This document shows positions 1 through 64,000 of a stretch of DNA of 64,000 nt, piece after piece. Source of the DNA: Cloeon dipterum (Eukaryota > Arthropoda > Insecta > Ephemeroptera > Baetidae). The notes under the pieces are model-generated. The model was given only the letters and a program-made list of their open reading frames with translations. It made no database searches and had not been told where the DNA came from. The DNA lies in assembly GCF_949628265.1 (NCBI RefSeq), contig NC_088789.1, forward strand, positions 23,615,883-23,679,882, written 5' to 3'. Within the stretch, counting starts at the first letter, position 1; each line of letters starts with the position of its first letter. A program made the translations under genes and the position numbers.

Positions 1-1469
1 ATCTAGGGTCGTATAACAGTTTTTGTATTTCTAATGGCTTAAATTTGGATGTGATATTTTTTAAATTACTTAGTTGGCAATCTCTGATTCATATCACAAC
101 GATTTGAAAATTCTGCAATTCTCTCAAAGCTACCAAAAGACAGAATTTTATTGCTAGAATTTTCTCGGGTCACGGCTCGTGAAGTAAATAATAAAAATTA
201 GAATTTATACAAATCCATTACGTATGCGTGCATTATAATCTAGGAAATTTATATAAATATTCATGAAATAGGGCTTTAAGCAGTAGCAGAAACTTCTCGA
301 GTAGTGAAAACTTTGAGACTTTTGTTGGGGAAATATTCGGGTTTTGCAATGCTCTACGAAACACGAGCTTCGTTGGGATTATTTGGCCATATATTTCAAT
401 TTATTCACCGCTTATATTTCGCTCATAACATTCAAGTCTGACTTTAAATGGAATTTTGGGATTATTTGTTATTCACTTTCATCAGATTAAATAAATATGA
501 AACTTGCTTGAATATAACCCACAGCAAAAAATTATTACACCTGTTTATCATAATCTATCCTGTTACTTTCAGGATCATTTGACATGTTTATCTGATCCTT
601 TAACCCCCAAGGAATTACGCGTGTGTGTGTACCAACCAACGGTGGGCAATTTTCAGAATTTAATGCCAGAGGTTAGATGGGAAGAACACATCTAAAGATA
701 AATCCGAAACCTTGTAGTGTAATAAAATCCGACTCACAGCATCGTACTATCCACCGTGATATCGTGTCGCAGCACGAATATATTTCCACTCGACAGGAGC
801 TCAAAGTACTTATTATTATTATAATACCCTTTTCCTTTGCGTTGCGGGATGGACAAAATTGCGAAAGCTCCTTTGGCGAATTCTCTTCAACGGTGTCAAG
901 CTACCGCTCGGAATTACTTCAATATGCAATTTAGATCGTGTGTGGTGCTAGGCATCACGATAACGTACCGTGCATACTTTGTCGGCGGCAGTGATATCAT
1001 GGCCTAGTGATTTTCTATGCGGTGACGCCAGTTAGCTTGTTAGTGTGCATGGCTGGTTACGCGGCGCCTCCTGCCCTTCAGCGACAATTATCGTCGGCGC
1101 ATTTCAAACTGCAGGCGCGCTTAATGGATCGATTAGATTACCTTTTGATCTGCTCTCGCGTGCAGCAATTATTTCTCCAATAAAATCGCTTCAACGGACA
1201 TTCTGGCCGAGTTATGCAACCCGCTCTTTGCGGCAGCGAAACTGATTGCATAGCCGTCGCTCTAATTGTGATGAGAGTCAGATTTTTTCGTTCCGCTTCA
1301 GTTCTTTTCTTGTACATTGCTGGGTCGTTGGAAAAATATAATTATTCCAAAGCGACATGAAACGGTAAAAAGGAAAAGACCTTGGTATGAGAGGAATGGT
1401 TAGAAAAATAACCGTCATGGTATCATTCTTGCCAAAGCAAAAATTGTATAATTCTTGACAACTGTATCC

Positions 1470-1733
1470 CTGTTTTAAATTTTATTTTATTTCACCACGA
1501 ATGTTTTTTCTTCAAAAAGAGTGCATGGGTCTCGACGAGAGGAATCAAAATCTGCCACAATAATAAAGTCAAGTTTTTGGAAAGTTCCTTTTTTAATTGT
1601 TGCACACTGCAGAACAGATAGTTTAAACTATAACAATTTAAATTTAATTTAATTTAAAGTAAATTTGATCAACCGCAAGCAGTCAACAATTCAAATGATT
1701 TTCAATTGCTGCCCATTACTAATCCACTTAACT
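1470..1733 (+). repeat. Partial copy of the 435-bp TTAA repeat family
   Basis: Contains the family's central motif ctcgacgagaggaatc near 1535 and ends with a degraded terminus (cccattactaatccactt). The 5' half is missing or unrecognisable. It lies about 45 bp before the intact copy at 1780, so two insertions sit nearly side by side. Confidence 0.6.
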
Positions 1734-1779
1734 CATTGTCAATAATTTACTTGTTGAAAAAAGTAGCATGCAAATTTAA

Positions 1780-2216
1780 AAAGAGGAATGATACTGGAAA
1801 AGCCTGGAAAATGCTTGTTGCCAATGCATAAACTCATCTCTTAGGATTCAGTTAAAGCCTAAATTGACCTAAGAAGCACTGTAATTTTTTGAGGAAATTG
1901 GCTGGAAAGTTACCGTGCTTTTCAAATGGTAATGGCTGTCTCCTTACTTGAAACCCGATTTAATTTCAAAACCAAGAGTTTCCCCAATAAGTGGCATACA
2001 CCGTTGGATACATCTCGACGAGAGGAATCGGAATATGCCAAGAAAATGTGTTCAAGTACTGTAAATTTTGGAGAAAATTGGCAAATTTTGAATTTTTACT
2101 GTAGGAAGGTCATTTTTTTATTATTGCAAATTGTTGGACAAATTGTTTATCGGTCAATTGTTTAAGGCATCCAACAATTTAAATAATTTTCAATTGTTGC
2201 CCAGTATCATTCCACT
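1780..2216 (+). mobile_element. Intact non-autonomous TTAA-flanked element (about 437 bp)
   Basis: The element starts with aaagaggaatgatactgg and ends with the near-complement ccagtatcattccactt, giving terminal inverted repeats of about 18 bp. TTAA stands immediately outside both ends (1776-1779 and 2217-2220). A TTAA target duplication is typical of piggyBac-type elements, although the termini are not the classical piggyBac ones. It encodes no transposase. A 79-codon open frame inside it recurs in other copies but looks like a by-product of sequence conservation. Near-identical copies are at 19631-20064 and 51759-52193. Confidence 0.8.
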
Positions 2217-2790
2217 TTAATTTGAAAAAAAAAACAAATTGCGGCTAAACAACTATGTATGATTTTCCCGATCATTTATAAGTGGCTATGCTTTTTTCAC
2301 TCGATCTTGTCTTCTCTCATTGTAATCAATCGAACACTCTGTGGCGCTTGTGATGAAAGTTTTCCATTTAGCAAAGAAAATCGTGATTTTTACATCTTCA
2401 AACAGTGGTCGTCGAAATGCAAACAGTTATTTTCATGGAAATTTTATTTTTATTTATTTAGTTGTATCCTGCTCCCCTCTATACTCTTTGACTGCATGTT
2501 AAATTATTTTCTGTTCATACCAAATTTTCCTGGTGTGATTATTCTGCTTGAAAAAATAAAACTTTCCCATACACCATGTCAAAGCCAGCACGTTTTGGGG
2601 AAAGGCGAATATGTTGGGAACGTACAAACAAAATCCAACGTTTACAATTAGTTCATGCCTAAAGAACCGCGCACGGCTGGCTTGTGTACATAGCGGCTTA
2701 AATTATTAATTTTAGAAAGGAGCCATTGTTCTCGCCTAAAACACAAAATCTAAATAATTAATGCAAGCTGGCCCTCTCTGGTGGTTTCAG

Positions 2791-5121
2791 GTCATCAAAA
2801 TGCTGGTTATCGTCGTGGCCATATTCGCCATTTGCTGGCTGCCGTTGCAGAGCTACAACGTGCTCCAGGACATCTACCCCCAGATAAACGGGTAAGCCGC
2901 AAATTTCTAGTGGGGATTGCTGTTGTAATGGGGTGCACACTCCATTGTTTGCCGAGCCGCGTGCAAAAAAAACCTGCGTCTCCCTTGAAACCAGCCAATT
3001 CACTCTGCAAAGTTGGCACCGAATTTCCGCCTGCGTGAATCGAGAACGAGAACACCCTCCTCGTCATTCCTCAATAACCGCATTACAGAGTTTGAAGCAT
3101 TCGTGCCTGGCAGCGCTAATTAATCAAAGGAGACATGCATGATTCCCGTCAGCGACATATACATAATTTGTAATGGCAATCGGCTTGTTCGTGTTGCAGG
3201 TACAAGTACATCAACATCATTTGGTTCTGCTGCGATTGGCTGGCAATGAGCAACAGTTGCTACAACCCGTTTATCTACGGCATTTACAATGTGAGTATTG
3301 GTTGCTCGATTCTACTATTACAGTCTCGTTATCGCGGAATTAGCCGTTTGCACTTAACTTAATTGTGCACAATAGAATCCAGCCGTGTGCAGCTCTCGAT
3401 CGATAATGGCACACACACAGAGCAGAGAGCACCCTTCTGCGCGACTTAATTAATTTGTTTTCGGCGGTTGTTTTGACTGCCTCAGCGTGTGAAAAACAGA
3501 ACTCCTTCTAGACGTACGTTAATCCTCTTGGAAGGGTCTTATAGAGGGTTCTAGGAAACTTTTCCGTGTGTCTTTCACAAACAGTCCTAATTGGCGTCCT
3601 ATTTTCTCGAGGTGGGAGGATTTTTTTCTGCAAAAATAGAAAAAAAGAACGCACCAGTACCCTATAACGGCAGTTAATAGGTTTTTATTTTGAATCAATT
3701 TGATGGAAATAAATCAATTACAGTATTTACTTTATTACATTTTCAATAGTGTTTGCACCAGTTTTATCTTTTGTTTCGACGTTTATTCTGAACAAAAAAA
3801 ATATGGCAAATGAAATTGTTTGTGATTTTAATTGGCTTCGAAAGTTAATGCCAGTTCAGGCTACAGAAATATGTTAAAAGCCAACAGAAATTCCATACGC
3901 ATATAAAAAACTTACTGTTAATTTATTGTTGCGTTTCCAGGCTTCATTGACCTGTTTTAACCTGCACAGAAGCAGAAACTAGATGTTATCAAAGTAGAAA
4001 AAATTAATTGCGTCGCGTGTAGGTAGCGTGCCAGCTTTTGTCAGCATACGCTCAGCTCCAATTAAGGAGAAATGCGCCGAATTTTTTTCATAAAGCAAAC
4101 ATTCCAAATTGTTTTGCTTACGACGGGTACTGTTACCAATTACCACTAGAATTTTTTCCTTCTTATTGATTCAATTTAAGGCTGGGAGTCGAGATAAAAA
4201 GAAGGTCTGCTTCGGTATAATTTTTTAGTAATCTTGACAAAAAAAAAGGATGAGTTGAGAGTTTCTACATATTTTAAACCTGTTCGGCTATTCTTAATCC
4301 CTGAAAACTCCTGTTCTTTTAAAAACTCAACTTTATAGCCATTACAAAATTCAGAGCTAAAAACATTTATTTGTACGAAAAAAATACAAGATTTTAATAC
4401 TATTGGCTTTCTGAAACAAAATTTTTAATTCCGACACCTTTTCCTCTGATGGATAGTGACTAATAAAAAAACGAGCAGTTGAAGAGAGAAATTATCAAGC
4501 AACGGAGGACAGTAGCTGTTTTTACCCCTCTATGGCCTCATCAGCAGTATATTTTTAATTCAAAATAATCTGAATCTCAGGCCATCGATAGCAACTGCAA
4601 GGCTGAAATGTTAAATTAAATTTCCTTTGCTTCATTTATAAATTTTAAATAATTTCAACAGTAAATAATTCAAATTTCTGTAAAATTTAAAAATAAACGC
4701 AAAGGAATTCTAATTTTACATTTTATTTTGAGTGAAAAAGTCAATTTTAAATTAGTTTCGGGCATAATTTTTGTTTGTTTAGGAAAAGTTCAAACGTGAG
4801 TTCCGGCAGCGGCTGCGGATCCTGTGTCCGCGTCGGCAGTGGGAGCCGTCGGCCGCGGAGAACAGCTCGATGGCGGGCAACGACGTGGAGCTGAGCGACT
4901 ACGACAAGTCGCGCAAGGGCCGCATCCTGACGCCGTTCAACGGCGGCACGAGCTACGTGTACCGCAGCGCCAGCGTCCGCTGCAAGGACAACGTGCACTA
5001 CGGCGTGTCGGGCGCGGCGGCGTTCAATCACGCCTCCACGTCCTCACCGCACACGTCCAACCACTTGAGAATCTGCCAACACCAGCAACCGCACCATCAA
5101 CTGCACGAGCTTGACTTTTAA
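2791..5121 (+). CDS. RYamide/NPY-type neuropeptide G-protein-coupled receptor, three 3' coding exons
   Basis: Coding exons are 2791-2891, 3200-3290 and 4783-5121, each with consensus AG and GT sites and matching phases (2, then 0). Together they encode the last 176 residues of a class A peptide receptor. The first exon gives TM6 with the CWLP motif (AIFAICWLPLQSYN). The second gives TM7 with WLAMSNSCYNPFIY, where NPFIY is the NPxxY activation motif. The third begins EKFKREFRQR, a helix-8 start, and has a possible palmitoylated cysteine (RILCPRR). The tail is Ser/His-rich and ends LHELDF. From remembered families, the TM6-TM7 segment resembles insect RYamide receptors and the broader NPY-like group; the exact ligand is inferred. 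TM1-TM5 exons are not in the window, so the gene is truncated at the left. Other insect NPY-like receptors remain possible. Confidence 0.88.
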
Positions 5122-5174
5122 GTAAGATCCTGGTGTGAAATCATCACCATCACTCTTTGGCAGCTTATCAAAAT

Positions 5175-5180
5175 AATAAA
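5175..5180 (+). terminator. Poly(A) signal of the peptide-receptor gene
   Basis: AATAAA 54 bp after the receptor stop codon, followed by overlapping AATAAA-like repeats. Position and sequence fit a polyadenylation signal. Confidence 0.5.
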
Positions 5181-5853
5181 TAAATAAGCACAACAACTCG
5201 TCAAAAGGTTTGCATTCGTCGACCGTATGTGTCATGTGATTTTAAAAATATTTCAAGAAATTTCCCGATTCAGAGGTCAAAGTTGGCACAAGGTCTAGAA
5301 AAATCGACAAAATTTACACCTGATCAGTAAATTACTGGATTAAAAAATAACTCGATAAATTAGGACATTTTATTGGACTTTGAAGGTTGGAATTTTCAAG
5401 GGGGTTGAAATATAGTAATTTCGGGGATGTTATGATCATGTTAATTTTGTTGACTTTTTTACCTTTAGTCAAACAACTGGTGACATATATATTTAAAAGG
5501 TGTGCGTTGCTCAAAACGATGATCTAATTAATGTTTCTCTAATGGAATTCGTGTTTTGAGCTTTTTGTGATGTCATTCCAACAGGTTTTAATAATCGTTT
5601 CAATATCGAGGATGACACGGTGCTATTTATGTATAATGCGCTCATTTCCAACTCCATGCATGTGGTTAATTATGTAAAATAAAATAAAATATGTTTCAAT
5701 GAAATGCTGTTAGACGAGAACAAGGGGAAAATGAAACGCAAACACACAACACGTTTGTAAATAATAATGCTGCTGTCAGCGTGTGTTGTATTGAAACAAA
5801 TAAATTAACTTAATGTACTAAATCGCTGTGTACATATATATCGGTGAACGTTA

Positions 5854-5882
5854 TAGAGAGAGAGAAAGAAAGAAAGAGAGAG
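5854..5882. repeat. GA/GAAA microsatellite
   Basis: A run of gagagagagaaagaaagaaa followed by gagagagg. Simple purine repeat with no gene attached. Confidence 0.8.
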
Positions 5883-7056
5883 GACGCAAATAAAATCAGG
5901 CAAAAAGCATACACACACATCCAGTTTCTGTCGGGATTAACCGCTTATCTCGCCGTGTTTCTTTTACGCAGCGTGTGATAAAAAGAACATCAGACTTGGC
6001 GCGTCCATCATTAATGTCTCGCTCTCGTCAGATCTACAAAGTAAGCGGAGCGAGGTAAATCTCGCACTATTTTTGACGTAAAAGTTTTCTCGTGGAAGGT
6101 GGATTTTAGTCTGCATTTTTGCACTCGTGAAGGCCTCTTGAGCTAAGCACTTCATGGAAGCTTGAGATATAACTCCTCGGATTTAACACTTCTTCTTGGA
6201 AGGTAAGCCGCAATAATTGCATTTCAACTGCTTGCAACAGCCAATTAAAACTTCTAAGTGCTGACTGGAGAGTACATACTTTCGAGATGATTTAAAAAAA
6301 AATACAAAAGAATTTTATAAGTAAAGTAAAAATTGTTATAAGAAAAATCACTTGCAAAAGGAGATCAAACATTAAAAAAAACTGCGGATTAGCATGAGAA
6401 ATTCTTAGCATGAAAAAGATCTTATGAAAAATAAAGGAAGGAATTATATTTTAACGTGGAAGACTGTTAATTGGCCATTTTTGTGAGTCCTTACAATGTG
6501 TGGAGCAGTAAAGCCACATTTATTTTTCAAGTTTTTTTAAATTTCCTCAAAAAATTTCAAAATGTGCGCCATTTCAAGAGAAACAACAAGATTTTTTATT
6601 TTAATAAAATACAATTTTTTAATAAAAATCTCGGCTTGCTGAGATCTAGACGGGTTTATCATGATCGCTTTTGCACAGCAGCGGTATTGAGACTGAAAGA
6701 AGAGTTCTTCAAAACAGGCCAGCTAGCACAAATGAATTGCTATGAAATTTATTGGAAAAGAGTAAAGTAGTGATTCACCATAAATATTGCTACTTATTGG
6801 GCATGTCCTCGGAACATTTTAATATTTTACAATTTCAATAAATTTTTACTGGATTTTTTCGTTCTAATTGTTATTAAAAAAATTAAAGAAAATTTACATT
6901 AAAAATCACAATCAGGGGTGTGAATTTTAAGAGTTTTTTTGGTGTGTTAAATAGTTTTTTTTTAATTTTTGCAGGATGCTTTTTTCTCGGACTTTTTGCC
7001 GATTTAGAGAGACGTTAGTTGGTTTTGGCATTGTTGCATGGTTTCAAAACTGTTTT

Positions 7057-7278
7057 ATTCAATTCCTGAGTGCTGTTTTTCCACTAAAACATCAAGTGTG
7101 ATAGGCTTTTTGTTAATTTTCTATAGTTCAGTTTTATTTATCAGGGCTTCTAAATAAACTTGTTTATTTAGAAGCCCTGATAAATTTAGTCCAAAATTCA
7201 CAAACCAAACTATAGAAAATTAACAAAAAGCCATCACACTTGATGTTTTAGTGGAAAAACAGCACTCAGGAATTGAAT
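7057..7278. mobile_element. Foldback element with about 72-bp inverted arms
   Basis: The left arm (7057-7128) and right arm (7208-7278) are inverted copies that differ by a single-base indel. Inside them is a second, perfect 24-bp hairpin (7136-7159 with 7162-7185) with a 2-base loop. The whole unit could extrude as one long hairpin. It encodes nothing and has no obvious target-site duplication. The high arm identity suggests recent formation or continuing gene conversion. Confidence 0.75.
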
Positions 7279-7637
7279 TCGTAAAAAATTAAAATAAGGT
7301 TCTGCCTTTTTGGGTGATTTTCGGTTTCATTGTTCATCGTTGCGTTTGTATTCTGATATTTTTGGTCAGCAAAAATGGCCGCAAAAATGTTTAGTGAAAA
7401 TCGTATGCAGAATTAACACTGGTATTATTAGTAAAAAAATAAATTAAAATTTATTTAATAATTAATAAGAAATCAGGAATTCAGCTTGACACAGACTAAA
7501 ATGCACCACCCTAATTTATGCAGCGTGTTGCGAGCGAAACACACAGCGTCGTACTCATTTCAGCTTGATGACACCGCGTTCCATGCGCTGCTTTTCCTCT
7601 CGTGTCACCCGGCAGAGTTTTTCACTCGCAAATTAGC

Positions 7638-10600
7638 TCACAACTTGAGCTCTGCGTGCCTGTGTTCTGGATGGTCGGGCTGCAGCAGCAGCTTGTCGGA
7701 AATGAAGCGGTGCTCCGGCGGTCCATGAGGCAGCAAAGGATGCTGCGTGTCATCGACGACGGCGTGGCGACGCTCGGCACCGACCAGTTCCACGCCATTA
7801 CCGTCCAGCCGGTGGTTGCTAACTTGGTCGAATGCTTAACGAGGGAAAAATTACGTCACGTTTAATTTAGCAGAGAAATTTGGCGGTCCTTCCGCTCTAA
7901 TGTGTAATTTTCTTGCGTCAAACGTGTATAATTTTGCCATGTAACTATTTTGTTTATCAATATAATTAAAATAAAATAAATCATTTTAGAATAATAATAA
8001 TTTAACGCAATAAAAATAATTTACTGTGTTATTCAACAACGTTATATTTTAAAATTTTAAAATTTAATGGTAATCAACGCATTTTTAAAATTAATAACAA
8101 TTTTATAGTAAAATATAAAAGTCATTTCATTTTTTGTATTTAATTTCTTTTTAAAATTTCATGATTGAATTGAGAGTTTTATACGAAGTATAACTTTCAT
8201 AGAAACTTCGTGCCTTGCCTGTTAATTTTACACGTAGTATAATTATAATTAAAATCAAGAAAATGAAAAAATTACAAGAAAATTGAAAATCAATTGATAC
8301 GTATCGTCATGGAGACTGGAGAGTCTTGCATGTCAAATCTCACCATGATTGGATAAAATTGCCATTTAAAAATAAAACTAACTTTGTAAATCCTCCAAGG
8401 TGTCAAATCTTAGTTTCTATCGCTCATTGTCTCGTATTGTCATGATTTTCTACAGGTTTGATGCAAAGATTGCTTTTCAATCCAGAACGAGAGCGGAGTT
8501 TCCAAATTAATTGGGAAATTGAGACGCACCTGGGTCTCGCCACGGTAGGCTCTGGCTGGCAGTGGCCGAGCCGTAGCGGTGCCGGTTGAAGACGTGGATG
8601 CTCGGGTCGTTCAGCAGGTTAGGGATCGGCTCCGCTTTGAAGGTCGTGTCGCCCTTGTGGTTCGGCGGCCCCTCGTCCCGCGGCGACGGCGCCAGATCCG
8701 ATAGCGCCGACGACTTGCCCGGGCTGCAATTTAATTAGAAGCCTTCGGTTATACTACTTATTGCTGATATTGCAGCGAGGGGTTTGCCAGAAAAGACTTA
8801 GGTTGATTGCGATTGGAAATAATATCATTGTTGGGAACAAACAAAAAACAAAAGAAAGTTTTTTCCAGAGAGCGCATCTTATGAATTATACAATTTGTGT
8901 TTTGGCACGGGTAAATATTAGAGGAAAAAACATCTTGAATCTATAATTAAGACTCTAAATATAGTGATGGGGAACGCACGGGAGTTTTCTAAAAAAATTA
9001 CGACAAAGACTTTGTCGGAACGCTGGGAATTTTTCAGAAAATATTTGTATATGCTTGGTTTCCAAAATCTATTCAAAATTTCTTGAATCTATATTTAAAA
9101 CAAAACCTGATTAAATATAAGATTTAGGTTATGTGGAACTGTTAGAATCTAGTTTTAAATACAAAAAGAAATAATAGAATTTATTGCTAATTTCCTCTTC
9201 ACAACGGTTGATTTTCAGATTGTGAAATTTTGTGTCGGACGCTACTCTGAGAGCAAATTATACACGTAGCAACATGCTTTGTTTTTTTCAAATGAAATAA
9301 CATTTGGTTTAATTTTTCAAATAATTAAAAAACGGTCAAATTCCAGTTCCCTGACTTTTGCTGATGAATTCCGCACTGTTTGAGCCTAAAAGTTCTTCCC
9401 TAAATAGTTGTGTTTTATTTTTGTTAATTTTTAGGGGAAACCATTACATACAGGAGTGTGATTTTTGTTTTGTAATTTAAATATTACAATTTATTACGAC
9501 TTTCTGGATATTAAAACTTTCTGGAACCATCGATAAAATACGGCCGGATTAATCTATTCCGTTTTTAAATAAAATCTAATCAAATGTCCTGAGGGCAGTG
9601 ATGATGAAAATCCTGGCTTTCAGTCACTTTCAGGATTTAACATATTTGTCTAAGTGCAACTATGGGACGGGCATTTAGCAGCTTCCCAATAATCCGTTTT
9701 TTATTGTTGATAACTCTGACTAATGGAATCGTTCAACTGGAAGTGTAGTGAGTTTCTCGTAAAAACTCGCCAGATTAAATAAAAATAGGCTAAAATGAAT
9801 TCTCTATGGACTATGGAGAGAGAGATGCACAGGTTGTTTTCCCGCAGGAAAAAATCAACTCATGCAAATCCCTGCTCTTTTGAGTATGCAAAGAGTGCAG
9901 AGCAGCTTAAAACTTGAAAAACTCTATATTTATTTTTTTAATCTGAATTCCTAAAATAGTTATTAATTTTAATCCTACAATTTTACGGCATTGTTGTGGA
10001 GTGTCGCAATTTTCAGCCTTTCAAACAGGTATTTTTTGCCATTTTCCTTTTAATAAAAAAAATCCGATGGCCAGTTATGAAAAAAATTCCGGCTCTCCGT
10101 TATGAGATTTTGTGCAGGTAGGACTAGAAAATATTTGGGTAGCTAAAAGGCGCATTTTAATAAAGTAGCGTACTTGAGATCGATATCGGCTGCGTTGCTC
10201 TGCTTTTTGGCTGTAGGGAAGAAATTGAGGTGCAGCGTGATTTGATGGTGTTTAGCCACCTCGGGCCCGAATCTGTCGTGGTCACCCTTGTAAGAGGGTC
10301 GGTAAACTTCATTGTGGTGGCTGGGCCGGCCGTGCAGGATTTCGTCGCGGCTACTCGAGCCGCCGTCGCCGCCTCGGTAATGTTTCTGCGGTCGCGGTCT
10401 CGCTCGTTGTCTGCGTTTCGGCGGTGGAGGCTGTTGCGGAGGCCGCCGCGACCGCTCCCGCTTCGTCGAGCTGCTCGTCTCGTCGTCGTGACCCATCGGG
10501 TGGATGTCCAGCATCAAACTCACGGTTTTCGGCTTTAAATTCTCTTCGGTCTTTGGGTTTGTCGGTTTGTCTAAGCCCAGCAACGCCTTGTTCACCTGTT

Positions 10601-13600
10601 GAAAAATTGGGTTAGGAGGGCGGAAACTTACTTTTAGAAATATTATGAAAAGTGTCGGCTTAAGAACTTTTATTAAATCATGATGTGAGTACTTGGGAAT
10701 TTTTTTTACGAATAATAAAACTGAGAGAAAAGGAAATAACCGTGAGGGGCCAAATAATTAAAATTTTTAAGGCTGTTGTACTGTACAAAAGCGTATATTT
10801 CTATTTTACAATTTTTGAATTTTGAAGCCCTCCATTCCTATTTTGTTTGACTTTGAGAGTAGCCATAGCCAGTATTATTATCGACTTAAACCCACCTTTG
10901 GCAGAATCTGAGTAAAGAGAAACGACTTCTTTACCAAATAACAAGAAAATCAACAAATCTATTTGCTTTCGAAATCTTGAATTTATTCTCAAGCTGTCAA
11001 TATTCTCGCACTGTAAAATATCTAGACTCTCAAAATTAAAGTTTTTCTGGCCTCCATATTATTTTTACTCAGAAGAAGGGTTTTCAAACTCACGAGACTC
11101 TAAATTTATGAGGTCCTCTAGATTACAAAATTCGTCCCAAAAGTATAATTTGCTCTCCCTGTATGAACTTGAAAATTTATGTTACGAAACCTATTGGCCA
11201 CTGAATAAAACGTTCAAATTTCTGGGAGAAAATTACCCAAAACTCTTCTAACTTAGAATAAAATTGATACATCAGTATTTGCAGATAACATATTTAACAA
11301 CTTTTAATTTTTTTATATTATACTTAAAATATTTTTTGAATATATTTTATTTTTTAATACTTCTTTGCGTATGTTATATGAGATTTTAAAAACAGGAACA
11401 ATGTTTTTAACGTTTAATGCAACTCAAGTAATTTTGCTGTTCTAACTTCATTGATATTTTAAAGAAATTTACAGAGATGTTACATCACTGTCATAAAAAA
11501 TTTAATAAATTTATTTTTGCTCTTGTCACGTTATGTTATCAGTTCCTCAGAGAGATTAGTTCAACTTCTTCAGTTATCTTCGTAATATAATAAAATGTAG
11601 TTCTGTGAAAGTGAAATTATAATATTACCTATAAAAATACCGAATTATATATTTATATTACTTTATTTCTTAAAGATCAGAGGATCACAGCTTTTCATCA
11701 ATCCGCAATTTGAAAACATTGATGTTCAATGTGTTTCACTACCTATAATTAAAGCTGTACGTGTACCTTAAAAATATGTCAATTTTAGTTTTTGCTTTTC
11801 TTCAATTTAATTAAAGCTAATTAAGATTTTTGGTACATCAGAGAAATAATTTTTCTTTTTCAACAAATCCCTGCTTCCAAACTGTCAATCTTTAGAGGCA
11901 TTTTTGGAAAACAGATAGATTTTAAAATATGTACGGTTTTGAGGTTTTCTAGTTTAACGCTCAAATTGCTTTAAAATCGAATATTCGTGTTCATTTGCTG
12001 TTCCTCTGAAAAACACGAAATCTCATAGAAAAGAACTCGATCTTCACAATATGACAGCTCTACTTTTTACGACGGCGTATATAAAAAAGAAATCATACTT
12101 CTTTCGGGTCACCAGCCATGCGAAAATCCACGAGTGGGTTGTTCGACACAAACTTGGGCTCGTGCCGCGATTCGTGCTGAAATACACTCATGGGATCCTT
12201 CATGTCCAAATTTTTCACTCTGCCTTTGAAACGCAGACCAGCGTGGCTGTGCAAGCGGCTCCTTTTGCCCTCTGTTAAAAAGTGGATGATGTCCTGAATG
12301 CTTTTAGCATCAGGCGGATAGCTGTATTTCCTCTCCTGCTTTTTCGCTTTATGCTCGTCCTCTCCAAACATGTACGGATCTGCAAATGAGAGAAAGAGAA
12401 GGCGCCAGTGAAAAGTTTGTTGCTGGCCTGCCGCGTGATATAAAATTGTTAATGAGCTCTTTTGTTTGGAAATGACTAGGGTTGGGATTTTTAGACGATT
12501 TATATTTTAAATTTTCATATTGGAGGTCATTTCTGGTTAGTTTTCTGACCTTAGAAGTGATTGCCTAATAATTTTATGTATTTTAAAGTGTGTTTTTACG
12601 TTTTTTTTTAATTTGATGAATTTTGATAGTCATAGATAAAATTTAAACTTTCTAAGAGATGGTTGAAAATTTATAATTCCATTTTTGACAGTGCCAAAAT
12701 TAATTCCTAAAAGGTAAAATAGTCAAATCATCCGGCCGAAAACCTTAAAAACCGATACTTTTGTGGATTTTGGATTGAAATACCCAGCAAAAAGTGCCAC
12801 AAGAACGCCGGCGGTGACCAATCAGAGAAGGAACAATTCTTTTATTAGTTTTTTGACATAGCGACGGAATTGACAGCCAGCACAAGTGACAAGGCTTGCT
12901 GCTGGCTGACCTTTGACCTGCATGTCTCTTGAGACGCTTAATTACGCTTGCTGTCTCTGCAGTTTCGATCTTATTTGGCCAGCGCTACGTCAAAGAGCCA
13001 ATCAGATCTTTGATTGGTCGCCGGCGTTCCTTTTGGCTTTTTTATATGTTCAGAACAAAAATCAATAAAATAATGGTTTTTACATTTATAACGACTATCT
13101 GTAAGTCGTGTCGAATCATCCAGCCGCTAAACCTAATTTCGACCATTACTAGGAATCGATTGGCACTGTCAAAAATTAATTTTTGTGAGGCACACTTTTT
13201 ACATTTTAGTGAGTACCGATTACATGCATGCTAAGACTTTTATTTATAATTTTAAAAAAATATCATTTTAGCAGAAAAGTGAATGATTTTGAGAAAATTG
13301 TGTTAAAGGGATCTGTAGGTGGCGGGAAGTTTGCACAGTCCGTGCTAACATGATGCCTAACTGAAAATCGAAGGCACAAAAAATATTTATATTCGACGAT
13401 CGTCTTAATTTCCCGACCCACGAGATGACGGTTTAAACAGCCGCTCCTTCTGCACACAACATTTCCATGGGTTTCAATAGAAGCTCGGGTGGGTGGAATA
13501 ATCAAACACGTGGAAGCACTGGGAGTTCGATCCGACCCAAGAGAGTTTATATTACATTTGAGGAAAAGTTTTCCACTCACCATACGAGTCTTTAGGCAGA

Positions 13601-15546
13601 ACATTTAGCCTAAAGGGCACGTCCTCGCCGTTTCTTTTATACGACTTCTTTCTTTTTCCGTAATATCCATCTCTCCACTTTTTGAAGTATTCCGGATCCC
13701 TCATCATTTCAGGCTCTGGAATCGGCGCCGGCAGCTCCTTGGGGGTGGACGAGGTGAGAGTGTCGACGGTCGCGGTCTCGCCGCCGTGGAATTGCGCCAT
13801 CCCCCGCACAGCCTTTTCGACTTTGTGCTTGTCAATGAGTTTGTGCCGCGTTGGCGAATTCACAATTCGCTGGTCGCCCGCAATCGCTTCTTGCAGAAGT
13901 AACGTGATCTTGGGAGCAGAAATTTATTAAATTTTTGAAAGAGCGCCACGCAGACGAAAAATTCCACAGCTCATAACTTCAATTTATGTCTAAAGGCTTT
14001 TTTGCCCGAGGATAGAAATATTGCGTTACACAGAACGTGGCCCTTTTTAAGGAAATATTTTATGTAGTATAAAATTTAGACACGCTCTCCCTTCTAGTGG
14101 GTAATATCTAGATAGATAAAAAGAGAAAAGGGTTGGTTTTATTAGTGTTAAGGCCCCATTTCTTACAGAGAGTTTTCAGCAAAAAAACGAGCAAATTGTC
14201 CTTTAAAAATTTCACTGCACCCATTTCCATCCTTTCCAAAGATGTAGCAAACTTTCAATTACAAAGCTAAAAATAAAAAAGTTAAGAAAATTACAACTTT
14301 CCAAATTTTGATAGAGTAACCTCGGCTTCGAATTTTGACTTGCAATTGTAACACTTATTAAAAATAAAATCACGCAAAGTCTGAACCTAAAGAAAACTTC
14401 TAAACGACACGTGAAATTTTGAAAGTATTTATTCCCGTTGGGTCGCCTAATTTTGTGGCTTGTCTATATTTTAAAAATAAAAATAAAATTGTGAACACAT
14501 GCTTATTTTTCATTTTTGCTCTGTACTTTGAACAAATATTTTATAAAAATTCATAAAACGTTTGGAAAGTTGCAATGCAGCCAACCCAAATTCTCTCTGA
14601 AAATTAAACTATATAATATAAGTGATGTAAAAATCTACCAAAAATTTAAAGCAAATAATTATACCAAATAACAATTCCAAAATAGGAGATATTTTATGGC
14701 TACTCTTTAGAATTGCTGAACCATATATTTTTTACTATTTTGAAGGAGTGGGGTGAAACAAAGTTATAAATTTTCACTCGAAATATAAAAGATTCTTCAA
14801 AATTTCTGGAATGTGGGTCATTTTTTTAATGCAGTGCCCGGGCATGCTATTTTATAGACCAACAGTAAGAACTGCAAATTGGTGCGTCCTAATTTTGTTC
14901 ATTTTAGCACCGTTTAGAAAGAATGAAAACTGCAAAATAGTCGCAAATGCATCAACTAATCTCAAAAGGACTTATTTATAGCCAAAATTGATCTGGGTAT
15001 AGCACTGTTAATTTTCGAGAATAATGGTCGCAAAGTTGTCATCCTTTTCAAATGGCGAGGACTGTCTCTTACTACTTCATATCTTTTTTATTCCACTACA
15101 AAGAGTTTCCCAAAAATGTGTCAAACACCGTTGCGTAGATCTTAACGAGAGGTATCAAAATTTTCCAAGAAAATAGGGTCAAGCACTGCAAATTTCGGAG
15201 AAAACTGAAAAAAAATAAATTTTAACTGTCCTCATTCGTTTTATTGCTCATTGAAGATCAAATTGTTAAAACTAACAATGGGATAAACTGCTTATTGCAG
15301 CAAACAATATTAATATTTAGAGTTTGTTGCCATATCAACGTACTTGAAATTGAATTGACTCCCCGTCTCTACGAGTTAACCAAATAATTTGATACATACC
15401 ACGAGGAGTGTGACTAACGCCATAATAGAGACGATTCCAATTCGCACCAAGTGAACTCGGTCCTTGCTGTAGAAATGATTACTGCTAGCGAAACTTTGGC
15501 TGTCTGTGCGTTCCCGGGGCACCAAACGACTCGTACTCGAGCTCAT
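7638..15546 (-). CDS. Unrecognised single-pass membrane protein, six exons, 518 residues
   Basis: Exons in transcript order are 15546-15400, 13908-13581, 12379-12099, 10595-10174, 8723-8530 and 7822-7638. All introns are GT-AG and the phases (0, 1, 0, 2, 1) close into one frame of 519 codons ending in TGA. The start MSSSTSRLVPRER is the first ATG of exon 1. Residues about 36-54 (RIGIVSIMALVTLLV continuing as ITLLLQEA) form one hydrophobic span after a short basic N-terminus, suggesting a type II signal anchor. The remainder is polar. It includes an acidic/aromatic stretch in exon 2 (DPEYFKKWRDGYYGKRKK), a Pro/Arg-rich tract in exon 4 and a His/Pro-rich C-terminus (QHPLLPHGPPEHRF). I do not recognise a family. 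The last acceptor (ccaag at 7823) is weak and was chosen by frame; an alternative 4 bp downstream would give a poorer Cys-rich tail. Confidence 0.72.
12683..13175. repeat. Degenerate inverted-repeat structure in an intron
   Basis: Outer arms carry ttttgacagtgcca (12683-12696) and its complement tggcactgtcaaaa (about 13161-13174). Inner arms carry gaacgccggcggtgaccaatca (about 12803-12824) and the complement tgattggtcgccggcgttc (13011-13029). The segments between are diverged. It lies between exons 2 and 3 of the minus-strand membrane-protein gene and resembles an old foldback transposon. Confidence 0.5.
14930..15360 (+). repeat. Degraded copy of the TTAA repeat family
   Basis: Order of recognisable blocks matches the intact copies: a start resembling the caatgcataaactcatctc block, then aagcactgtaattt-like, caaatggcgaggactgtctc, cacaaagagtttccc, acaccgttgcgtagatct and gagaggtatc. 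The termini are not clear. It lies in the first intron of the minus-strand membrane-protein gene. Confidence 0.55.
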
Positions 15547-17625
15547 TACTGACTGCTGTGCTGCTCCTCAAAGACGCGCTAGTTTGGATAGCAATTTTCG
15601 GTTTCATGACCAAATCGCACGCCCTGATACGCCCTGAGGCCACCGCCGCAGCTTCTTTGTGTCACCGGAACGCGACACAACACACGCAACACGACGTCAA
15701 ATTCATCATCCTGTGCGCCTGCTAGCTCGTCAACCGTGAAAAACGAATCGCTGTAATTGAATTTGCACCGCGAAAGTGGTGGTTTTCCAGATTAATCGCA
15801 TGAGCTTTCAGCAAAATAAAAATCTGACAGTTAGCTCGGTTAAAAAAAGCTATAAATGTGATTTGTCATCGTTATTTTTCCGCTTCGCATCTCTCACGTT
15901 ACGAATTTGCCTGAAATGTTTGACTCTTTTACGTGGGATTTTTTTTAATAATGCCACAGGTTTCAAAATTAATCCTTATTTATATAGGGCTGATGATTTT
16001 CTGCTCTTTTTTTATAAATTATGACGGCATTATTAAAGCCAATTAAGAGGATTTTCCTCATTATTACTCAATTCAATTATTTTGATCTGATATATCAATT
16101 CAACGTTGCCAATTTTTAGCCTTTTTTGTTTAATTAATGAGTAATTTAATTGGATGAGACTAGGATCAATTTTTATTCAAGTAACGTGAACGTTTGTATT
16201 TATTTCAGTTATAAATTGTGATCAATTTATTTTTAAATATGCAAAATTTTATTGCAAAATCACTTCACACTTGTTTAGCACAATTTTAAAAAAATAACTG
16301 ATCCCCCAGATCCAGATCATAATAATGAAAATATTTATAAATATATTTTAAATTCAAGAGCACAAACAATAATTTGCATTGACGGCTGTAGAAAAAAAAT
16401 TAATCGACCAAGTCGCAATTTAACAATAAATGCCCGGTTAAATAAACTGGAATTCTAATCAATTTTAGAAGAGTTGATTTTACAATAAAAATTAATTATC
16501 CACCTGAATTCTTCTGCAATGTGGATAACATAAAAACAAGTCAAAAGATTACTTAATATCTTCAGAAACTACACAACAAATGGTGAAGAGTAATTTTAAA
16601 CGGTCTATAGCTTTTCAAACAAGTTGAAGAAATGATTACGAGATGGTTTTGGGACACGAAAGCTAAAAAAGAAAATCGATAATTGAGACCCCCGAAATTT
16701 CTAAGTTGACCCAGTGCAATCTTAAATTTGTAGGATTCTGATGAATCCATAACTTACGCAATTTAGCTTTGAAATATTTTTGCAGGTAAGAGGCTGCAAA
16801 GTTAGCATTATTTTCAAATAGTGTGTGAGGACTGTCTCTCTTCTTGAAAACTTATTTAATGTTAATGTCCCAAACATACCCCCAAAAATTGTCATACACC
16901 GTCTACATACGAAAGAAAACTTTAGGGAAATGGCACAATTGGATATTTTCCCCCCAAAGGAGCTTTTTTGATTATTGCACATTGAAGAAAAACGTCTTAT
17001 TTTTGTTGAATATATTCTAATTATTTTTAAATGTTTACATTTACATCAATCCAATCTAAATTCATCCACTATGAAAATTTAATGAAACGGCAAAATAATT
17101 ATTTTGGTTTACCCGCTAATAATGATTAAAACTCAAAACAAACAGTTTTATCAGGAGCTGCGGTTACGATGGAATTGCCTGTGGCACTTGTAAAGTTCGC
17201 CTCACAATGATCGATAGCATATTTGTGATGTCTAAGCGAAGAGTTCGTTCACGTTTAAATCGAAGACGACGAAAAGTTGTCCCACGCGCGAACTTGTACC
17301 CGCGGGCCATTTCCATCGTCTTTCTCCGAACTAATCACGGTGAGCAGGTTTTCTCCAGGAAAATTTCAAGATTATTCCGATGGCGGTTGCAAAGGAGGCG
17401 AGAAAAATTTAATGCAAATTGCGAGGCGGAGATCAGCGCAGATAAAAGTTGAAAGGCCGCTGCCTGGCAACAGGACCTGCTGCTGTTGCTGTTCTCCAAG
17501 TCGCGCATCAGCAGCATGAATCATTGTACCTTTGAGGGTCACGTGTGTGCGTTATACCTGGCGAGGAGCACCAGCTAGCGCGACGAGCCAACTCGTATTT
17601 AGAGCCGCGCGTTCAGTGGAATAGA
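15547..17625. other. Intergenic region between divergent genes, with a partial repeat
   Basis: Separates the minus-strand membrane-protein gene from the plus-strand Kazal gene, so both promoters should be here. The part next to the Kazal gene (17200-17625) is notably GC-richer and carries a TCAGT initiator-like sequence at 17613-17617, close to the start codon. A partial TTAA repeat lies at about 16755-17000. No coding exon is supported. Confidence 0.5.
16755..17000 (+). repeat. Partial copy of the TTAA repeat family
   Basis: Carries the diverged internal blocks aaagttagcatt, gtgaggactgtctctc, aatgtcatacaccgtc and a terminal ttttttgattattgcacattg. Both ends are lost. Confidence 0.5.
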
Positions 17626-20600
17626 ATGGCTCTCTCCAAGAAGTGCGTCGTGCGGGCCGCCCTGGCGTTTGCCCTCGTCAGCGTCGCCACTTGCAGCTCT
17701 GATACGGGTAATTTGATTGAATAATTCGTCAATTCGATATTTATTTTCCTCAGAATTTGGTTTTTATTCAATTTGGGTCAAACGAAGTCTACGACTTGTC
17801 AGGTATTTTACACCATGGACCAAAATCAAAGGATTAAAAAATTGTATTTATTTTTCTTTTTAAAATATTAAATTGCTGCAGTCCAAATTATTATTTTTTT
17901 TAATTAACTGTTCTCTTTTTTACCATAAATAGGTTATAAACTTCATGGAATCGTTTTTTTCTATGAGAGTAAAGAGTTTAATTTGCAAATCGGGAAGTTC
18001 TTACAGTTTGGAGCTACTAACAGATGGAGCTATTGTTAATTTACAATTTTTGTGGACTCCTTTTGCGATTTCAGATTAAATCCTGCTTCTCGTTTGTATT
18101 TTGGAGTAAAAATATCTCATTTGACGTGCTTAAAAGCAAAACCAGTTCTGCAAATTGCGATAGGAACGAAAGCAAAAATATTAAATTAAATTAAAAATTT
18201 GTTTCTGTTCGTTGAAATTTTGGTTTTGAGTAAGTTAAATAAAAAAATGTAAATGAACTGTTGTCCCAATAGAATTTCCCAGCAGTTGGCGAATTTCTGA
18301 GGAAACAATTCCATCATTTTATCCCATTTTTATTGGAATTGTTTTTCTCCTCCAGAAAGTTAGTTTACTTTTCTGTCAGCTCAAATCATGTTTTCCTAAC
18401 TCATAGTGTGTCTTCATTCAGTGTCTTTTTCAGAAAACAATAGAGGCTCGATAGACCAATCGTGTTGGGAGGCAGTCGGTATTGATTCTTGGCCCATCAA
18501 AGAAGAGGAGCAAGTTTGCGGAACAAACGGCGTTTTGTACCCCAGCCAAAATGCACTCAAGTGTATTTCCAAACAAGCAGGCAATCATTTTTCATTCTGA
18601 TTTATCTTGACACCTACTGTGCAGCCGACTGAAACGCCCGCGCGCTGCCCGCGAGTAAACGCATCTTTCGGCCGGGGCAGCGCTGATCCGGCAATTTCGC
18701 GCTTTCCAAATCGGCCACATCTTTATCTCGTTAGTGCTGACCATGAAAAATTTCTCCGGACTGACATAATAGTCTGATGAAGCAATATGCGATTTCTTGA
18801 AGGCTTTTTCCTCGTTTCTAAAGAGAAATGAATTAAAATAATTATCAAATGTAAAGTGCAGCTAGAGTTTCCTTGTCACCTGAAATGGATTAATTTTTTT
18901 TCTCAAAAGGAATTCATGGTTGGGACTACTGCACGTTCAATCAAATTAACGGAAAGTTTGATTCAAGATATTATTGAAACTTACTTAGCAGTCAAAATTT
19001 AGTAACTATTGGTTTTTTGCATAAATGAAACTATTTAAAAATATAATTTAAATTATCAGCTTTTAAGAATTTAAATATATTGTTATTTTAATATTAATTT
19101 TGTTATTTAATTTCTTACAAATTTAATAGTTTTATAATATTAGTGTTTTTTAAAATTTGTATTTAATTTTAATATTACATTTATTATACAATTTTTAACA
19201 TTAATTTCGATTATTTATTATTATTAATTCTTAAGGATATCTACATAATGTCAAACAATAACAATTTTAACACACAAATCTTATATAAACAGACGTACGC
19301 GCCCAAAGATATTAAATCGCTAAGACAACCGAACCAGCCCAAGGGAGGACGACGAAGACGTGGTTCCTGTAAGACGTAAGGTTGTGCCATCGCTTTCGTC
19401 CAGCAGCGATGGCGCAACTTTACGTCTTACAGAGGAATCTCGTCTTGGTTGTCCTCTCTCTGGGTTGGTCCGGCTGTCTTGGCGATAGGAAAAATTATCT
19501 CTCTTTGAATTTGGTCGCGTCCGTTCATACACATATATGCTCGTCAATCAATAATATAATGTAACTGTTGTATGATTTGCGTGTTGAAATTGTCATTGTT
19601 TGACGGTATGTAGATATCCCTACAAATTAAAGAGGAATGATACTCCAAAAGCCTGGAAAATGCTTGTTGCCAATGCATAAACTCGCCCCTTAGGATTCAG
19701 TTAAAGCCTAAATTTACCAAAGAAGCACTGTAATTTTTAGAGAAAATTGGCTGGAAAGTTACCGTGCTTTTCAAATGGTAATGGCTGTCTCCTTACTTGA
19801 AATCCGATTTAATTTCAAAACCAAGAGTTTCCCCAATAAGTGGTATACACCGTTGGACATATCTCGACGAGAGGAATCCAAATATGCCAAGAAAATATGT
19901 TCAAATACTGTAAATTTTGGAGAAAATTGGCAAAATTTGAATTTTTACTGTAGGAAGGTCCTTTTTTATTATTGCAAATTGTTGAACAAATTGTTTATCG
20001 GTTAATTGTATTTGGGCTCCAACAATTCAAATAATTTTCCATTGTTGCCCTGTTTCATTCCACTGAATTATAATTATAACCAAGAATATTTTATAAAAGC
20101 CATTCATTATTTATGAATTAACTTGAAATGAACTGACAATCATATATCTTGTCTTGTGGATGACATCCTTACAAACAGTATTATTTAGCACTTTATAAAA
20201 TTTTAATAAATATAAACCGTGCCAATAATATCCCCAGTTTCAACCGCCTTGTAACTTTTCCCTGAATCGCGAGCTGAGAAAATCCAGATGGAATCGATAA
20301 ATCAGCAGAATTGAGCACGACCCTAACAGAAACTGATAGTTTGTCGTGTTGAATTCCCTCAGGAGTTGAGCAACAGGAGCGAGAAAAGTGCAGCGGCGGC
20401 TCCGACGGCGGCGGCAAGTTCGATCCGTGCGTGGCGCTCGCCTACGTCGCCACGCGCCGAGTATGCGGCTCTGATAATGTGACGTACAACAACGTGTGGC
20501 ATATGGTGTGCACCTCCAACATGTACAGCGTGGGTAATGACAGCAAACTATCTCTGCTCCTCACACTGCATTATTAACGAAATTAATTATGTGACAGAGA

Positions 20601-22884
20601 TAAATGCCGAGCACGACGGCGAGTGTGCCATCGAGTGTCCTTACTCGCCCGTCTACAAACCTGTTTGCAGCACCACTGATTACACCTTTGCCAACGAGCA
20701 GGCTCTCAAGTGCAAGCAGATATTGCAGCCGTATATCAGTGAGCGAAATCTTATTATACAATTTTATCTAGATTTATCGTCCCGCGTCATACGTGAGCAG
20801 AGAGTTATACTTCTATGATGAACAGCAAACTGGAATGATTATTATATTCTGTAGGGTTGGGAATTCCAGACCATCAACTACTTTTAAAGAAAAATTTAGC
20901 AAATTTGTCACGAACCTTTCGTACTTTTGAGCCCCAGATAATATTTTGATGCCCTTAGCCGTTTAAAATCTTCAATCAGAGCAAGAAAAAACGCGGGGGA
21001 CGCGAGAAACTGTCTATGTTTTTTTTGCATTTAAGATATTTCTGCGAAAATTATAAAAAAAATCACATTATGAAACTTGTTGGTTCTAAAGAATTTTATG
21101 AAGTCAGTTGCTGACTAGTAAAGAGATTGGGAAAAGTTTTGGAACTTGGAAAATTCCTGATTATGATGAACTTTTGTCGGAAATAAAGAGAGTTCACCTT
21201 AAAAAAGCAGAGAAAAATTGGTATAATTCGTATAAACTGGTTCCAAAAAATAATTGTTAAAAAAAACATCTAAAATAATTTCCAACCCTCCGACCTACGC
21301 TCAAGGAATTTCAAAATTCAATCTATATGTAAATGACACTGGCGGCAGAAAACTTTGTATTTGTAAATTGCCTAAAAAAGTTTTGCATTCAAAACTTTTC
21401 TGGGTGTGTATTTGGCAGTTTTTTTTTATATTTTTCACATTTATTTTTTCGCAGAGAACGGTTTCCAGCACGAGGGTCAGTGTAAGAGGCAGCAGAGCAC
21501 CAACCCTTGCTACGAATCTAACACATTCACCCCAGTGTGCGCTTCAAACGGGCACACTTACACGAGTGCTCAGCACATTCGCTGCCTGAAGCAAGTCAAT
21601 AGCGATCTGCGGGCACTTCACGACGGTGCTTGCACTCCGGACGAGGTGAAAGAGATCATTGGGCTGGACGACGTGTGCAGGATGGCGAATCACAGGCAGG
21701 AGTGGAGTCCCATTTGCGGCAGCGACAACGTCACCTACCCCAACTCGTACCGGTATCTCTGCGCTAAGAAGGAGAAGGGCGAAGGTGCGAAACTTTGACT
21801 TTGGGTCAAGATTTTTTTTTAGAGAAAATCGTGAAAGGGATTCAAAGCACAAAAATTTTTAAAGGGATGCTGGAGATTTTGAAACCCCTGCACGATGTTT
21901 TAAGAGCCTCTTAAGGGAAAAGATTCTGACTTAACCTTTTCTCATTGTCAGATCTTCTCCATGAATGAGACTCAGCAATTTTAGAGAGATTAGGACATTT
22001 CTTTGGAAAAATAAACTGCTTCATTTGCACCGAGGAAGCTTCTTTTACATTTTAATTTAATTGTTAAATTGTATTACGCTCTTGAACATAAATTTATACA
22101 CTTAAAATCATAAATTTTCTAAACCTCTCGATTAAATTTTTGTCCTTTACAACCATGACCCAAATATTCGATAAAATGTTGACCATCTATTAGCCTAAAG
22201 CGAAATATAAAGAATTTAGCTTCCAATAAAATTAAATGAATTTAAAATTTCGGTGAAAACTCCCTTCCTGAAATAATTTCTGCTTTTGAAGCGTTTTTTT
22301 GTCCCGGGACTTTCATCTCTTCAACAAACTCGAATTACACATTTCTAATTTTTTGCTCCAACGAATACCACCAGATTTACAAGTGTCCTACATGGGCGAA
22401 TGCGGGTCTTTCGACTACTGCCGGCAGCCGGAACCAGATGCGAGCCCAGTTTGTGGCACGGACGGAGTGACATACCCACACGATAACGCCCTGTACTGCG
22501 CGCAGGCCAGCTCGCGATGTGAGTAAAAAGCAAAATAAAAACCGGATTCCTTTGCACGCTTCTTTATTCCCGGTCCTCGGGCGTGTGTGTGTATCGCATT
22601 TCTCACGCCGGCGACGCAATTTTTCAGACCTCGGCAAAAAGCACCAGGGCGCGTGCAACGGAACCGTTGACGACCCCTGTTTGCACAGAGGCTTTCCCTT
22701 TTTGGACGACAACGGCAGGCCCGTGTGCGCTTCCAACGCAGTCACTTACGTCTCGCCCGAAGCCCTGTGGTGCGCGGCCAAAAACGATTCCGGTAAGATT
22801 AAAAAGACCTGCCCCCAATTAGCGTTTGAAACCTTTGCTCTTTTTACAGGAATTAAATTTATTCATTCCGGAGAGTGCTTTTAG
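17626..22884 (+). CDS. Secreted protein with seven four-cysteine Kazal-like domains, eight exons, 404 residues
   Basis: Exons are 17626-17707, 18434-18580, 20363-20533, 20598-20738, 21455-21784, 22375-22518, 22628-22792 and 22850-22884. Every intron is in phase 1, the classic pattern for shuffled extracellular modules, and the chain closes at TAG. Exon 1 gives a signal peptide (VVRAALAFALVSVATCSS). Seven Kazal-like units follow, recognised by VCGTDGVTY-type cores (VCGSDNVTY, ICGSDNVTY, VCASNGHTY) and ends such as HDGEC, HEGQC and HSGEC. Introns cut each unit before its last cysteine, except in exon 5, which holds one whole unit plus most of the next. Standard Kazal domains have six cysteines, but every unit here has four: positions 2 and 4, which normally pair, are both missing. 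Canonical Kazal domains inhibit serine proteases; whether these do is open because cysteine 2 normally braces the reactive loop. Intron 2 appears to use a GC donor. Poly(A) signal at 23009. Confidence 0.88.
19235..19619. mobile_element. Foldback element with long inverted arms (385 bp)
   Basis: It begins ggatatctacataatgtcaa and ends with the near-complement ttgacggtatgtagatatcc. The centre is a strong hairpin, 19369-19430, where gtaagacgtaaggttgtgcc pairs with ggcgcaactttacgtcttac with few mismatches. The intermediate arms also pair imperfectly (gaccaacccagag region with the ccaagacgaga region). It encodes no protein and lies in intron 2 of the Kazal gene, 11 bp before a TTAA-family element. 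Confidence 0.7.
19631..20064 (+). mobile_element. Near-intact TTAA-family element (about 434 bp)
   Basis: Starts agaggaatgatactcc after TTAA (19627-19630) and ends tttcattccact. The right-hand TTAA has decayed to gaat. The body is close to identical with the copies at 1780 and 51759. It sits in intron 2 of the Kazal gene, directly next to the foldback element. Confidence 0.78.
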
Positions 22885-23949
22885 CCGACGTGTGCGAGGC
22901 TTACGACGACACCATACGCTCGAGGGGCTTATACCAGCGCCGCTCACGTAATACCCGCGTAATTTATTTGATGTGAGATTCTGCCTCATCTGCAAATATT
23001 TATTTTCAAATAAAACTGCTGCATATATAGGCCATGAAGTATTAAAACCGATACCCAATGTAAGAACTGCATCTCATTGAAATTCTGCATCCCACGATTC
23101 AATATGCAATAAGCGTTTCTTTACTGCCTTGGAGCTTCGGAGTTTTATATTGCGGTCTCGTATACCTCTCTCCCTTTCATTGACGTACGTGCTAACGAGG
23201 AATATTGCGCCCTGGTTTGATCCCTGCAGCGATGCGCAATTTAAACTAATTATTTCCGCTGCGAGCCCGGCTGCACACACTTTTGCACAGCAGCCGCGAG
23301 GAATTTAGACCTTTAAACACACACGGCACCGAGTATATAGTTTAATTTAGCTGCGAAAATACGCTGGATTGCTTTGCTCTACATGCAGTATCATCGCTCG
23401 GGCGCGTTCCATTCGAAATGTGGGTGCCGCATTTTAATGCGAAAGAGAAAATTGCTGCCATTAATGCGCGTCGGCTGGGCAACTCCTTCCCGGCCGGCAT
23501 GTGTACGCGCGCCCCCTGCGCGCGAGCGATGATATCGTAAAAAAGGGACAAAACTTTATTAATAAAAGGCAGCATACAACCGTCGCGTTACTAGCGGCTG
23601 TAAAATTGAGCTATGACAACGCTCCCCGACATAATTTTAGCAATTTAGGAACTCCAAGAAATTCACCTGACAAAATTTAATCAATTTTCGGATAGAAAAA
23701 CTTTCTTTTTTTAATTCAAAATGTTCATATTACTTGGGAAAGATAATTTATTAGAAATTCCCTGGAGGTATACTAAAAATAAAATGCTGTTGACATTAGC
23801 TGCATCAATTCAAACTAATGCATAGTTATTGATCAATCATTATTGCTTTATTGAATCAATAAAAATTCCATTCCTGCGTGACGACACCGTAATTAAATTC
23901 CTATGCTAACTAACTTTACATTGTGAGTACAAAATATTGCAATCCGGAT
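22885..23949. other. 3' flanks of two convergent genes
   Basis: Begins with the Kazal 3' UTR, with an AATAAA at 23009-23014. It ends with the 3' side of the minus-strand CxHAFHxFLC gene, where tttatt near 23845 reads AATAAA on that strand. The middle part (23100-23550) is GC-richer but gives no supported exon. Confidence 0.5.
23009..23014 (+). terminator. Poly(A) signal of the Kazal gene
   Basis: AATAAA 125 bp after the Kazal stop codon. Confidence 0.5.
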
Positions 23950-26010
23950 TCATTGCCTGCGGTTGCCTCTGGCGGTATTTCTGTTACACAGGAAACCGTG
24001 GAATGCGTGAGAGCACAGGTCTTGCGGTGGTGGCCGCGGCTGCACGAGAGCCACGCGTGCAGGGTCATCAATGGATGACGCAGAGATTTGATTTTGCTCA
24101 GGAGGTGCGGAAGTGGTGGTTGTTGTTGTTCGTCTCGTTGTTGGAGTTGTGACGATGATGCGTTTGGTTGTAGTTGTTGGTGTTGTGGTCCTAGAGACGG
24201 GCAGCAGTACTGAACTCTCGTCTATATTTGAGTTTGCAGCTATTTGATTCGTTCTCGCCCTTTTCGGCGCACTATTACAAAGGAATGCGTGGAAAGCGTG
24301 TTTGCACTTGTCGTCCTCTGGACGCAGTTTTTGCAGAGTTTGTTGCGCCGGGGCGGAAATTCTGTCTGGGACGTTGAAACTCGGGGCTGGCTCGATTGGT
24401 TTTGGGGTGGTGGTAGTTGTAGTGGTTGTCGTTGTAGTAGTGGTAGTGCTTGTGGTTCTGGGTTTGGGTTTGGGAGGAAGAGCAACAGGCAGCAAAACAC
24501 TCGACTCGGGAACTTCTACAGGCTTGGGTTTGCGATTTTTCACGCACAAAAAGCTATGGAAGGCGTGGGAACAAAGATCAACTGGTTTTTCAGGTGCTGG
24601 TTTCGGAACATTTTTAGGAACAAGGAATGTGGGGTTGTCGATCGAAGCTTCAGGAACAACAGGGGGTTGGGGTGCTTTTGTTGTAGTTGTAGGTTTGCGT
24701 GTAGTAGTGGTGGTTGTTGTAGTCGTGGTTGTCGACGTTGTCCTAGGCTTTGGGGGCAGGGCTACAGGCAGCAAAACGCTCGATTCGGGCACCTCCAAAG
24801 GTTTAGGTTTCCGATTTTTCACGCACAAAAAGCTGTGGAAGGCGTGGGAACAAAGATCAACAGGTTTCTCAGGTGGTGGCTTCGGAACATTTTTAGGAAC
24901 AAGGAATGTAGGGTTGTCGATTGAAGCCTCAGGAACTACAGGAGGTTGGGGAGGTTTGGTTGTAGTTGTGGGTTTACGTGTTGTAGTGGTAGTTGTAGTG
25001 GTCGTCGTTATCTTGGGCTTTGGTGGAAGAGCAACAGGCAACAAAACGCTCGATTCGGGCACCTCCAAAGGCTTAGGTTTACGATTTTTCACGCACAAAA
25101 AGCTATGGAATGCGTGAGAACAAAGATCGACAGGTTTCTCAGGTGGTGGCTTCGGAACATTTTTAGGGATGAGGAAAGTTGGATTATCAATTGACGCGTC
25201 AGGAACCACAGGGGGTTGGGGTGGCAATGTTGTAGTTGTAGGTTTGCGTGTTGTAGTGGTAGTTGTAGTTGTTGTGGTCGTTGTTATCTTGGGCTTCGGT
25301 GGTAGGGCAACCGGCAACAAAACGCTCGACTCAGGAATTTCCACGGGCTTCCTAATGGTGCTTTTTCTTTTGTTTCCAGTTTGGCAGAGGAAGCTGTGAA
25401 AGGCGTGGTCGCACAGGCTCTTAGGCAAGGTGACAGGGGCCACGTTCTGAGGGGCGGGCTGGGGGATCCTATTTACTTGAGCAAAACTCGGAGATTCAAA
25501 TGAGGCTTCAGGGACTTCTGGTTGAGGAGGAGGAGGAGGTGGAGGAGTCGTGGTGGTTGTGGTTGTGGTCACGCGTTTTACAGCCACAGGGGCAATGAAC
25601 GAATTTTCTGGGCGTATTGGGTTTGGTTTTGGTTTTTGACACAAAAAGCTGTGAAACGCGTGGCCGCAGAGATCTTGCTCTTTCGTTTTCCTGGCGTCAA
25701 CGTTTGCCGCAGGCGCTGCCAATAACTGGATATCATTTTTCGGCGGAGGCGGCGGTCGTCTCGAGAATGTAGGGTCTAGGAAAGAGTTGACGGCGGATGC
25801 AGCGGGCATCTCATCTTGCCTTTGAGGTGCGATGCGTCGCGGAGCTGCCACCGACGCCTGCGGCTGAATTGGTGCTCGGGCTTTATGATTTCTGTTGCAC
25901 AAAAAGCCGTGGAAGGCGTGTGTGCACAGGTCAGCCTCGGTTTTGTCCACCGGTATCCCATTCGACAGGGAAATTAATGCCAGAAGCAAGACCAGACGCC
26001 AGAGGTCAGT
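23950..26010 (-). CDS. Secreted repeat protein with eight CxHAFHxFLC motifs and Thr/Pro linkers
   Basis: One exon of 2061 bp reads from the acceptor at 26011-26012 to TGA at 23950-23952, giving 686 residues. It begins with a hydrophobic signal-type stretch (LWRLVLLLALISLSNG), so the protein is probably secreted. Eight copies of a ten-residue motif, C-x-HAFH-x-FLC (for example DLCSHAFHSFLC), are spaced along it and flanked by basic stretches such as NRKPKP. Between them are mucin-like runs of Thr (up to about 14), Pro-rich pieces, and recurring SSVLLPVALPPKP and ASIDNPTFLVPKN segments. The middle modules (24480-25370) are near-identical tandem units of about 270-280 bp. The ATG lies in an upstream exon; one candidate is an ATG at 27592-27594 followed by a good donor (gtacgt) in phase 0, but this is unproven. 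I recognise no family. The spaced Cys/His pairs could bind metal or form local disulfides (inference). Confidence 0.8.
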   Translation of the reverse strand, partial: TDLWRLVLLLALISLSNGIPVDKTEADLCTHAFHGFLCNRNHKARAPIQPQASVAAPRRIAPQRQDEMPAASAVNSFLDPTFSRRPPPPPKNDIQLLAAPAANVDARKTKEQDLCGHAFHSFLCQKPKPNPIRPENSFIAPVAVKRVTTTTTTTTPPPPPPPQPEVPEASFESPSFAQVNRIPQPAPQNVAPVTLPKSLCDHAFHSFLCQTGNKRKSTIRKPVEIPESSVLLPVALPPKPKITTTTTTTTTTTTRKPTTTTLPPQPPVVPDASIDNPTFLIPKNVPKPPPEKPVDLCSHAFHSFLCVKNRKPKPLEVPESSVLLPVALPPKPKITTTTTTTTTTRKPTTTTKPPQPPVVPEASIDNPTFLVPKNVPKPPPEKPVDLCSHAFHSFLCVKNRKPKPLEVPESSVLLPVALPPKPRTTSTTTTTTTTTTTRKPTTTTKAPQPPVVPEASIDNPTFLVPKNVPKPAPEKPVDLCSHAFHSFLCVKNRKPKPVEVPESSVLLPVALPPKPKPRTTSTTTTTTTTTTTTTTPKPIEPAPSFNVPDRISAPAQQTLQKLRPEDDKCKHAFHAFLCNSAPKRARTNQIAANSNIDESSVLLPVSRTTTPTTTTKRIIVTTPTTRRTTTTTTSAPPEQNQISASSIDDPARVALVQPRPPPQDLCSHAFHGFLCNRNTARGNRRQ
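24480..25370 (-). repeat. Tandem coding modules of about 270-280 bp
   Basis: On the plus strand the sequence cacgcacaaaaagct starts at 24541, 24820 and 25090, giving spacings of 279 and 270 bp. Each unit encodes one CxHAFHxFLC motif, an SSVLLPV segment, a Thr run and an NPTF segment. Differences are mostly in the length of the Thr-codon run, as expected for recent unequal exchange or slippage. Confidence 0.8.
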
Positions 26011-29000
26011 CTGAAACAATAAAGAAGACCCAACAGGCTATGAAGTATTAAAATAGATAAAATATTGCCAATCAAAACAACTCTCCGCATTTATAGACAA
26101 GTGAAAACACAAATGTGAAATTTATGCTCGACGACAAAGCAAACATATAACGACCCATCAGCCTCCGTGCACCAGGTGCGTCAGGAGAGAGACATAACGT
26201 CTTTTTTGTTGGTGATTAATTTGTATTTTTATTACTCGATAGATAAATATCAACTCGGCTCGTGCAATCTCTCCGAACGGCGTTGCGTAAGGCAATGGAA
26301 TGTTTTGCAACGAAATTGGGCTAAATAGGCTATAAGTCTTCCAAGGCTGTGTCACCCGCTGGTCGCCCAAACACTCGACAAAAGGCGTGAAAATTAACAT
26401 CGCACGAAGAGTGATTAATGCTGGCTTAAGTGCCTGTATCTGAACTTTGACTCCTCCTTCATGTGGCACCCACCTAAAGTACGCACATACATTTCTCCTG
26501 GATGACACTGCAAGAGGATAAATTCCACTGGAATCTTATCTCGTAAAAACATCTTAATTGTCGTCGCAGGTGATTAAGCTGCCTTTAAAACCTAACTTGA
26601 AAAGTGTATGCCGACGGATTCACTTTTAAATATTGAGTGGAAATCTCTTTAAGCTCTGAAAGCTCTTAGCTATAGCTTGCTTTCGCCGAGCAAATAAAGT
26701 TTTTGAAGCACCGGCTTAACGCATTAACACGTTGCTGGCTGGAAATATTATTAAATATTCAAACAGAATTTAACATTATAACAAGCAACATGCTTGCGAT
26801 CTATTTGAAATTGCCCTGCTACTTGTACATCATCCAACTTTGAAAGGGAGTTGCAACTCATTTACTCTACGCAAACAAAACTCAAAGGAGTAATACGTGC
26901 TCTACTTCATTTCATACCAGAGCCTGTAGCAAAAACGGAAAATGCAAATGTATTTTATATTCATTTTATTTCATTCGTGTCGGGGAATTTTCGGGGTGTG
27001 AGTATGGAACCAATTTATTTTAAACAGATGCTAAGAACCATGACCTGTCTCTTTTATTTTTCAAGGAAAGGGAAAATTTGCAAGAACGACGGTGCGAATA
27101 ATTATTTTGAAGCTCTCATTTAGCATTGAGCTTGCCAAGAAGGAAAGAAGTAAGAAAAATAATTAAATCGACATTAATTATTCTTCTGTTCTATGCAAAT
27201 GAAGGAGCAAGAGCCACGAGGGGTTCAGGCTAGTTTCTCATGCAAATTATTCACTAGGAAACTTCCTCCTGCTATTTTCGGTGCTAAAGGCTACAGAAAT
27301 TCTTTTCACGCTGTCGAGGTGTCTATATGACGCAAGGCTGCACAAAAATCTGGAGCAATATATATTAATGAACCAACCCTCGACAAATATTGACGAAAAG
27401 TTGCTGGCTCTCCCTCGCAATTTATAATTTCGCCCACCCTCGATTAGACACAACATGCAATCCTTTGATCAAAGTATGAGGTACACCAAAGCAACTTGAT
27501 CCAATTAAAACTTTTCGATGCAAAGTATGGGAGAATTTTTGAGAACATGGGGTCGCTAGCCGGCCTGGGACAAAATAAACAAACGACGTACCATCTTTCA
27601 GCGTTCTTCCTTCCTCCGCAGACTTTCTATATTGGACCTGGATTGTGCGTGATCTTTCTCTGGATGCTGCAACTTTTTGAATGTACCGAACCCGAGCCTC
27701 GCGCATCTCAGCCCATCTTCTTTTTGCAAGTTGGAAGCTGCAGAAGGGGGGAGATTTTTCTTTCTGCCGCAATAAACTTTTCTTCCCGACCTCCCACTTA
27801 TTATATAATGCTGAAAAATAACACCCAGGTATAAATGATTGAGATGATACTTTCACGTTGAATTTGGCGACACGATCGTCTTGACCTCCGACCGCCCATT
27901 GCATTTATCTCTCGACGTGCGCCGCTCGGCTCCTGTTACGAAAAGTTCACTTTCTTTCCCTCTGCGCTTTCGCAATCGGCCCGTTTCCTTTGAAAAATGC
28001 GCTGTAAAAATAAATATACGCACTTTGTTGCAAATAATGATGAGTAGGCATCCTATGTGGCTTGCTATAAAACTTTTATTTATCGTGCAGTGTCTACCTT
28101 AATTGAATATTTTATTGCGCCAAGGGTCGCGACATAGTGCACCGCGCTAAGTTGTTGATTTATAAGAGAGCGCTCTCACTGGTTGGATAATAGCGGTGTA
28201 ATGGTTGCAGTTGCTGCATTACTTATATTACAACATTAAAGCCGGCCGCGCGTATATTATATGTGAGAGTGCGTCCCGGTCCCGCTGGGAAGTTATCACA
28301 CACAAGGGGAGCATAAATATTTGCTCGTCCGGCTCGATGGACCGAAAATAATCCAACTGGACGCAAACACTGCGGTTGTTGTGAGTTGAAAAACTGGTGC
28401 TGCAATTAATTTCACGCGGGTTCCATTTTAATTTACTAGGTTATATTTTTTCTAGTGTCTGATCAGAAAACTGACGCGTTGAACTCATGATTCATGAATT
28501 TAAAATGAGAGAATTGTCAATATTATCCGACTTGCATCGATTATTTTGAGTAAACAATTTGGTTTGATTAATAATTTGTGACCTAGAAACGACCAAATCG
28601 AAAAAATGAAAGACACACAGAAATTTTACGAGATCGTAAATTATTGTCACTCACTTCTCTTTTCGTTTTGTGTGTAAGATCAGTATAGATGTTCTCAACG
28701 AAACAAAACTTTCCTGAAGCTAATTATAAATTTTGTTTTTAATGAATAAAAGAGTGCATAACAAAAAACGTGACAATTACAACTTCTCCTAATAGCATAT
28801 TATTACTTATTTTGTTTAGATTTTAAATTAATAAACTATTACAGTTTAAAATTTATTAAAATAAAAATAATTTCTTTTACCTTATTTATAACACTAATTA
28901 TTTCATCTTATAAACGTTAAAAACTGTATATTTTTTGTTTTAAAAAAGTAAAATGTCAAATTAAATCAATACTGGCTCGTTCCTCTTGTCCAAGCTGGGA

Positions 29001-30428
29001 ATAAATACTAATCAATGTTCTGGCAAGGCTCAGATAAGTCTAATAACCTCTAAATATTTAAATAATCAATAACAACTTGCTCTTATGGAATTCAAGCAAG
29101 AGTTTGATCAGTTTTAATCAACCTAAAGCCGCATATAACGTCTAAAAACTATGCAGCGCATTTCTGAAACATCACGATCCCATTTGAAATTTTGGTTGCA
29201 ATTTTTCAAAAATCTGTTATACGGTTAAACCAGTCAGATTCTTTTAAAATTCTGGATCTTAGAGCGAGAAATGTTAAATTATTTTTTTATACCAAAGAAA
29301 AAAAAATTCTGGGATATTAAATTTCATTTTTATTTCAACGAAAACACCTGAATCCAACCTTTCTGATTTTTTATGTGAAGCCAAAAATGCTGTAAAGTTT
29401 TCTCCTAAAATAATATCCGGGAAAATGGTCAAAATATTCCCCTAAAATTGCTTTTGAAACCGACACCACTTATTATTTTGTTAAGCCAAAAATCGAATAC
29501 AAAAATTGGCTCTCATTTTACCAGATTTATTCGCAAATTTGTCCCATCTGTTAAAGAGCTGGTGAAAAATTATTTTAAGAGGAAAATTCCCCACTCTAGA
29601 ATTATTCTGAATTAAAAAAAAGCAATTTTTGCGCAGGTGTGGCGTCAAAAGCTGCGAGAGCATTAATAACTAGCCCTTTTGCGACGCAGGTATGGAAGAA
29701 GAATTTATAAATTCATTTTTTAAAATTACGTGTGCGCGTGTCGTCTCCGCATTCATTAGCCGGTCCTGTGACTCCTCTTACCTTTGACTTTTACTCGGGC
29801 ACGAACTTGATTTTAAAGCGAGTTCCGTGTTTTTTGTTGCAGAGGAATGCGGGGTGGGAATGACTCGGGACGAGGTGATCTAGGATTTTCTGCAAGCGCG
29901 GAAAATGATTTATACGAGGCTTAACTGTGCGCCATTTGGCGTTCGGCCTGGTCGCATTCGAAGGCTAAACGATATATCAGCAGAGCTAATTCTTGAATTT
30001 ATTCTGCACCACAGTGTAACCTTTACCTTTTGCCGAGACTGATTAATTTGCCGCCGAGACGGCTCGAGCTCGAGCGCGCGGCGAGCGCAAAATTGCAATA
30101 AAATAGCGCGACACGCGGCTGCTCGTGCACAATAAGCCGCGCGAGTGCTTACTGTTACTCCTCTTTTACCCTGTTCCACTGGTGTAATTGCAGCATTCAT
30201 GAAAGCTGATTTAGAAAAAAAGCAGGCGAGTCCTTCACTTTTAAATAAAATTTACGACCAAACCGTGTTTTCATGTTTTCTTTTATTTAAACCTAACTTA
30301 AGCTCTTTCTTACACAAATCCATATCCTGTTCGTTGAAATTAAACATTATTTTGGTATAAACACTTATCATCTAACACTGGACACATTTGGGACACGTCA
30401 AAGTTTTTTTATATATATATTATTCTTT
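26011..30428. other. Upstream region of the CxHAFHxFLC gene and intergenic DNA
   Basis: No protein-coding exon is supported except a possible single-ATG first exon at 27592-27594. Longer open frames at 26158-26508 and 27422-27904 (minus) lack domain or composition support. A TATAAA on the minus strand near 26092 has no ATG downstream before the acceptor at 26011. Confidence 0.45.
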
Positions 30429-33400
30429 TTAGAATTGAGGCGCCCTGATCGGTTTTTTGCCGCCCTTGACGCCGTAGACAGGTCTTCTCGCGGTGAGTGT
30501 GTGAGTGCGTGCTGGGCCGCCGCGAGCCTGAAGATTCCCTTGCGCACCTTGGCCGAGAGCTCCGGACACGCTGCCGTACGGAATGCCGCCTGAAAAGTTA
30601 AAATATAGCCCAACATTAGCGAGTTACGCGACAGTCGGCCTTCTTGAGCGCTGATTTGCACCACACTATTTTCTCAGTTTCCGCGTAATCCTGCGTTTGT
30701 GCACAGTAAATCAGCAAGTTGAAGAGGAGTTTAAATTCCACATATTATTTTTTTGTGCTCGGCTAAAGTAGTTCCGGATCTGCAGATTATTTTGCGCGAT
30801 TTTTAAATGGGAACATAATATGCCAAAATTGCCTTGCAACTGATTGTGAGCGTTATTTGTGAATTATGCTTGACGTAGAAAACTTCTCATTTTTATTGAT
30901 TACCTGCTAGGCTGCTAATAAGAATATTATTGACACCATATTTTAATGGTTTATCTTAATACTAATAACTGTTCTTATGGACACATTTATATTTACCAAG
31001 CAAATTCCTGTATTTAATTTTTAAATATTCAATTATTGCTCGTAACTCACATAATATATAAAATTATTTTCAGTTACATAAACTATGAGTTAAGAAAATT
31101 GTATACGGCCATATGCTAAAATAAATGATTTTTAATGCTATTATATATATTTAATATAAAATAAATTAAACTTATGTTTATTTTATTACTTATAAAATAA
31201 AATTAATTGCTTATTAAACACTTAATTGAGTAAAAATAAAATAAATGTGTTTAATTAGTATATAGCAATTTATAAATATAAAATTAACAGTTTGTATGAA
31301 ATTATTTAAAATATATTGCAAATATTGTGTTTGGTTAAACATTTATGATCGTTATCATGCTGAAAATCTCCGAGGGGCGTAATGTTGCTAATGCAAAAAA
31401 TAAACTATTAAGAATGAGTTAAATCCAAAATCATCCTGACTACCACTTTACATAATATAAGACAATTTTTTTATTATTTTAGAGTCTCACTTATCAGAAA
31501 TCTTATTTTATATCTAAAAAAATAGTTTTTACAAAAAGTTACACTCACCATTCGGTAGATCTCAACGACAGGAATTGAAATCAGGCTTTAAAATATGTTT
31601 AAATTTTTGCAGGAAATATATAAAGGCAAAGTTTGAGCTTGAACTGTAGCAATGTCCATTGTTAAGTTACAAGTGGATCTTTTCATAATTTCCATAATTG
31701 CTTAAAGATATTTCTTAAAATTGATAACAGAGTTTAAATTTAATTTCTGAGGAAATCGGCATCAAAGTGTGAATGCTAATTAAGCGGCGAGCACTGTTTC
31801 CGATTCAAGAATCAAGATTTATTTCATCAGGAAAAAAATGTACCGCCATAAATCACACACTGTTGGATAGATCGCGTCGAGAGGAATCGAAATCAAGCGA
31901 AAAATCCCTGACAAACCGTTAGATGTTTTGGACAAATTAGGCAAAATCTGAAATATAACTGTTACTATGTATAAGTCTTGATTTGACTAATTGCATTTTG
32001 TAGAGGATTAATAGCAACTAGAGGTCTCAGCCGGCTGCGCTACGCCGTGCCAGCAGGCAAATTTTGGGCCGCGCCGGTCACCGTTCAAAAAGGGTCACAA
32101 AGGAGAAAAAATGTATTCCGTCTTCCGGCGCTTCGGATCGTTATGCACTATCAAACTTCACGTTTAAAATATTGTCAGCCGCTGGTGAAAATGGCCAGTT
32201 GCCGCCTCCGGGTAAACGCTAGGCCGGCCCCACCAGCCGCCGCCCTAAGACCTCTAATGGCAACACATAAAAAATTCAACAGACCACTTTGCCAACTAAA
32301 TAAAGCAATGTAAACTGTTCATTGTTAGCTTTTTCAAATACATAAAGTCTTGGAATATAGTTAATTGTTGGAAGCAAATCTGACTACCATTCGCGAATTC
32401 GATCTGTTATTTGAATTTCAAAAAATGGAAGGTTTGAAGGAGGCAAGCTGGCGGCTGGCGATGTCCGTGAGCGTGATGGCGGTATTTGCGATTCTCGCGG
32501 CGGTCTACTCGAAAAATTGGTGCGACGCGTTCGCCATGCCTGCCACGATCGAATGGGACCTGCCCGGCATCAAGGAGCAAATGGAGGAAAAAGTGCACGG
32601 CCAGCGGAGCACCACCACGCAACTAATCAACTCGCTGCAGTGGACCTTGAAGGATGGCGCCAGCTCTAATCAGGAAGACACACCCCAGCTCAAGGCCATC
32701 TTCCTGCTCGGGGGACCAGGCGTCGGAAAAACAAAGGTGCCACTTACATAAATTTACACCTCGTTGAGTTGAATGTGGAATATGAGCGGTTTGTTATAAA
32801 GTGGATTGATACAGCTTGATTAAAGAAAATTCCTTTTAAATTAATGTTGATTACTTTCTGAGTGGTTTGGGTCAAAGCCAAAATTTGCGCAGGTTAATCT
32901 GGGCTGGAAATCGGGATTTATTTCTCTAAAAGCTTTAAAAGGAGAATTTCCAGCACACACTTGTAAAGATACCAACGTGAATCAACTACAAAAACATCAA
33001 AATTTAGGAAATTTGCTCAAATCGTATTTATCATCGATGTTATATTGTTTCTTTCCACAAGGTTTTATAAAATTTTGACTGGTTCAGTGATAAGAATTTG
33101 AATTTTAGAGTGTAGTTATTTTTCTTGATCGCGGAATTATCAAATAGGCATACGGATGATGCTGCTTTAATTTAATTTAAGTTCAATGAACTTTCAACTA
33201 TCTAAATCCGCGTTTAAAACTGCCAAAACCATTTAAAAGCGTCTAAATTGTATCAAAACCAACAGTGCCTGGCTTGTATAATATTTTCCGTGGAAATTAA
33301 TAGTCTAAAAATATATGACATTTAAAATAGCTTTCGTCTATTTTATAATCTAGAAATTTTTATTTTTGTTCAAAACTTAGGCATCCATGCAAGATAGTCT

Positions 33401-36400
33401 CAATTTTGAACCAATTTAGAAGTTTTTCAGGTATTTGACTACCTTTAAATCCCCACATTTCTAAATGACTGATTTCACTAACAAGGAAAACCCCCTCATG
33501 CAATGATACAGATCGTGAATCGTGACAGGAAGAATTAAATCAGCAACATCTGCATTTCTTTGGGGAAATCGCCAAAATCTAAATTTTAAATGGTTTTATT
33601 TCTCTCCTTGAACATTTTAGAGATAAAAAAACTGCAAGAGATCGCACAAAAGATAATTAACAGATGCCCTGTTGTATCAATCCTCTTTAATTAAAAACGG
33701 GTCTGTATACACGTACACTCGCAACTCGTAAATCTCGACGCATAATTTTACGCGTAGAAACCTTGAACACGACAGTTTACATTAGCAATAAAAATATTCC
33801 CAGAAGGTGAATACGCGGCAGTAGAGAGAAAAATGACGCCAACTTTCACCATTGCATCTCATCTTTTTTTAGTGCAATGAGCTGCTCACGCATAATGTGC
33901 AATTTTTCAGACAATGAAAATCGTGAGCAGCCACGTGCAGTGCCGCTACAAAGGGCTCTTCAGCATTCTGCCGTGCAACGTGCACAAGAAGACGATCGCC
34001 CCCATCGACGGCCACTCGCACCAGGTCTTCTCTGACAACAGCAAGACCACCAGGTACACCGGCGTCCACTTCAACGCCATCGAGGTCGACCTCACGGACT
34101 TCAACAGCAGTCACGCGCAAGGATTCGCCAGTCTTGAGCACGAGATCTCTAAAAAGGGGAGGAACAGGAGAATAGTCCTGGTCACGGGCAAGATCATGAG
34201 CCTGGAGCAGCTCGAGAGGCTCAGGACTGCAAGGGAATATGATAATTTCGTCGGAGAGAAGGCAAAGGAAATTGGACTGTTGATGAAGGAATATGCACCT
34301 AGGTAAGAATTTTCGGTAGTAAAATATTAGATACTTTAATTTAAAATATTTTTACATGTTTTATACTTTTATTATAATAAAAACTAATTGTTATTTATTT
34401 TCAAAATTTAAGTTCCAGTTTAAAAATATTTTGAATATAATAATTTTACTTTCAATAATTTAGATTTGTCATGTAATTAGTAAATAAATAATTTACCCTA
34501 TTCATTGGTGGAATTGATAAATCCATCTTTCTCATATCGAATTGTCCAGATTATTAAATAATAGAGCGTGTTTTCTCAATTACATCTAATGCATAATTTC
34601 TTTTGGATTTTTGTGTTCTAGTATTGCATTCACTTTTGCTCACCGTAATACTTCTTGATCCTGATAGAGCCAAAAATTAAAAATTATTTTTATGCCTTTT
34701 TGCGTTGCGGGTGGCAAACAAAATAATTACAGATCCACCTCAAAGTCCAGTTTGATTTAGTTAGAATCCGTTACAGATTAGTTTATTCACCTGGAAACTT
34801 AGATTTATCGGAGATACGCAGTGTCAATACTTTTTAAATTGAAAGGAAAAGTCAAGCAAAAATATTAATGCAATTTTTCAATTCAATATCATTAGCTATT
34901 TAATTCCTCTTTCCAAGATCAATTATTGAACGGTGGTAAACCTTACTTAGAGGGACTTTTTTTCTTTATGAAAAATAAGCAAGCAGTGTTTATTTACCAT
35001 CTGAAAATATAAACTTTTGAATTTGATTTTCTACGAAAATCGTAAAAATTTTGGCATTGGTTTAATATTAAGAGAATTTATTTAAATTTAGAAAGGCTAT
35101 TAATTGGATTTTTCTGAAAATTTGCAATGAAAATAACTTTTGTATTAAAATTTAGGACTAGAAACGGACCAATATATATTTTTGAGATGAAAAATTCAAC
35201 CAGAAAACTTGAAAAAAAGCTCAATCCCAACCCCCAAAAAAACTCTGCTCTACATTTTTGTCAAATATATAGGTATTTTAATGTGCGGTACGAATTGCTT
35301 AAAATTGCAAGATTCGCTTCAGGGTTCTGTGACGATTGTAGACAAATATTCTAAATTAAATAATTAAAATGAAAATGCATTTTCAGAGTCGATATGGAAA
35401 TTGTCAAATTCAAGTCACTGAGGCCAAGCCACGCTTTCCTGTGTCTCATGAGGGAAAAGGGAGTGGAGTACGCGTTCAACGCCACGCGCAACGACTTGCC
35501 GAAAGATGATTACTACCCCAAGGGCTGCTACGTAGGCTAGGCACCCTGGAGACCTAGCCCTCGACATTTTTGTACATATACAGCATCATTTAACATAATC
35601 TTTATCGCCACGTGTTTCTTATACAAATAATAAAAGTCTGTTTTTACCATAAGCGAGTCCATTTACTCTCTCGACGATTCCCGCGCTGTCCGGCGAAGGG
35701 AATGCGGAAATAAGGCACGCGCCGAGTGCCAGCAGCAGAAGAGCCTGTGGATCGATAACAGATTTAGAGCACACATCTCTTTATATGCGAATAAAAGGAA
35801 AGGCCGGGCAAAGATTTCAAGCGCCTTTAATCCAAGCAAAGAGGATTTGAACGTTAAAAGTAAACCGAGACACTTTCACCGCCCGGTTTGTCAGCAGCGC
35901 GATTGTTTTGAGTGAGTTGGGGCAGGAGCACTAAACTCGCGTGTTTATATATACACAGTAAATGGAACCATGTCGGCGCGGCTCGTGTCAACGCCTGCGG
36001 GCCTTATCCAACTTGAACTTGGCCGTCTGCGTCTAGTCAACCCAGCGCTTCCAACAAGTGAGAGTTGCTGAATCTGCTTTGCTAAATAAACCCACTATAA
36101 TTTACACTAGTTTCCTCTATCGAGTAACCCAAAAGATTTACTATAGTAATCTAATTTATATTTTTAGCTTGCTTTTTCACTGTATTTTAAGTCTCTCAAC
36201 ATGAGGTAGCTCAAACAAAATATTTATTTAGATATTTTGGATTCAATTACAGGATTTAGATCAATCTACTTAATACCACATCGCTGAGGCTGCGGATCTG
36301 GCCAGCAAAGGGTTCAATTTTAATTTTTGAGCGATTTTTGCGACACTGAAATCTTTGTTTCTTAGTGAGAAGTTACTGGATATTGCCGCAATGCCACCAA

Positions 36401-37108
36401 TTGGCGTGTTCGTTCCGCGCCAAAACTACCACCTATAAATATTGTAAACATTTAAATTTACCTTGATTTTTAAATTTTATTCAAAGACATAACCTCCCAA
36501 AATATTAAGAAAATTCTCTCAGTACGTTGATACTCTGCAAAACAAAATTTCTTGCCATTTTTAAACTATAGAAAAATTGGCCGCTTTCTTTGGTGCTATA
36601 ATTTAATTTCGTTTATTAAACACCTATTTGTGTACAACAGATTATATTATATAACAGATAATTGTCAGGTCAGTCATTTGGCAGGTAATTTTGCTGCCTG
36701 GGTCAGACTCATCTGGTTCTTGTCACAGCTTAAAAAGTGATAGAAATCCATGCTCTTATCACAAAGTTTACAAACACAGCCTGGAAGAGCTTCACTATGA
36801 AATTCTTTTGGTGCTATAATTGAATGTAATTTTTCTGGCATATTAAATTTCAAATAGTTATAAGCTCACCTATAACACTTCCGCATTTTTTTTAGAAATA
36901 TAATAAATTATCTATGGTTTCCAATTAAAAGTTGCGTTCTAATTACGCCATTAAAGCCTCGATTCTCCGCTGAAAGTTATAATCAAAGGAAATCGGATCG
37001 CTGCTGCCCGTACCAAGTAATTAAATTCAAATCAGTTCAAGTAATAATAATTGTATGCGGAGAAGTCCCGAACTTCTTGCGACTCACGTTAATCAAGACG
37101 AGTTTCAT
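30429..37108 (-). CDS. Small secreted peptide precursor, three coding exons, 92 residues
   Basis: Coding exons are 37108-37088, 35744-35648 and 30589-30429. Phases (0, then 1) join exactly and end in TAA. The start MKLVLIN runs into ALLLLALGACLISA, a textbook signal peptide, with likely cleavage before FPSPDSAG. The mature part is Gly-rich (YGGIPYGSVSGALGQGAQG) and then basic, with RRPVYGVKGGKKPIRAPQF at the C-terminus. It holds two dibasic sites, RR and KK, the second preceded by Gly, so prohormone cleavage and amidation are possible (inference). A TATAAAT box lies at 37241-37247 on the same strand. The final intron, about 5.1 kb, contains the complete P-loop gene on the opposite strand. No family recognised. 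Exon 1 is only 21 bp but has a good donor (gtgagt). Extra exons inside the large intron cannot be excluded. Confidence 0.68.
31380..32015 (+). repeat. Two decayed copies of the TTAA repeat family
   Basis: Two diverged partial copies in tandem, about 31380-31720 and 31740-32015. Both show the central landmarks: ttcggtagatctcaacgacaggaat in the first, and cactgttggatagatcgcgtc followed by gagaggaatc in the second. Ends are not definable. Confidence 0.5.
32029..32256. mobile_element. Short TIR element (about 228 bp)
   Basis: Left end tagaggtctcagccggctg, right end cagccgccgccctaagacctcta. The terminal 9 bases are perfect complements and the match extends imperfectly to about 20. A TA stands at both ends, as for Tc1/mariner-type insertions. 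The interior is far GC-richer than the surrounding DNA and has no convincing coding capacity. It lies upstream of the P-loop gene. Confidence 0.6.
32425..35540 (+). CDS. P-loop NTPase-like protein with N-terminal membrane anchor, three exons, 285 residues
   Basis: Exons are 32425-32736, 33911-34302 and 35387-35540, with consensus splice sites and phases 0 and 2, ending in TAG. The start MEGLKEASW was chosen as the first ATG before the hydrophobic span AMSVSVMAVFAILAAVY (residues about 12-30), which should anchor or direct it to a membrane. A Walker A motif, FLLGGPGVGKTK, ends exon 1. Exon 2 has a later hydrophobic strand, RRIVLVTGK, and exon 3 ends DDYYPKGCYVG. P-loops of this form bind nucleotide triphosphates. 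The N-terminal membrane segment, the P-loop and a C-terminal Gly-Cys pair recall torsin-type AAA+ proteins, but similarity is weak, no clear Walker B acidic pair is visible, and an unrelated P-loop kinase is possible. The whole gene is nested in an intron of the minus-strand peptide gene. Confidence 0.75.
33480..33690 (+). repeat. Decayed partial TTAA-family copy
   Basis: Shows the diverged gatcgtgaatcgtgacaggaag block and a terminal tgttgtatcaatcctcttt next to ttaa. It lies in intron 1 of the P-loop gene. Confidence 0.4.
35629..35634 (+). terminator. Poly(A) signal of the P-loop gene
   Basis: AATAAA 89 bp after the P-loop stop codon and only 14 bp before the antisense exon 35648-35744. The two genes therefore barely avoid overlapping in mature sequence. 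Confidence 0.5.
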
Positions 37109-37240
37109 CTTCTCTTCGTTGCGGACGGAAGGAGCAAGCAGGTATGAATTAGAAACACAATCAACTCAGCTCTCACTCCAAATTGGCACTAGCAGGTTCA
37201 AATGAAAAGCTACTCCTCTTGTCCCAAGGCCCCGCTCTCC

Positions 37241-37247
37241 ATTTATA
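37241..37247 (-). promoter_or_regulatory. TATA box of the small secreted peptide gene
   Basis: TATAAAT on the minus strand in a GC-rich setting, 133 bp upstream of the MKLVLIN start codon. This would allow a 5' UTR of about 100 bases. Confidence 0.45.
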
Positions 37248-40200
37248 CGCGCGCCCGACTCCGACTCCTACTCGTCGTCGTCGTTGCCGCCGCCGCGGGA
37301 AACCGAACAGGCGAGAGAAACAAATCAAACTCCGACCGGCAGATGCAAATCCGAAAATGGGGAGCGTTACGAGTGGCCTTCTGCCCGAATTCGCACGTAC
37401 TCCCGGTTTAATAATAGGATGCGGCGTATGACGTGCGCGCGTGTTCTATCTCACAACGAATCCAGCCCTTTTTCGGCATAATCTGTTTTTTTTGCTCAAC
37501 TCGCCTCTGCAACTTATTTTACTGCGTACCATTTTCCAAATGGTGCCCCGCCACATAAAAAAGGTTCAGCAATCAACATTTCGAGAGAGAGCAGTAGCTC
37601 GCCTGCTTTCCTGCTCGACTGCAAAAGACTCCCAGAGTCCCTGGGCGTCCCTCGGGGGGCCATCAACGTTTCCGCTGATAACGGTTTTTATGTGATTTAT
37701 ATATACATGCCGCCCATTTTAATTAGCGAGCAAAATTTGAGAGCTCCTCGGTTTTTTCGCCTTGACAACAAAAATATTCTTCCTGAAAGCTATGAGATTT
37801 TTTCTCTGCAGATTTTATATTAAAAGACTGATTTTCCGCCCAAAAATTGGTTTTTAAATTTATAAATTGGATATTTGTGAGTTTCTCATTTCAAAAGGTA
37901 TTGTTTACAATTTGATTTAGCCAATTTTCTAACTTCTAAACACCGTTCCATTCCAACACTCGTAATTCTCTTGCATTATTTGATATTTTCCTCAATAAAA
38001 GCCGTCTCAAAAAATAAATTTTCAGCACATTTAAACGAACTAATGAATAAGGAAGACCTTATATACATGACGAAAGATATGAAAACAAATAAATTAATTT
38101 AATGCTATTTAAATTAAGTTAATAACCTAAATGATGAAGATAAAAAAATTATGCAGTACTTTCTGCATTGCTATAAACGCACAGACTGATAAGACGTTAT
38201 TGATTTAACAAAAAAAATATTAGAGCTGTGTTTTAATCACCTTCCTTTCTAATTCCTTCCATAAATAAAATGAATTTTTAATTTATTTTAAGCCAATTTT
38301 GTTATTATTTACTTCAGAAATAGATTAATTTTAAATTTAAGGAAAATAGTTTTGTACTTTTGGAAGAAAAACACTTAATTAAAAAAAAATTAATTTTAAT
38401 AATTTGAATTCTTTCTTTTTAATTATTACTTTTAGCCGATTTTGACCAAACTAATTGTAATAAATAATTTAAAATATAATTTTAAAGAAAAAATATTAAA
38501 AAAAGTGACGTCAAACAGTTTCATTATACGCAACTTTCACAGTTAATAAAATTTGGAAATGCATTTCATTAATTCATTATATTATATTACCTTAGCGAAT
38601 ACTCATAATATTATTAAATATATAATTTTGATAAAACCTTTATTTTACGAAGCACGAAATAACATGCAAAACATTAGGAATGTTTTTGTGTTTAGAATAA
38701 CAGTTAATTTTGATCAGGACCTATAAAATGAAAAAGATGTTGGAAAGCACTCACAGTCATTATTCGCTCTTTAGTAATAACGACGACTAAAACTGGTGGA
38801 CATTTTCATTAAAATGGACTGAAATTCCTGATGCTCCATTACCAATGAAAATGAAAACGATAAAATCGATATGCTTTTACATTCCAGCCACCTAATGATT
38901 CTACCAAAAAACGAAATTTATGCAATGCTCCCAGCCGTCGGTGTTTTCGGAGTCTGTTTACATAAGCTGGCGATCGCAAATCACAACACACAATTCGAAA
39001 CTGTGCTACGTGCACGGGGCGCAGTCGTGCCGATTATTCAATTCTCGGCCTTCGGATCGTTCGATTGCTGGCCGCGTTGATATATACGTGTGATTTGTTA
39101 TTTGTATGCGCCTTGTAAAGGACTGCCGTTTTTATCATTCAGGGCAGCTTCATGCGATGCTCGCTCGTTCGTTTACTTGCTTTTTATTCATGCTTCACCG
39201 CGCGTGATGCAACGGTGAAGGATGAAAGAAAGAGAGACCTGCATGAAGTGGAAACTGCTCTGTGTGTTGCGTCGTTAGCGCAGAAAATTCCTTTTCAAAA
39301 TAATAAAAAAAAATTAGAGCTCCTCCGCAGCAGCGTAAAATAACTAATTTCATTAAAAGGAATAAAATGCATTCGTATTCCCGGTTAATAATTCATTTGT
39401 GGAGAGCGTTTAACTCTGCTGAATGTAATTTGTTTTATTCAGATTTACTCATTTAAATATTACATTTTGAAATAAATGATGATGATGAATGCAAAAGAGA
39501 TTTGCATTTTTGCAAAATGAAAGCCCTTTTCCAACGACAAGAAAATACGAGAGTGCGGATGTTTACTATGCGCAGCTCTTTTCTTGGGAAAGATGGACGA
39601 GAAATAAAATATGGAGAGTACTTGATCTGCACGTTTAGTTTTTCATCTATTTTTTACACTACTTGTCTTGTAAATGAATTCAAATGAGAATAAATCATTG
39701 CAGTGAATGCAGTTTAAGTCTTGGTAGAAATTGTAGTTTGTAATAAAGTTTATATTTTTCTCAAATGATTTATTGTTGTGAGATTTTTACGCGCAAATTT
39801 AACATATTTTGAAGCCTTAAAAAATGTAGATCAAAGTGGTGTTGCCAACATTTCGCGAAATATCGACGGTCAAAACTTGAAAAATATTAATTATTCGATT
39901 TTTACATATTTTGCCACTGTCAAATATCGGGTTCTAACAATCAGAATTGCAAAAACTGCGCAACAAGCAAGACTTTTAAAAACGCATTACTTTTTAGCAA
40001 ATTCTAATTTTTGCATCAAAACTCATTCTCAAACATTTTTGATAAAACGATGAAAGTTAAATCATTTTTGTCAAAAACATTCAATTTTAATCGTATCAAG
40101 TTACAAGAAAGTATGAAATCTAGAACAGAGGTGTTTTATGTTACAGTTTCTTTATAATTTATAATAAAAAAACATTTGAAGGAAAATGAATTTTTGCTTC

Positions 40201-42937
40201 CTCAGTTTTCTTGGAATGACTGCCTGAATTCGTCAAAACATCCTACAATAATTAGCATCTCATAAAAATAATTAAAAATTCAACTACATAATATAGAACA
40301 AAACCCCCGTTAAACTGACTGTCAAAACTAACTTCCTTCATTAATCAGTTTAAAATGTTTTAAAGCGTCAAAAATTTGCAAGTTGGTCCAAAATGAATGC
40401 CCTCTCATATATTGAAATTTTCCAGCGAGCACCATTATTTATAACAATTTTAGTAGGATAAGGCAAATAAAATAAAGTGCAATAATACAATACAATACAA
40501 ATATTTTTGAATTGTTGGATGCAACAAGCAGTTGATCGATAAACAATGTGTTCTACAATTTTTAATAATTCAATAAGGACCTTTGCTACAATTTTCTCCA
40601 AAATTTACAGCGCCTCGGACTACATTTTCTTGGCAGATTCCTCTCGTCTAGTTCTGTCGAAAACAACTCTTTGTTGTGAAATAAAATAGGACTTCAGGGA
40701 GATAGTCCTCACCATTTGAAAAGCATGCTAACTTTTCAGCCACTTTCCTAAAAAATTTACATTGCTACTTGGGTCAATTTTGGCTTCAAATGAATCCTAA
40801 GGAATGAGTTCTAGCATTGGCAACAAAGGTTTTCCAGCATTTTGCAGTATCAATCCTCTATTAAAAATAAAACTTTTTAGAGAGGCAAAAAGAACAAAAT
40901 TTATCAACTTATTTGACCTAAAAAAAATTACAACGCGCAGAAACCCATTTCCAATAGAAACTCTAACATAAGAAAGTTTGTTGAAGGAAAAATACGGTGG
41001 CTCTTCCTCAATAAATCTCCTCCTCCGTGAATTCCACAGAATACGCTGGCCCAGATGGCAGAGTGTGTTGTTTTATCCGTCACTTGATTCCTTTCCTCGC
41101 CCGATGAAAGGGTGACGTGCCGAGCGTTTCGTTTCCAAACAAAACTCAAAAATTCCAACGAGGAAAAAAACATCAAAGGAAAAGAGTTCACAAAGGCGAA
41201 AAGCAAGAGTTGCATTTTGAAACGTCCGCGAGTGGAAATAAGACGAACTGATGCCGTTTCCGCGTTCGTGTAAGCCGCGCACAAACTTTTCCACGCTCCT
41301 CGCGCAAATACCCAAGAAGCGAAAATGCGTCCTGTACGTCGTGTGCAGGCCTGGCAGGCAGCTGGCGAGATGTATGTTCCTCCCAGGACGTGCGAGAGCC
41401 GCAAAATAGAAAAGCAGCCCAGTTGATGCAAAACGTACCCTTGGTGGGGGTTTTGTGTGTGTGTGTAGTCTAAAGTGTCCCACGTTCTCCGCGTTTCGAT
41501 TTGTTTTTCTTCGATCAAGCGCAGGATAAGCGCTGCAGGCGCGGCCGGAAAATAATTCAGCCCAATCAAGTGGAATTTTGCTGCATTTGAGAGTATCCTT
41601 TGAGAGAAACGCCGCCTGAATTTCAGGAAACCATTTCCAGCTGAGTGCAGAAGCATGTTATTAATTCATGCGCGCGTTTCCTTTGTGAGCGCTTAAAATT
41701 AGCTGCTCTCGCGCTGTTAAAATATTGAATTGACTTGAACACGCACTCACACACGCATCCGGCAACTAATTTCTCTTTCAAGTTATCATATATTATCCTC
41801 AAGAGAGATAAATTGGATTAAGATGATGATAAATGCGTTTGCTTTCTCCTCCGTTATCAGGGAACGAAGTTATTACGAATGATAGCGAGCATAATTTCTG
41901 GAACGATATGTTGCACAGATATAAGCCGTTAAATTTATAGAAATGATATTATTTTTATTTAGTGAACGTTCAACCACTTCTGTAATAATGTCAGTTGAAA
42001 CTAAAGATTACCATTGATGTCTAAACTCTGCATGAGAATGACTGAGGACTGAGGATGGACGACTATGACCAATGCTGTCAATTTCAGACTTTATGAGAGA
42101 ACTATTTTAATATTTTTTTTTAAATTTAACTGTATTTTAAGTGCAATCAACACATTGCTACTGTTAAAATTTAGCCTTTTAACTGAAAAATGTAAATTTT
42201 TTTACTTAATATCCAAATATTATGTGATTTTCTGAAAGAGAATGTTGTGCCGAGTGAACCAACTTGAAAAAGGAAACCTGAAACATTTTGAGTTCTTTAT
42301 AAATTTTACCTCCGCTTTTCAAATCATATGGAGATAAAATATTTTTTAAAAACTGTTCATTAAAAAGCGAGAAATATTGTTTTTCACAAACAATAATTGT
42401 GAAAACGTTGTTTATGCTCGAAATTTGCATAATTTGCGCACTATAAAATATTTGACTAGTTTATTCAGTTCAATATTATTTGCATTTGAATAATTCAAGC
42501 AAAAGTTTGGCTCAGCAACTAAAGGGTTACCGCAGCAACCAACCAATCTTAATATAACTACGTGGTTTTCCTTTTCTATAAGAGCAAACACATATTTTGA
42601 TTTAATTAGCCAGAAAGGAACAATTTGAGTGCAACCGCAATATCCGGCAAACCCAACTATGTAAACGTGTGAAACTACTCTGTGCGGTTTTCCTTGATGA
42701 ATTGCCAGTGAGCACATTTTGATGCCAAATAATATTTATGCATACTAAAAGGGCGAGAAATTTTGATAACATTTTAATATCAAAGTGAAGTATTTTATGT
42801 GGTTAAATATATTTGTGGTTGAGGTTTGGTTATTGATAAGGAAAATGTCAATTGCTATGTAAAGTGAACGTGCACCAGCAGTCCCAGACATCTTTGAAGA
42901 AATCTCTACCTATAACACCTCCCTGTTGGATTGAGCT
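37248..42937. other. Intergenic region, AT-rich, with one reverse TTAA-family copy
   Basis: No supported gene. A 242-codon open frame on the minus strand (40928-41656) lacks any recognised motif. Long AT-rich tracts dominate 37700-38900. A reverse-orientation TTAA-family copy lies at about 40475-40860. Confidence 0.5.
40475..40860 (-). mobile_element. Reverse-orientation TTAA-family element, diverged
   Basis: Reads on the minus strand from ttaa (40861-40864) through agaggattgatactgcaaaatgctgg to a decayed terminus near 40475. The central gacgagaggaatc motif is kept. Confidence 0.6.
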
Positions 42938-43159
42938 ATGGACTTGAAAGATTTCTTACTGTTGCTAGCACTTATTAACTGTTCCAGTGGCGCCCTTGCT
43001 GCAATTCTAAATATCTTTCAGGACATGGGCGCACGGGCCTCCAATGAGGCCCGTGCGCCCATGTTATTGGGACGCGGCGTGTTCGCTAGTTGTTCGCTAT
43101 CAGAAACCTATAAAAATCGTCAATTTAGTCGGTTGGATTGTTTAGGTCCCCCAATTTAA
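42938..43159 (+). pseudogene. Orphan signal-peptide exon related to the C-type lectin first exon
   Basis: Starts MDLKDFLLLLALINCSSG, which parallels MDLKILILLTLATQSFA of the intact lectin 711 bp downstream. Where the intact copy has a GT donor after a caag-ttcag context, this copy reads ctttcag and runs straight into a perfect GC-rich palindrome (43023-43064). The frame then continues to a stop at 43157-43159. No other lectin exons follow before the next start. It looks like a truncated tandem duplicate, or an alternative first exon that lost its donor. Confidence 0.55.
43023..43064. repeat. Perfect palindrome, 19-bp arms and 4-base loop
   Basis: acatgggcgcacgggcctc (43023-43041), loop caat, then the exact complement (43046-43064). 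It is GC-rich in an AT-rich setting and interrupts the end of the orphan lectin exon. A neighbouring 15-mer (43053-43067) also occurs inverted at 45135-45149. Confidence 0.9.
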
Positions 43160-43589
43160 TTTTAAATTCATATGAGTAAAAGAGTAAATTTCCCTTCTCG
43201 AATTATTAATTACTCTTTTAATGTGCAATTAGATTATATATAGTACTCTGATAATTTTTCCCACGCAGTTCTTAAAAACTCTTGCAAAACCAACTGTCAA
43301 AAAGGTATGAATTATTGTTGTTCTTGGCGAGTACTGAAAATTAAAACAAGGAAAATATAATCAAGTATTTCATTGAACCATTAATCAAGGGGATAATCTC
43401 AACTTTGACATAAATATATCTGTTTTCCTGTGACTCTTTCCTTGTGTTGTACTTTTCTAATTTAATTTGTATCACATCAATTTAACATTACACATTCCTA
43501 TTACAGGCATCGATAAAAATGATCTCAGAGACGTTTTGAGCTTTGATCGCCTTTAACCCAGTGTAATCATTGATATGACCTACTCGCTT

Positions 43590-43597
43590 TATATAAA
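43590..43597 (+). promoter_or_regulatory. TATA box of the C-type lectin gene within a perfect 20-bp palindrome
   Basis: TATATAAA 52 bp upstream of the residue that would be about 7 codons before the start; the ATG itself is at 43649. The surrounding ctcgctttatataaagcgag (43583-43602) is its own reverse complement. Spacing fits a start site near 43620. Confidence 0.6.
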
Positions 43598-43648
43598 GCG
43601 AGGCCTCCGGCAACATTTAGATTACTCCAAGGAAAGCTCTTCTCCATC

Positions 43649-44925
43649 ATGGACTTGAAAATTTTGATTTTGCTGACACTGGCAACTCAATCGTTTGCAG
43701 CTATTAATCAAGTTCAGGTACGCTCTATATTCTGGTTACTTTTTTCGTTCATACATGAAATATTTAGACAACGATATTGGGATAGTTAAATACATTAAAA
43801 TCTGTTAAATAGGACACTTTTAATACAATTGAATAAATTTTCCAGGACCAACCGACCTCGAGCTGTGAGTAAGTAGCCATTGAATTCACCATTTTCAATA
43901 AATATAATTAAATTAAATTCGAAGCGTTGTTGCATTGGGCGAGGCACTGTGCGATAAAAGGGTAGAGATCGTGGAAGAAAAACTCAAAGGCGTTTATACG
44001 TTGGTGAAGCTGAACAAACTGCTTTGTGAAAATCAAATCAGAGCCCAACGCGAGAGTGAAGAAAAGCAGGAACAAATCTGCGAGCAGAGGTAACGTCATT
44101 AGCTTGTACTATATGAACCACCAATGATCATTCTTTGCAAAACAGAATTCAACAAGTGCACCAACAATGCAAGGACAATGTCACGAAATCCGCTACGCAC
44201 ACATGTAAAAACAATATTTTTTTTAATATTACTTTTTAGTACTCTCAAAAACTACTTGGAATATATTTCTTTACAGTAATATTTATTCCCAAATATAGCT
44301 TAATGAATAATTAATTGGGACTAAAGAAATAAAAACTAGGCAGCTGGTACTTTTTCAAGCAATTTTCACAATCTGAAATTTTGGATTTTCGGTTTCTAGC
44401 TGAAAAAACTGTTGGCGCAAGCGTTTCTGGAGAATTACAGTCACTTTATCCAGGCTCAAAGTACTTCATCAGTTCTGAAAAGGTAGAGGAAAACTCTTAA
44501 TTTTAATTACTAACATTCACTTAACTCTATTTTAGTTGAGCTTGCATTTCGCAGTCAAGTTTTGCAAGTCAAACGGAATGGAGTTGGTCAGCATTGAAAC
44601 AGAGGCCGAAAACAGAGCACTTCTAAGAGCTATTAGTTTGTTTTACTACATTTTCATATCACTTAATTAAATGGTTTAATGTCAAGGTCAGCAATACTAT
44701 TATTGGATCTCTGGCACCGTTTTGGGATCGAATAATCGGAAGTTCTATTGGGCTGGAACTGGACAAGATCTTCAAGGTTTCAAGTTCTTCAGCAGAGGAG
44801 AGCCAAATAACCAAGGTGGAAATGAAAATTGTCTTAATTTGAAACCAAGTGGAGGATCTCATATTTGGAATGATAGTCCGTGTGAAAGTCTCATCAAGTT
44901 TATTTGTGAGCTTGAACTTAGTTAA
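43649..44925 (+). CDS. Secreted C-type lectin with coiled-coil stalk, seven exons, 245 residues
   Basis: Exons are 43649-43717, 43846-43868, 43925-44089, 44146-44204, 44400-44482, 44536-44635 and 44687-44925. The phases are consistent and the frame ends in TAA. A signal peptide (MDLKILILLTLATQSFA) is followed by a short linker with a cysteine. A charged helical segment in exons 3-4 (KRVEIVEEKLKGVYTLVKL) may form a coiled coil for oligomerisation. The C-type lectin domain starts in exon 5-6 (LHFAVKFCKSNGMELVSIET) and has four cysteines (KFC, ENC, SPC, FIC). The EPN tripeptide in GEPNNQGGNENC and the WND motif in HIWNDSPC are the calcium and sugar ligands of mannose-type lectins. Such proteins act extracellularly in pattern recognition. 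The acceptor of exon 3 has a weak pyrimidine tract and was set by frame. Poly(A) signal at 44977. Confidence 0.85.
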
Positions 44926-44976
44926 GATAATGTATTATTTCCTGCCTTACATGTATACTCAACTAAACCGCCAATT

Positions 44977-44982
44977 AATAAA
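44977..44982 (+). terminator. Poly(A) signal of the C-type lectin
   Basis: AATAAA 52 bp after the lectin stop codon. Confidence 0.55.
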
Positions 44983-45024
44983 AGTCTCAAGTTTCTCACA
45001 GATTAAGGTTGATTTTCGTTGAGG

Positions 45025-45455
45025 TTTTTTTTTTTTGCTCTTTTTATCCCTGTCCGAGGACCGGAGGACCGGGAAGGGCGCGCACTGCACTAGCACGAAT
45101 GCTGAAACCCGGGTCCCAATAACACCGCGAACGGATAACATGGGCGCACCAGGCCGCACAGGGACCCAGCCCACTCAAGGGCCACTTGCCTCCGCACCGA
45201 GGACTTTTTATTTGAAACGCTAGACATTCGTCCCGTGAAGCCAAATCACGCATGCTGGAAAGGTGCAAACCAGCAAGTAGCGAGTCGGCGCCGGTGCGCC
45301 TCCCAGCCCGTTGAGCAATTTGAGCAATTCGAGTCACTAAACTAACCACTTTTTGCCATTTCTGACATTGGGTAGCCAGTATTAGATCTCCCAACTGCTC
45401 AAATACCTCTCATTGCTTTGACACTCCTGAGAGTGCCTTAACAATGCGAGCCAAC
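45025..45455 (-). mobile_element. Possible poly(A)-tailed retroposon, minus orientation
   Basis: A T-run (45025-45036) would be the poly(A) tail on the minus strand. It is followed by about 420 bp that is much GC-richer than its surroundings. A 116-codon open frame runs through it on the minus strand, but I recognise no reverse transcriptase or nuclease motif. It could be the 3' end of a LINE or a SINE. No clear target duplication seen. Confidence 0.35.
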
Positions 45456-46455
45456 GGGCTGGTTCATTCAAATTAAAGAAAGATTATTTACAATTCAGGA
45501 TTTGATCAATGGAGACGTAATATTTGTCTCCCAAATATAACACTTTTCGTTCATGTTTCTAAAATATCCTAGATTAAACTTGTTGAAAGTCTTAAAAATT
45601 CGGTAATTATTATTTTGTATATATTGTAAAGAATTTTACAATATAGATGCTTTTAAAATAGAGGTGAGACATTAAATTTTCAGAATAAAATGATCACAGC
45701 GCCTTTGTGCTCTTCCGTAGAATTTCAACCTTCTACAGCGGCTCACAAAATTTTAATTTTGAGAACAAAGGGCTGGTTGGGAAATTTTCCAGCCTGGCTA
45801 GTGGAAAATGCGTTTAATTAAATTAAGAGCGGGCTCCCCAAGCAATGAGCCGGGTCGCAGCGATGAAAGCAGCTTGTTGGCCACGCTGAATCAGCCAGGA
45901 AGCAGATGTTAATTCCCAAACTGCATGAAAACAGTCTGGGTGCGAAATTATTGTGTGTGTCTGCTGCCATAATAATAAAGCCCGATGCGCGCCGCGATGA
46001 AATTTATCGGCTCGCATGCAGAAAATTGCAGACACTCTTCTCCTGATTGCGCCGTAAATTTAAATAACACGCACACGTACGGCCTGAGGCATGCACGAAA
46101 ATCCACAGGCCCACTCGCCTCCCTCGAGGCTCGGCTTTTGCGAGTTTGAATGAACCCACGCACACATACACAAACGGCGTGTTTTGAGGCAAAACAAGAA
46201 TGAATTTATACACAAATCCCCCCTTTGAAAGCAAAGACGAATAAATTGCGGTTTGCTCTGCATTTATTGCTGTCGGAGAAAAGCTTTTCGCCGCCCGCCC
46301 TCCTTTGCATCGGGGGCGGTCGATCTCCTTCTTTTTCACATAAATACATAAAAATTCTCGTTGATGAGTCAGGCTGGCTCGGCGCTGTTGCATGCCCGCC
46401 GCAGGTCAGTGGAGGAAGAGGAAAAAAGGGCCACTTTGCGGCTTGATTTATGGCA
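45456..46455. other. Spacer and 3' flank of the His/Tyr-rich gene
   Basis: No coding exon supported. The part 45830-46440 is the likely 3' UTR and flank of the minus-strand His/Tyr-rich peptide gene, with an AATAAA on that strand at about 46262-46267. Confidence 0.4.
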
Positions 46456-49400
46456 CTAGCGCCAGTGGCCGCCGTAATGACCCTTGCCGTGGTACCAGCC
46501 GTGATGACCGTAGCCGTAATAATAAGGGTAATGGTAGTGATGCGGATAGTGGTAGTAGTGCGAGTGGTGATGCAACCCGCCAAGCAGTCCCAGCAGACCT
46601 GCAATGAGAACCAGTTTCAGAATTGGATTAGATTGATTTTGCAAAAAAAAAAATAGAGTGGCTTGCTTTCTTAGCAAGCAAGCAAGCGAGCGCGCTAGAT
46701 TTATTGCCGTCTTTTTCCTCGGGCCATTACTACGCGCGTCGTTGAGATTCTGCGGACCGGATTTACTACCCCGGAAAGACTTGCGGCGGGTGAAGTAACT
46801 CTCGTGAGAAGATTATTTGGGGTGCGGAGGCGGAGGAAGAAAAACTTTGAAATGTAACAAGTGTGCTAATGCTACTTTAATCGATCGGCCTATGCGAGAC
46901 TGACGAAAGAGTGGACGCTAGATTATCTCAACAAGTGGGCCCAGCAGTAGAATAAATTCAAAATATTAGGATAGGAAATATGTTTTACTACATAAAGAAT
47001 TAATCTGGCCAGTGCCGTTGCCATTCACAATTCTCAATCACCTAGAAAATAAATGTATTTGGATTAATGAAAAACTTTCTGTCCATTAATTTATATTGAA
47101 TTAAAAGTGTTTAAATTTTTTTTATTTAAATCTCAAATCTATATAAAAATTGTTATTGCCTTTAAAATTAAATGATTTTTAAATTATTAAAAAAATAATA
47201 ATAATTTGTAGACTGCTTAATTGAGTCAAATTCTGTGAGACTGAAACGATGATTAATGAGAACTGGCGTGGTCCAGATTTTCCCGACACACATATTTTTA
47301 CTAGATTTGCTTGTCATGGCTATCACTTTGTTTCCTCTAATGATAATGCAACTTTCCATTATGAACCTAATATTGACTGAAGATGTAATTTCTGTGGCGA
47401 GACGTGAAAAATATCATATTCAATCGTGTACGGCAAGAAAATTAACTCCTATAGAATAATAAAAAATTTGTTAAAATTGATAAATTGAGTATATTTCATA
47501 TTCAAGTACGCATGTGCCTTTAATAAAAACATTAATTAATTAAAAAATTTGTAAGTTTTATATAATAAAAAATTCTTTTGTTAGCACGAAAAACACGTTT
47601 TAAAATTGTCTTAAAAATAATTATTAAAAGTTTTAATTTATAATCTAGCAAAAATTTTGAAGTAAAACATTATGAAATGAATAATATTTTAATAATGAGT
47701 TTAACAATTTTTGCAATACGCAAAAATGCTTGCTATTTTTTGCGCCTCAAACGTAATTTTAAAATACCACACAACAATAATCCCGGCATGATTACCTTAC
47801 AAGCTTTAAAAATCTCAGAAATTTAAACTATATGATCAAATCAAATTCTAGCTCTTTCCCAACTTTTAGAGAGCATTTGAGGTACAGGTCAAAATGATTT
47901 TTCATGAATTTGATAAAAATAATATCCACTTTAAAGCTGGTAAGATGAGGATATTTAATAATGTAGTGCCTGCTAATAGGTGGCACTCTCCTCCCCCTTT
48001 TAACCATAGAATAATTAAGCAGTCAAAAAATCACTGCTTATCTAACACACTTTTGATCTTGAGAAATTTACCTATTTTTGGTGTCACTGCCCTTTTAAAT
48101 CTTTCAATTATATTCAGAAAGTTTATAGCTTCAAAACTCGATTTAAAATGCTAATTGCTATGTACAGACATGAGTTTATTTTGAATAAATTTAAATAGCT
48201 AATAAATGATATACATAAAATTCCCCCTTTAATTCAGCACTCCCAGTGTAATTTCTGATTTAATTAAAGTCCAAATCCAGTCTCTCCCAAATATTATTTT
48301 TGCATTGAGGGAGTTGAATTGCCATGGAAATTCCCATCGCTACATTGCAAAATCTCATTCGCTCTGCCAAAGTGGGAATTCAAACAGGCTCTGAGTGAGT
48401 TTGATTGATGAAATACAGCACTCGACAGGCTAAACAACTCCACCGAGCGAAATCATATTTATGAAAGGCAGAGTATTTTTTAGGGGTTTTTTCCACGTCG
48501 CGTGCTTTGAGAACAAAAACAATTATAAACACAGCTGGAACAAAATGAGTTTGCTGTGTTAGTAATGATCATTTCAGCAACTCCTTGAAAAAGTTTATCC
48601 TTGTGCCGCAATAAAAAGCTGATTTGGTTAAGCGCGAGAAAATCGATCCACTCCTGCGGTTGACGCACAGCAGGGGCGGAAAAATATCGCTCTCGCGCGT
48701 CAAGTGCATTTCATCAGATGCAAATTCGATTATAAGCCGGCACACACGCGCGCAACCGTCTTCACAAAAGGGCGAAAGTTGAGCTTAATTGTAATTATCG
48801 CCACCCCCGCAACGCTCGAGAGTGACAGCAGACAGTCCCCACCCCCTACTTTGCAGCTCCTCTGTCAGCGAAATTCACGCGCTTTCCTCCGAACTCACCG
48901 GGCGCATAATTGTTTTCCGGTGGTGGCTGTCACCGAAATCTAGCTCTCGGGCAAACACCGTGCTGAGTGCGCAAGTATGCGGTCTTATCTACTCACTCTA
49001 CACACAATTCATGTTGCATAATTCAATTATTCGTTATGCAAACGAGAGATACACACTAACACACACTCACCGAATGTTGGTTGCGGCGACGGCATCGCAC
49101 AGATTAGCGCAAACACTGTCATCAGGATTGCCACTTGCAGCTGAAATTAATTTAATCGCATTAGCACCGTGATGATTGCCTTGAATAATTCACCCCCCTG
49201 CCTCCACCACCCCCGGACTGAAATTCCCGGCGTGCATTTTAACTGGCACTCAGTCCGAGTGCCGGAAATTAGCCGCATGTGAAGTGCGCTCCTGTGTTTA
49301 ACGACCCCCTTAACATGCTCGTTTTAATTTTCGTGTTTACTCTGGCAAATTGGAAAAAGTGCGACACTGCTCATTTCCGCCGAAAAGGCCACGCTAATTA

Positions 49401-50356
49401 GATGTGGCTGGCTGAAAAAGTTGGTTGTTTTGATGACAATGGATAGAGCTAGGCGTTTTATTTTTAATAGCTTTTTTAGTTTACTTTGCAGGGGGTTTCA
49501 TTAATTTGAATCGCAGCAAGAAAATATTAAAAGAGAATGCGACTGTTCTTGAAGATACTACATACGCAATTGTGATTACAAAGGGGGAATTTTTTAATCA
49601 AGATGACAGTCAACGGTTTTGACAAAACCTTGCAACAATCAAAACTTAATTAGTTTATTTTGATTACCATTTTCACCTTTTCCCTTTGTCTAATTTTTTT
49701 AAGTAGACTCAGTGAAAATTCGAACAGCGCTACATGGTTTTATTTAGATTACTTTTTAATTGGTCGACGAGTTAAGGGAATTATTCTAAAAACCCTGAAA
49801 CACTGGGGACTCGGGAAACAATATTTTAAACGTGTATTTAACTACGTACAATAAAATTGAGTTTTATCCTTTTAGCTTGAAAATTGTCTCCTCAATTTAT
49901 TTTTTCATAAAAATGCCCTCTTTTAATGAAAAACTGTTAATCTATTTTAGTTTGATTTGAAATGTAAAAAATATATTTCCAAAATAAAAATGGTAGTTTT
50001 GTCCAGTTTAAATTATTTCTGGGGCAATTTTATCCCACTCAAAATTAATATAATTAACTGATGTAAAATAATTATCACATATGCATTTCCCATATAAATT
50101 GGCATATTAATTAAGACAAATTTGTTTGAAACGTCAAAAAAATTTAATTTTAGGATTTCAATTGGTTTTAACATGAGTTTGAAATGTTTAAAAATTCCAT
50201 CATTCACGCTTATTTTAAGAAAAATAAAAAAAATTCCAGCCATAACAGTCGAAAAAGCCAGCGTGAAAGATTAAAATCAGTCTGTAAAATATTCAACAGA
50301 GATTGGAAACGTAAAGTCTGTGGAAAACTCACCGTGCGATGCTCTGATATTGGCAT
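46456..50356 (-). CDS. Small secreted His/Tyr/Gly-rich peptide, three coding exons, 78 residues
   Basis: Coding exons are 50356-50333, 49140-49071 and 46598-46456. All have consensus sites and the phases (0, then 1) join without error, ending in TAG. The start MPISEHRT leads into LQVAILMTVFALICA, a signal peptide, followed by MPSPQPTFG. The mature region begins GGLLGLLGGLHHHSHYY and is then extremely rich in His (13) and Tyr (11), with Gly and Trp (GYGHHGWYHGKGHYGGHW). Similar compositions occur in insect antimicrobial, metal-binding and cuticle or silk-associated peptides, so the role is not determined. A TATA box at 50425-50433 supports the first exon. The exon plan matches the other small secreted peptide gene (30429-37108). 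The first exon is the least certain. Confidence 0.65.
47000..48960. other. Intron 2 of the His/Tyr-rich gene, AT-rich
   Basis: The open frames 47256-47459 and 47894-48154 (plus) have no recognised features. I see nothing functional beyond AT-rich sequence. Confidence 0.4.
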
Positions 50357-50424
50357 GATGAATGTTTGAATAATTCAGCGCCAACAAAATGCAGAAAGTG
50401 GGCCCCAAGCCCGGTGCTCTCCGC

Positions 50425-50433
50425 TTTTTTATA
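50425..50433 (-). promoter_or_regulatory. TATA box of the His/Tyr-rich peptide gene
   Basis: TATAAAAAA on the minus strand, about 70 bp upstream of the proposed ATG at 50356, giving room for a start site near 50400. Confidence 0.45.
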
Positions 50434-51105
50434 TGTATATTTCCCTCCTCTGCGAGCGGAATAATGGAGTCTTTGTACCTGGCCGGAATTGGCCAACTCG
50501 GCACAGCACCCCCATGTGAAAGCCTAAATCGAGTCAATCCCGCTGTTTCATTTGCGCAAAAATGAAATCGTGCCAGCGTGGGGCGCGTGTATGACAAAAA
50601 GTGAAATTTGAATGTCAAAATTTCATCCGCTGCGTTGATGCGGAAGCGGGGAGTGCTTACCGGCAGTTTCTTGATATAAATTTGAGAGCGTTGGCAGCTG
50701 TCTTCTTCTCCTATACTTAATGAAAATGACAAGGGTTGGGAAATTTAGACGCTTGAATTTTTATTTCCAGAGCATTTTTTTCAGAATCTTGATTTGTGCA
50801 CTTAAAATTATCATAAATAAAATTTTATGACGTAAAGTCTGTTTTAAATTACATATAAAAACACTTAAAGTCTGGTAAAAAAATAATTTTTACAAGCAGA
50901 AGATGGTTCAAACTTCCTCGAAGCTCTAAAACTTTGTGGTGGTTAGCGTATAAATAAAAATTGCGTTTTGAAACCTAGCAATTCTAGAAAAATAATGTTA
51001 TCAAAATTGGGCTGCATTGGAATCGCATTTCCCGAAGTTTTGTATCTTTTTTTAATTTATTGGCAACTTTCCAATCTTAAGCAGTTGGTTTAAGTGGATA
51101 ATTAA

Positions 51106-51534
51106 AGCAGATTGATACTGCTAAATCCTGGAAAATGCTTGTTGCCAAATGCATGTAATCATCCCTTAGGATTAAATTGAATCCAAAATTGATCTAAGTG
51201 TATAGCACTCTAAAATTAGCTGCAAAGTTAGCATGCTTTTCAAATGGTGAGGACTGACTCCTTATTTGAAATCTGATTTTATTTCAACACAAAGAGTTTC
51301 TCCAAAAAGTGGCATACACCGTTGGATAGATCCCGACGAGAGGAATCAAAATCTTCGAAGAAAACGTGGTCAAGCACTGCAAAATTTGGAGCAAATTTGA
51401 AATAGTATGTTTACTGTAGCAAGGTCCTTTTTTATTATGGCAAATTGTAGAACAAATTGTTTATCGATCAACTTTACTGCTGTTGCATCCAACAGTTAAA
51501 ATAATTTTCAATTGTCGCCCTGTATCAATCCCCT
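51106..51534 (+). mobile_element. TTAA-family element, diverged copy with intact target sites
   Basis: TTAA at 51102-51105 and 51535-51538 flank a body starting agcagattgatactg and ending tgtatcaatccccct-like sequence. It has the same internal order as the 1780 copy but clearly more divergence, so it is an older insertion or a subfamily. Confidence 0.72.
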
Positions 51535-51758
51535 TTAAGCAGTTAAAAATAATTTGCATTGTTGAATACAACTATAGCAAGTATAGTATGTAAAATACAA
51601 AATCTATCAAAAAATGTTAATCTTTAGCCGGAAATCGCAACAATGCTTGGTTATTCAGACCAAGAAAAATTCCCAATCATGTTTCATTTAATGGAAAATA
51701 GCTAAAAATTAAAACGGAAACAATTCTGAATTTTAGATACGGGTATTTTTGGTCTTAA

Positions 51759-52193
51759 GGAGGAATGATACTGGAAAAGCCCGGAAAATGCTTGTTGCCA
51801 ATGCATAAACTCGTCCCTTAGGGTTCAGTTAAAGCCTAAATTGACCTAAGAAGCACTGTAATTTTTTGAGAAAATTGGCTGGAAAGTTAGCGTGCTTTTC
51901 AAATGGTAATAGCTGTCTCCTTACTTGAAATCCGATTTAATTTCAAAACCAAGAGTTTCCCCAATAAGTGGCAGACACCGTTGAACAGATCTCGACGAGA
52001 GGAATCGGAATATGCCCAGAAAATATGTTCTAGCACTGTAACTTTTACAGAGAATTGGCAAAATTTGAATTTTTATTGTAGGAAGGTCATTTTTTTATTA
52101 TTGCAAATTGTTGAACAAATTGTTTATCGGTCAATTGTTTAAGGCATCCAATAATTTATATAATTTTCAATTGTTGCCCAGTATCATTCCACT
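51759..52193 (+). mobile_element. Intact TTAA-family element (435 bp)
   Basis: TTAA at 51755-51758 and 52194-52197. The left terminus ggaggaatgatactgg and right terminus ccagtatcattccact are inverted repeats. Nearly identical to the copies at 1780 and 19631, indicating recent spread. Confidence 0.8.
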
Positions 52194-54232
52194 TTAAATG
52201 GTACCAAAATCAAATAAATAGAGCCTATATATAAACCTTTAAAAAACAGCCTCATATTTTTGTTGATAAACGTCTTCTTCTATAATTCCCTACCCTGGTT
52301 ATGACGAGCCGGATGAAATTAGGGCAATAAAAACGACGTCAAACTGCTCTCCTGTGCGCGGATACCCCTTTCAAGCTGGCAGAGTCCCACGAGAGCAATT
52401 AATTGAAAAGTTTAACCTTTTGCAAACTTTCGGCAGCGAAGTTGTCACTTTTATGCTCGCTCAGCAAACCTGGGGTGATTGAATGATTCTGCTGGCGTGC
52501 GCTGGCAGACACAAATATCGGATTTCTCTCATACCCTAATAAACATCCGGCGTATTCGATTCAGCAGCTCGCCGAGGCTTTTAGCAGCAATTAATCGAGT
52601 CTCATTACGCTGCTAGCGTGTGCACATCCGCAGGGGATGATTGATATTAAAATGACGAGAGACGTTAAATTTTCTTTGTTCACCGTTCCTCTCTGCTATA
52701 CGATGATGAGAATATGGAATTGACTCAGACTGCTTGAGTGGCCGCGTGCACTTAAATTCAATTCCGAACGAACGAACCAACCCCCCTATATGTACTCCTT
52801 TTAAGATAAGGGACGTATTTAATTAGCTGAGGAGAAAGAGAAGTGCACGCGCGGCTCTCGATATATGTATTTGCTCTATACGTCGCTACGTCGGTGCTCA
52901 TTCTTCCTGCTTGCCTGCAGCGTCGTCACTCATAGTCAGTACCACTTCTTGAAAAGCCATTGCTGGCTGCCTCAGAGAGTGAAGCATCAAATTATACGCG
53001 TGTACAATGGAGCTGGTGCATACGGCACGTGTGCACCGGGAAATGAAATATGTATACACTCGGCTTCTATACAGTTTATATTAAACATCCACCTTTTATT
53101 TCAGTGGAGCGCGTCCTTCGCATTATACAAGAGTTCACATACATCGATCAAACAGAGATTTACAAAGAAACTCCCTCTCCATCTGCGGAACAGTTTATTT
53201 AAATGAGGGGTGGCAACAGACTTAAGGAATAAATTTAACATCATTTTAATGCGCTTCAGGGTGAAATTAAAATTCTGCTAGCATACCAAAATTATTTATT
53301 GCTCTTTTAGTTTTAAATTTTTGCTAATTTGGAAGAATATTTAATACAGGTGGTTTAAGAGTTAAGGGTTATTAATGGCTAAAATATCAACTGAAATAAA
53401 GGGTGATCCAATATTTTTTAGGATTTGATATTTAGATTGTTAGAATGATTAATTAATTTTTCTAGATTCTCGAACCATTTCGAGGTCAAAAATAAAATCA
53501 GGGCCAGAAAAATTATGATTGTCAGGGTCTGATTTTGTTAGTGTGAAAATATTAACAGCTTGAGAGGAAAATCAAGATTTCAAAGCAATCGTTGATTTTT
53601 ATTAGCAATTTTGTTTAGTTGATTTTTGGTCCAAATTAGAAAAAAGTCACCATTTCATAACATTAAAGCTGTTAAAGGGAAGTTCCAACCTTTACCTTTT
53701 TGCAGGGGAGGTTATGGAATGTTGCTTTAAAACTAATTAAGAATCAACAGGATGATAAATCAAATTGAGAAGAATTCCAATAGATGGAGCAGGAAATTAA
53801 ATTTACACAGAGATTAAAAATAAATTAATTGTGCAGAGATGCGAGTGCTTCAATTGATTCTGTTATTCACATCTCTGCGCAATTTAATTAAATTTAAGCT
53901 TTTCCTGACTATAAAAGCTCTATTTAAGAATTTTTCTCGATTCTTTTTTAGTAAATTTTGACATGCGATCTACATAGCTTAGAAAAAAAGAAATTCCTAA
54001 GAAATTCATCAATAAGAGGTAATATTTAGCACAACAGGTTTAAAACTAAAAGAGCAGAATTATTTTTATAACAGTTTTGGACTCTCTCTGCAGTAGTAAA
54101 ATAAATACACACTTAGAAAATAGACAGACTGCTATTAGCTAACTGACGGTAGGGGGGACTTCAATAAATTATTATCTTTTTAATAACAGCTACAATAAAA
54201 TTTGCGTGCATCAACGTGCGAATAATTATGCG

Positions 54233-54667
54233 TCAGGTATTTTGCGGCTGCGGGACGATCCATTGCACCGGCGGCCAGGCCGCGTTGGCGGCGTAATATT
54301 GATCGGGGCGGACGGCGATTGCGGCTGGTGGCTCGTAGGACGACGCCACAGGTGCGGCCGACGAGATTGTCTGGCTGGCCTCTTTTTCCCGGCCACGCTC
54401 GACGGCGTCCGCAATTTTTTGGCCCTCCGCTTTTTTGCCGCGCGGCGAGCAGAAGATGAAGAAGCAGTAGTGGCCAGGGTTCCACTCGACTCTGTTGTTG
54501 GAAATGTTCACAGTCACTTGGATTTTATTGCGCGCCCACTCCCACAAGTTGCTCCACAATGGCGATCTGCGAAAATGAAACTTTTTTACTGCCGCGTTCT
54601 TCGCTTACATTGCCTCTTCCGTCTGGCTAAGCCTCAATAGACAATTCTGCGTTACCTTTTTCGCCAT
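54233..54667 (-). CDS. Small unrecognised protein, two exons, 130 residues
   Basis: Proposed exons are 54667-54609 and 54566-54233, joined in phase 2 across a very short 42-bp intron (gtaagc to cgcag), ending in TGA. The start MAKKVTQNCLLRL has a good initiation context (cggaATGg). The body is aromatic and polar (SPLWSNLWEWARNK, NNRVEWNPGHYCFFIF), then basic and Ala/Glu-rich, ending VQWIVPQPQNT. No signal peptide is visible and no family is recognised. The second exon is the better supported part. An alternative is a longer first intron with donor gtaacg at about 54655, or use of these exons by the upstream gene. Confidence 0.45.
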
Positions 54668-54872
54668 TCCGCGCAAACCGCAACCAGTGCAAAATTTCCT
54701 CCGCAAGCATGCCACATGCACAATCGAAAAAATTTTTAGATTAGTGGGTAGATGTGTGTGTGTACGTTCTACAGAGAGATAGAGAGTCTGAAAATGGAGT
54801 GTAATGAATAAATGAATGATGGTCGATTGGGGGATGGACGGGGGATGATGCAGGCATCGATTTCAGTCAGGT

Positions 54873-57800
54873 TCACGTCTGCTCGTCGAGATGGGCAGGC
54901 GGATTAAATCTCTTCCTCCCCCTGGAAACATAAAGAAGGCCGTCGAGAATTTATTGAACTGTGAGCTAAAGCGCCGCAGCTGTGCGCGAATGAAGCGTGC
55001 CCGATAAGACAATGGACGCAGAGTTATTTCCCTTCGAATAATTTTCACTTCCGATTACACCTTAAAACGACGAAAAACTTAATCGGCAGTGCGACTTTTT
55101 AGTGCGCCACTAATTGCATACTCGTGCTCGTGTAGCGCTAAATGCTTCGAGTTGGCGGGGCGTGAAATCGTTTCGTCGTCCGAATTGGAGAGCGATATAA
55201 TTTGGAACTAAGGGTTATATTAAAAATATTTATATTTCTGTTTTTCACCTGTAAAAAATGTAGCAGTCAATTCATAAATTTCTGTGCCTTAGAGTTAGTT
55301 TTATATCAAAGAGTAAGTCGAGGAATTAAGTTATTTAAAATTAACCACTTAATTTAGAATAAAAACGTTATTAAATTCAGGCGGATAAATTTTTGCATCT
55401 TAGACGCTTTTGGAAATTTGTCGTAATTTGGGCGAATTTATCAACTTTTTAGATAAATTTGATTATTGATGAGAGGTGACTGCTTTTAAAATCGAATTTT
55501 TCTGTTATTATATCGTCTATCCAAAGCTAAGAATACGTTTTGGTTAAATAAATATCTCACCCAATCCCTTTTTTAATATTAAAAATCTTATCTTGAGAGC
55601 ATTGGTTTAAATCTCATATTTGATTTTATCAATAAAGAAAGAATTTGAAACTTATAACTTTTAAAAACATTGACCAATCGTGTCTAAGAATTATTAATAA
55701 TTTTATATAAAAAATTAAATGATTTCTCGTGTTGATGTTTCATTCTGCGATCTTTTTGCCATTGTTCATGTAACTTGCAATTTAATCTGACCTAATTAAT
55801 GTACATAAATAATAATCAAATATGTCTAAATATTGTTCCTAATTATGCTAAGTTAGCAGCTTATACAACCCTTCTAGATTTATAAATAAGATGGAAAGTA
55901 ATTTAAAATTTTGATTGTAAATTATGGCTGCAGTGCAAGAATGAATATTAAAATGTCTTAAAAACAATGTACAAAATGTTTGACCACTTAAAAATACAAT
56001 TTTATGTAAATATAATTAAACTAAATTTAAAGACTTAAGCTAGAAATAATTAAATATGTAAAATTACCGTATTATGAAATATACACTTGTTAAAATTTTT
56101 AAAAGACATAATTTAAAAGTAAAAACAGTACCTGGCACGTGAAAATTCTTGATTCCTGTGTTCAGAAGAGACGGGGACCTCGGGAGATGTCGGTCTCGCT
56201 CTTTGATTTGTCGCTGCTCCAACAGATTCGGTGGCCTCTGGAGCGTTGCGGAGCGGCTTTTCGGCTTCGTCTGGCTTGGTCCTCTGCCTGCCTCGTCGCA
56301 CGGTGCGACGGGTCGTGGCGACGACTTTTTCATCGTCAGCTTCCGCGACAGCTTCAGTTTGTCTCCCTCTGGCCCGCTGGGGCTTGGTGGCCGGTTCCGG
56401 GCTGCGGTCTCTCGACCTGCTGCTCGACGACCGCTGTCTTCCGCGAGTCGATGCCACCGTCGTCGCAGCAGGGGTGGTTGTTGTCGTGGTCGTCGTCGTG
56501 GTGGTCGCCGCCTCGAGCTCGATAGGGGCTGCTGCGACGGAATTCGTCGTCGTCTCGGGCACCGCGGGAATTGGATCGGCAGATAATATATTGGAGATGT
56601 CGAGATTTTCCTTATCAGGAGCGATAAATTCTGTGGTTTTCTCTTCTGGGGGAGGAATTGGCCGATTTAAGGGCGATTCAAAGACCGGAAGAGGAGCCTC
56701 CGTGGCCGGCTCGGCGTATTTTGTGACGGTGGTGACCTCCGAGTCGACCGCCGTCGTCTGCACGCGTTTCGGCGCACGGATTCGCTGCCTGCTGCGCTGC
56801 ACCTCGGTCTGGGCCGCCGGGGGCCGGATGCGGCGTTCGCCACGACCGTCAAAAATGTCCTCCGGAATGGCCGCGTGCACCCTGGCGCGGCCTCTGGATT
56901 GCGCCTTCTGGGGTCTCGGGGGAGGTTCTGGGGTCTCGGCGGCGAGAATCACGTTCTCCGGCTGGCGGGGGGCGGGGGCGGCATTCCACTTGGTCGTGAT
57001 GGCCTCCTCGGCGGGGGCGGCGGCAGCTTCAGGCACGTACGTGGAGCTGTACAGGGCAGGCTCTTCCTGGTTCAGTCTGTGCCGCTCGATCTTGGTCGTG
57101 CGGACCGGAAACGCCCTCAGGGGCTGCTCCTCAGGCTCCTCGGTCACCTCGTAGGATCTGGCACCGAATTTTCCCGAGAGACGGCGGCTGGGGTGTGGGG
57201 CGTCGGCCGCTTTGCTCTCGGCCAGGAACTTGACACCACCCTGCCTGGTCGAGTAAATGACAGGAGCGCCGATGTCTCGCGCTTTCCTCAGTCTGATCGG
57301 CAGGGGCGGCGGCATCAGGCCTTTTATCTCCTCCGTGGCAGCACTTGCCATGATCAGATTCTGCTTATTTTTCTTCGCCTGTTTGGCCTGTCGCATCTTC
57401 TTGGTGCGCGCCTCCTTCTCGGCCTGCTCCTTTTTCGACGCGTTAGTAATGAACAAGACAGGCCCAGTGTTAGTTTCGGATGGGAGTAGGGTTTGGGGGT
57501 TAATACTGCCAGCATGCACCTTTTCCTCTTTGAATAGGGGGTTGTCGAACGGATCCGCGCCAAAGTACTTGGAGACCAGGCAGTCAATCTTGTCTCCCAG
57601 CCCACGCAAGCGGGGCTCGCCCTTGGGACCTTTATCGTCCGGCCCGACGCTTAGAACCGGGGCAATGTCAGGGCATTCCTTGTAATTAGTGCTCTCGTAA
57701 AACGGCAAATCAGGGTTATTCTTTTTGTCAGGCAGGAGTTTAGGGTTGGTAGCGTACCTTTTGGCCGAGTTTTCTGGGGCACTCAGATAGAACGGGTACT

Positions 57801-58311
57801 TTACGACATCCACTGCCGCCTTGGTTGCGGGAACGTCCACCGTGGCGTGCGTAGCCTGATCTCCGGAGGAGTCGGCGTGCTCGGATTTGTGCTCCTTAAT
57901 GTCGTGGTTCTGGAACTGCTCCTTGAAGTCGCCCTGCTTCTCGAAGTGGCCGTGGTCGTATTTCTGGTCCTCGTAGCCCTGCTCGGTGTACACCTCGCCC
58001 AATTTCTTGGTGGTGATCGCCTCCTTCAGCCTCTTGGCCAGCACGATTTCCTCCGGCGTGGTGGCGTCGGACAGCGCCTCCCGCCGCGGCACGAACTTCG
58101 TACTCTTCTCGTGACGCACGCTGGCCAGCACTTTGATGGGCACGAAGCCGAGCTTAACGCGGTGGCCCGGCGGCGGTGTTCCCCAGTGGAACGGCTGTTG
58201 CTTCTGAATGCGTGGGTCCTCGGCCGCAGGGTTTTTCAGCGAGTAATCCGCCCCTCGGGCACTGGCGAGCAGGACAAACAAAGCCGCAGAACAGAGGTAG
58301 AGCGACTGCAT
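54873..58311 (-). CDS. Large secreted Arg/Thr/Pro-rich protein, two exons, 742 residues
   Basis: Exon 58311-56132 (726 codons plus 2 bases) joins exon 54921-54873 in phase 2 through a donor caggtactg and an excellent acceptor (tttatgtttccag), ending in TGA. The start MQSLYLCSAALFVLLASARG is a clear signal peptide; upstream in-frame codons are probably UTR. The N-terminal half is charged, with His/Asp/Glu-rich repeats (YDHGHFEKQGDFKEQF). It also has a conserved-looking block with two of the few cysteines (YKECPDIAPVL and LGDKIDCLVSKYFGADPF). The C-terminal half is disordered, with a Thr run and repeated Arg-Gly-Arg units (SRGRARVH, TRGRQRSS, RRGRQRTKP, ARGRKRFN). The Arg-Gly-Arg theme continues across the splice junction, which supports the exon pair. 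Probably an extracellular-matrix or cuticle-type protein (inference); family unknown. Confidence 0.75.
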
Positions 58312-60653
58312 GTTGTCGGCTTCTGCTGCTGCTGAGAAATCCACGCGATGTGTATTACAGTATTCACCAGAGCATGTTCGCACGGCTAAATAAACAAGTC
58401 CAAACTGAGCGGCACAGCTTGATGGAAAAGCATATTATAGAATGGAAACACCAACCACCTCCATTCCCTCTCTGGTGCAGCGGCGGCGGCGGCGAGAGGC
58501 GTCGTGGAGATACCTGTCCTGCTGCTCTAAATGCCCCGGTAAAAAATAAAAGCGCGGAGCACTATTGGGAAGTGGGGAAAGTGAGTGAGCCGTACGAAAT
58601 CGCTCAATCAGGCTTCACGCAGATGCCGATACAATGTGTTCTGGCCTACTTCTCCCTCTCGCTAGCTTTTTTGCCACTTTAGACGCGAACCCTGTAATTC
58701 AATTAATTATGCACAAAACAATGTATGCAAAACTAAGCCGAGTCGAAATAGAATTGGCTAACACCGACAAAAAGCACTTTAGCAACAAGAACTATTTCGC
58801 TTCTGCTGCTGCGGTCGAAAATTTGTAGCTTTTCACACGGAGGATTTCTTTTTAGCAATGTGAAATGGATTGATAAGTTTTTTCCTGAGCACCCAATCGT
58901 CAAATGAATTTTCGAGACATTTTATAACGGTAATATCGTCTACTAAAAATCATTGATAAAAGCAATAGGAAATTTTAAAGCTCGTTGCAAAAACCATTTC
59001 AAACCAACTTAATATATCCAGCTGAATTTGTATATGATTTCAAACTGTTTTGGAAAAATAACGTTTTATATGCTCCAGAATTAAACATTCTTTTTTACCA
59101 ATAAAATTATTTCCCAATCGCCTGTGTCACAATAGACCTTTAGTTCTCTTGAGAAGGTAGAAGCATAATAATTTTTAAATATCAAACAGAGTACATCATA
59201 TGATCGACACTTTTTAGCCCAATTTCAAAACTGGTTTGTGCTTAATTAAATGTGCTTTCTATTATTTTTTGGTGATATTTTTCCAGTTTTTTTGTCTGAG
59301 GCTTTTTATTTACGACCAACATTTTGTTGCATGTAGATATAAAGTTACCAAAGGACTGAAAAATACAGTGCAAATTTTCAGAGTTGGAAAATCTTTTAAA
59401 TTATGAAATTCTTGTTGAAACTCTTTTGGTCTATGTAAGTTTTTGTGAAGAAATGTAACATGATGACGCACTGCCACTGCAGCAAACTCTAGAATCCAGA
59501 AATTAATTTTTTTCTGGAAATAAACTCCATATCGGAGGAGCTCTTTTCATCCTTTTGCCAGCATAAGTCAATATCCCGATAGCATTCTGTTGAAATCGAG
59601 ATGAAACCACAGCTTTGCTTGCTCAGGCGTATTCGGTAATTGGTTATCGGAAAAGCAATTTCCTATTATCCACCGGGCCGACTCGATGGAAAAATGTGCT
59701 GTTTGTGCCCTTCCATGGGGGTACATGTATGTCGATTGTGTATCAGTCAACAATGGTGATCATTTCGCTCTGATCCGCGCACTGATGCAGCAGCAGTGAT
59801 TTCGCTTAATTGAAACGTACGGAGCGATGAGCGCCGCCGAATTCCAGCCGCCCGCACAGTTGCAATACTTGTCATTTTTGCGTCACGGCCAGTTGGTGGG
59901 ACAGATGCTCTCTCTCTTTTTCTCTCTCGTTCGACGACGAACGACGAGCCAGCCGATGAAAACACGGGCGTAAAAGTTTTCTCATTCAGTGCCAGAATAT
60001 AGCGACTGCCTTTTGTTTCTTTCTTTCGTTCCCTTTTCTAATCAAGAAGCGAGCTCGTTGCCTTGGCTGCTAAACGCAAAAAGCAGCACGCGCGCGACAG
60101 CCAAGAGGGTCCATTTCGCAGTGTTTTCTAAATGGAAACTAGATGTTCTCGAGCAAAAAATGAGCATGAAGTCGTTATCAGAGGCGAGCTCGTTTTTGTG
60201 CCATCAACGCCGGTGATAAATTGTAACCTTTTGCCAAATGACACAGATTTTCCCCTTCGAGTTCAAATTCAAGCACTTTCCACTCGACTCCTCGCCAATT
60301 CCGTTCATTTGTTGAGCTGCCTTTGAAGTTCAAGATCGCGCCGGCTGTTAACTTTCCTTGGCTTTGTCAACTTTTTCTTTAACTCTGCAAGTCTGCGCAC
60401 CGACCTTAATTAGTCCATTCATTCGGTTGTCTTGCTGGTGTTAACTAACTGCGCATTGCCACGCTCGACTTGTCCACCGAGGAAACTGTAATTAAGAACA
60501 ACTTTTGGAACATGAATATTCATTGCTCCCAAGCCTTGAGTTAATTTGTTTCAAAAACTTAAAATTATGGTATTTTTAAGTGGCAACAAATGAAAATTAT
60601 TAGAATTGTTGGCTAAAATAAGCTGTTTTATAGTCTAAAATTTGTGCATTATT

Positions 60654-60948
60654 GAAAAAGGGACCTTTGCTGCAATTTAATATGTATTACAATTTTGCCG
60701 GTTTTCTCCAAACTTTACTGCGCTTTTACCATATTATATTTTCTCGTCGAGATCCAATCAACGGCGTATGACATTTTTTAGGGAAACCCTTTTTTAATAA
60801 AACAAGTTTTCAATTAGGGAGACAGTCTTCACCGTTATAAAACTTTTTAGCAACTTTCCTGAAAAGTTTACAGCGCTACCTAGGTTGATTTAAACCGAAT
60901 TCTTCGGACAAAAAGGATTTTCCGGAATTTTGCTGTAATGATCCTCTT
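60654..60948 (-). mobile_element. Reverse-orientation TTAA-family remnant
   Basis: On the minus strand it starts after ttaa (60949-60952) with agaggatcattacagcaaaa and runs through the gacgagaaaatata-type centre. The far end is truncated. Confidence 0.5.
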
Positions 60949-61676
60949 TAAGGGTTGAAAATAGCTAATTAGAGATTAATTTTCCAGTTTTACTGCTTAG
61001 TTTTCAAATAGATATACAATTTTCTAAAGGTTAACTCTCGGAATAAAAATTATTAAAGAAGAAGCCTGAGCGTTTCCTCTACAATCTGCATTGCGTCTCT
61101 AGAAAAAATTACTCTCTCTATTCAGCCTTGATATAATGTGAGTGAGCAAGGTGCATTGTTGTAAACACCTGCTTCAGAATCCATCAGTTTCACCTCCATC
61201 GTATAAAAGAGACTTGAATCTCATGTATATTGTTGCTTATACAAAGGACGCCTTATTCTCTGCGGTCTCGCCTCACTCACTCAGCTTGTGTTCCAACCCA
61301 CTTCCACCCCCGTGAACTCATCCACTCTCTATTAGAGTAGTATACCATGATAATATCTGTTGCTATTTTTATATATGTATAATTTTTTAACACTTGATAG
61401 AGGTACGCAAGGCTGCTGGCATAATATTCAGACGTACGTAACCCACCAAAGAAACTGCATTAAATTTAATTTTTTGTGTAGAATAAAATTGATGAAAAAT
61501 TATCTTTTAATAAGTTTTAACAGTAAAAAAGCAAACATTAGTTAAGCAGTGCCTTCTGCAATGTCAAAAGACACAAAACAATAAAATTTTGTCTTATCTT
61601 CACCCTTTTTTAAATTAATATTGTAAAGAAATTAACATTTATTATAAATTACGAATATGTATGTGTACTTAATTTT

Positions 61677-61873
61677 AATAGTGGAAATTGAGTAACAGAC
61701 TTTTTCCTCGTTGAATTCAGAGTTATTTAATAAAGCTCAACCAGTTTTGGCGAATCCAGTCCGCCTATAATTACATGAGATAAAATATCAAACATTTTCA
61801 CCGAAACTGGTTGAGCTTAATTAATTAGTTCTGAATTCAACGAGGGAGAAGTCTGTTATTAAAGTTCCACTAT
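61677..61873. mobile_element. Foldback element (about 197 bp)
   Basis: Left arm 61677-61750 and right arm 61802-61873 are inverted copies with a few mismatches. They share cagacttt-cctcgttgaattcag, aagctcaaccagtttt and the ends atagtggaa / ttccactat. The loop is about 50 bp. No coding capacity. Confidence 0.7.
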
Positions 61874-62671
61874 GCAGAAAACCTTGACTGAAAATTTGTT
61901 TTCTAGCTAAAATGTTTTATAATTGGGCTATCAGAAAATCATTTGGTTGTTGACAAAGAGTTGAATTATATAATAATGTTTCCCTTTCGAAATTCAATGT
62001 CATTCTGCGCACACAAAATGTGATTTTGCACTGTTAAGCAGTGAGGTTTTTAAGTGCTTTGAAAACTAGCGAACCCTGAGGTTCATACGTGACTTGGAAA
62101 GGGTGACGGTAGTGGGTTTGTCGTTTGTAAAAATTTGGAATCCGTTCAATTTATTAAATTTGTCGCAATATTTTTCCTTCAAGACAATCAACGAAAGTAA
62201 AATTTGATCCTGAAAATAGCACAGCTCGCAGAACCGTGTGATATTCACATTATTGGTGGTTGCTGTGCTCACGTTTCAGTTAAAATTAATTTCAGCTTCC
62301 AAAAATCTACAGAAATTCCCTGTTCATATAGGCTCAGCCATTAGCTCTATTTTCCAAGGACAAATTCAATAAGTTAGTATTTGACATAGGTAAATTACAG
62401 AAGCAGGAAATTTCAGGTTTGTTTGACAAAAAACATACAAGGAAACGCTTTCAGTGAAAATTGGCAAGCAGACCGAAATTAAATGACTCTGATAACTGGC
62501 GTCAGTACACCACGCCGGTCGGAAAACAGGCTTTGCAGGTGTTTCAAATGAGTGAGTGTCCAACTCTTTGCAATACAGCCAGCCACTCTCGGGGGCAATA
62601 AACTTGTGATCTAATTTTCTGGGTGTGTTTTCGGCTTATGCAGCACGTTCGGCCAATAAATCCCGCAGATG

Positions 62672-62679
62672 TATATAAA
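62672..62679 (+). promoter_or_regulatory. TATA box upstream of a short signal-peptide-like frame
   Basis: TATATAAA, 49 bp before the ATG at 62728; a start site near 62702 would fit. Confidence 0.4.
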
Positions 62680-62727
62680 CAGGCAGAGACAATGCCCTCG
62701 CAAATTTGAAAGCTGCAGAGAGTCGAC

Positions 62728-62880
62728 ATGAAGCCTAAGCATTATTTGTTACTCCCCGGCCTTTTCCTGTGCTCGAGTGGGCGAAATCGATCACGCAGCA
62801 AAACACGCGTTCGGCAATCTCACGAAATAAATCGTTCAATGAAAGGCTGGCTATATCTTCCTGCTTTCGGTCCAAATTGA
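62728..62880 (+). CDS. Possible short secreted peptide or first exon, 50 codons
   Basis: ATG at 62728 begins MKPKHYLLLPGLFLCSSG, a signal-peptide-like start, and the frame closes at TGA 62878-62880. A TATA box lies at a sensible distance upstream. The remainder is basic (RSRSKTRVRQ) and unrecognised. It may be only the first exon of a gene that continues right, with the true donor inside the frame. Supported only by position and composition. Confidence 0.3.
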   Translation: MKPKHYLLLPGLFLCSSGRNRSRSKTRVRQSHEINRSMKGWLYLPAFGPN

Positions 62881-64000
62881 CGAGTGTGCAATTTGTCGGC
62901 ACGCAATGTCAGAGAGGAGATTCAGCATTGATTACGCCATCGCGCGCAGATTCGATTCTGTGCTCTCGATTTAGCCGAGCAGAACGTAAGGTGGAGTCGC
63001 GGCAGCGGCTGCGGAGAGTGCGCTGCTTAAACCTTTCACCGGTAATTGCATATAGCGCGAGCGCGGCTCCGCCGCACGACTCACACAACAATCCGTGTAT
63101 TTTACAACTGGCTGCTTCGTAAAAACGAATGTTTGTACGCATACTGTATGCACCACAATCTCTCCTCCGCACCCACGGCACCAACAGCAAGCCGCAGTCG
63201 CGATTTCATATTTCGCCCGGCGCATTTTACGCTTTGCATGCATTATTTTATGTTTCCCTCTCGCGAGCGCGCGGCATCAGCAAGCCTCTATCTCATCTGT
63301 TTATGCCGAGTCACGTATTATTATTCCACCATCCAGTTTGTATATTTTATAATCCACTTTCCAGCCACTCGTGGAACTTTTGACAAGAGTGAATTAATTT
63401 GTCTTGACTTTTTCGGGCAGAAATAATTGCTTGCAAGGAGCAAAACAAAGTTTTGGTTTTTGATGTTGAAAACTCTGGTCCAGATATTTTTGTGCAATAT
63501 TTAATCCTCTTTTAGAAAATTACTTGTTTTTGTCAGAGGAGCATATAGTTCAAAACATTATTTATTTATTAAACAACATTCATTTCAAGTTTTAGTAAAA
63601 ATAATTAAAACAGGAAAAACCACACCGATGAAAGTGAGCGTAATTTCCTGAAATGTAGCTTTAGAATGTCTTGATTTTTAAAGAGTTTTCATTGAAGCAT
63701 TTAATAATAGCAAGAAATCCACTGAGAAACCACTGCAGCCCTCCCATTTCATACAGATTTGACGGTATTTTTAAATTTTCCAGTCCTTGTCCTTGTCCAA
63801 TTAATTCAGATTGACCAGGAACAAATATTTTGCATTTTTAATATGCGACCAATGCCATTTTTTGTGCAAAAATAACAACACAATTAAATGAGAGTTATAA
63901 AGAACTAAAATCCCCAATTCCTGTAATTTGCTTTTTAACGGATCAGCAGCGCGGCCAGCAAGAAAACAAATTACGCAGCGTTATCGCTGTAGCATTGAAC
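62881..64000. other. Right end of window, no supported gene
   Basis: The part 62900-63300 is GC-richer, with several overlapping open frames on both strands, none with a domain or consistent codon pattern. The remainder is AT-rich. I see no RNA gene here. Confidence 0.4.

Follow-up and report, generated by a model that had tools for sequence, protein, structure and literature searches.

Skin mucins of frogs, FIM-A.1 and FIM-C.1, are built of trefoil modules alternating with Thr-rich spacers. Binding of O-glycosylated mucin has been proposed for the trefoil modules (PMC7177656). Among insects, Drosophila mucins have been defined by a Ser+Thr content of more than 25% (Syed et al. 2008; PMC2515642, in excerpt); the same excerpt quotes PTS thresholds of 20% Ser+Thr and 5% Pro from Lang et al., and reports that three Drosophila mucins have Cys inside their PTS repeats, a role in organising interactions between chains having been suggested for such Cys in Xenopus. 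The atypical Drosophila mucins Sgf1 and Sgf2, which are PTS-rich as well, tested as not glycosylated, and their clotting activity depends on Cys, being strongly lowered by reducing agents; their Cys are all C-terminal, and no repeated box is described for them in the excerpted text (PMC13373891). The protein analysed here (boxed protein), encoded in a 64-kb window (the whole stretch of DNA that was analysed) of the mayfly Cloeon dipterum, resembles the Cys-bearing Drosophila mucins in having Thr/Ser/Pro repeats with recurring internal Cys, and the frog mucins in having one or more small Cys modules as possible contact points (PMC2515642 and PMC7177656, both in excerpt). In contrast to the former, its Ser+Thr content lies below 25%, which counts against the mucin reading, and it has a fixed ten-residue Cys-His box at regular spacing, a feature not described for Drosophila mucins in the available text of PMC2515642; in contrast to the trefoil domains of the latter, its modules consist of ten residues with two Cys. 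The kind of protein (mucin-like) is already known, and the box is apparently new.

The minus-strand frame at window positions 23950-26037 is open from stop to stop over 695 aa, and the other five frames of the same stretch contain 10 to 39 stops each. Since a pyrimidine-rich tract ending in a CAG acceptor directly precedes position 26010, the protein part was taken as the 686 residues of the main coding exon (Table 1). The product of this exon (exon 2) begins with TDLWRLVLLLALISLSNG-IPVDK..., and the mean hydropathy of RLVLLLALISLS at its N-terminus is 2.27. No Met is found in frame ahead of the hydrophobic segment, and exon 1 with the start codon is therefore assumed to lie upstream. In a scan of 25 kb, 15 candidates of an ATG plus a donor were listed, among which the weak one given in Table 1, located 5.5 kb upstream, has the top donor score and is second in the combined ranking. 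The 64-kb window contains no tRNA and no Rfam match at the gathering score.

Table 1. Features of the boxed gene, in window positions
Feature	Position	Strand	Remarks
Weak start-codon candidate	31549..31551	minus	ATG, then GT donor; end of exon 1
Likely splice acceptor	26011..26027	minus	pyrimidine-rich tract to CAG, phase 0; read from the sequence
Main coding exon	23950..26010	minus	686 residues and stop codon (23950-23952)
Hydrophobic signal-type segment	25957..26010	minus	TDLWRLVLLLALISLSNG; directly after the splice acceptor; by hydropathy
Box 1	25897..25926	minus	CTHAFHGFLC
Box 2	25639..25668	minus	CGHAFHSFLC
Box 3	25384..25413	minus	CDHAFHSFLC
Box 4	25093..25122	minus	CSHAFHSFLC
Box 5	24823..24852	minus	CSHAFHSFLC
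Box 6	24544..24573	minus	CSHAFHSFLC
Box 7	24277..24306	minus	CKHAFHAFLC
Box 8	23986..24015	minus	CSHAFHGFLC
Linker motif	24904..24933	minus	PEASIDNPTF; ahead of box 5
Linker motif	24745..24789	minus	PESSVLLPVALPPKP; unit 5, found too in units 3, 4, and 6
Tandem array	24464..25329	minus	most alike units; period 270 bases, 3.2 copies, 85% matches
Polyadenylation-type signal	23847..23852	minus	AATAAA; 97 bases past the stop

The initial annotation had described eight copies of CxHAFHxFLC, invariant at HAFH and FLC, on a Thr/Pro scaffold behind a signal-type N-terminus, and each of these points was reproduced. All eight boxes are present in the minus-strand frame, with box residues 1, 3, 4, 5, 6, 8, 9, and 10 fixed throughout, and they contain all 16 Cys (two per box) and 16 of the 17 His of the whole frame, neighbouring boxes being separated by Cys-free stretches of 75 or more residues. 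The mature part consists of 21.6% Ser+Thr and 17.4% Pro, and the N-terminal RLVLLLALISLS is hydrophobic as judged by hydropathy. Two regularities had gone unmentioned: the boxes are near-regularly spaced, with box-to-box distances of 86, 85, 97, 90, 93, 89, and 97 aa, and the ten residues following each box carry a net charge of +3 (seven boxes) or +4 (one box), whereas only 3.7% of background 10-mers (n = 435) reach +3 or more. Across all six frames of the window, the pattern C.H..H...C was counted eight times, always in the boxed frame; when the residues of the mature part were shuffled 20,000 times, two of the shuffled sequences contained it, neither more than once.

With respect to composition, the limits of 25% Ser+Thr and 5% Pro are reached by 249 of the 569 segments of 100 aa, which together cover 527 of 668 residues. 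The mature part as a whole exceeds the PTS threshold (Ser+Thr at least 20%, Pro at least 5%), whereas the exon-2 product, with 21.4% Ser+Thr, stays below the stricter limit of more than 25% of the whole protein, and we therefore regard the boxed protein as mucin-like but not as a strict member of the mucins. From this composition and the hydrophobic N-terminus, the protein looks secreted. The spacers are probably O-glycosylated, as presumed from their sequence; the boxed protein contains no N-glycosylation sequon.

Comparison of the box codons over the 28 box pairs gave a pS of 0.918 and a pN of 0.108. The codons of seven of the eight fixed residues vary, that of the first His alone being always CAC. 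At the eight fixed codons, 10 'nonsynonymous' steps were counted over the 28 pairs without any residue difference, because paths between Leu codons are averaged. Recent copying or gene conversion would have reduced synonymous differences too, so that the pattern is read as purifying selection, which in this within-gene comparison acts strongly on the boxes. The linkers, too, contain two conserved motifs (Table 1), which had likewise gone unmentioned. Unit 7 carries a shorter linker version, DESSVLLPVS; PDASIDNPTF or PEASIDNPTF stands ahead of boxes 4 and 6, and PEASFESPSF ahead of box 3; and with looser versions of the two linker motifs in other units there are 11 matches to one shared pattern. 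For PESSVLLPVALPPKP, compared in units 3-6 (four of the eight units), pS was 0.582 and pN 0.019, and for PEASIDNPTF, compared in three of four loosely matched copies, the values were 0.524 and 0.028; the remaining linker copies were left out because they are too divergent for codon-by-codon comparison. The low pN relative to pS in both boxes and linker motifs indicates that both are selected; the box alone is retained in every one of the eight units. Thus, the earlier view that the box is selected holds, but its companion, that the box alone is selected while linkers merely vary, finds no support in that form.

The boxed gene is apparently a single-gene case, selected and mucin-like. In the 190-Mb genome, exact DNA matches to HAFHxFLC numbered 10, eight of them in the boxed gene (the reversed pattern gave one). 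Of the other two, both set aside as apparent chance, the one at C3:22005808 lies in a frame riddled with stops and the one at C4:26800702 in a frame of 30 aa that lacks the first Cys. The protein searches of the genome work exon by exon, and their match counts are lower bounds. All seven matches of the unit 2 query, all three of the linker query, and eight of the 10 of the unit 5 query fell in the boxed ORF; the two remaining unit 5 matches (E 0.905 and 1.07), whose surrounding frames have no box, were rejected, CNFIFYSFLC in one of them being taken as chance. By the pattern and these exon-by-exon queries, the 190-Mb genome yielded no further gene with boxes. As expected for an insect gene, none of 40 pattern matches in prokaryote genomes and none of 31 in viral contigs was confirmed as a relative. 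Sequence searches of solved structures (PDB) revealed no convincing relative of the boxed protein: one gave two weak matches, to a designed protein (E 0.017, mostly via linker residues) and to a Cascade subunit (E 0.82), and a second returned none. In literature text, HAFHSFLC, its close variants, and spellings of the signature were not found, further strings gave one unrelated match, and nothing was found that joins mayflies with secreted, threonine-rich cuticle mucins. The box thus has no name in the Pfam, PDB, and literature searched and appears new.

The families Chitin_bind_4, CBM_14, JHBP, and 7tm_6 (odorant receptor) mark insects, and the genome has 94, 125, 44, and 5 matches to them, respectively, in agreement with the initial annotation's suggestion of an insect protein. 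The listed matches all fall on five of 10 contigs. Within the boxed protein, neither Chitin_bind_4 nor CBM_14 matched at E up to 1. The idea of a cuticle cluster was dropped, since the nearest listed Chitin_bind_4 match is about 0.6 Mb away and the position of the gene gives it no support. Pfam Mucin (PF01456) scored 12.6 bits against a cut-off of 34.7, and none of the weak fragment matches (Mucin, New_glue, SSP160, MGC-24, and others) reached its cut-off.

The only Pfam match over its cut-off (23 bits) was DAG_kinase_N (PF14513), with 34.5 bits for 689 aa of the frame and 36.4 bits for the exon-2 product. In the whole protein no stretch passed E 1 alone, the best one spanning profile positions 62-96 (35 of 151). 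The score was 24.3 bits for a three-unit fragment, in which two stretches passed a lax E of 10 (the best spanning positions 64-126, 63 of 151), and 17.5 bits for a fragment with boxes 1-3; none was listed for the C-terminal fragment, and at E up to 10 neither of two single 90-aa units and none of four short pieces matched. The boxed protein gave no kinase match. With the reversed protein sequence the DAG_kinase_N match disappeared; the score is therefore not due to composition alone, and this control argues against dismissing it. Because the signal fades as the repeats decrease, however, membership of the DAG kinase family was rejected, and the score looks like a short resemblance of the box region summed over copies rather than homology. 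The claim that the protein belongs to no known family accordingly stands for single repeats, for which no Pfam family passed its cut-off, but formally not for the whole protein. Structure prediction by AlphaFold gave no confident fold or metal site, either for a 61-aa unit (eight rows; pLDDT 69.5, pTM 0.19; no four-residue helix and no three-residue strand) or for the box plus tail (pLDDT 69.8, pTM 0.19; one four-residue helix over SFLC). At this low confidence, the models are neutral with respect to a loop or a metal site.

We favor a mucin-like protein, secreted as a structural or mucus component and made of Cys-His nodes on Thr/Pro spacers, a reading to which we give about an even chance. 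By analogy with the systems described above, the boxes would be nodes and the Thr/Pro stretches spacers. The spacers would keep the chain extended, with the boxes, about 90 residues apart, as its contact points, and each node would comprise a Cys-His box and its basic tail. Since each box has two Cys and there are none elsewhere, local C-x8-C or box-to-box bonds are favored: the two Cys of a box might close a C-x8-C disulfide loop displaying HAFHxFL or, alternatively, pair with boxes of neighbouring chains. One of these, a disulfide loop or interchain pairing, is most likely the chemistry of the box. Many weak nodes could then connect the chains to form a gel or matrix, or could bind a partner; we infer both this network function and the tissue in which it would operate. 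If the boxes do link chains, the protein would have a compact, near-regular sticker-and-spacer design with stickers of ten residues, and could serve as a simple model of the setting of mucus, glue, or matrix in insects; as a short peptide, the box lends itself to testing. Should orthologs prove widespread, the gene would define an unnamed repeat family; if not, it would be a lineage-restricted mucin.

A plain disulfide leaves both invariant His unexplained, which keeps metal and ligand readings in play. Each box (C-x-H-x2-H-x3-C) could be a minimal zinc or copper site, either within the box or as half-sites, C-x-H and H-x3-C of different boxes sharing metal ions and thereby linking chains; the two versions taken together appear rather unlikely. 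The two Cys and two His, invariant in all eight boxes, are nearly the sole Cys and His of the frame. RING-H2 fingers have the arrangement C-x-H-x2-H-x2-C, and the box shares the C-x-H-x2-H core followed by a Cys, a likeness weakly detected by Pfam (zf-rbx1, 18.3 and 18.6 bits against a cut-off of 31; zf-RING_2, 16 against 27.3 in the three-unit fragment). However, three residues rather than two separate the last His from the last Cys, none of the other RING ligands is present, so that the eight ligands of a RING-H2 finger are not found, and all these scores are below cut-off. In addition, Cys of secreted proteins are usually oxidized, neither search of solved structures gave anything convincing, and the AlphaFold models contain no confident site. 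The more specific proposal of a new minimal metal-binding repeat, in which zinc- or copper-linked Cys2His2 boxes on glycosylated spacers would form a metal-set mucin or adhesive, is improbable; a bound metal would make the box a new minimal extracellular metal site.

It is likewise improbable that the boxes, as nodes on a mucin spacer, are lectin-like or bind a partner, contacting a sugar or a protein instead of one another. Their invariant aromatic and His residues and the basic tail would suit a binding face, and the outline recalls the frog mucins with small Cys modules (PMC7177656, in excerpt), but a trefoil module is much larger than the box, for which no fold was predicted with confidence. 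A multi-copy precursor cut into eight hormone- or defence-like cyclic peptides (C-x8-C) is very unlikely. In multi-copy neuropeptide precursors, dibasic cleavage sites flank each copy. In the boxed protein a signal-type segment is indeed followed by copies of a short motif bounded by Cys, each with a basic stretch behind it, but dibasic sites do not flank each box: a dibasic site lies within eight residues before only one of the eight boxes, Pro follows eight of the 17 listed dibasic pairs, and the single R-x-x-R site is at the C-terminus. The conserved linker motifs of close units and the near-regular spacing also speak against a precursor. Thr/Pro tracts expand easily, but a non-functional frame maintained by repeat expansion is most improbable given the near-saturated synonymous change with residues fixed, the likely splice acceptor and AATAAA in place, and one open frame of 686 codons.

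Several other features of the window were observed. Adjoining the boxed gene, a run of exons on the plus strand (18400-22884) has matches to Kazal-type serine protease inhibitors, three of its five frames being over the Pfam cut-off, and is probably one multi-domain gene. At the end of a minus-strand frame (46456-46812), a hydrophobic segment precedes a short tail rich in His, Tyr, and Gly, LHHHSHYYHYPHHYHYPYYYGYGHHGWYHGKGHYGGHWR, and the product may resemble small secreted peptides of the cuticular or metal-binding type. Another minus-strand frame (56113-58434), open over 773 aa, has MQSLYLCSAALFVLLASARGA as its signal-type start and contains an Arg-rich part as well as a Thr tract; Pfam gave nothing for it at E up to 0.01. 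On the plus strand, exons of a nucleotide-binding enzyme (32365-34306; FLLGGPGVGKTK) are adenylate-kinase-like by eye; their second frame (33896-34306), the only frame scanned, had no Pfam match. Two closely similar plus-strand open frames, NWLESYRAFQMVMAVSLLE..., about 18 kb apart (1893-2165 and 19712-20005), apparently belong to an unnamed interspersed repeat. Outside the window, PBP_GOBP (odorant-binding protein, OBP) gave only one weak match genome-wide, alongside the matches to odorant receptors, the OBPs being either missed by the exon-by-exon search or scarce; in one published comparison, Cloeon dipterum has 167 OBP genes (PMC7250882, in excerpt).
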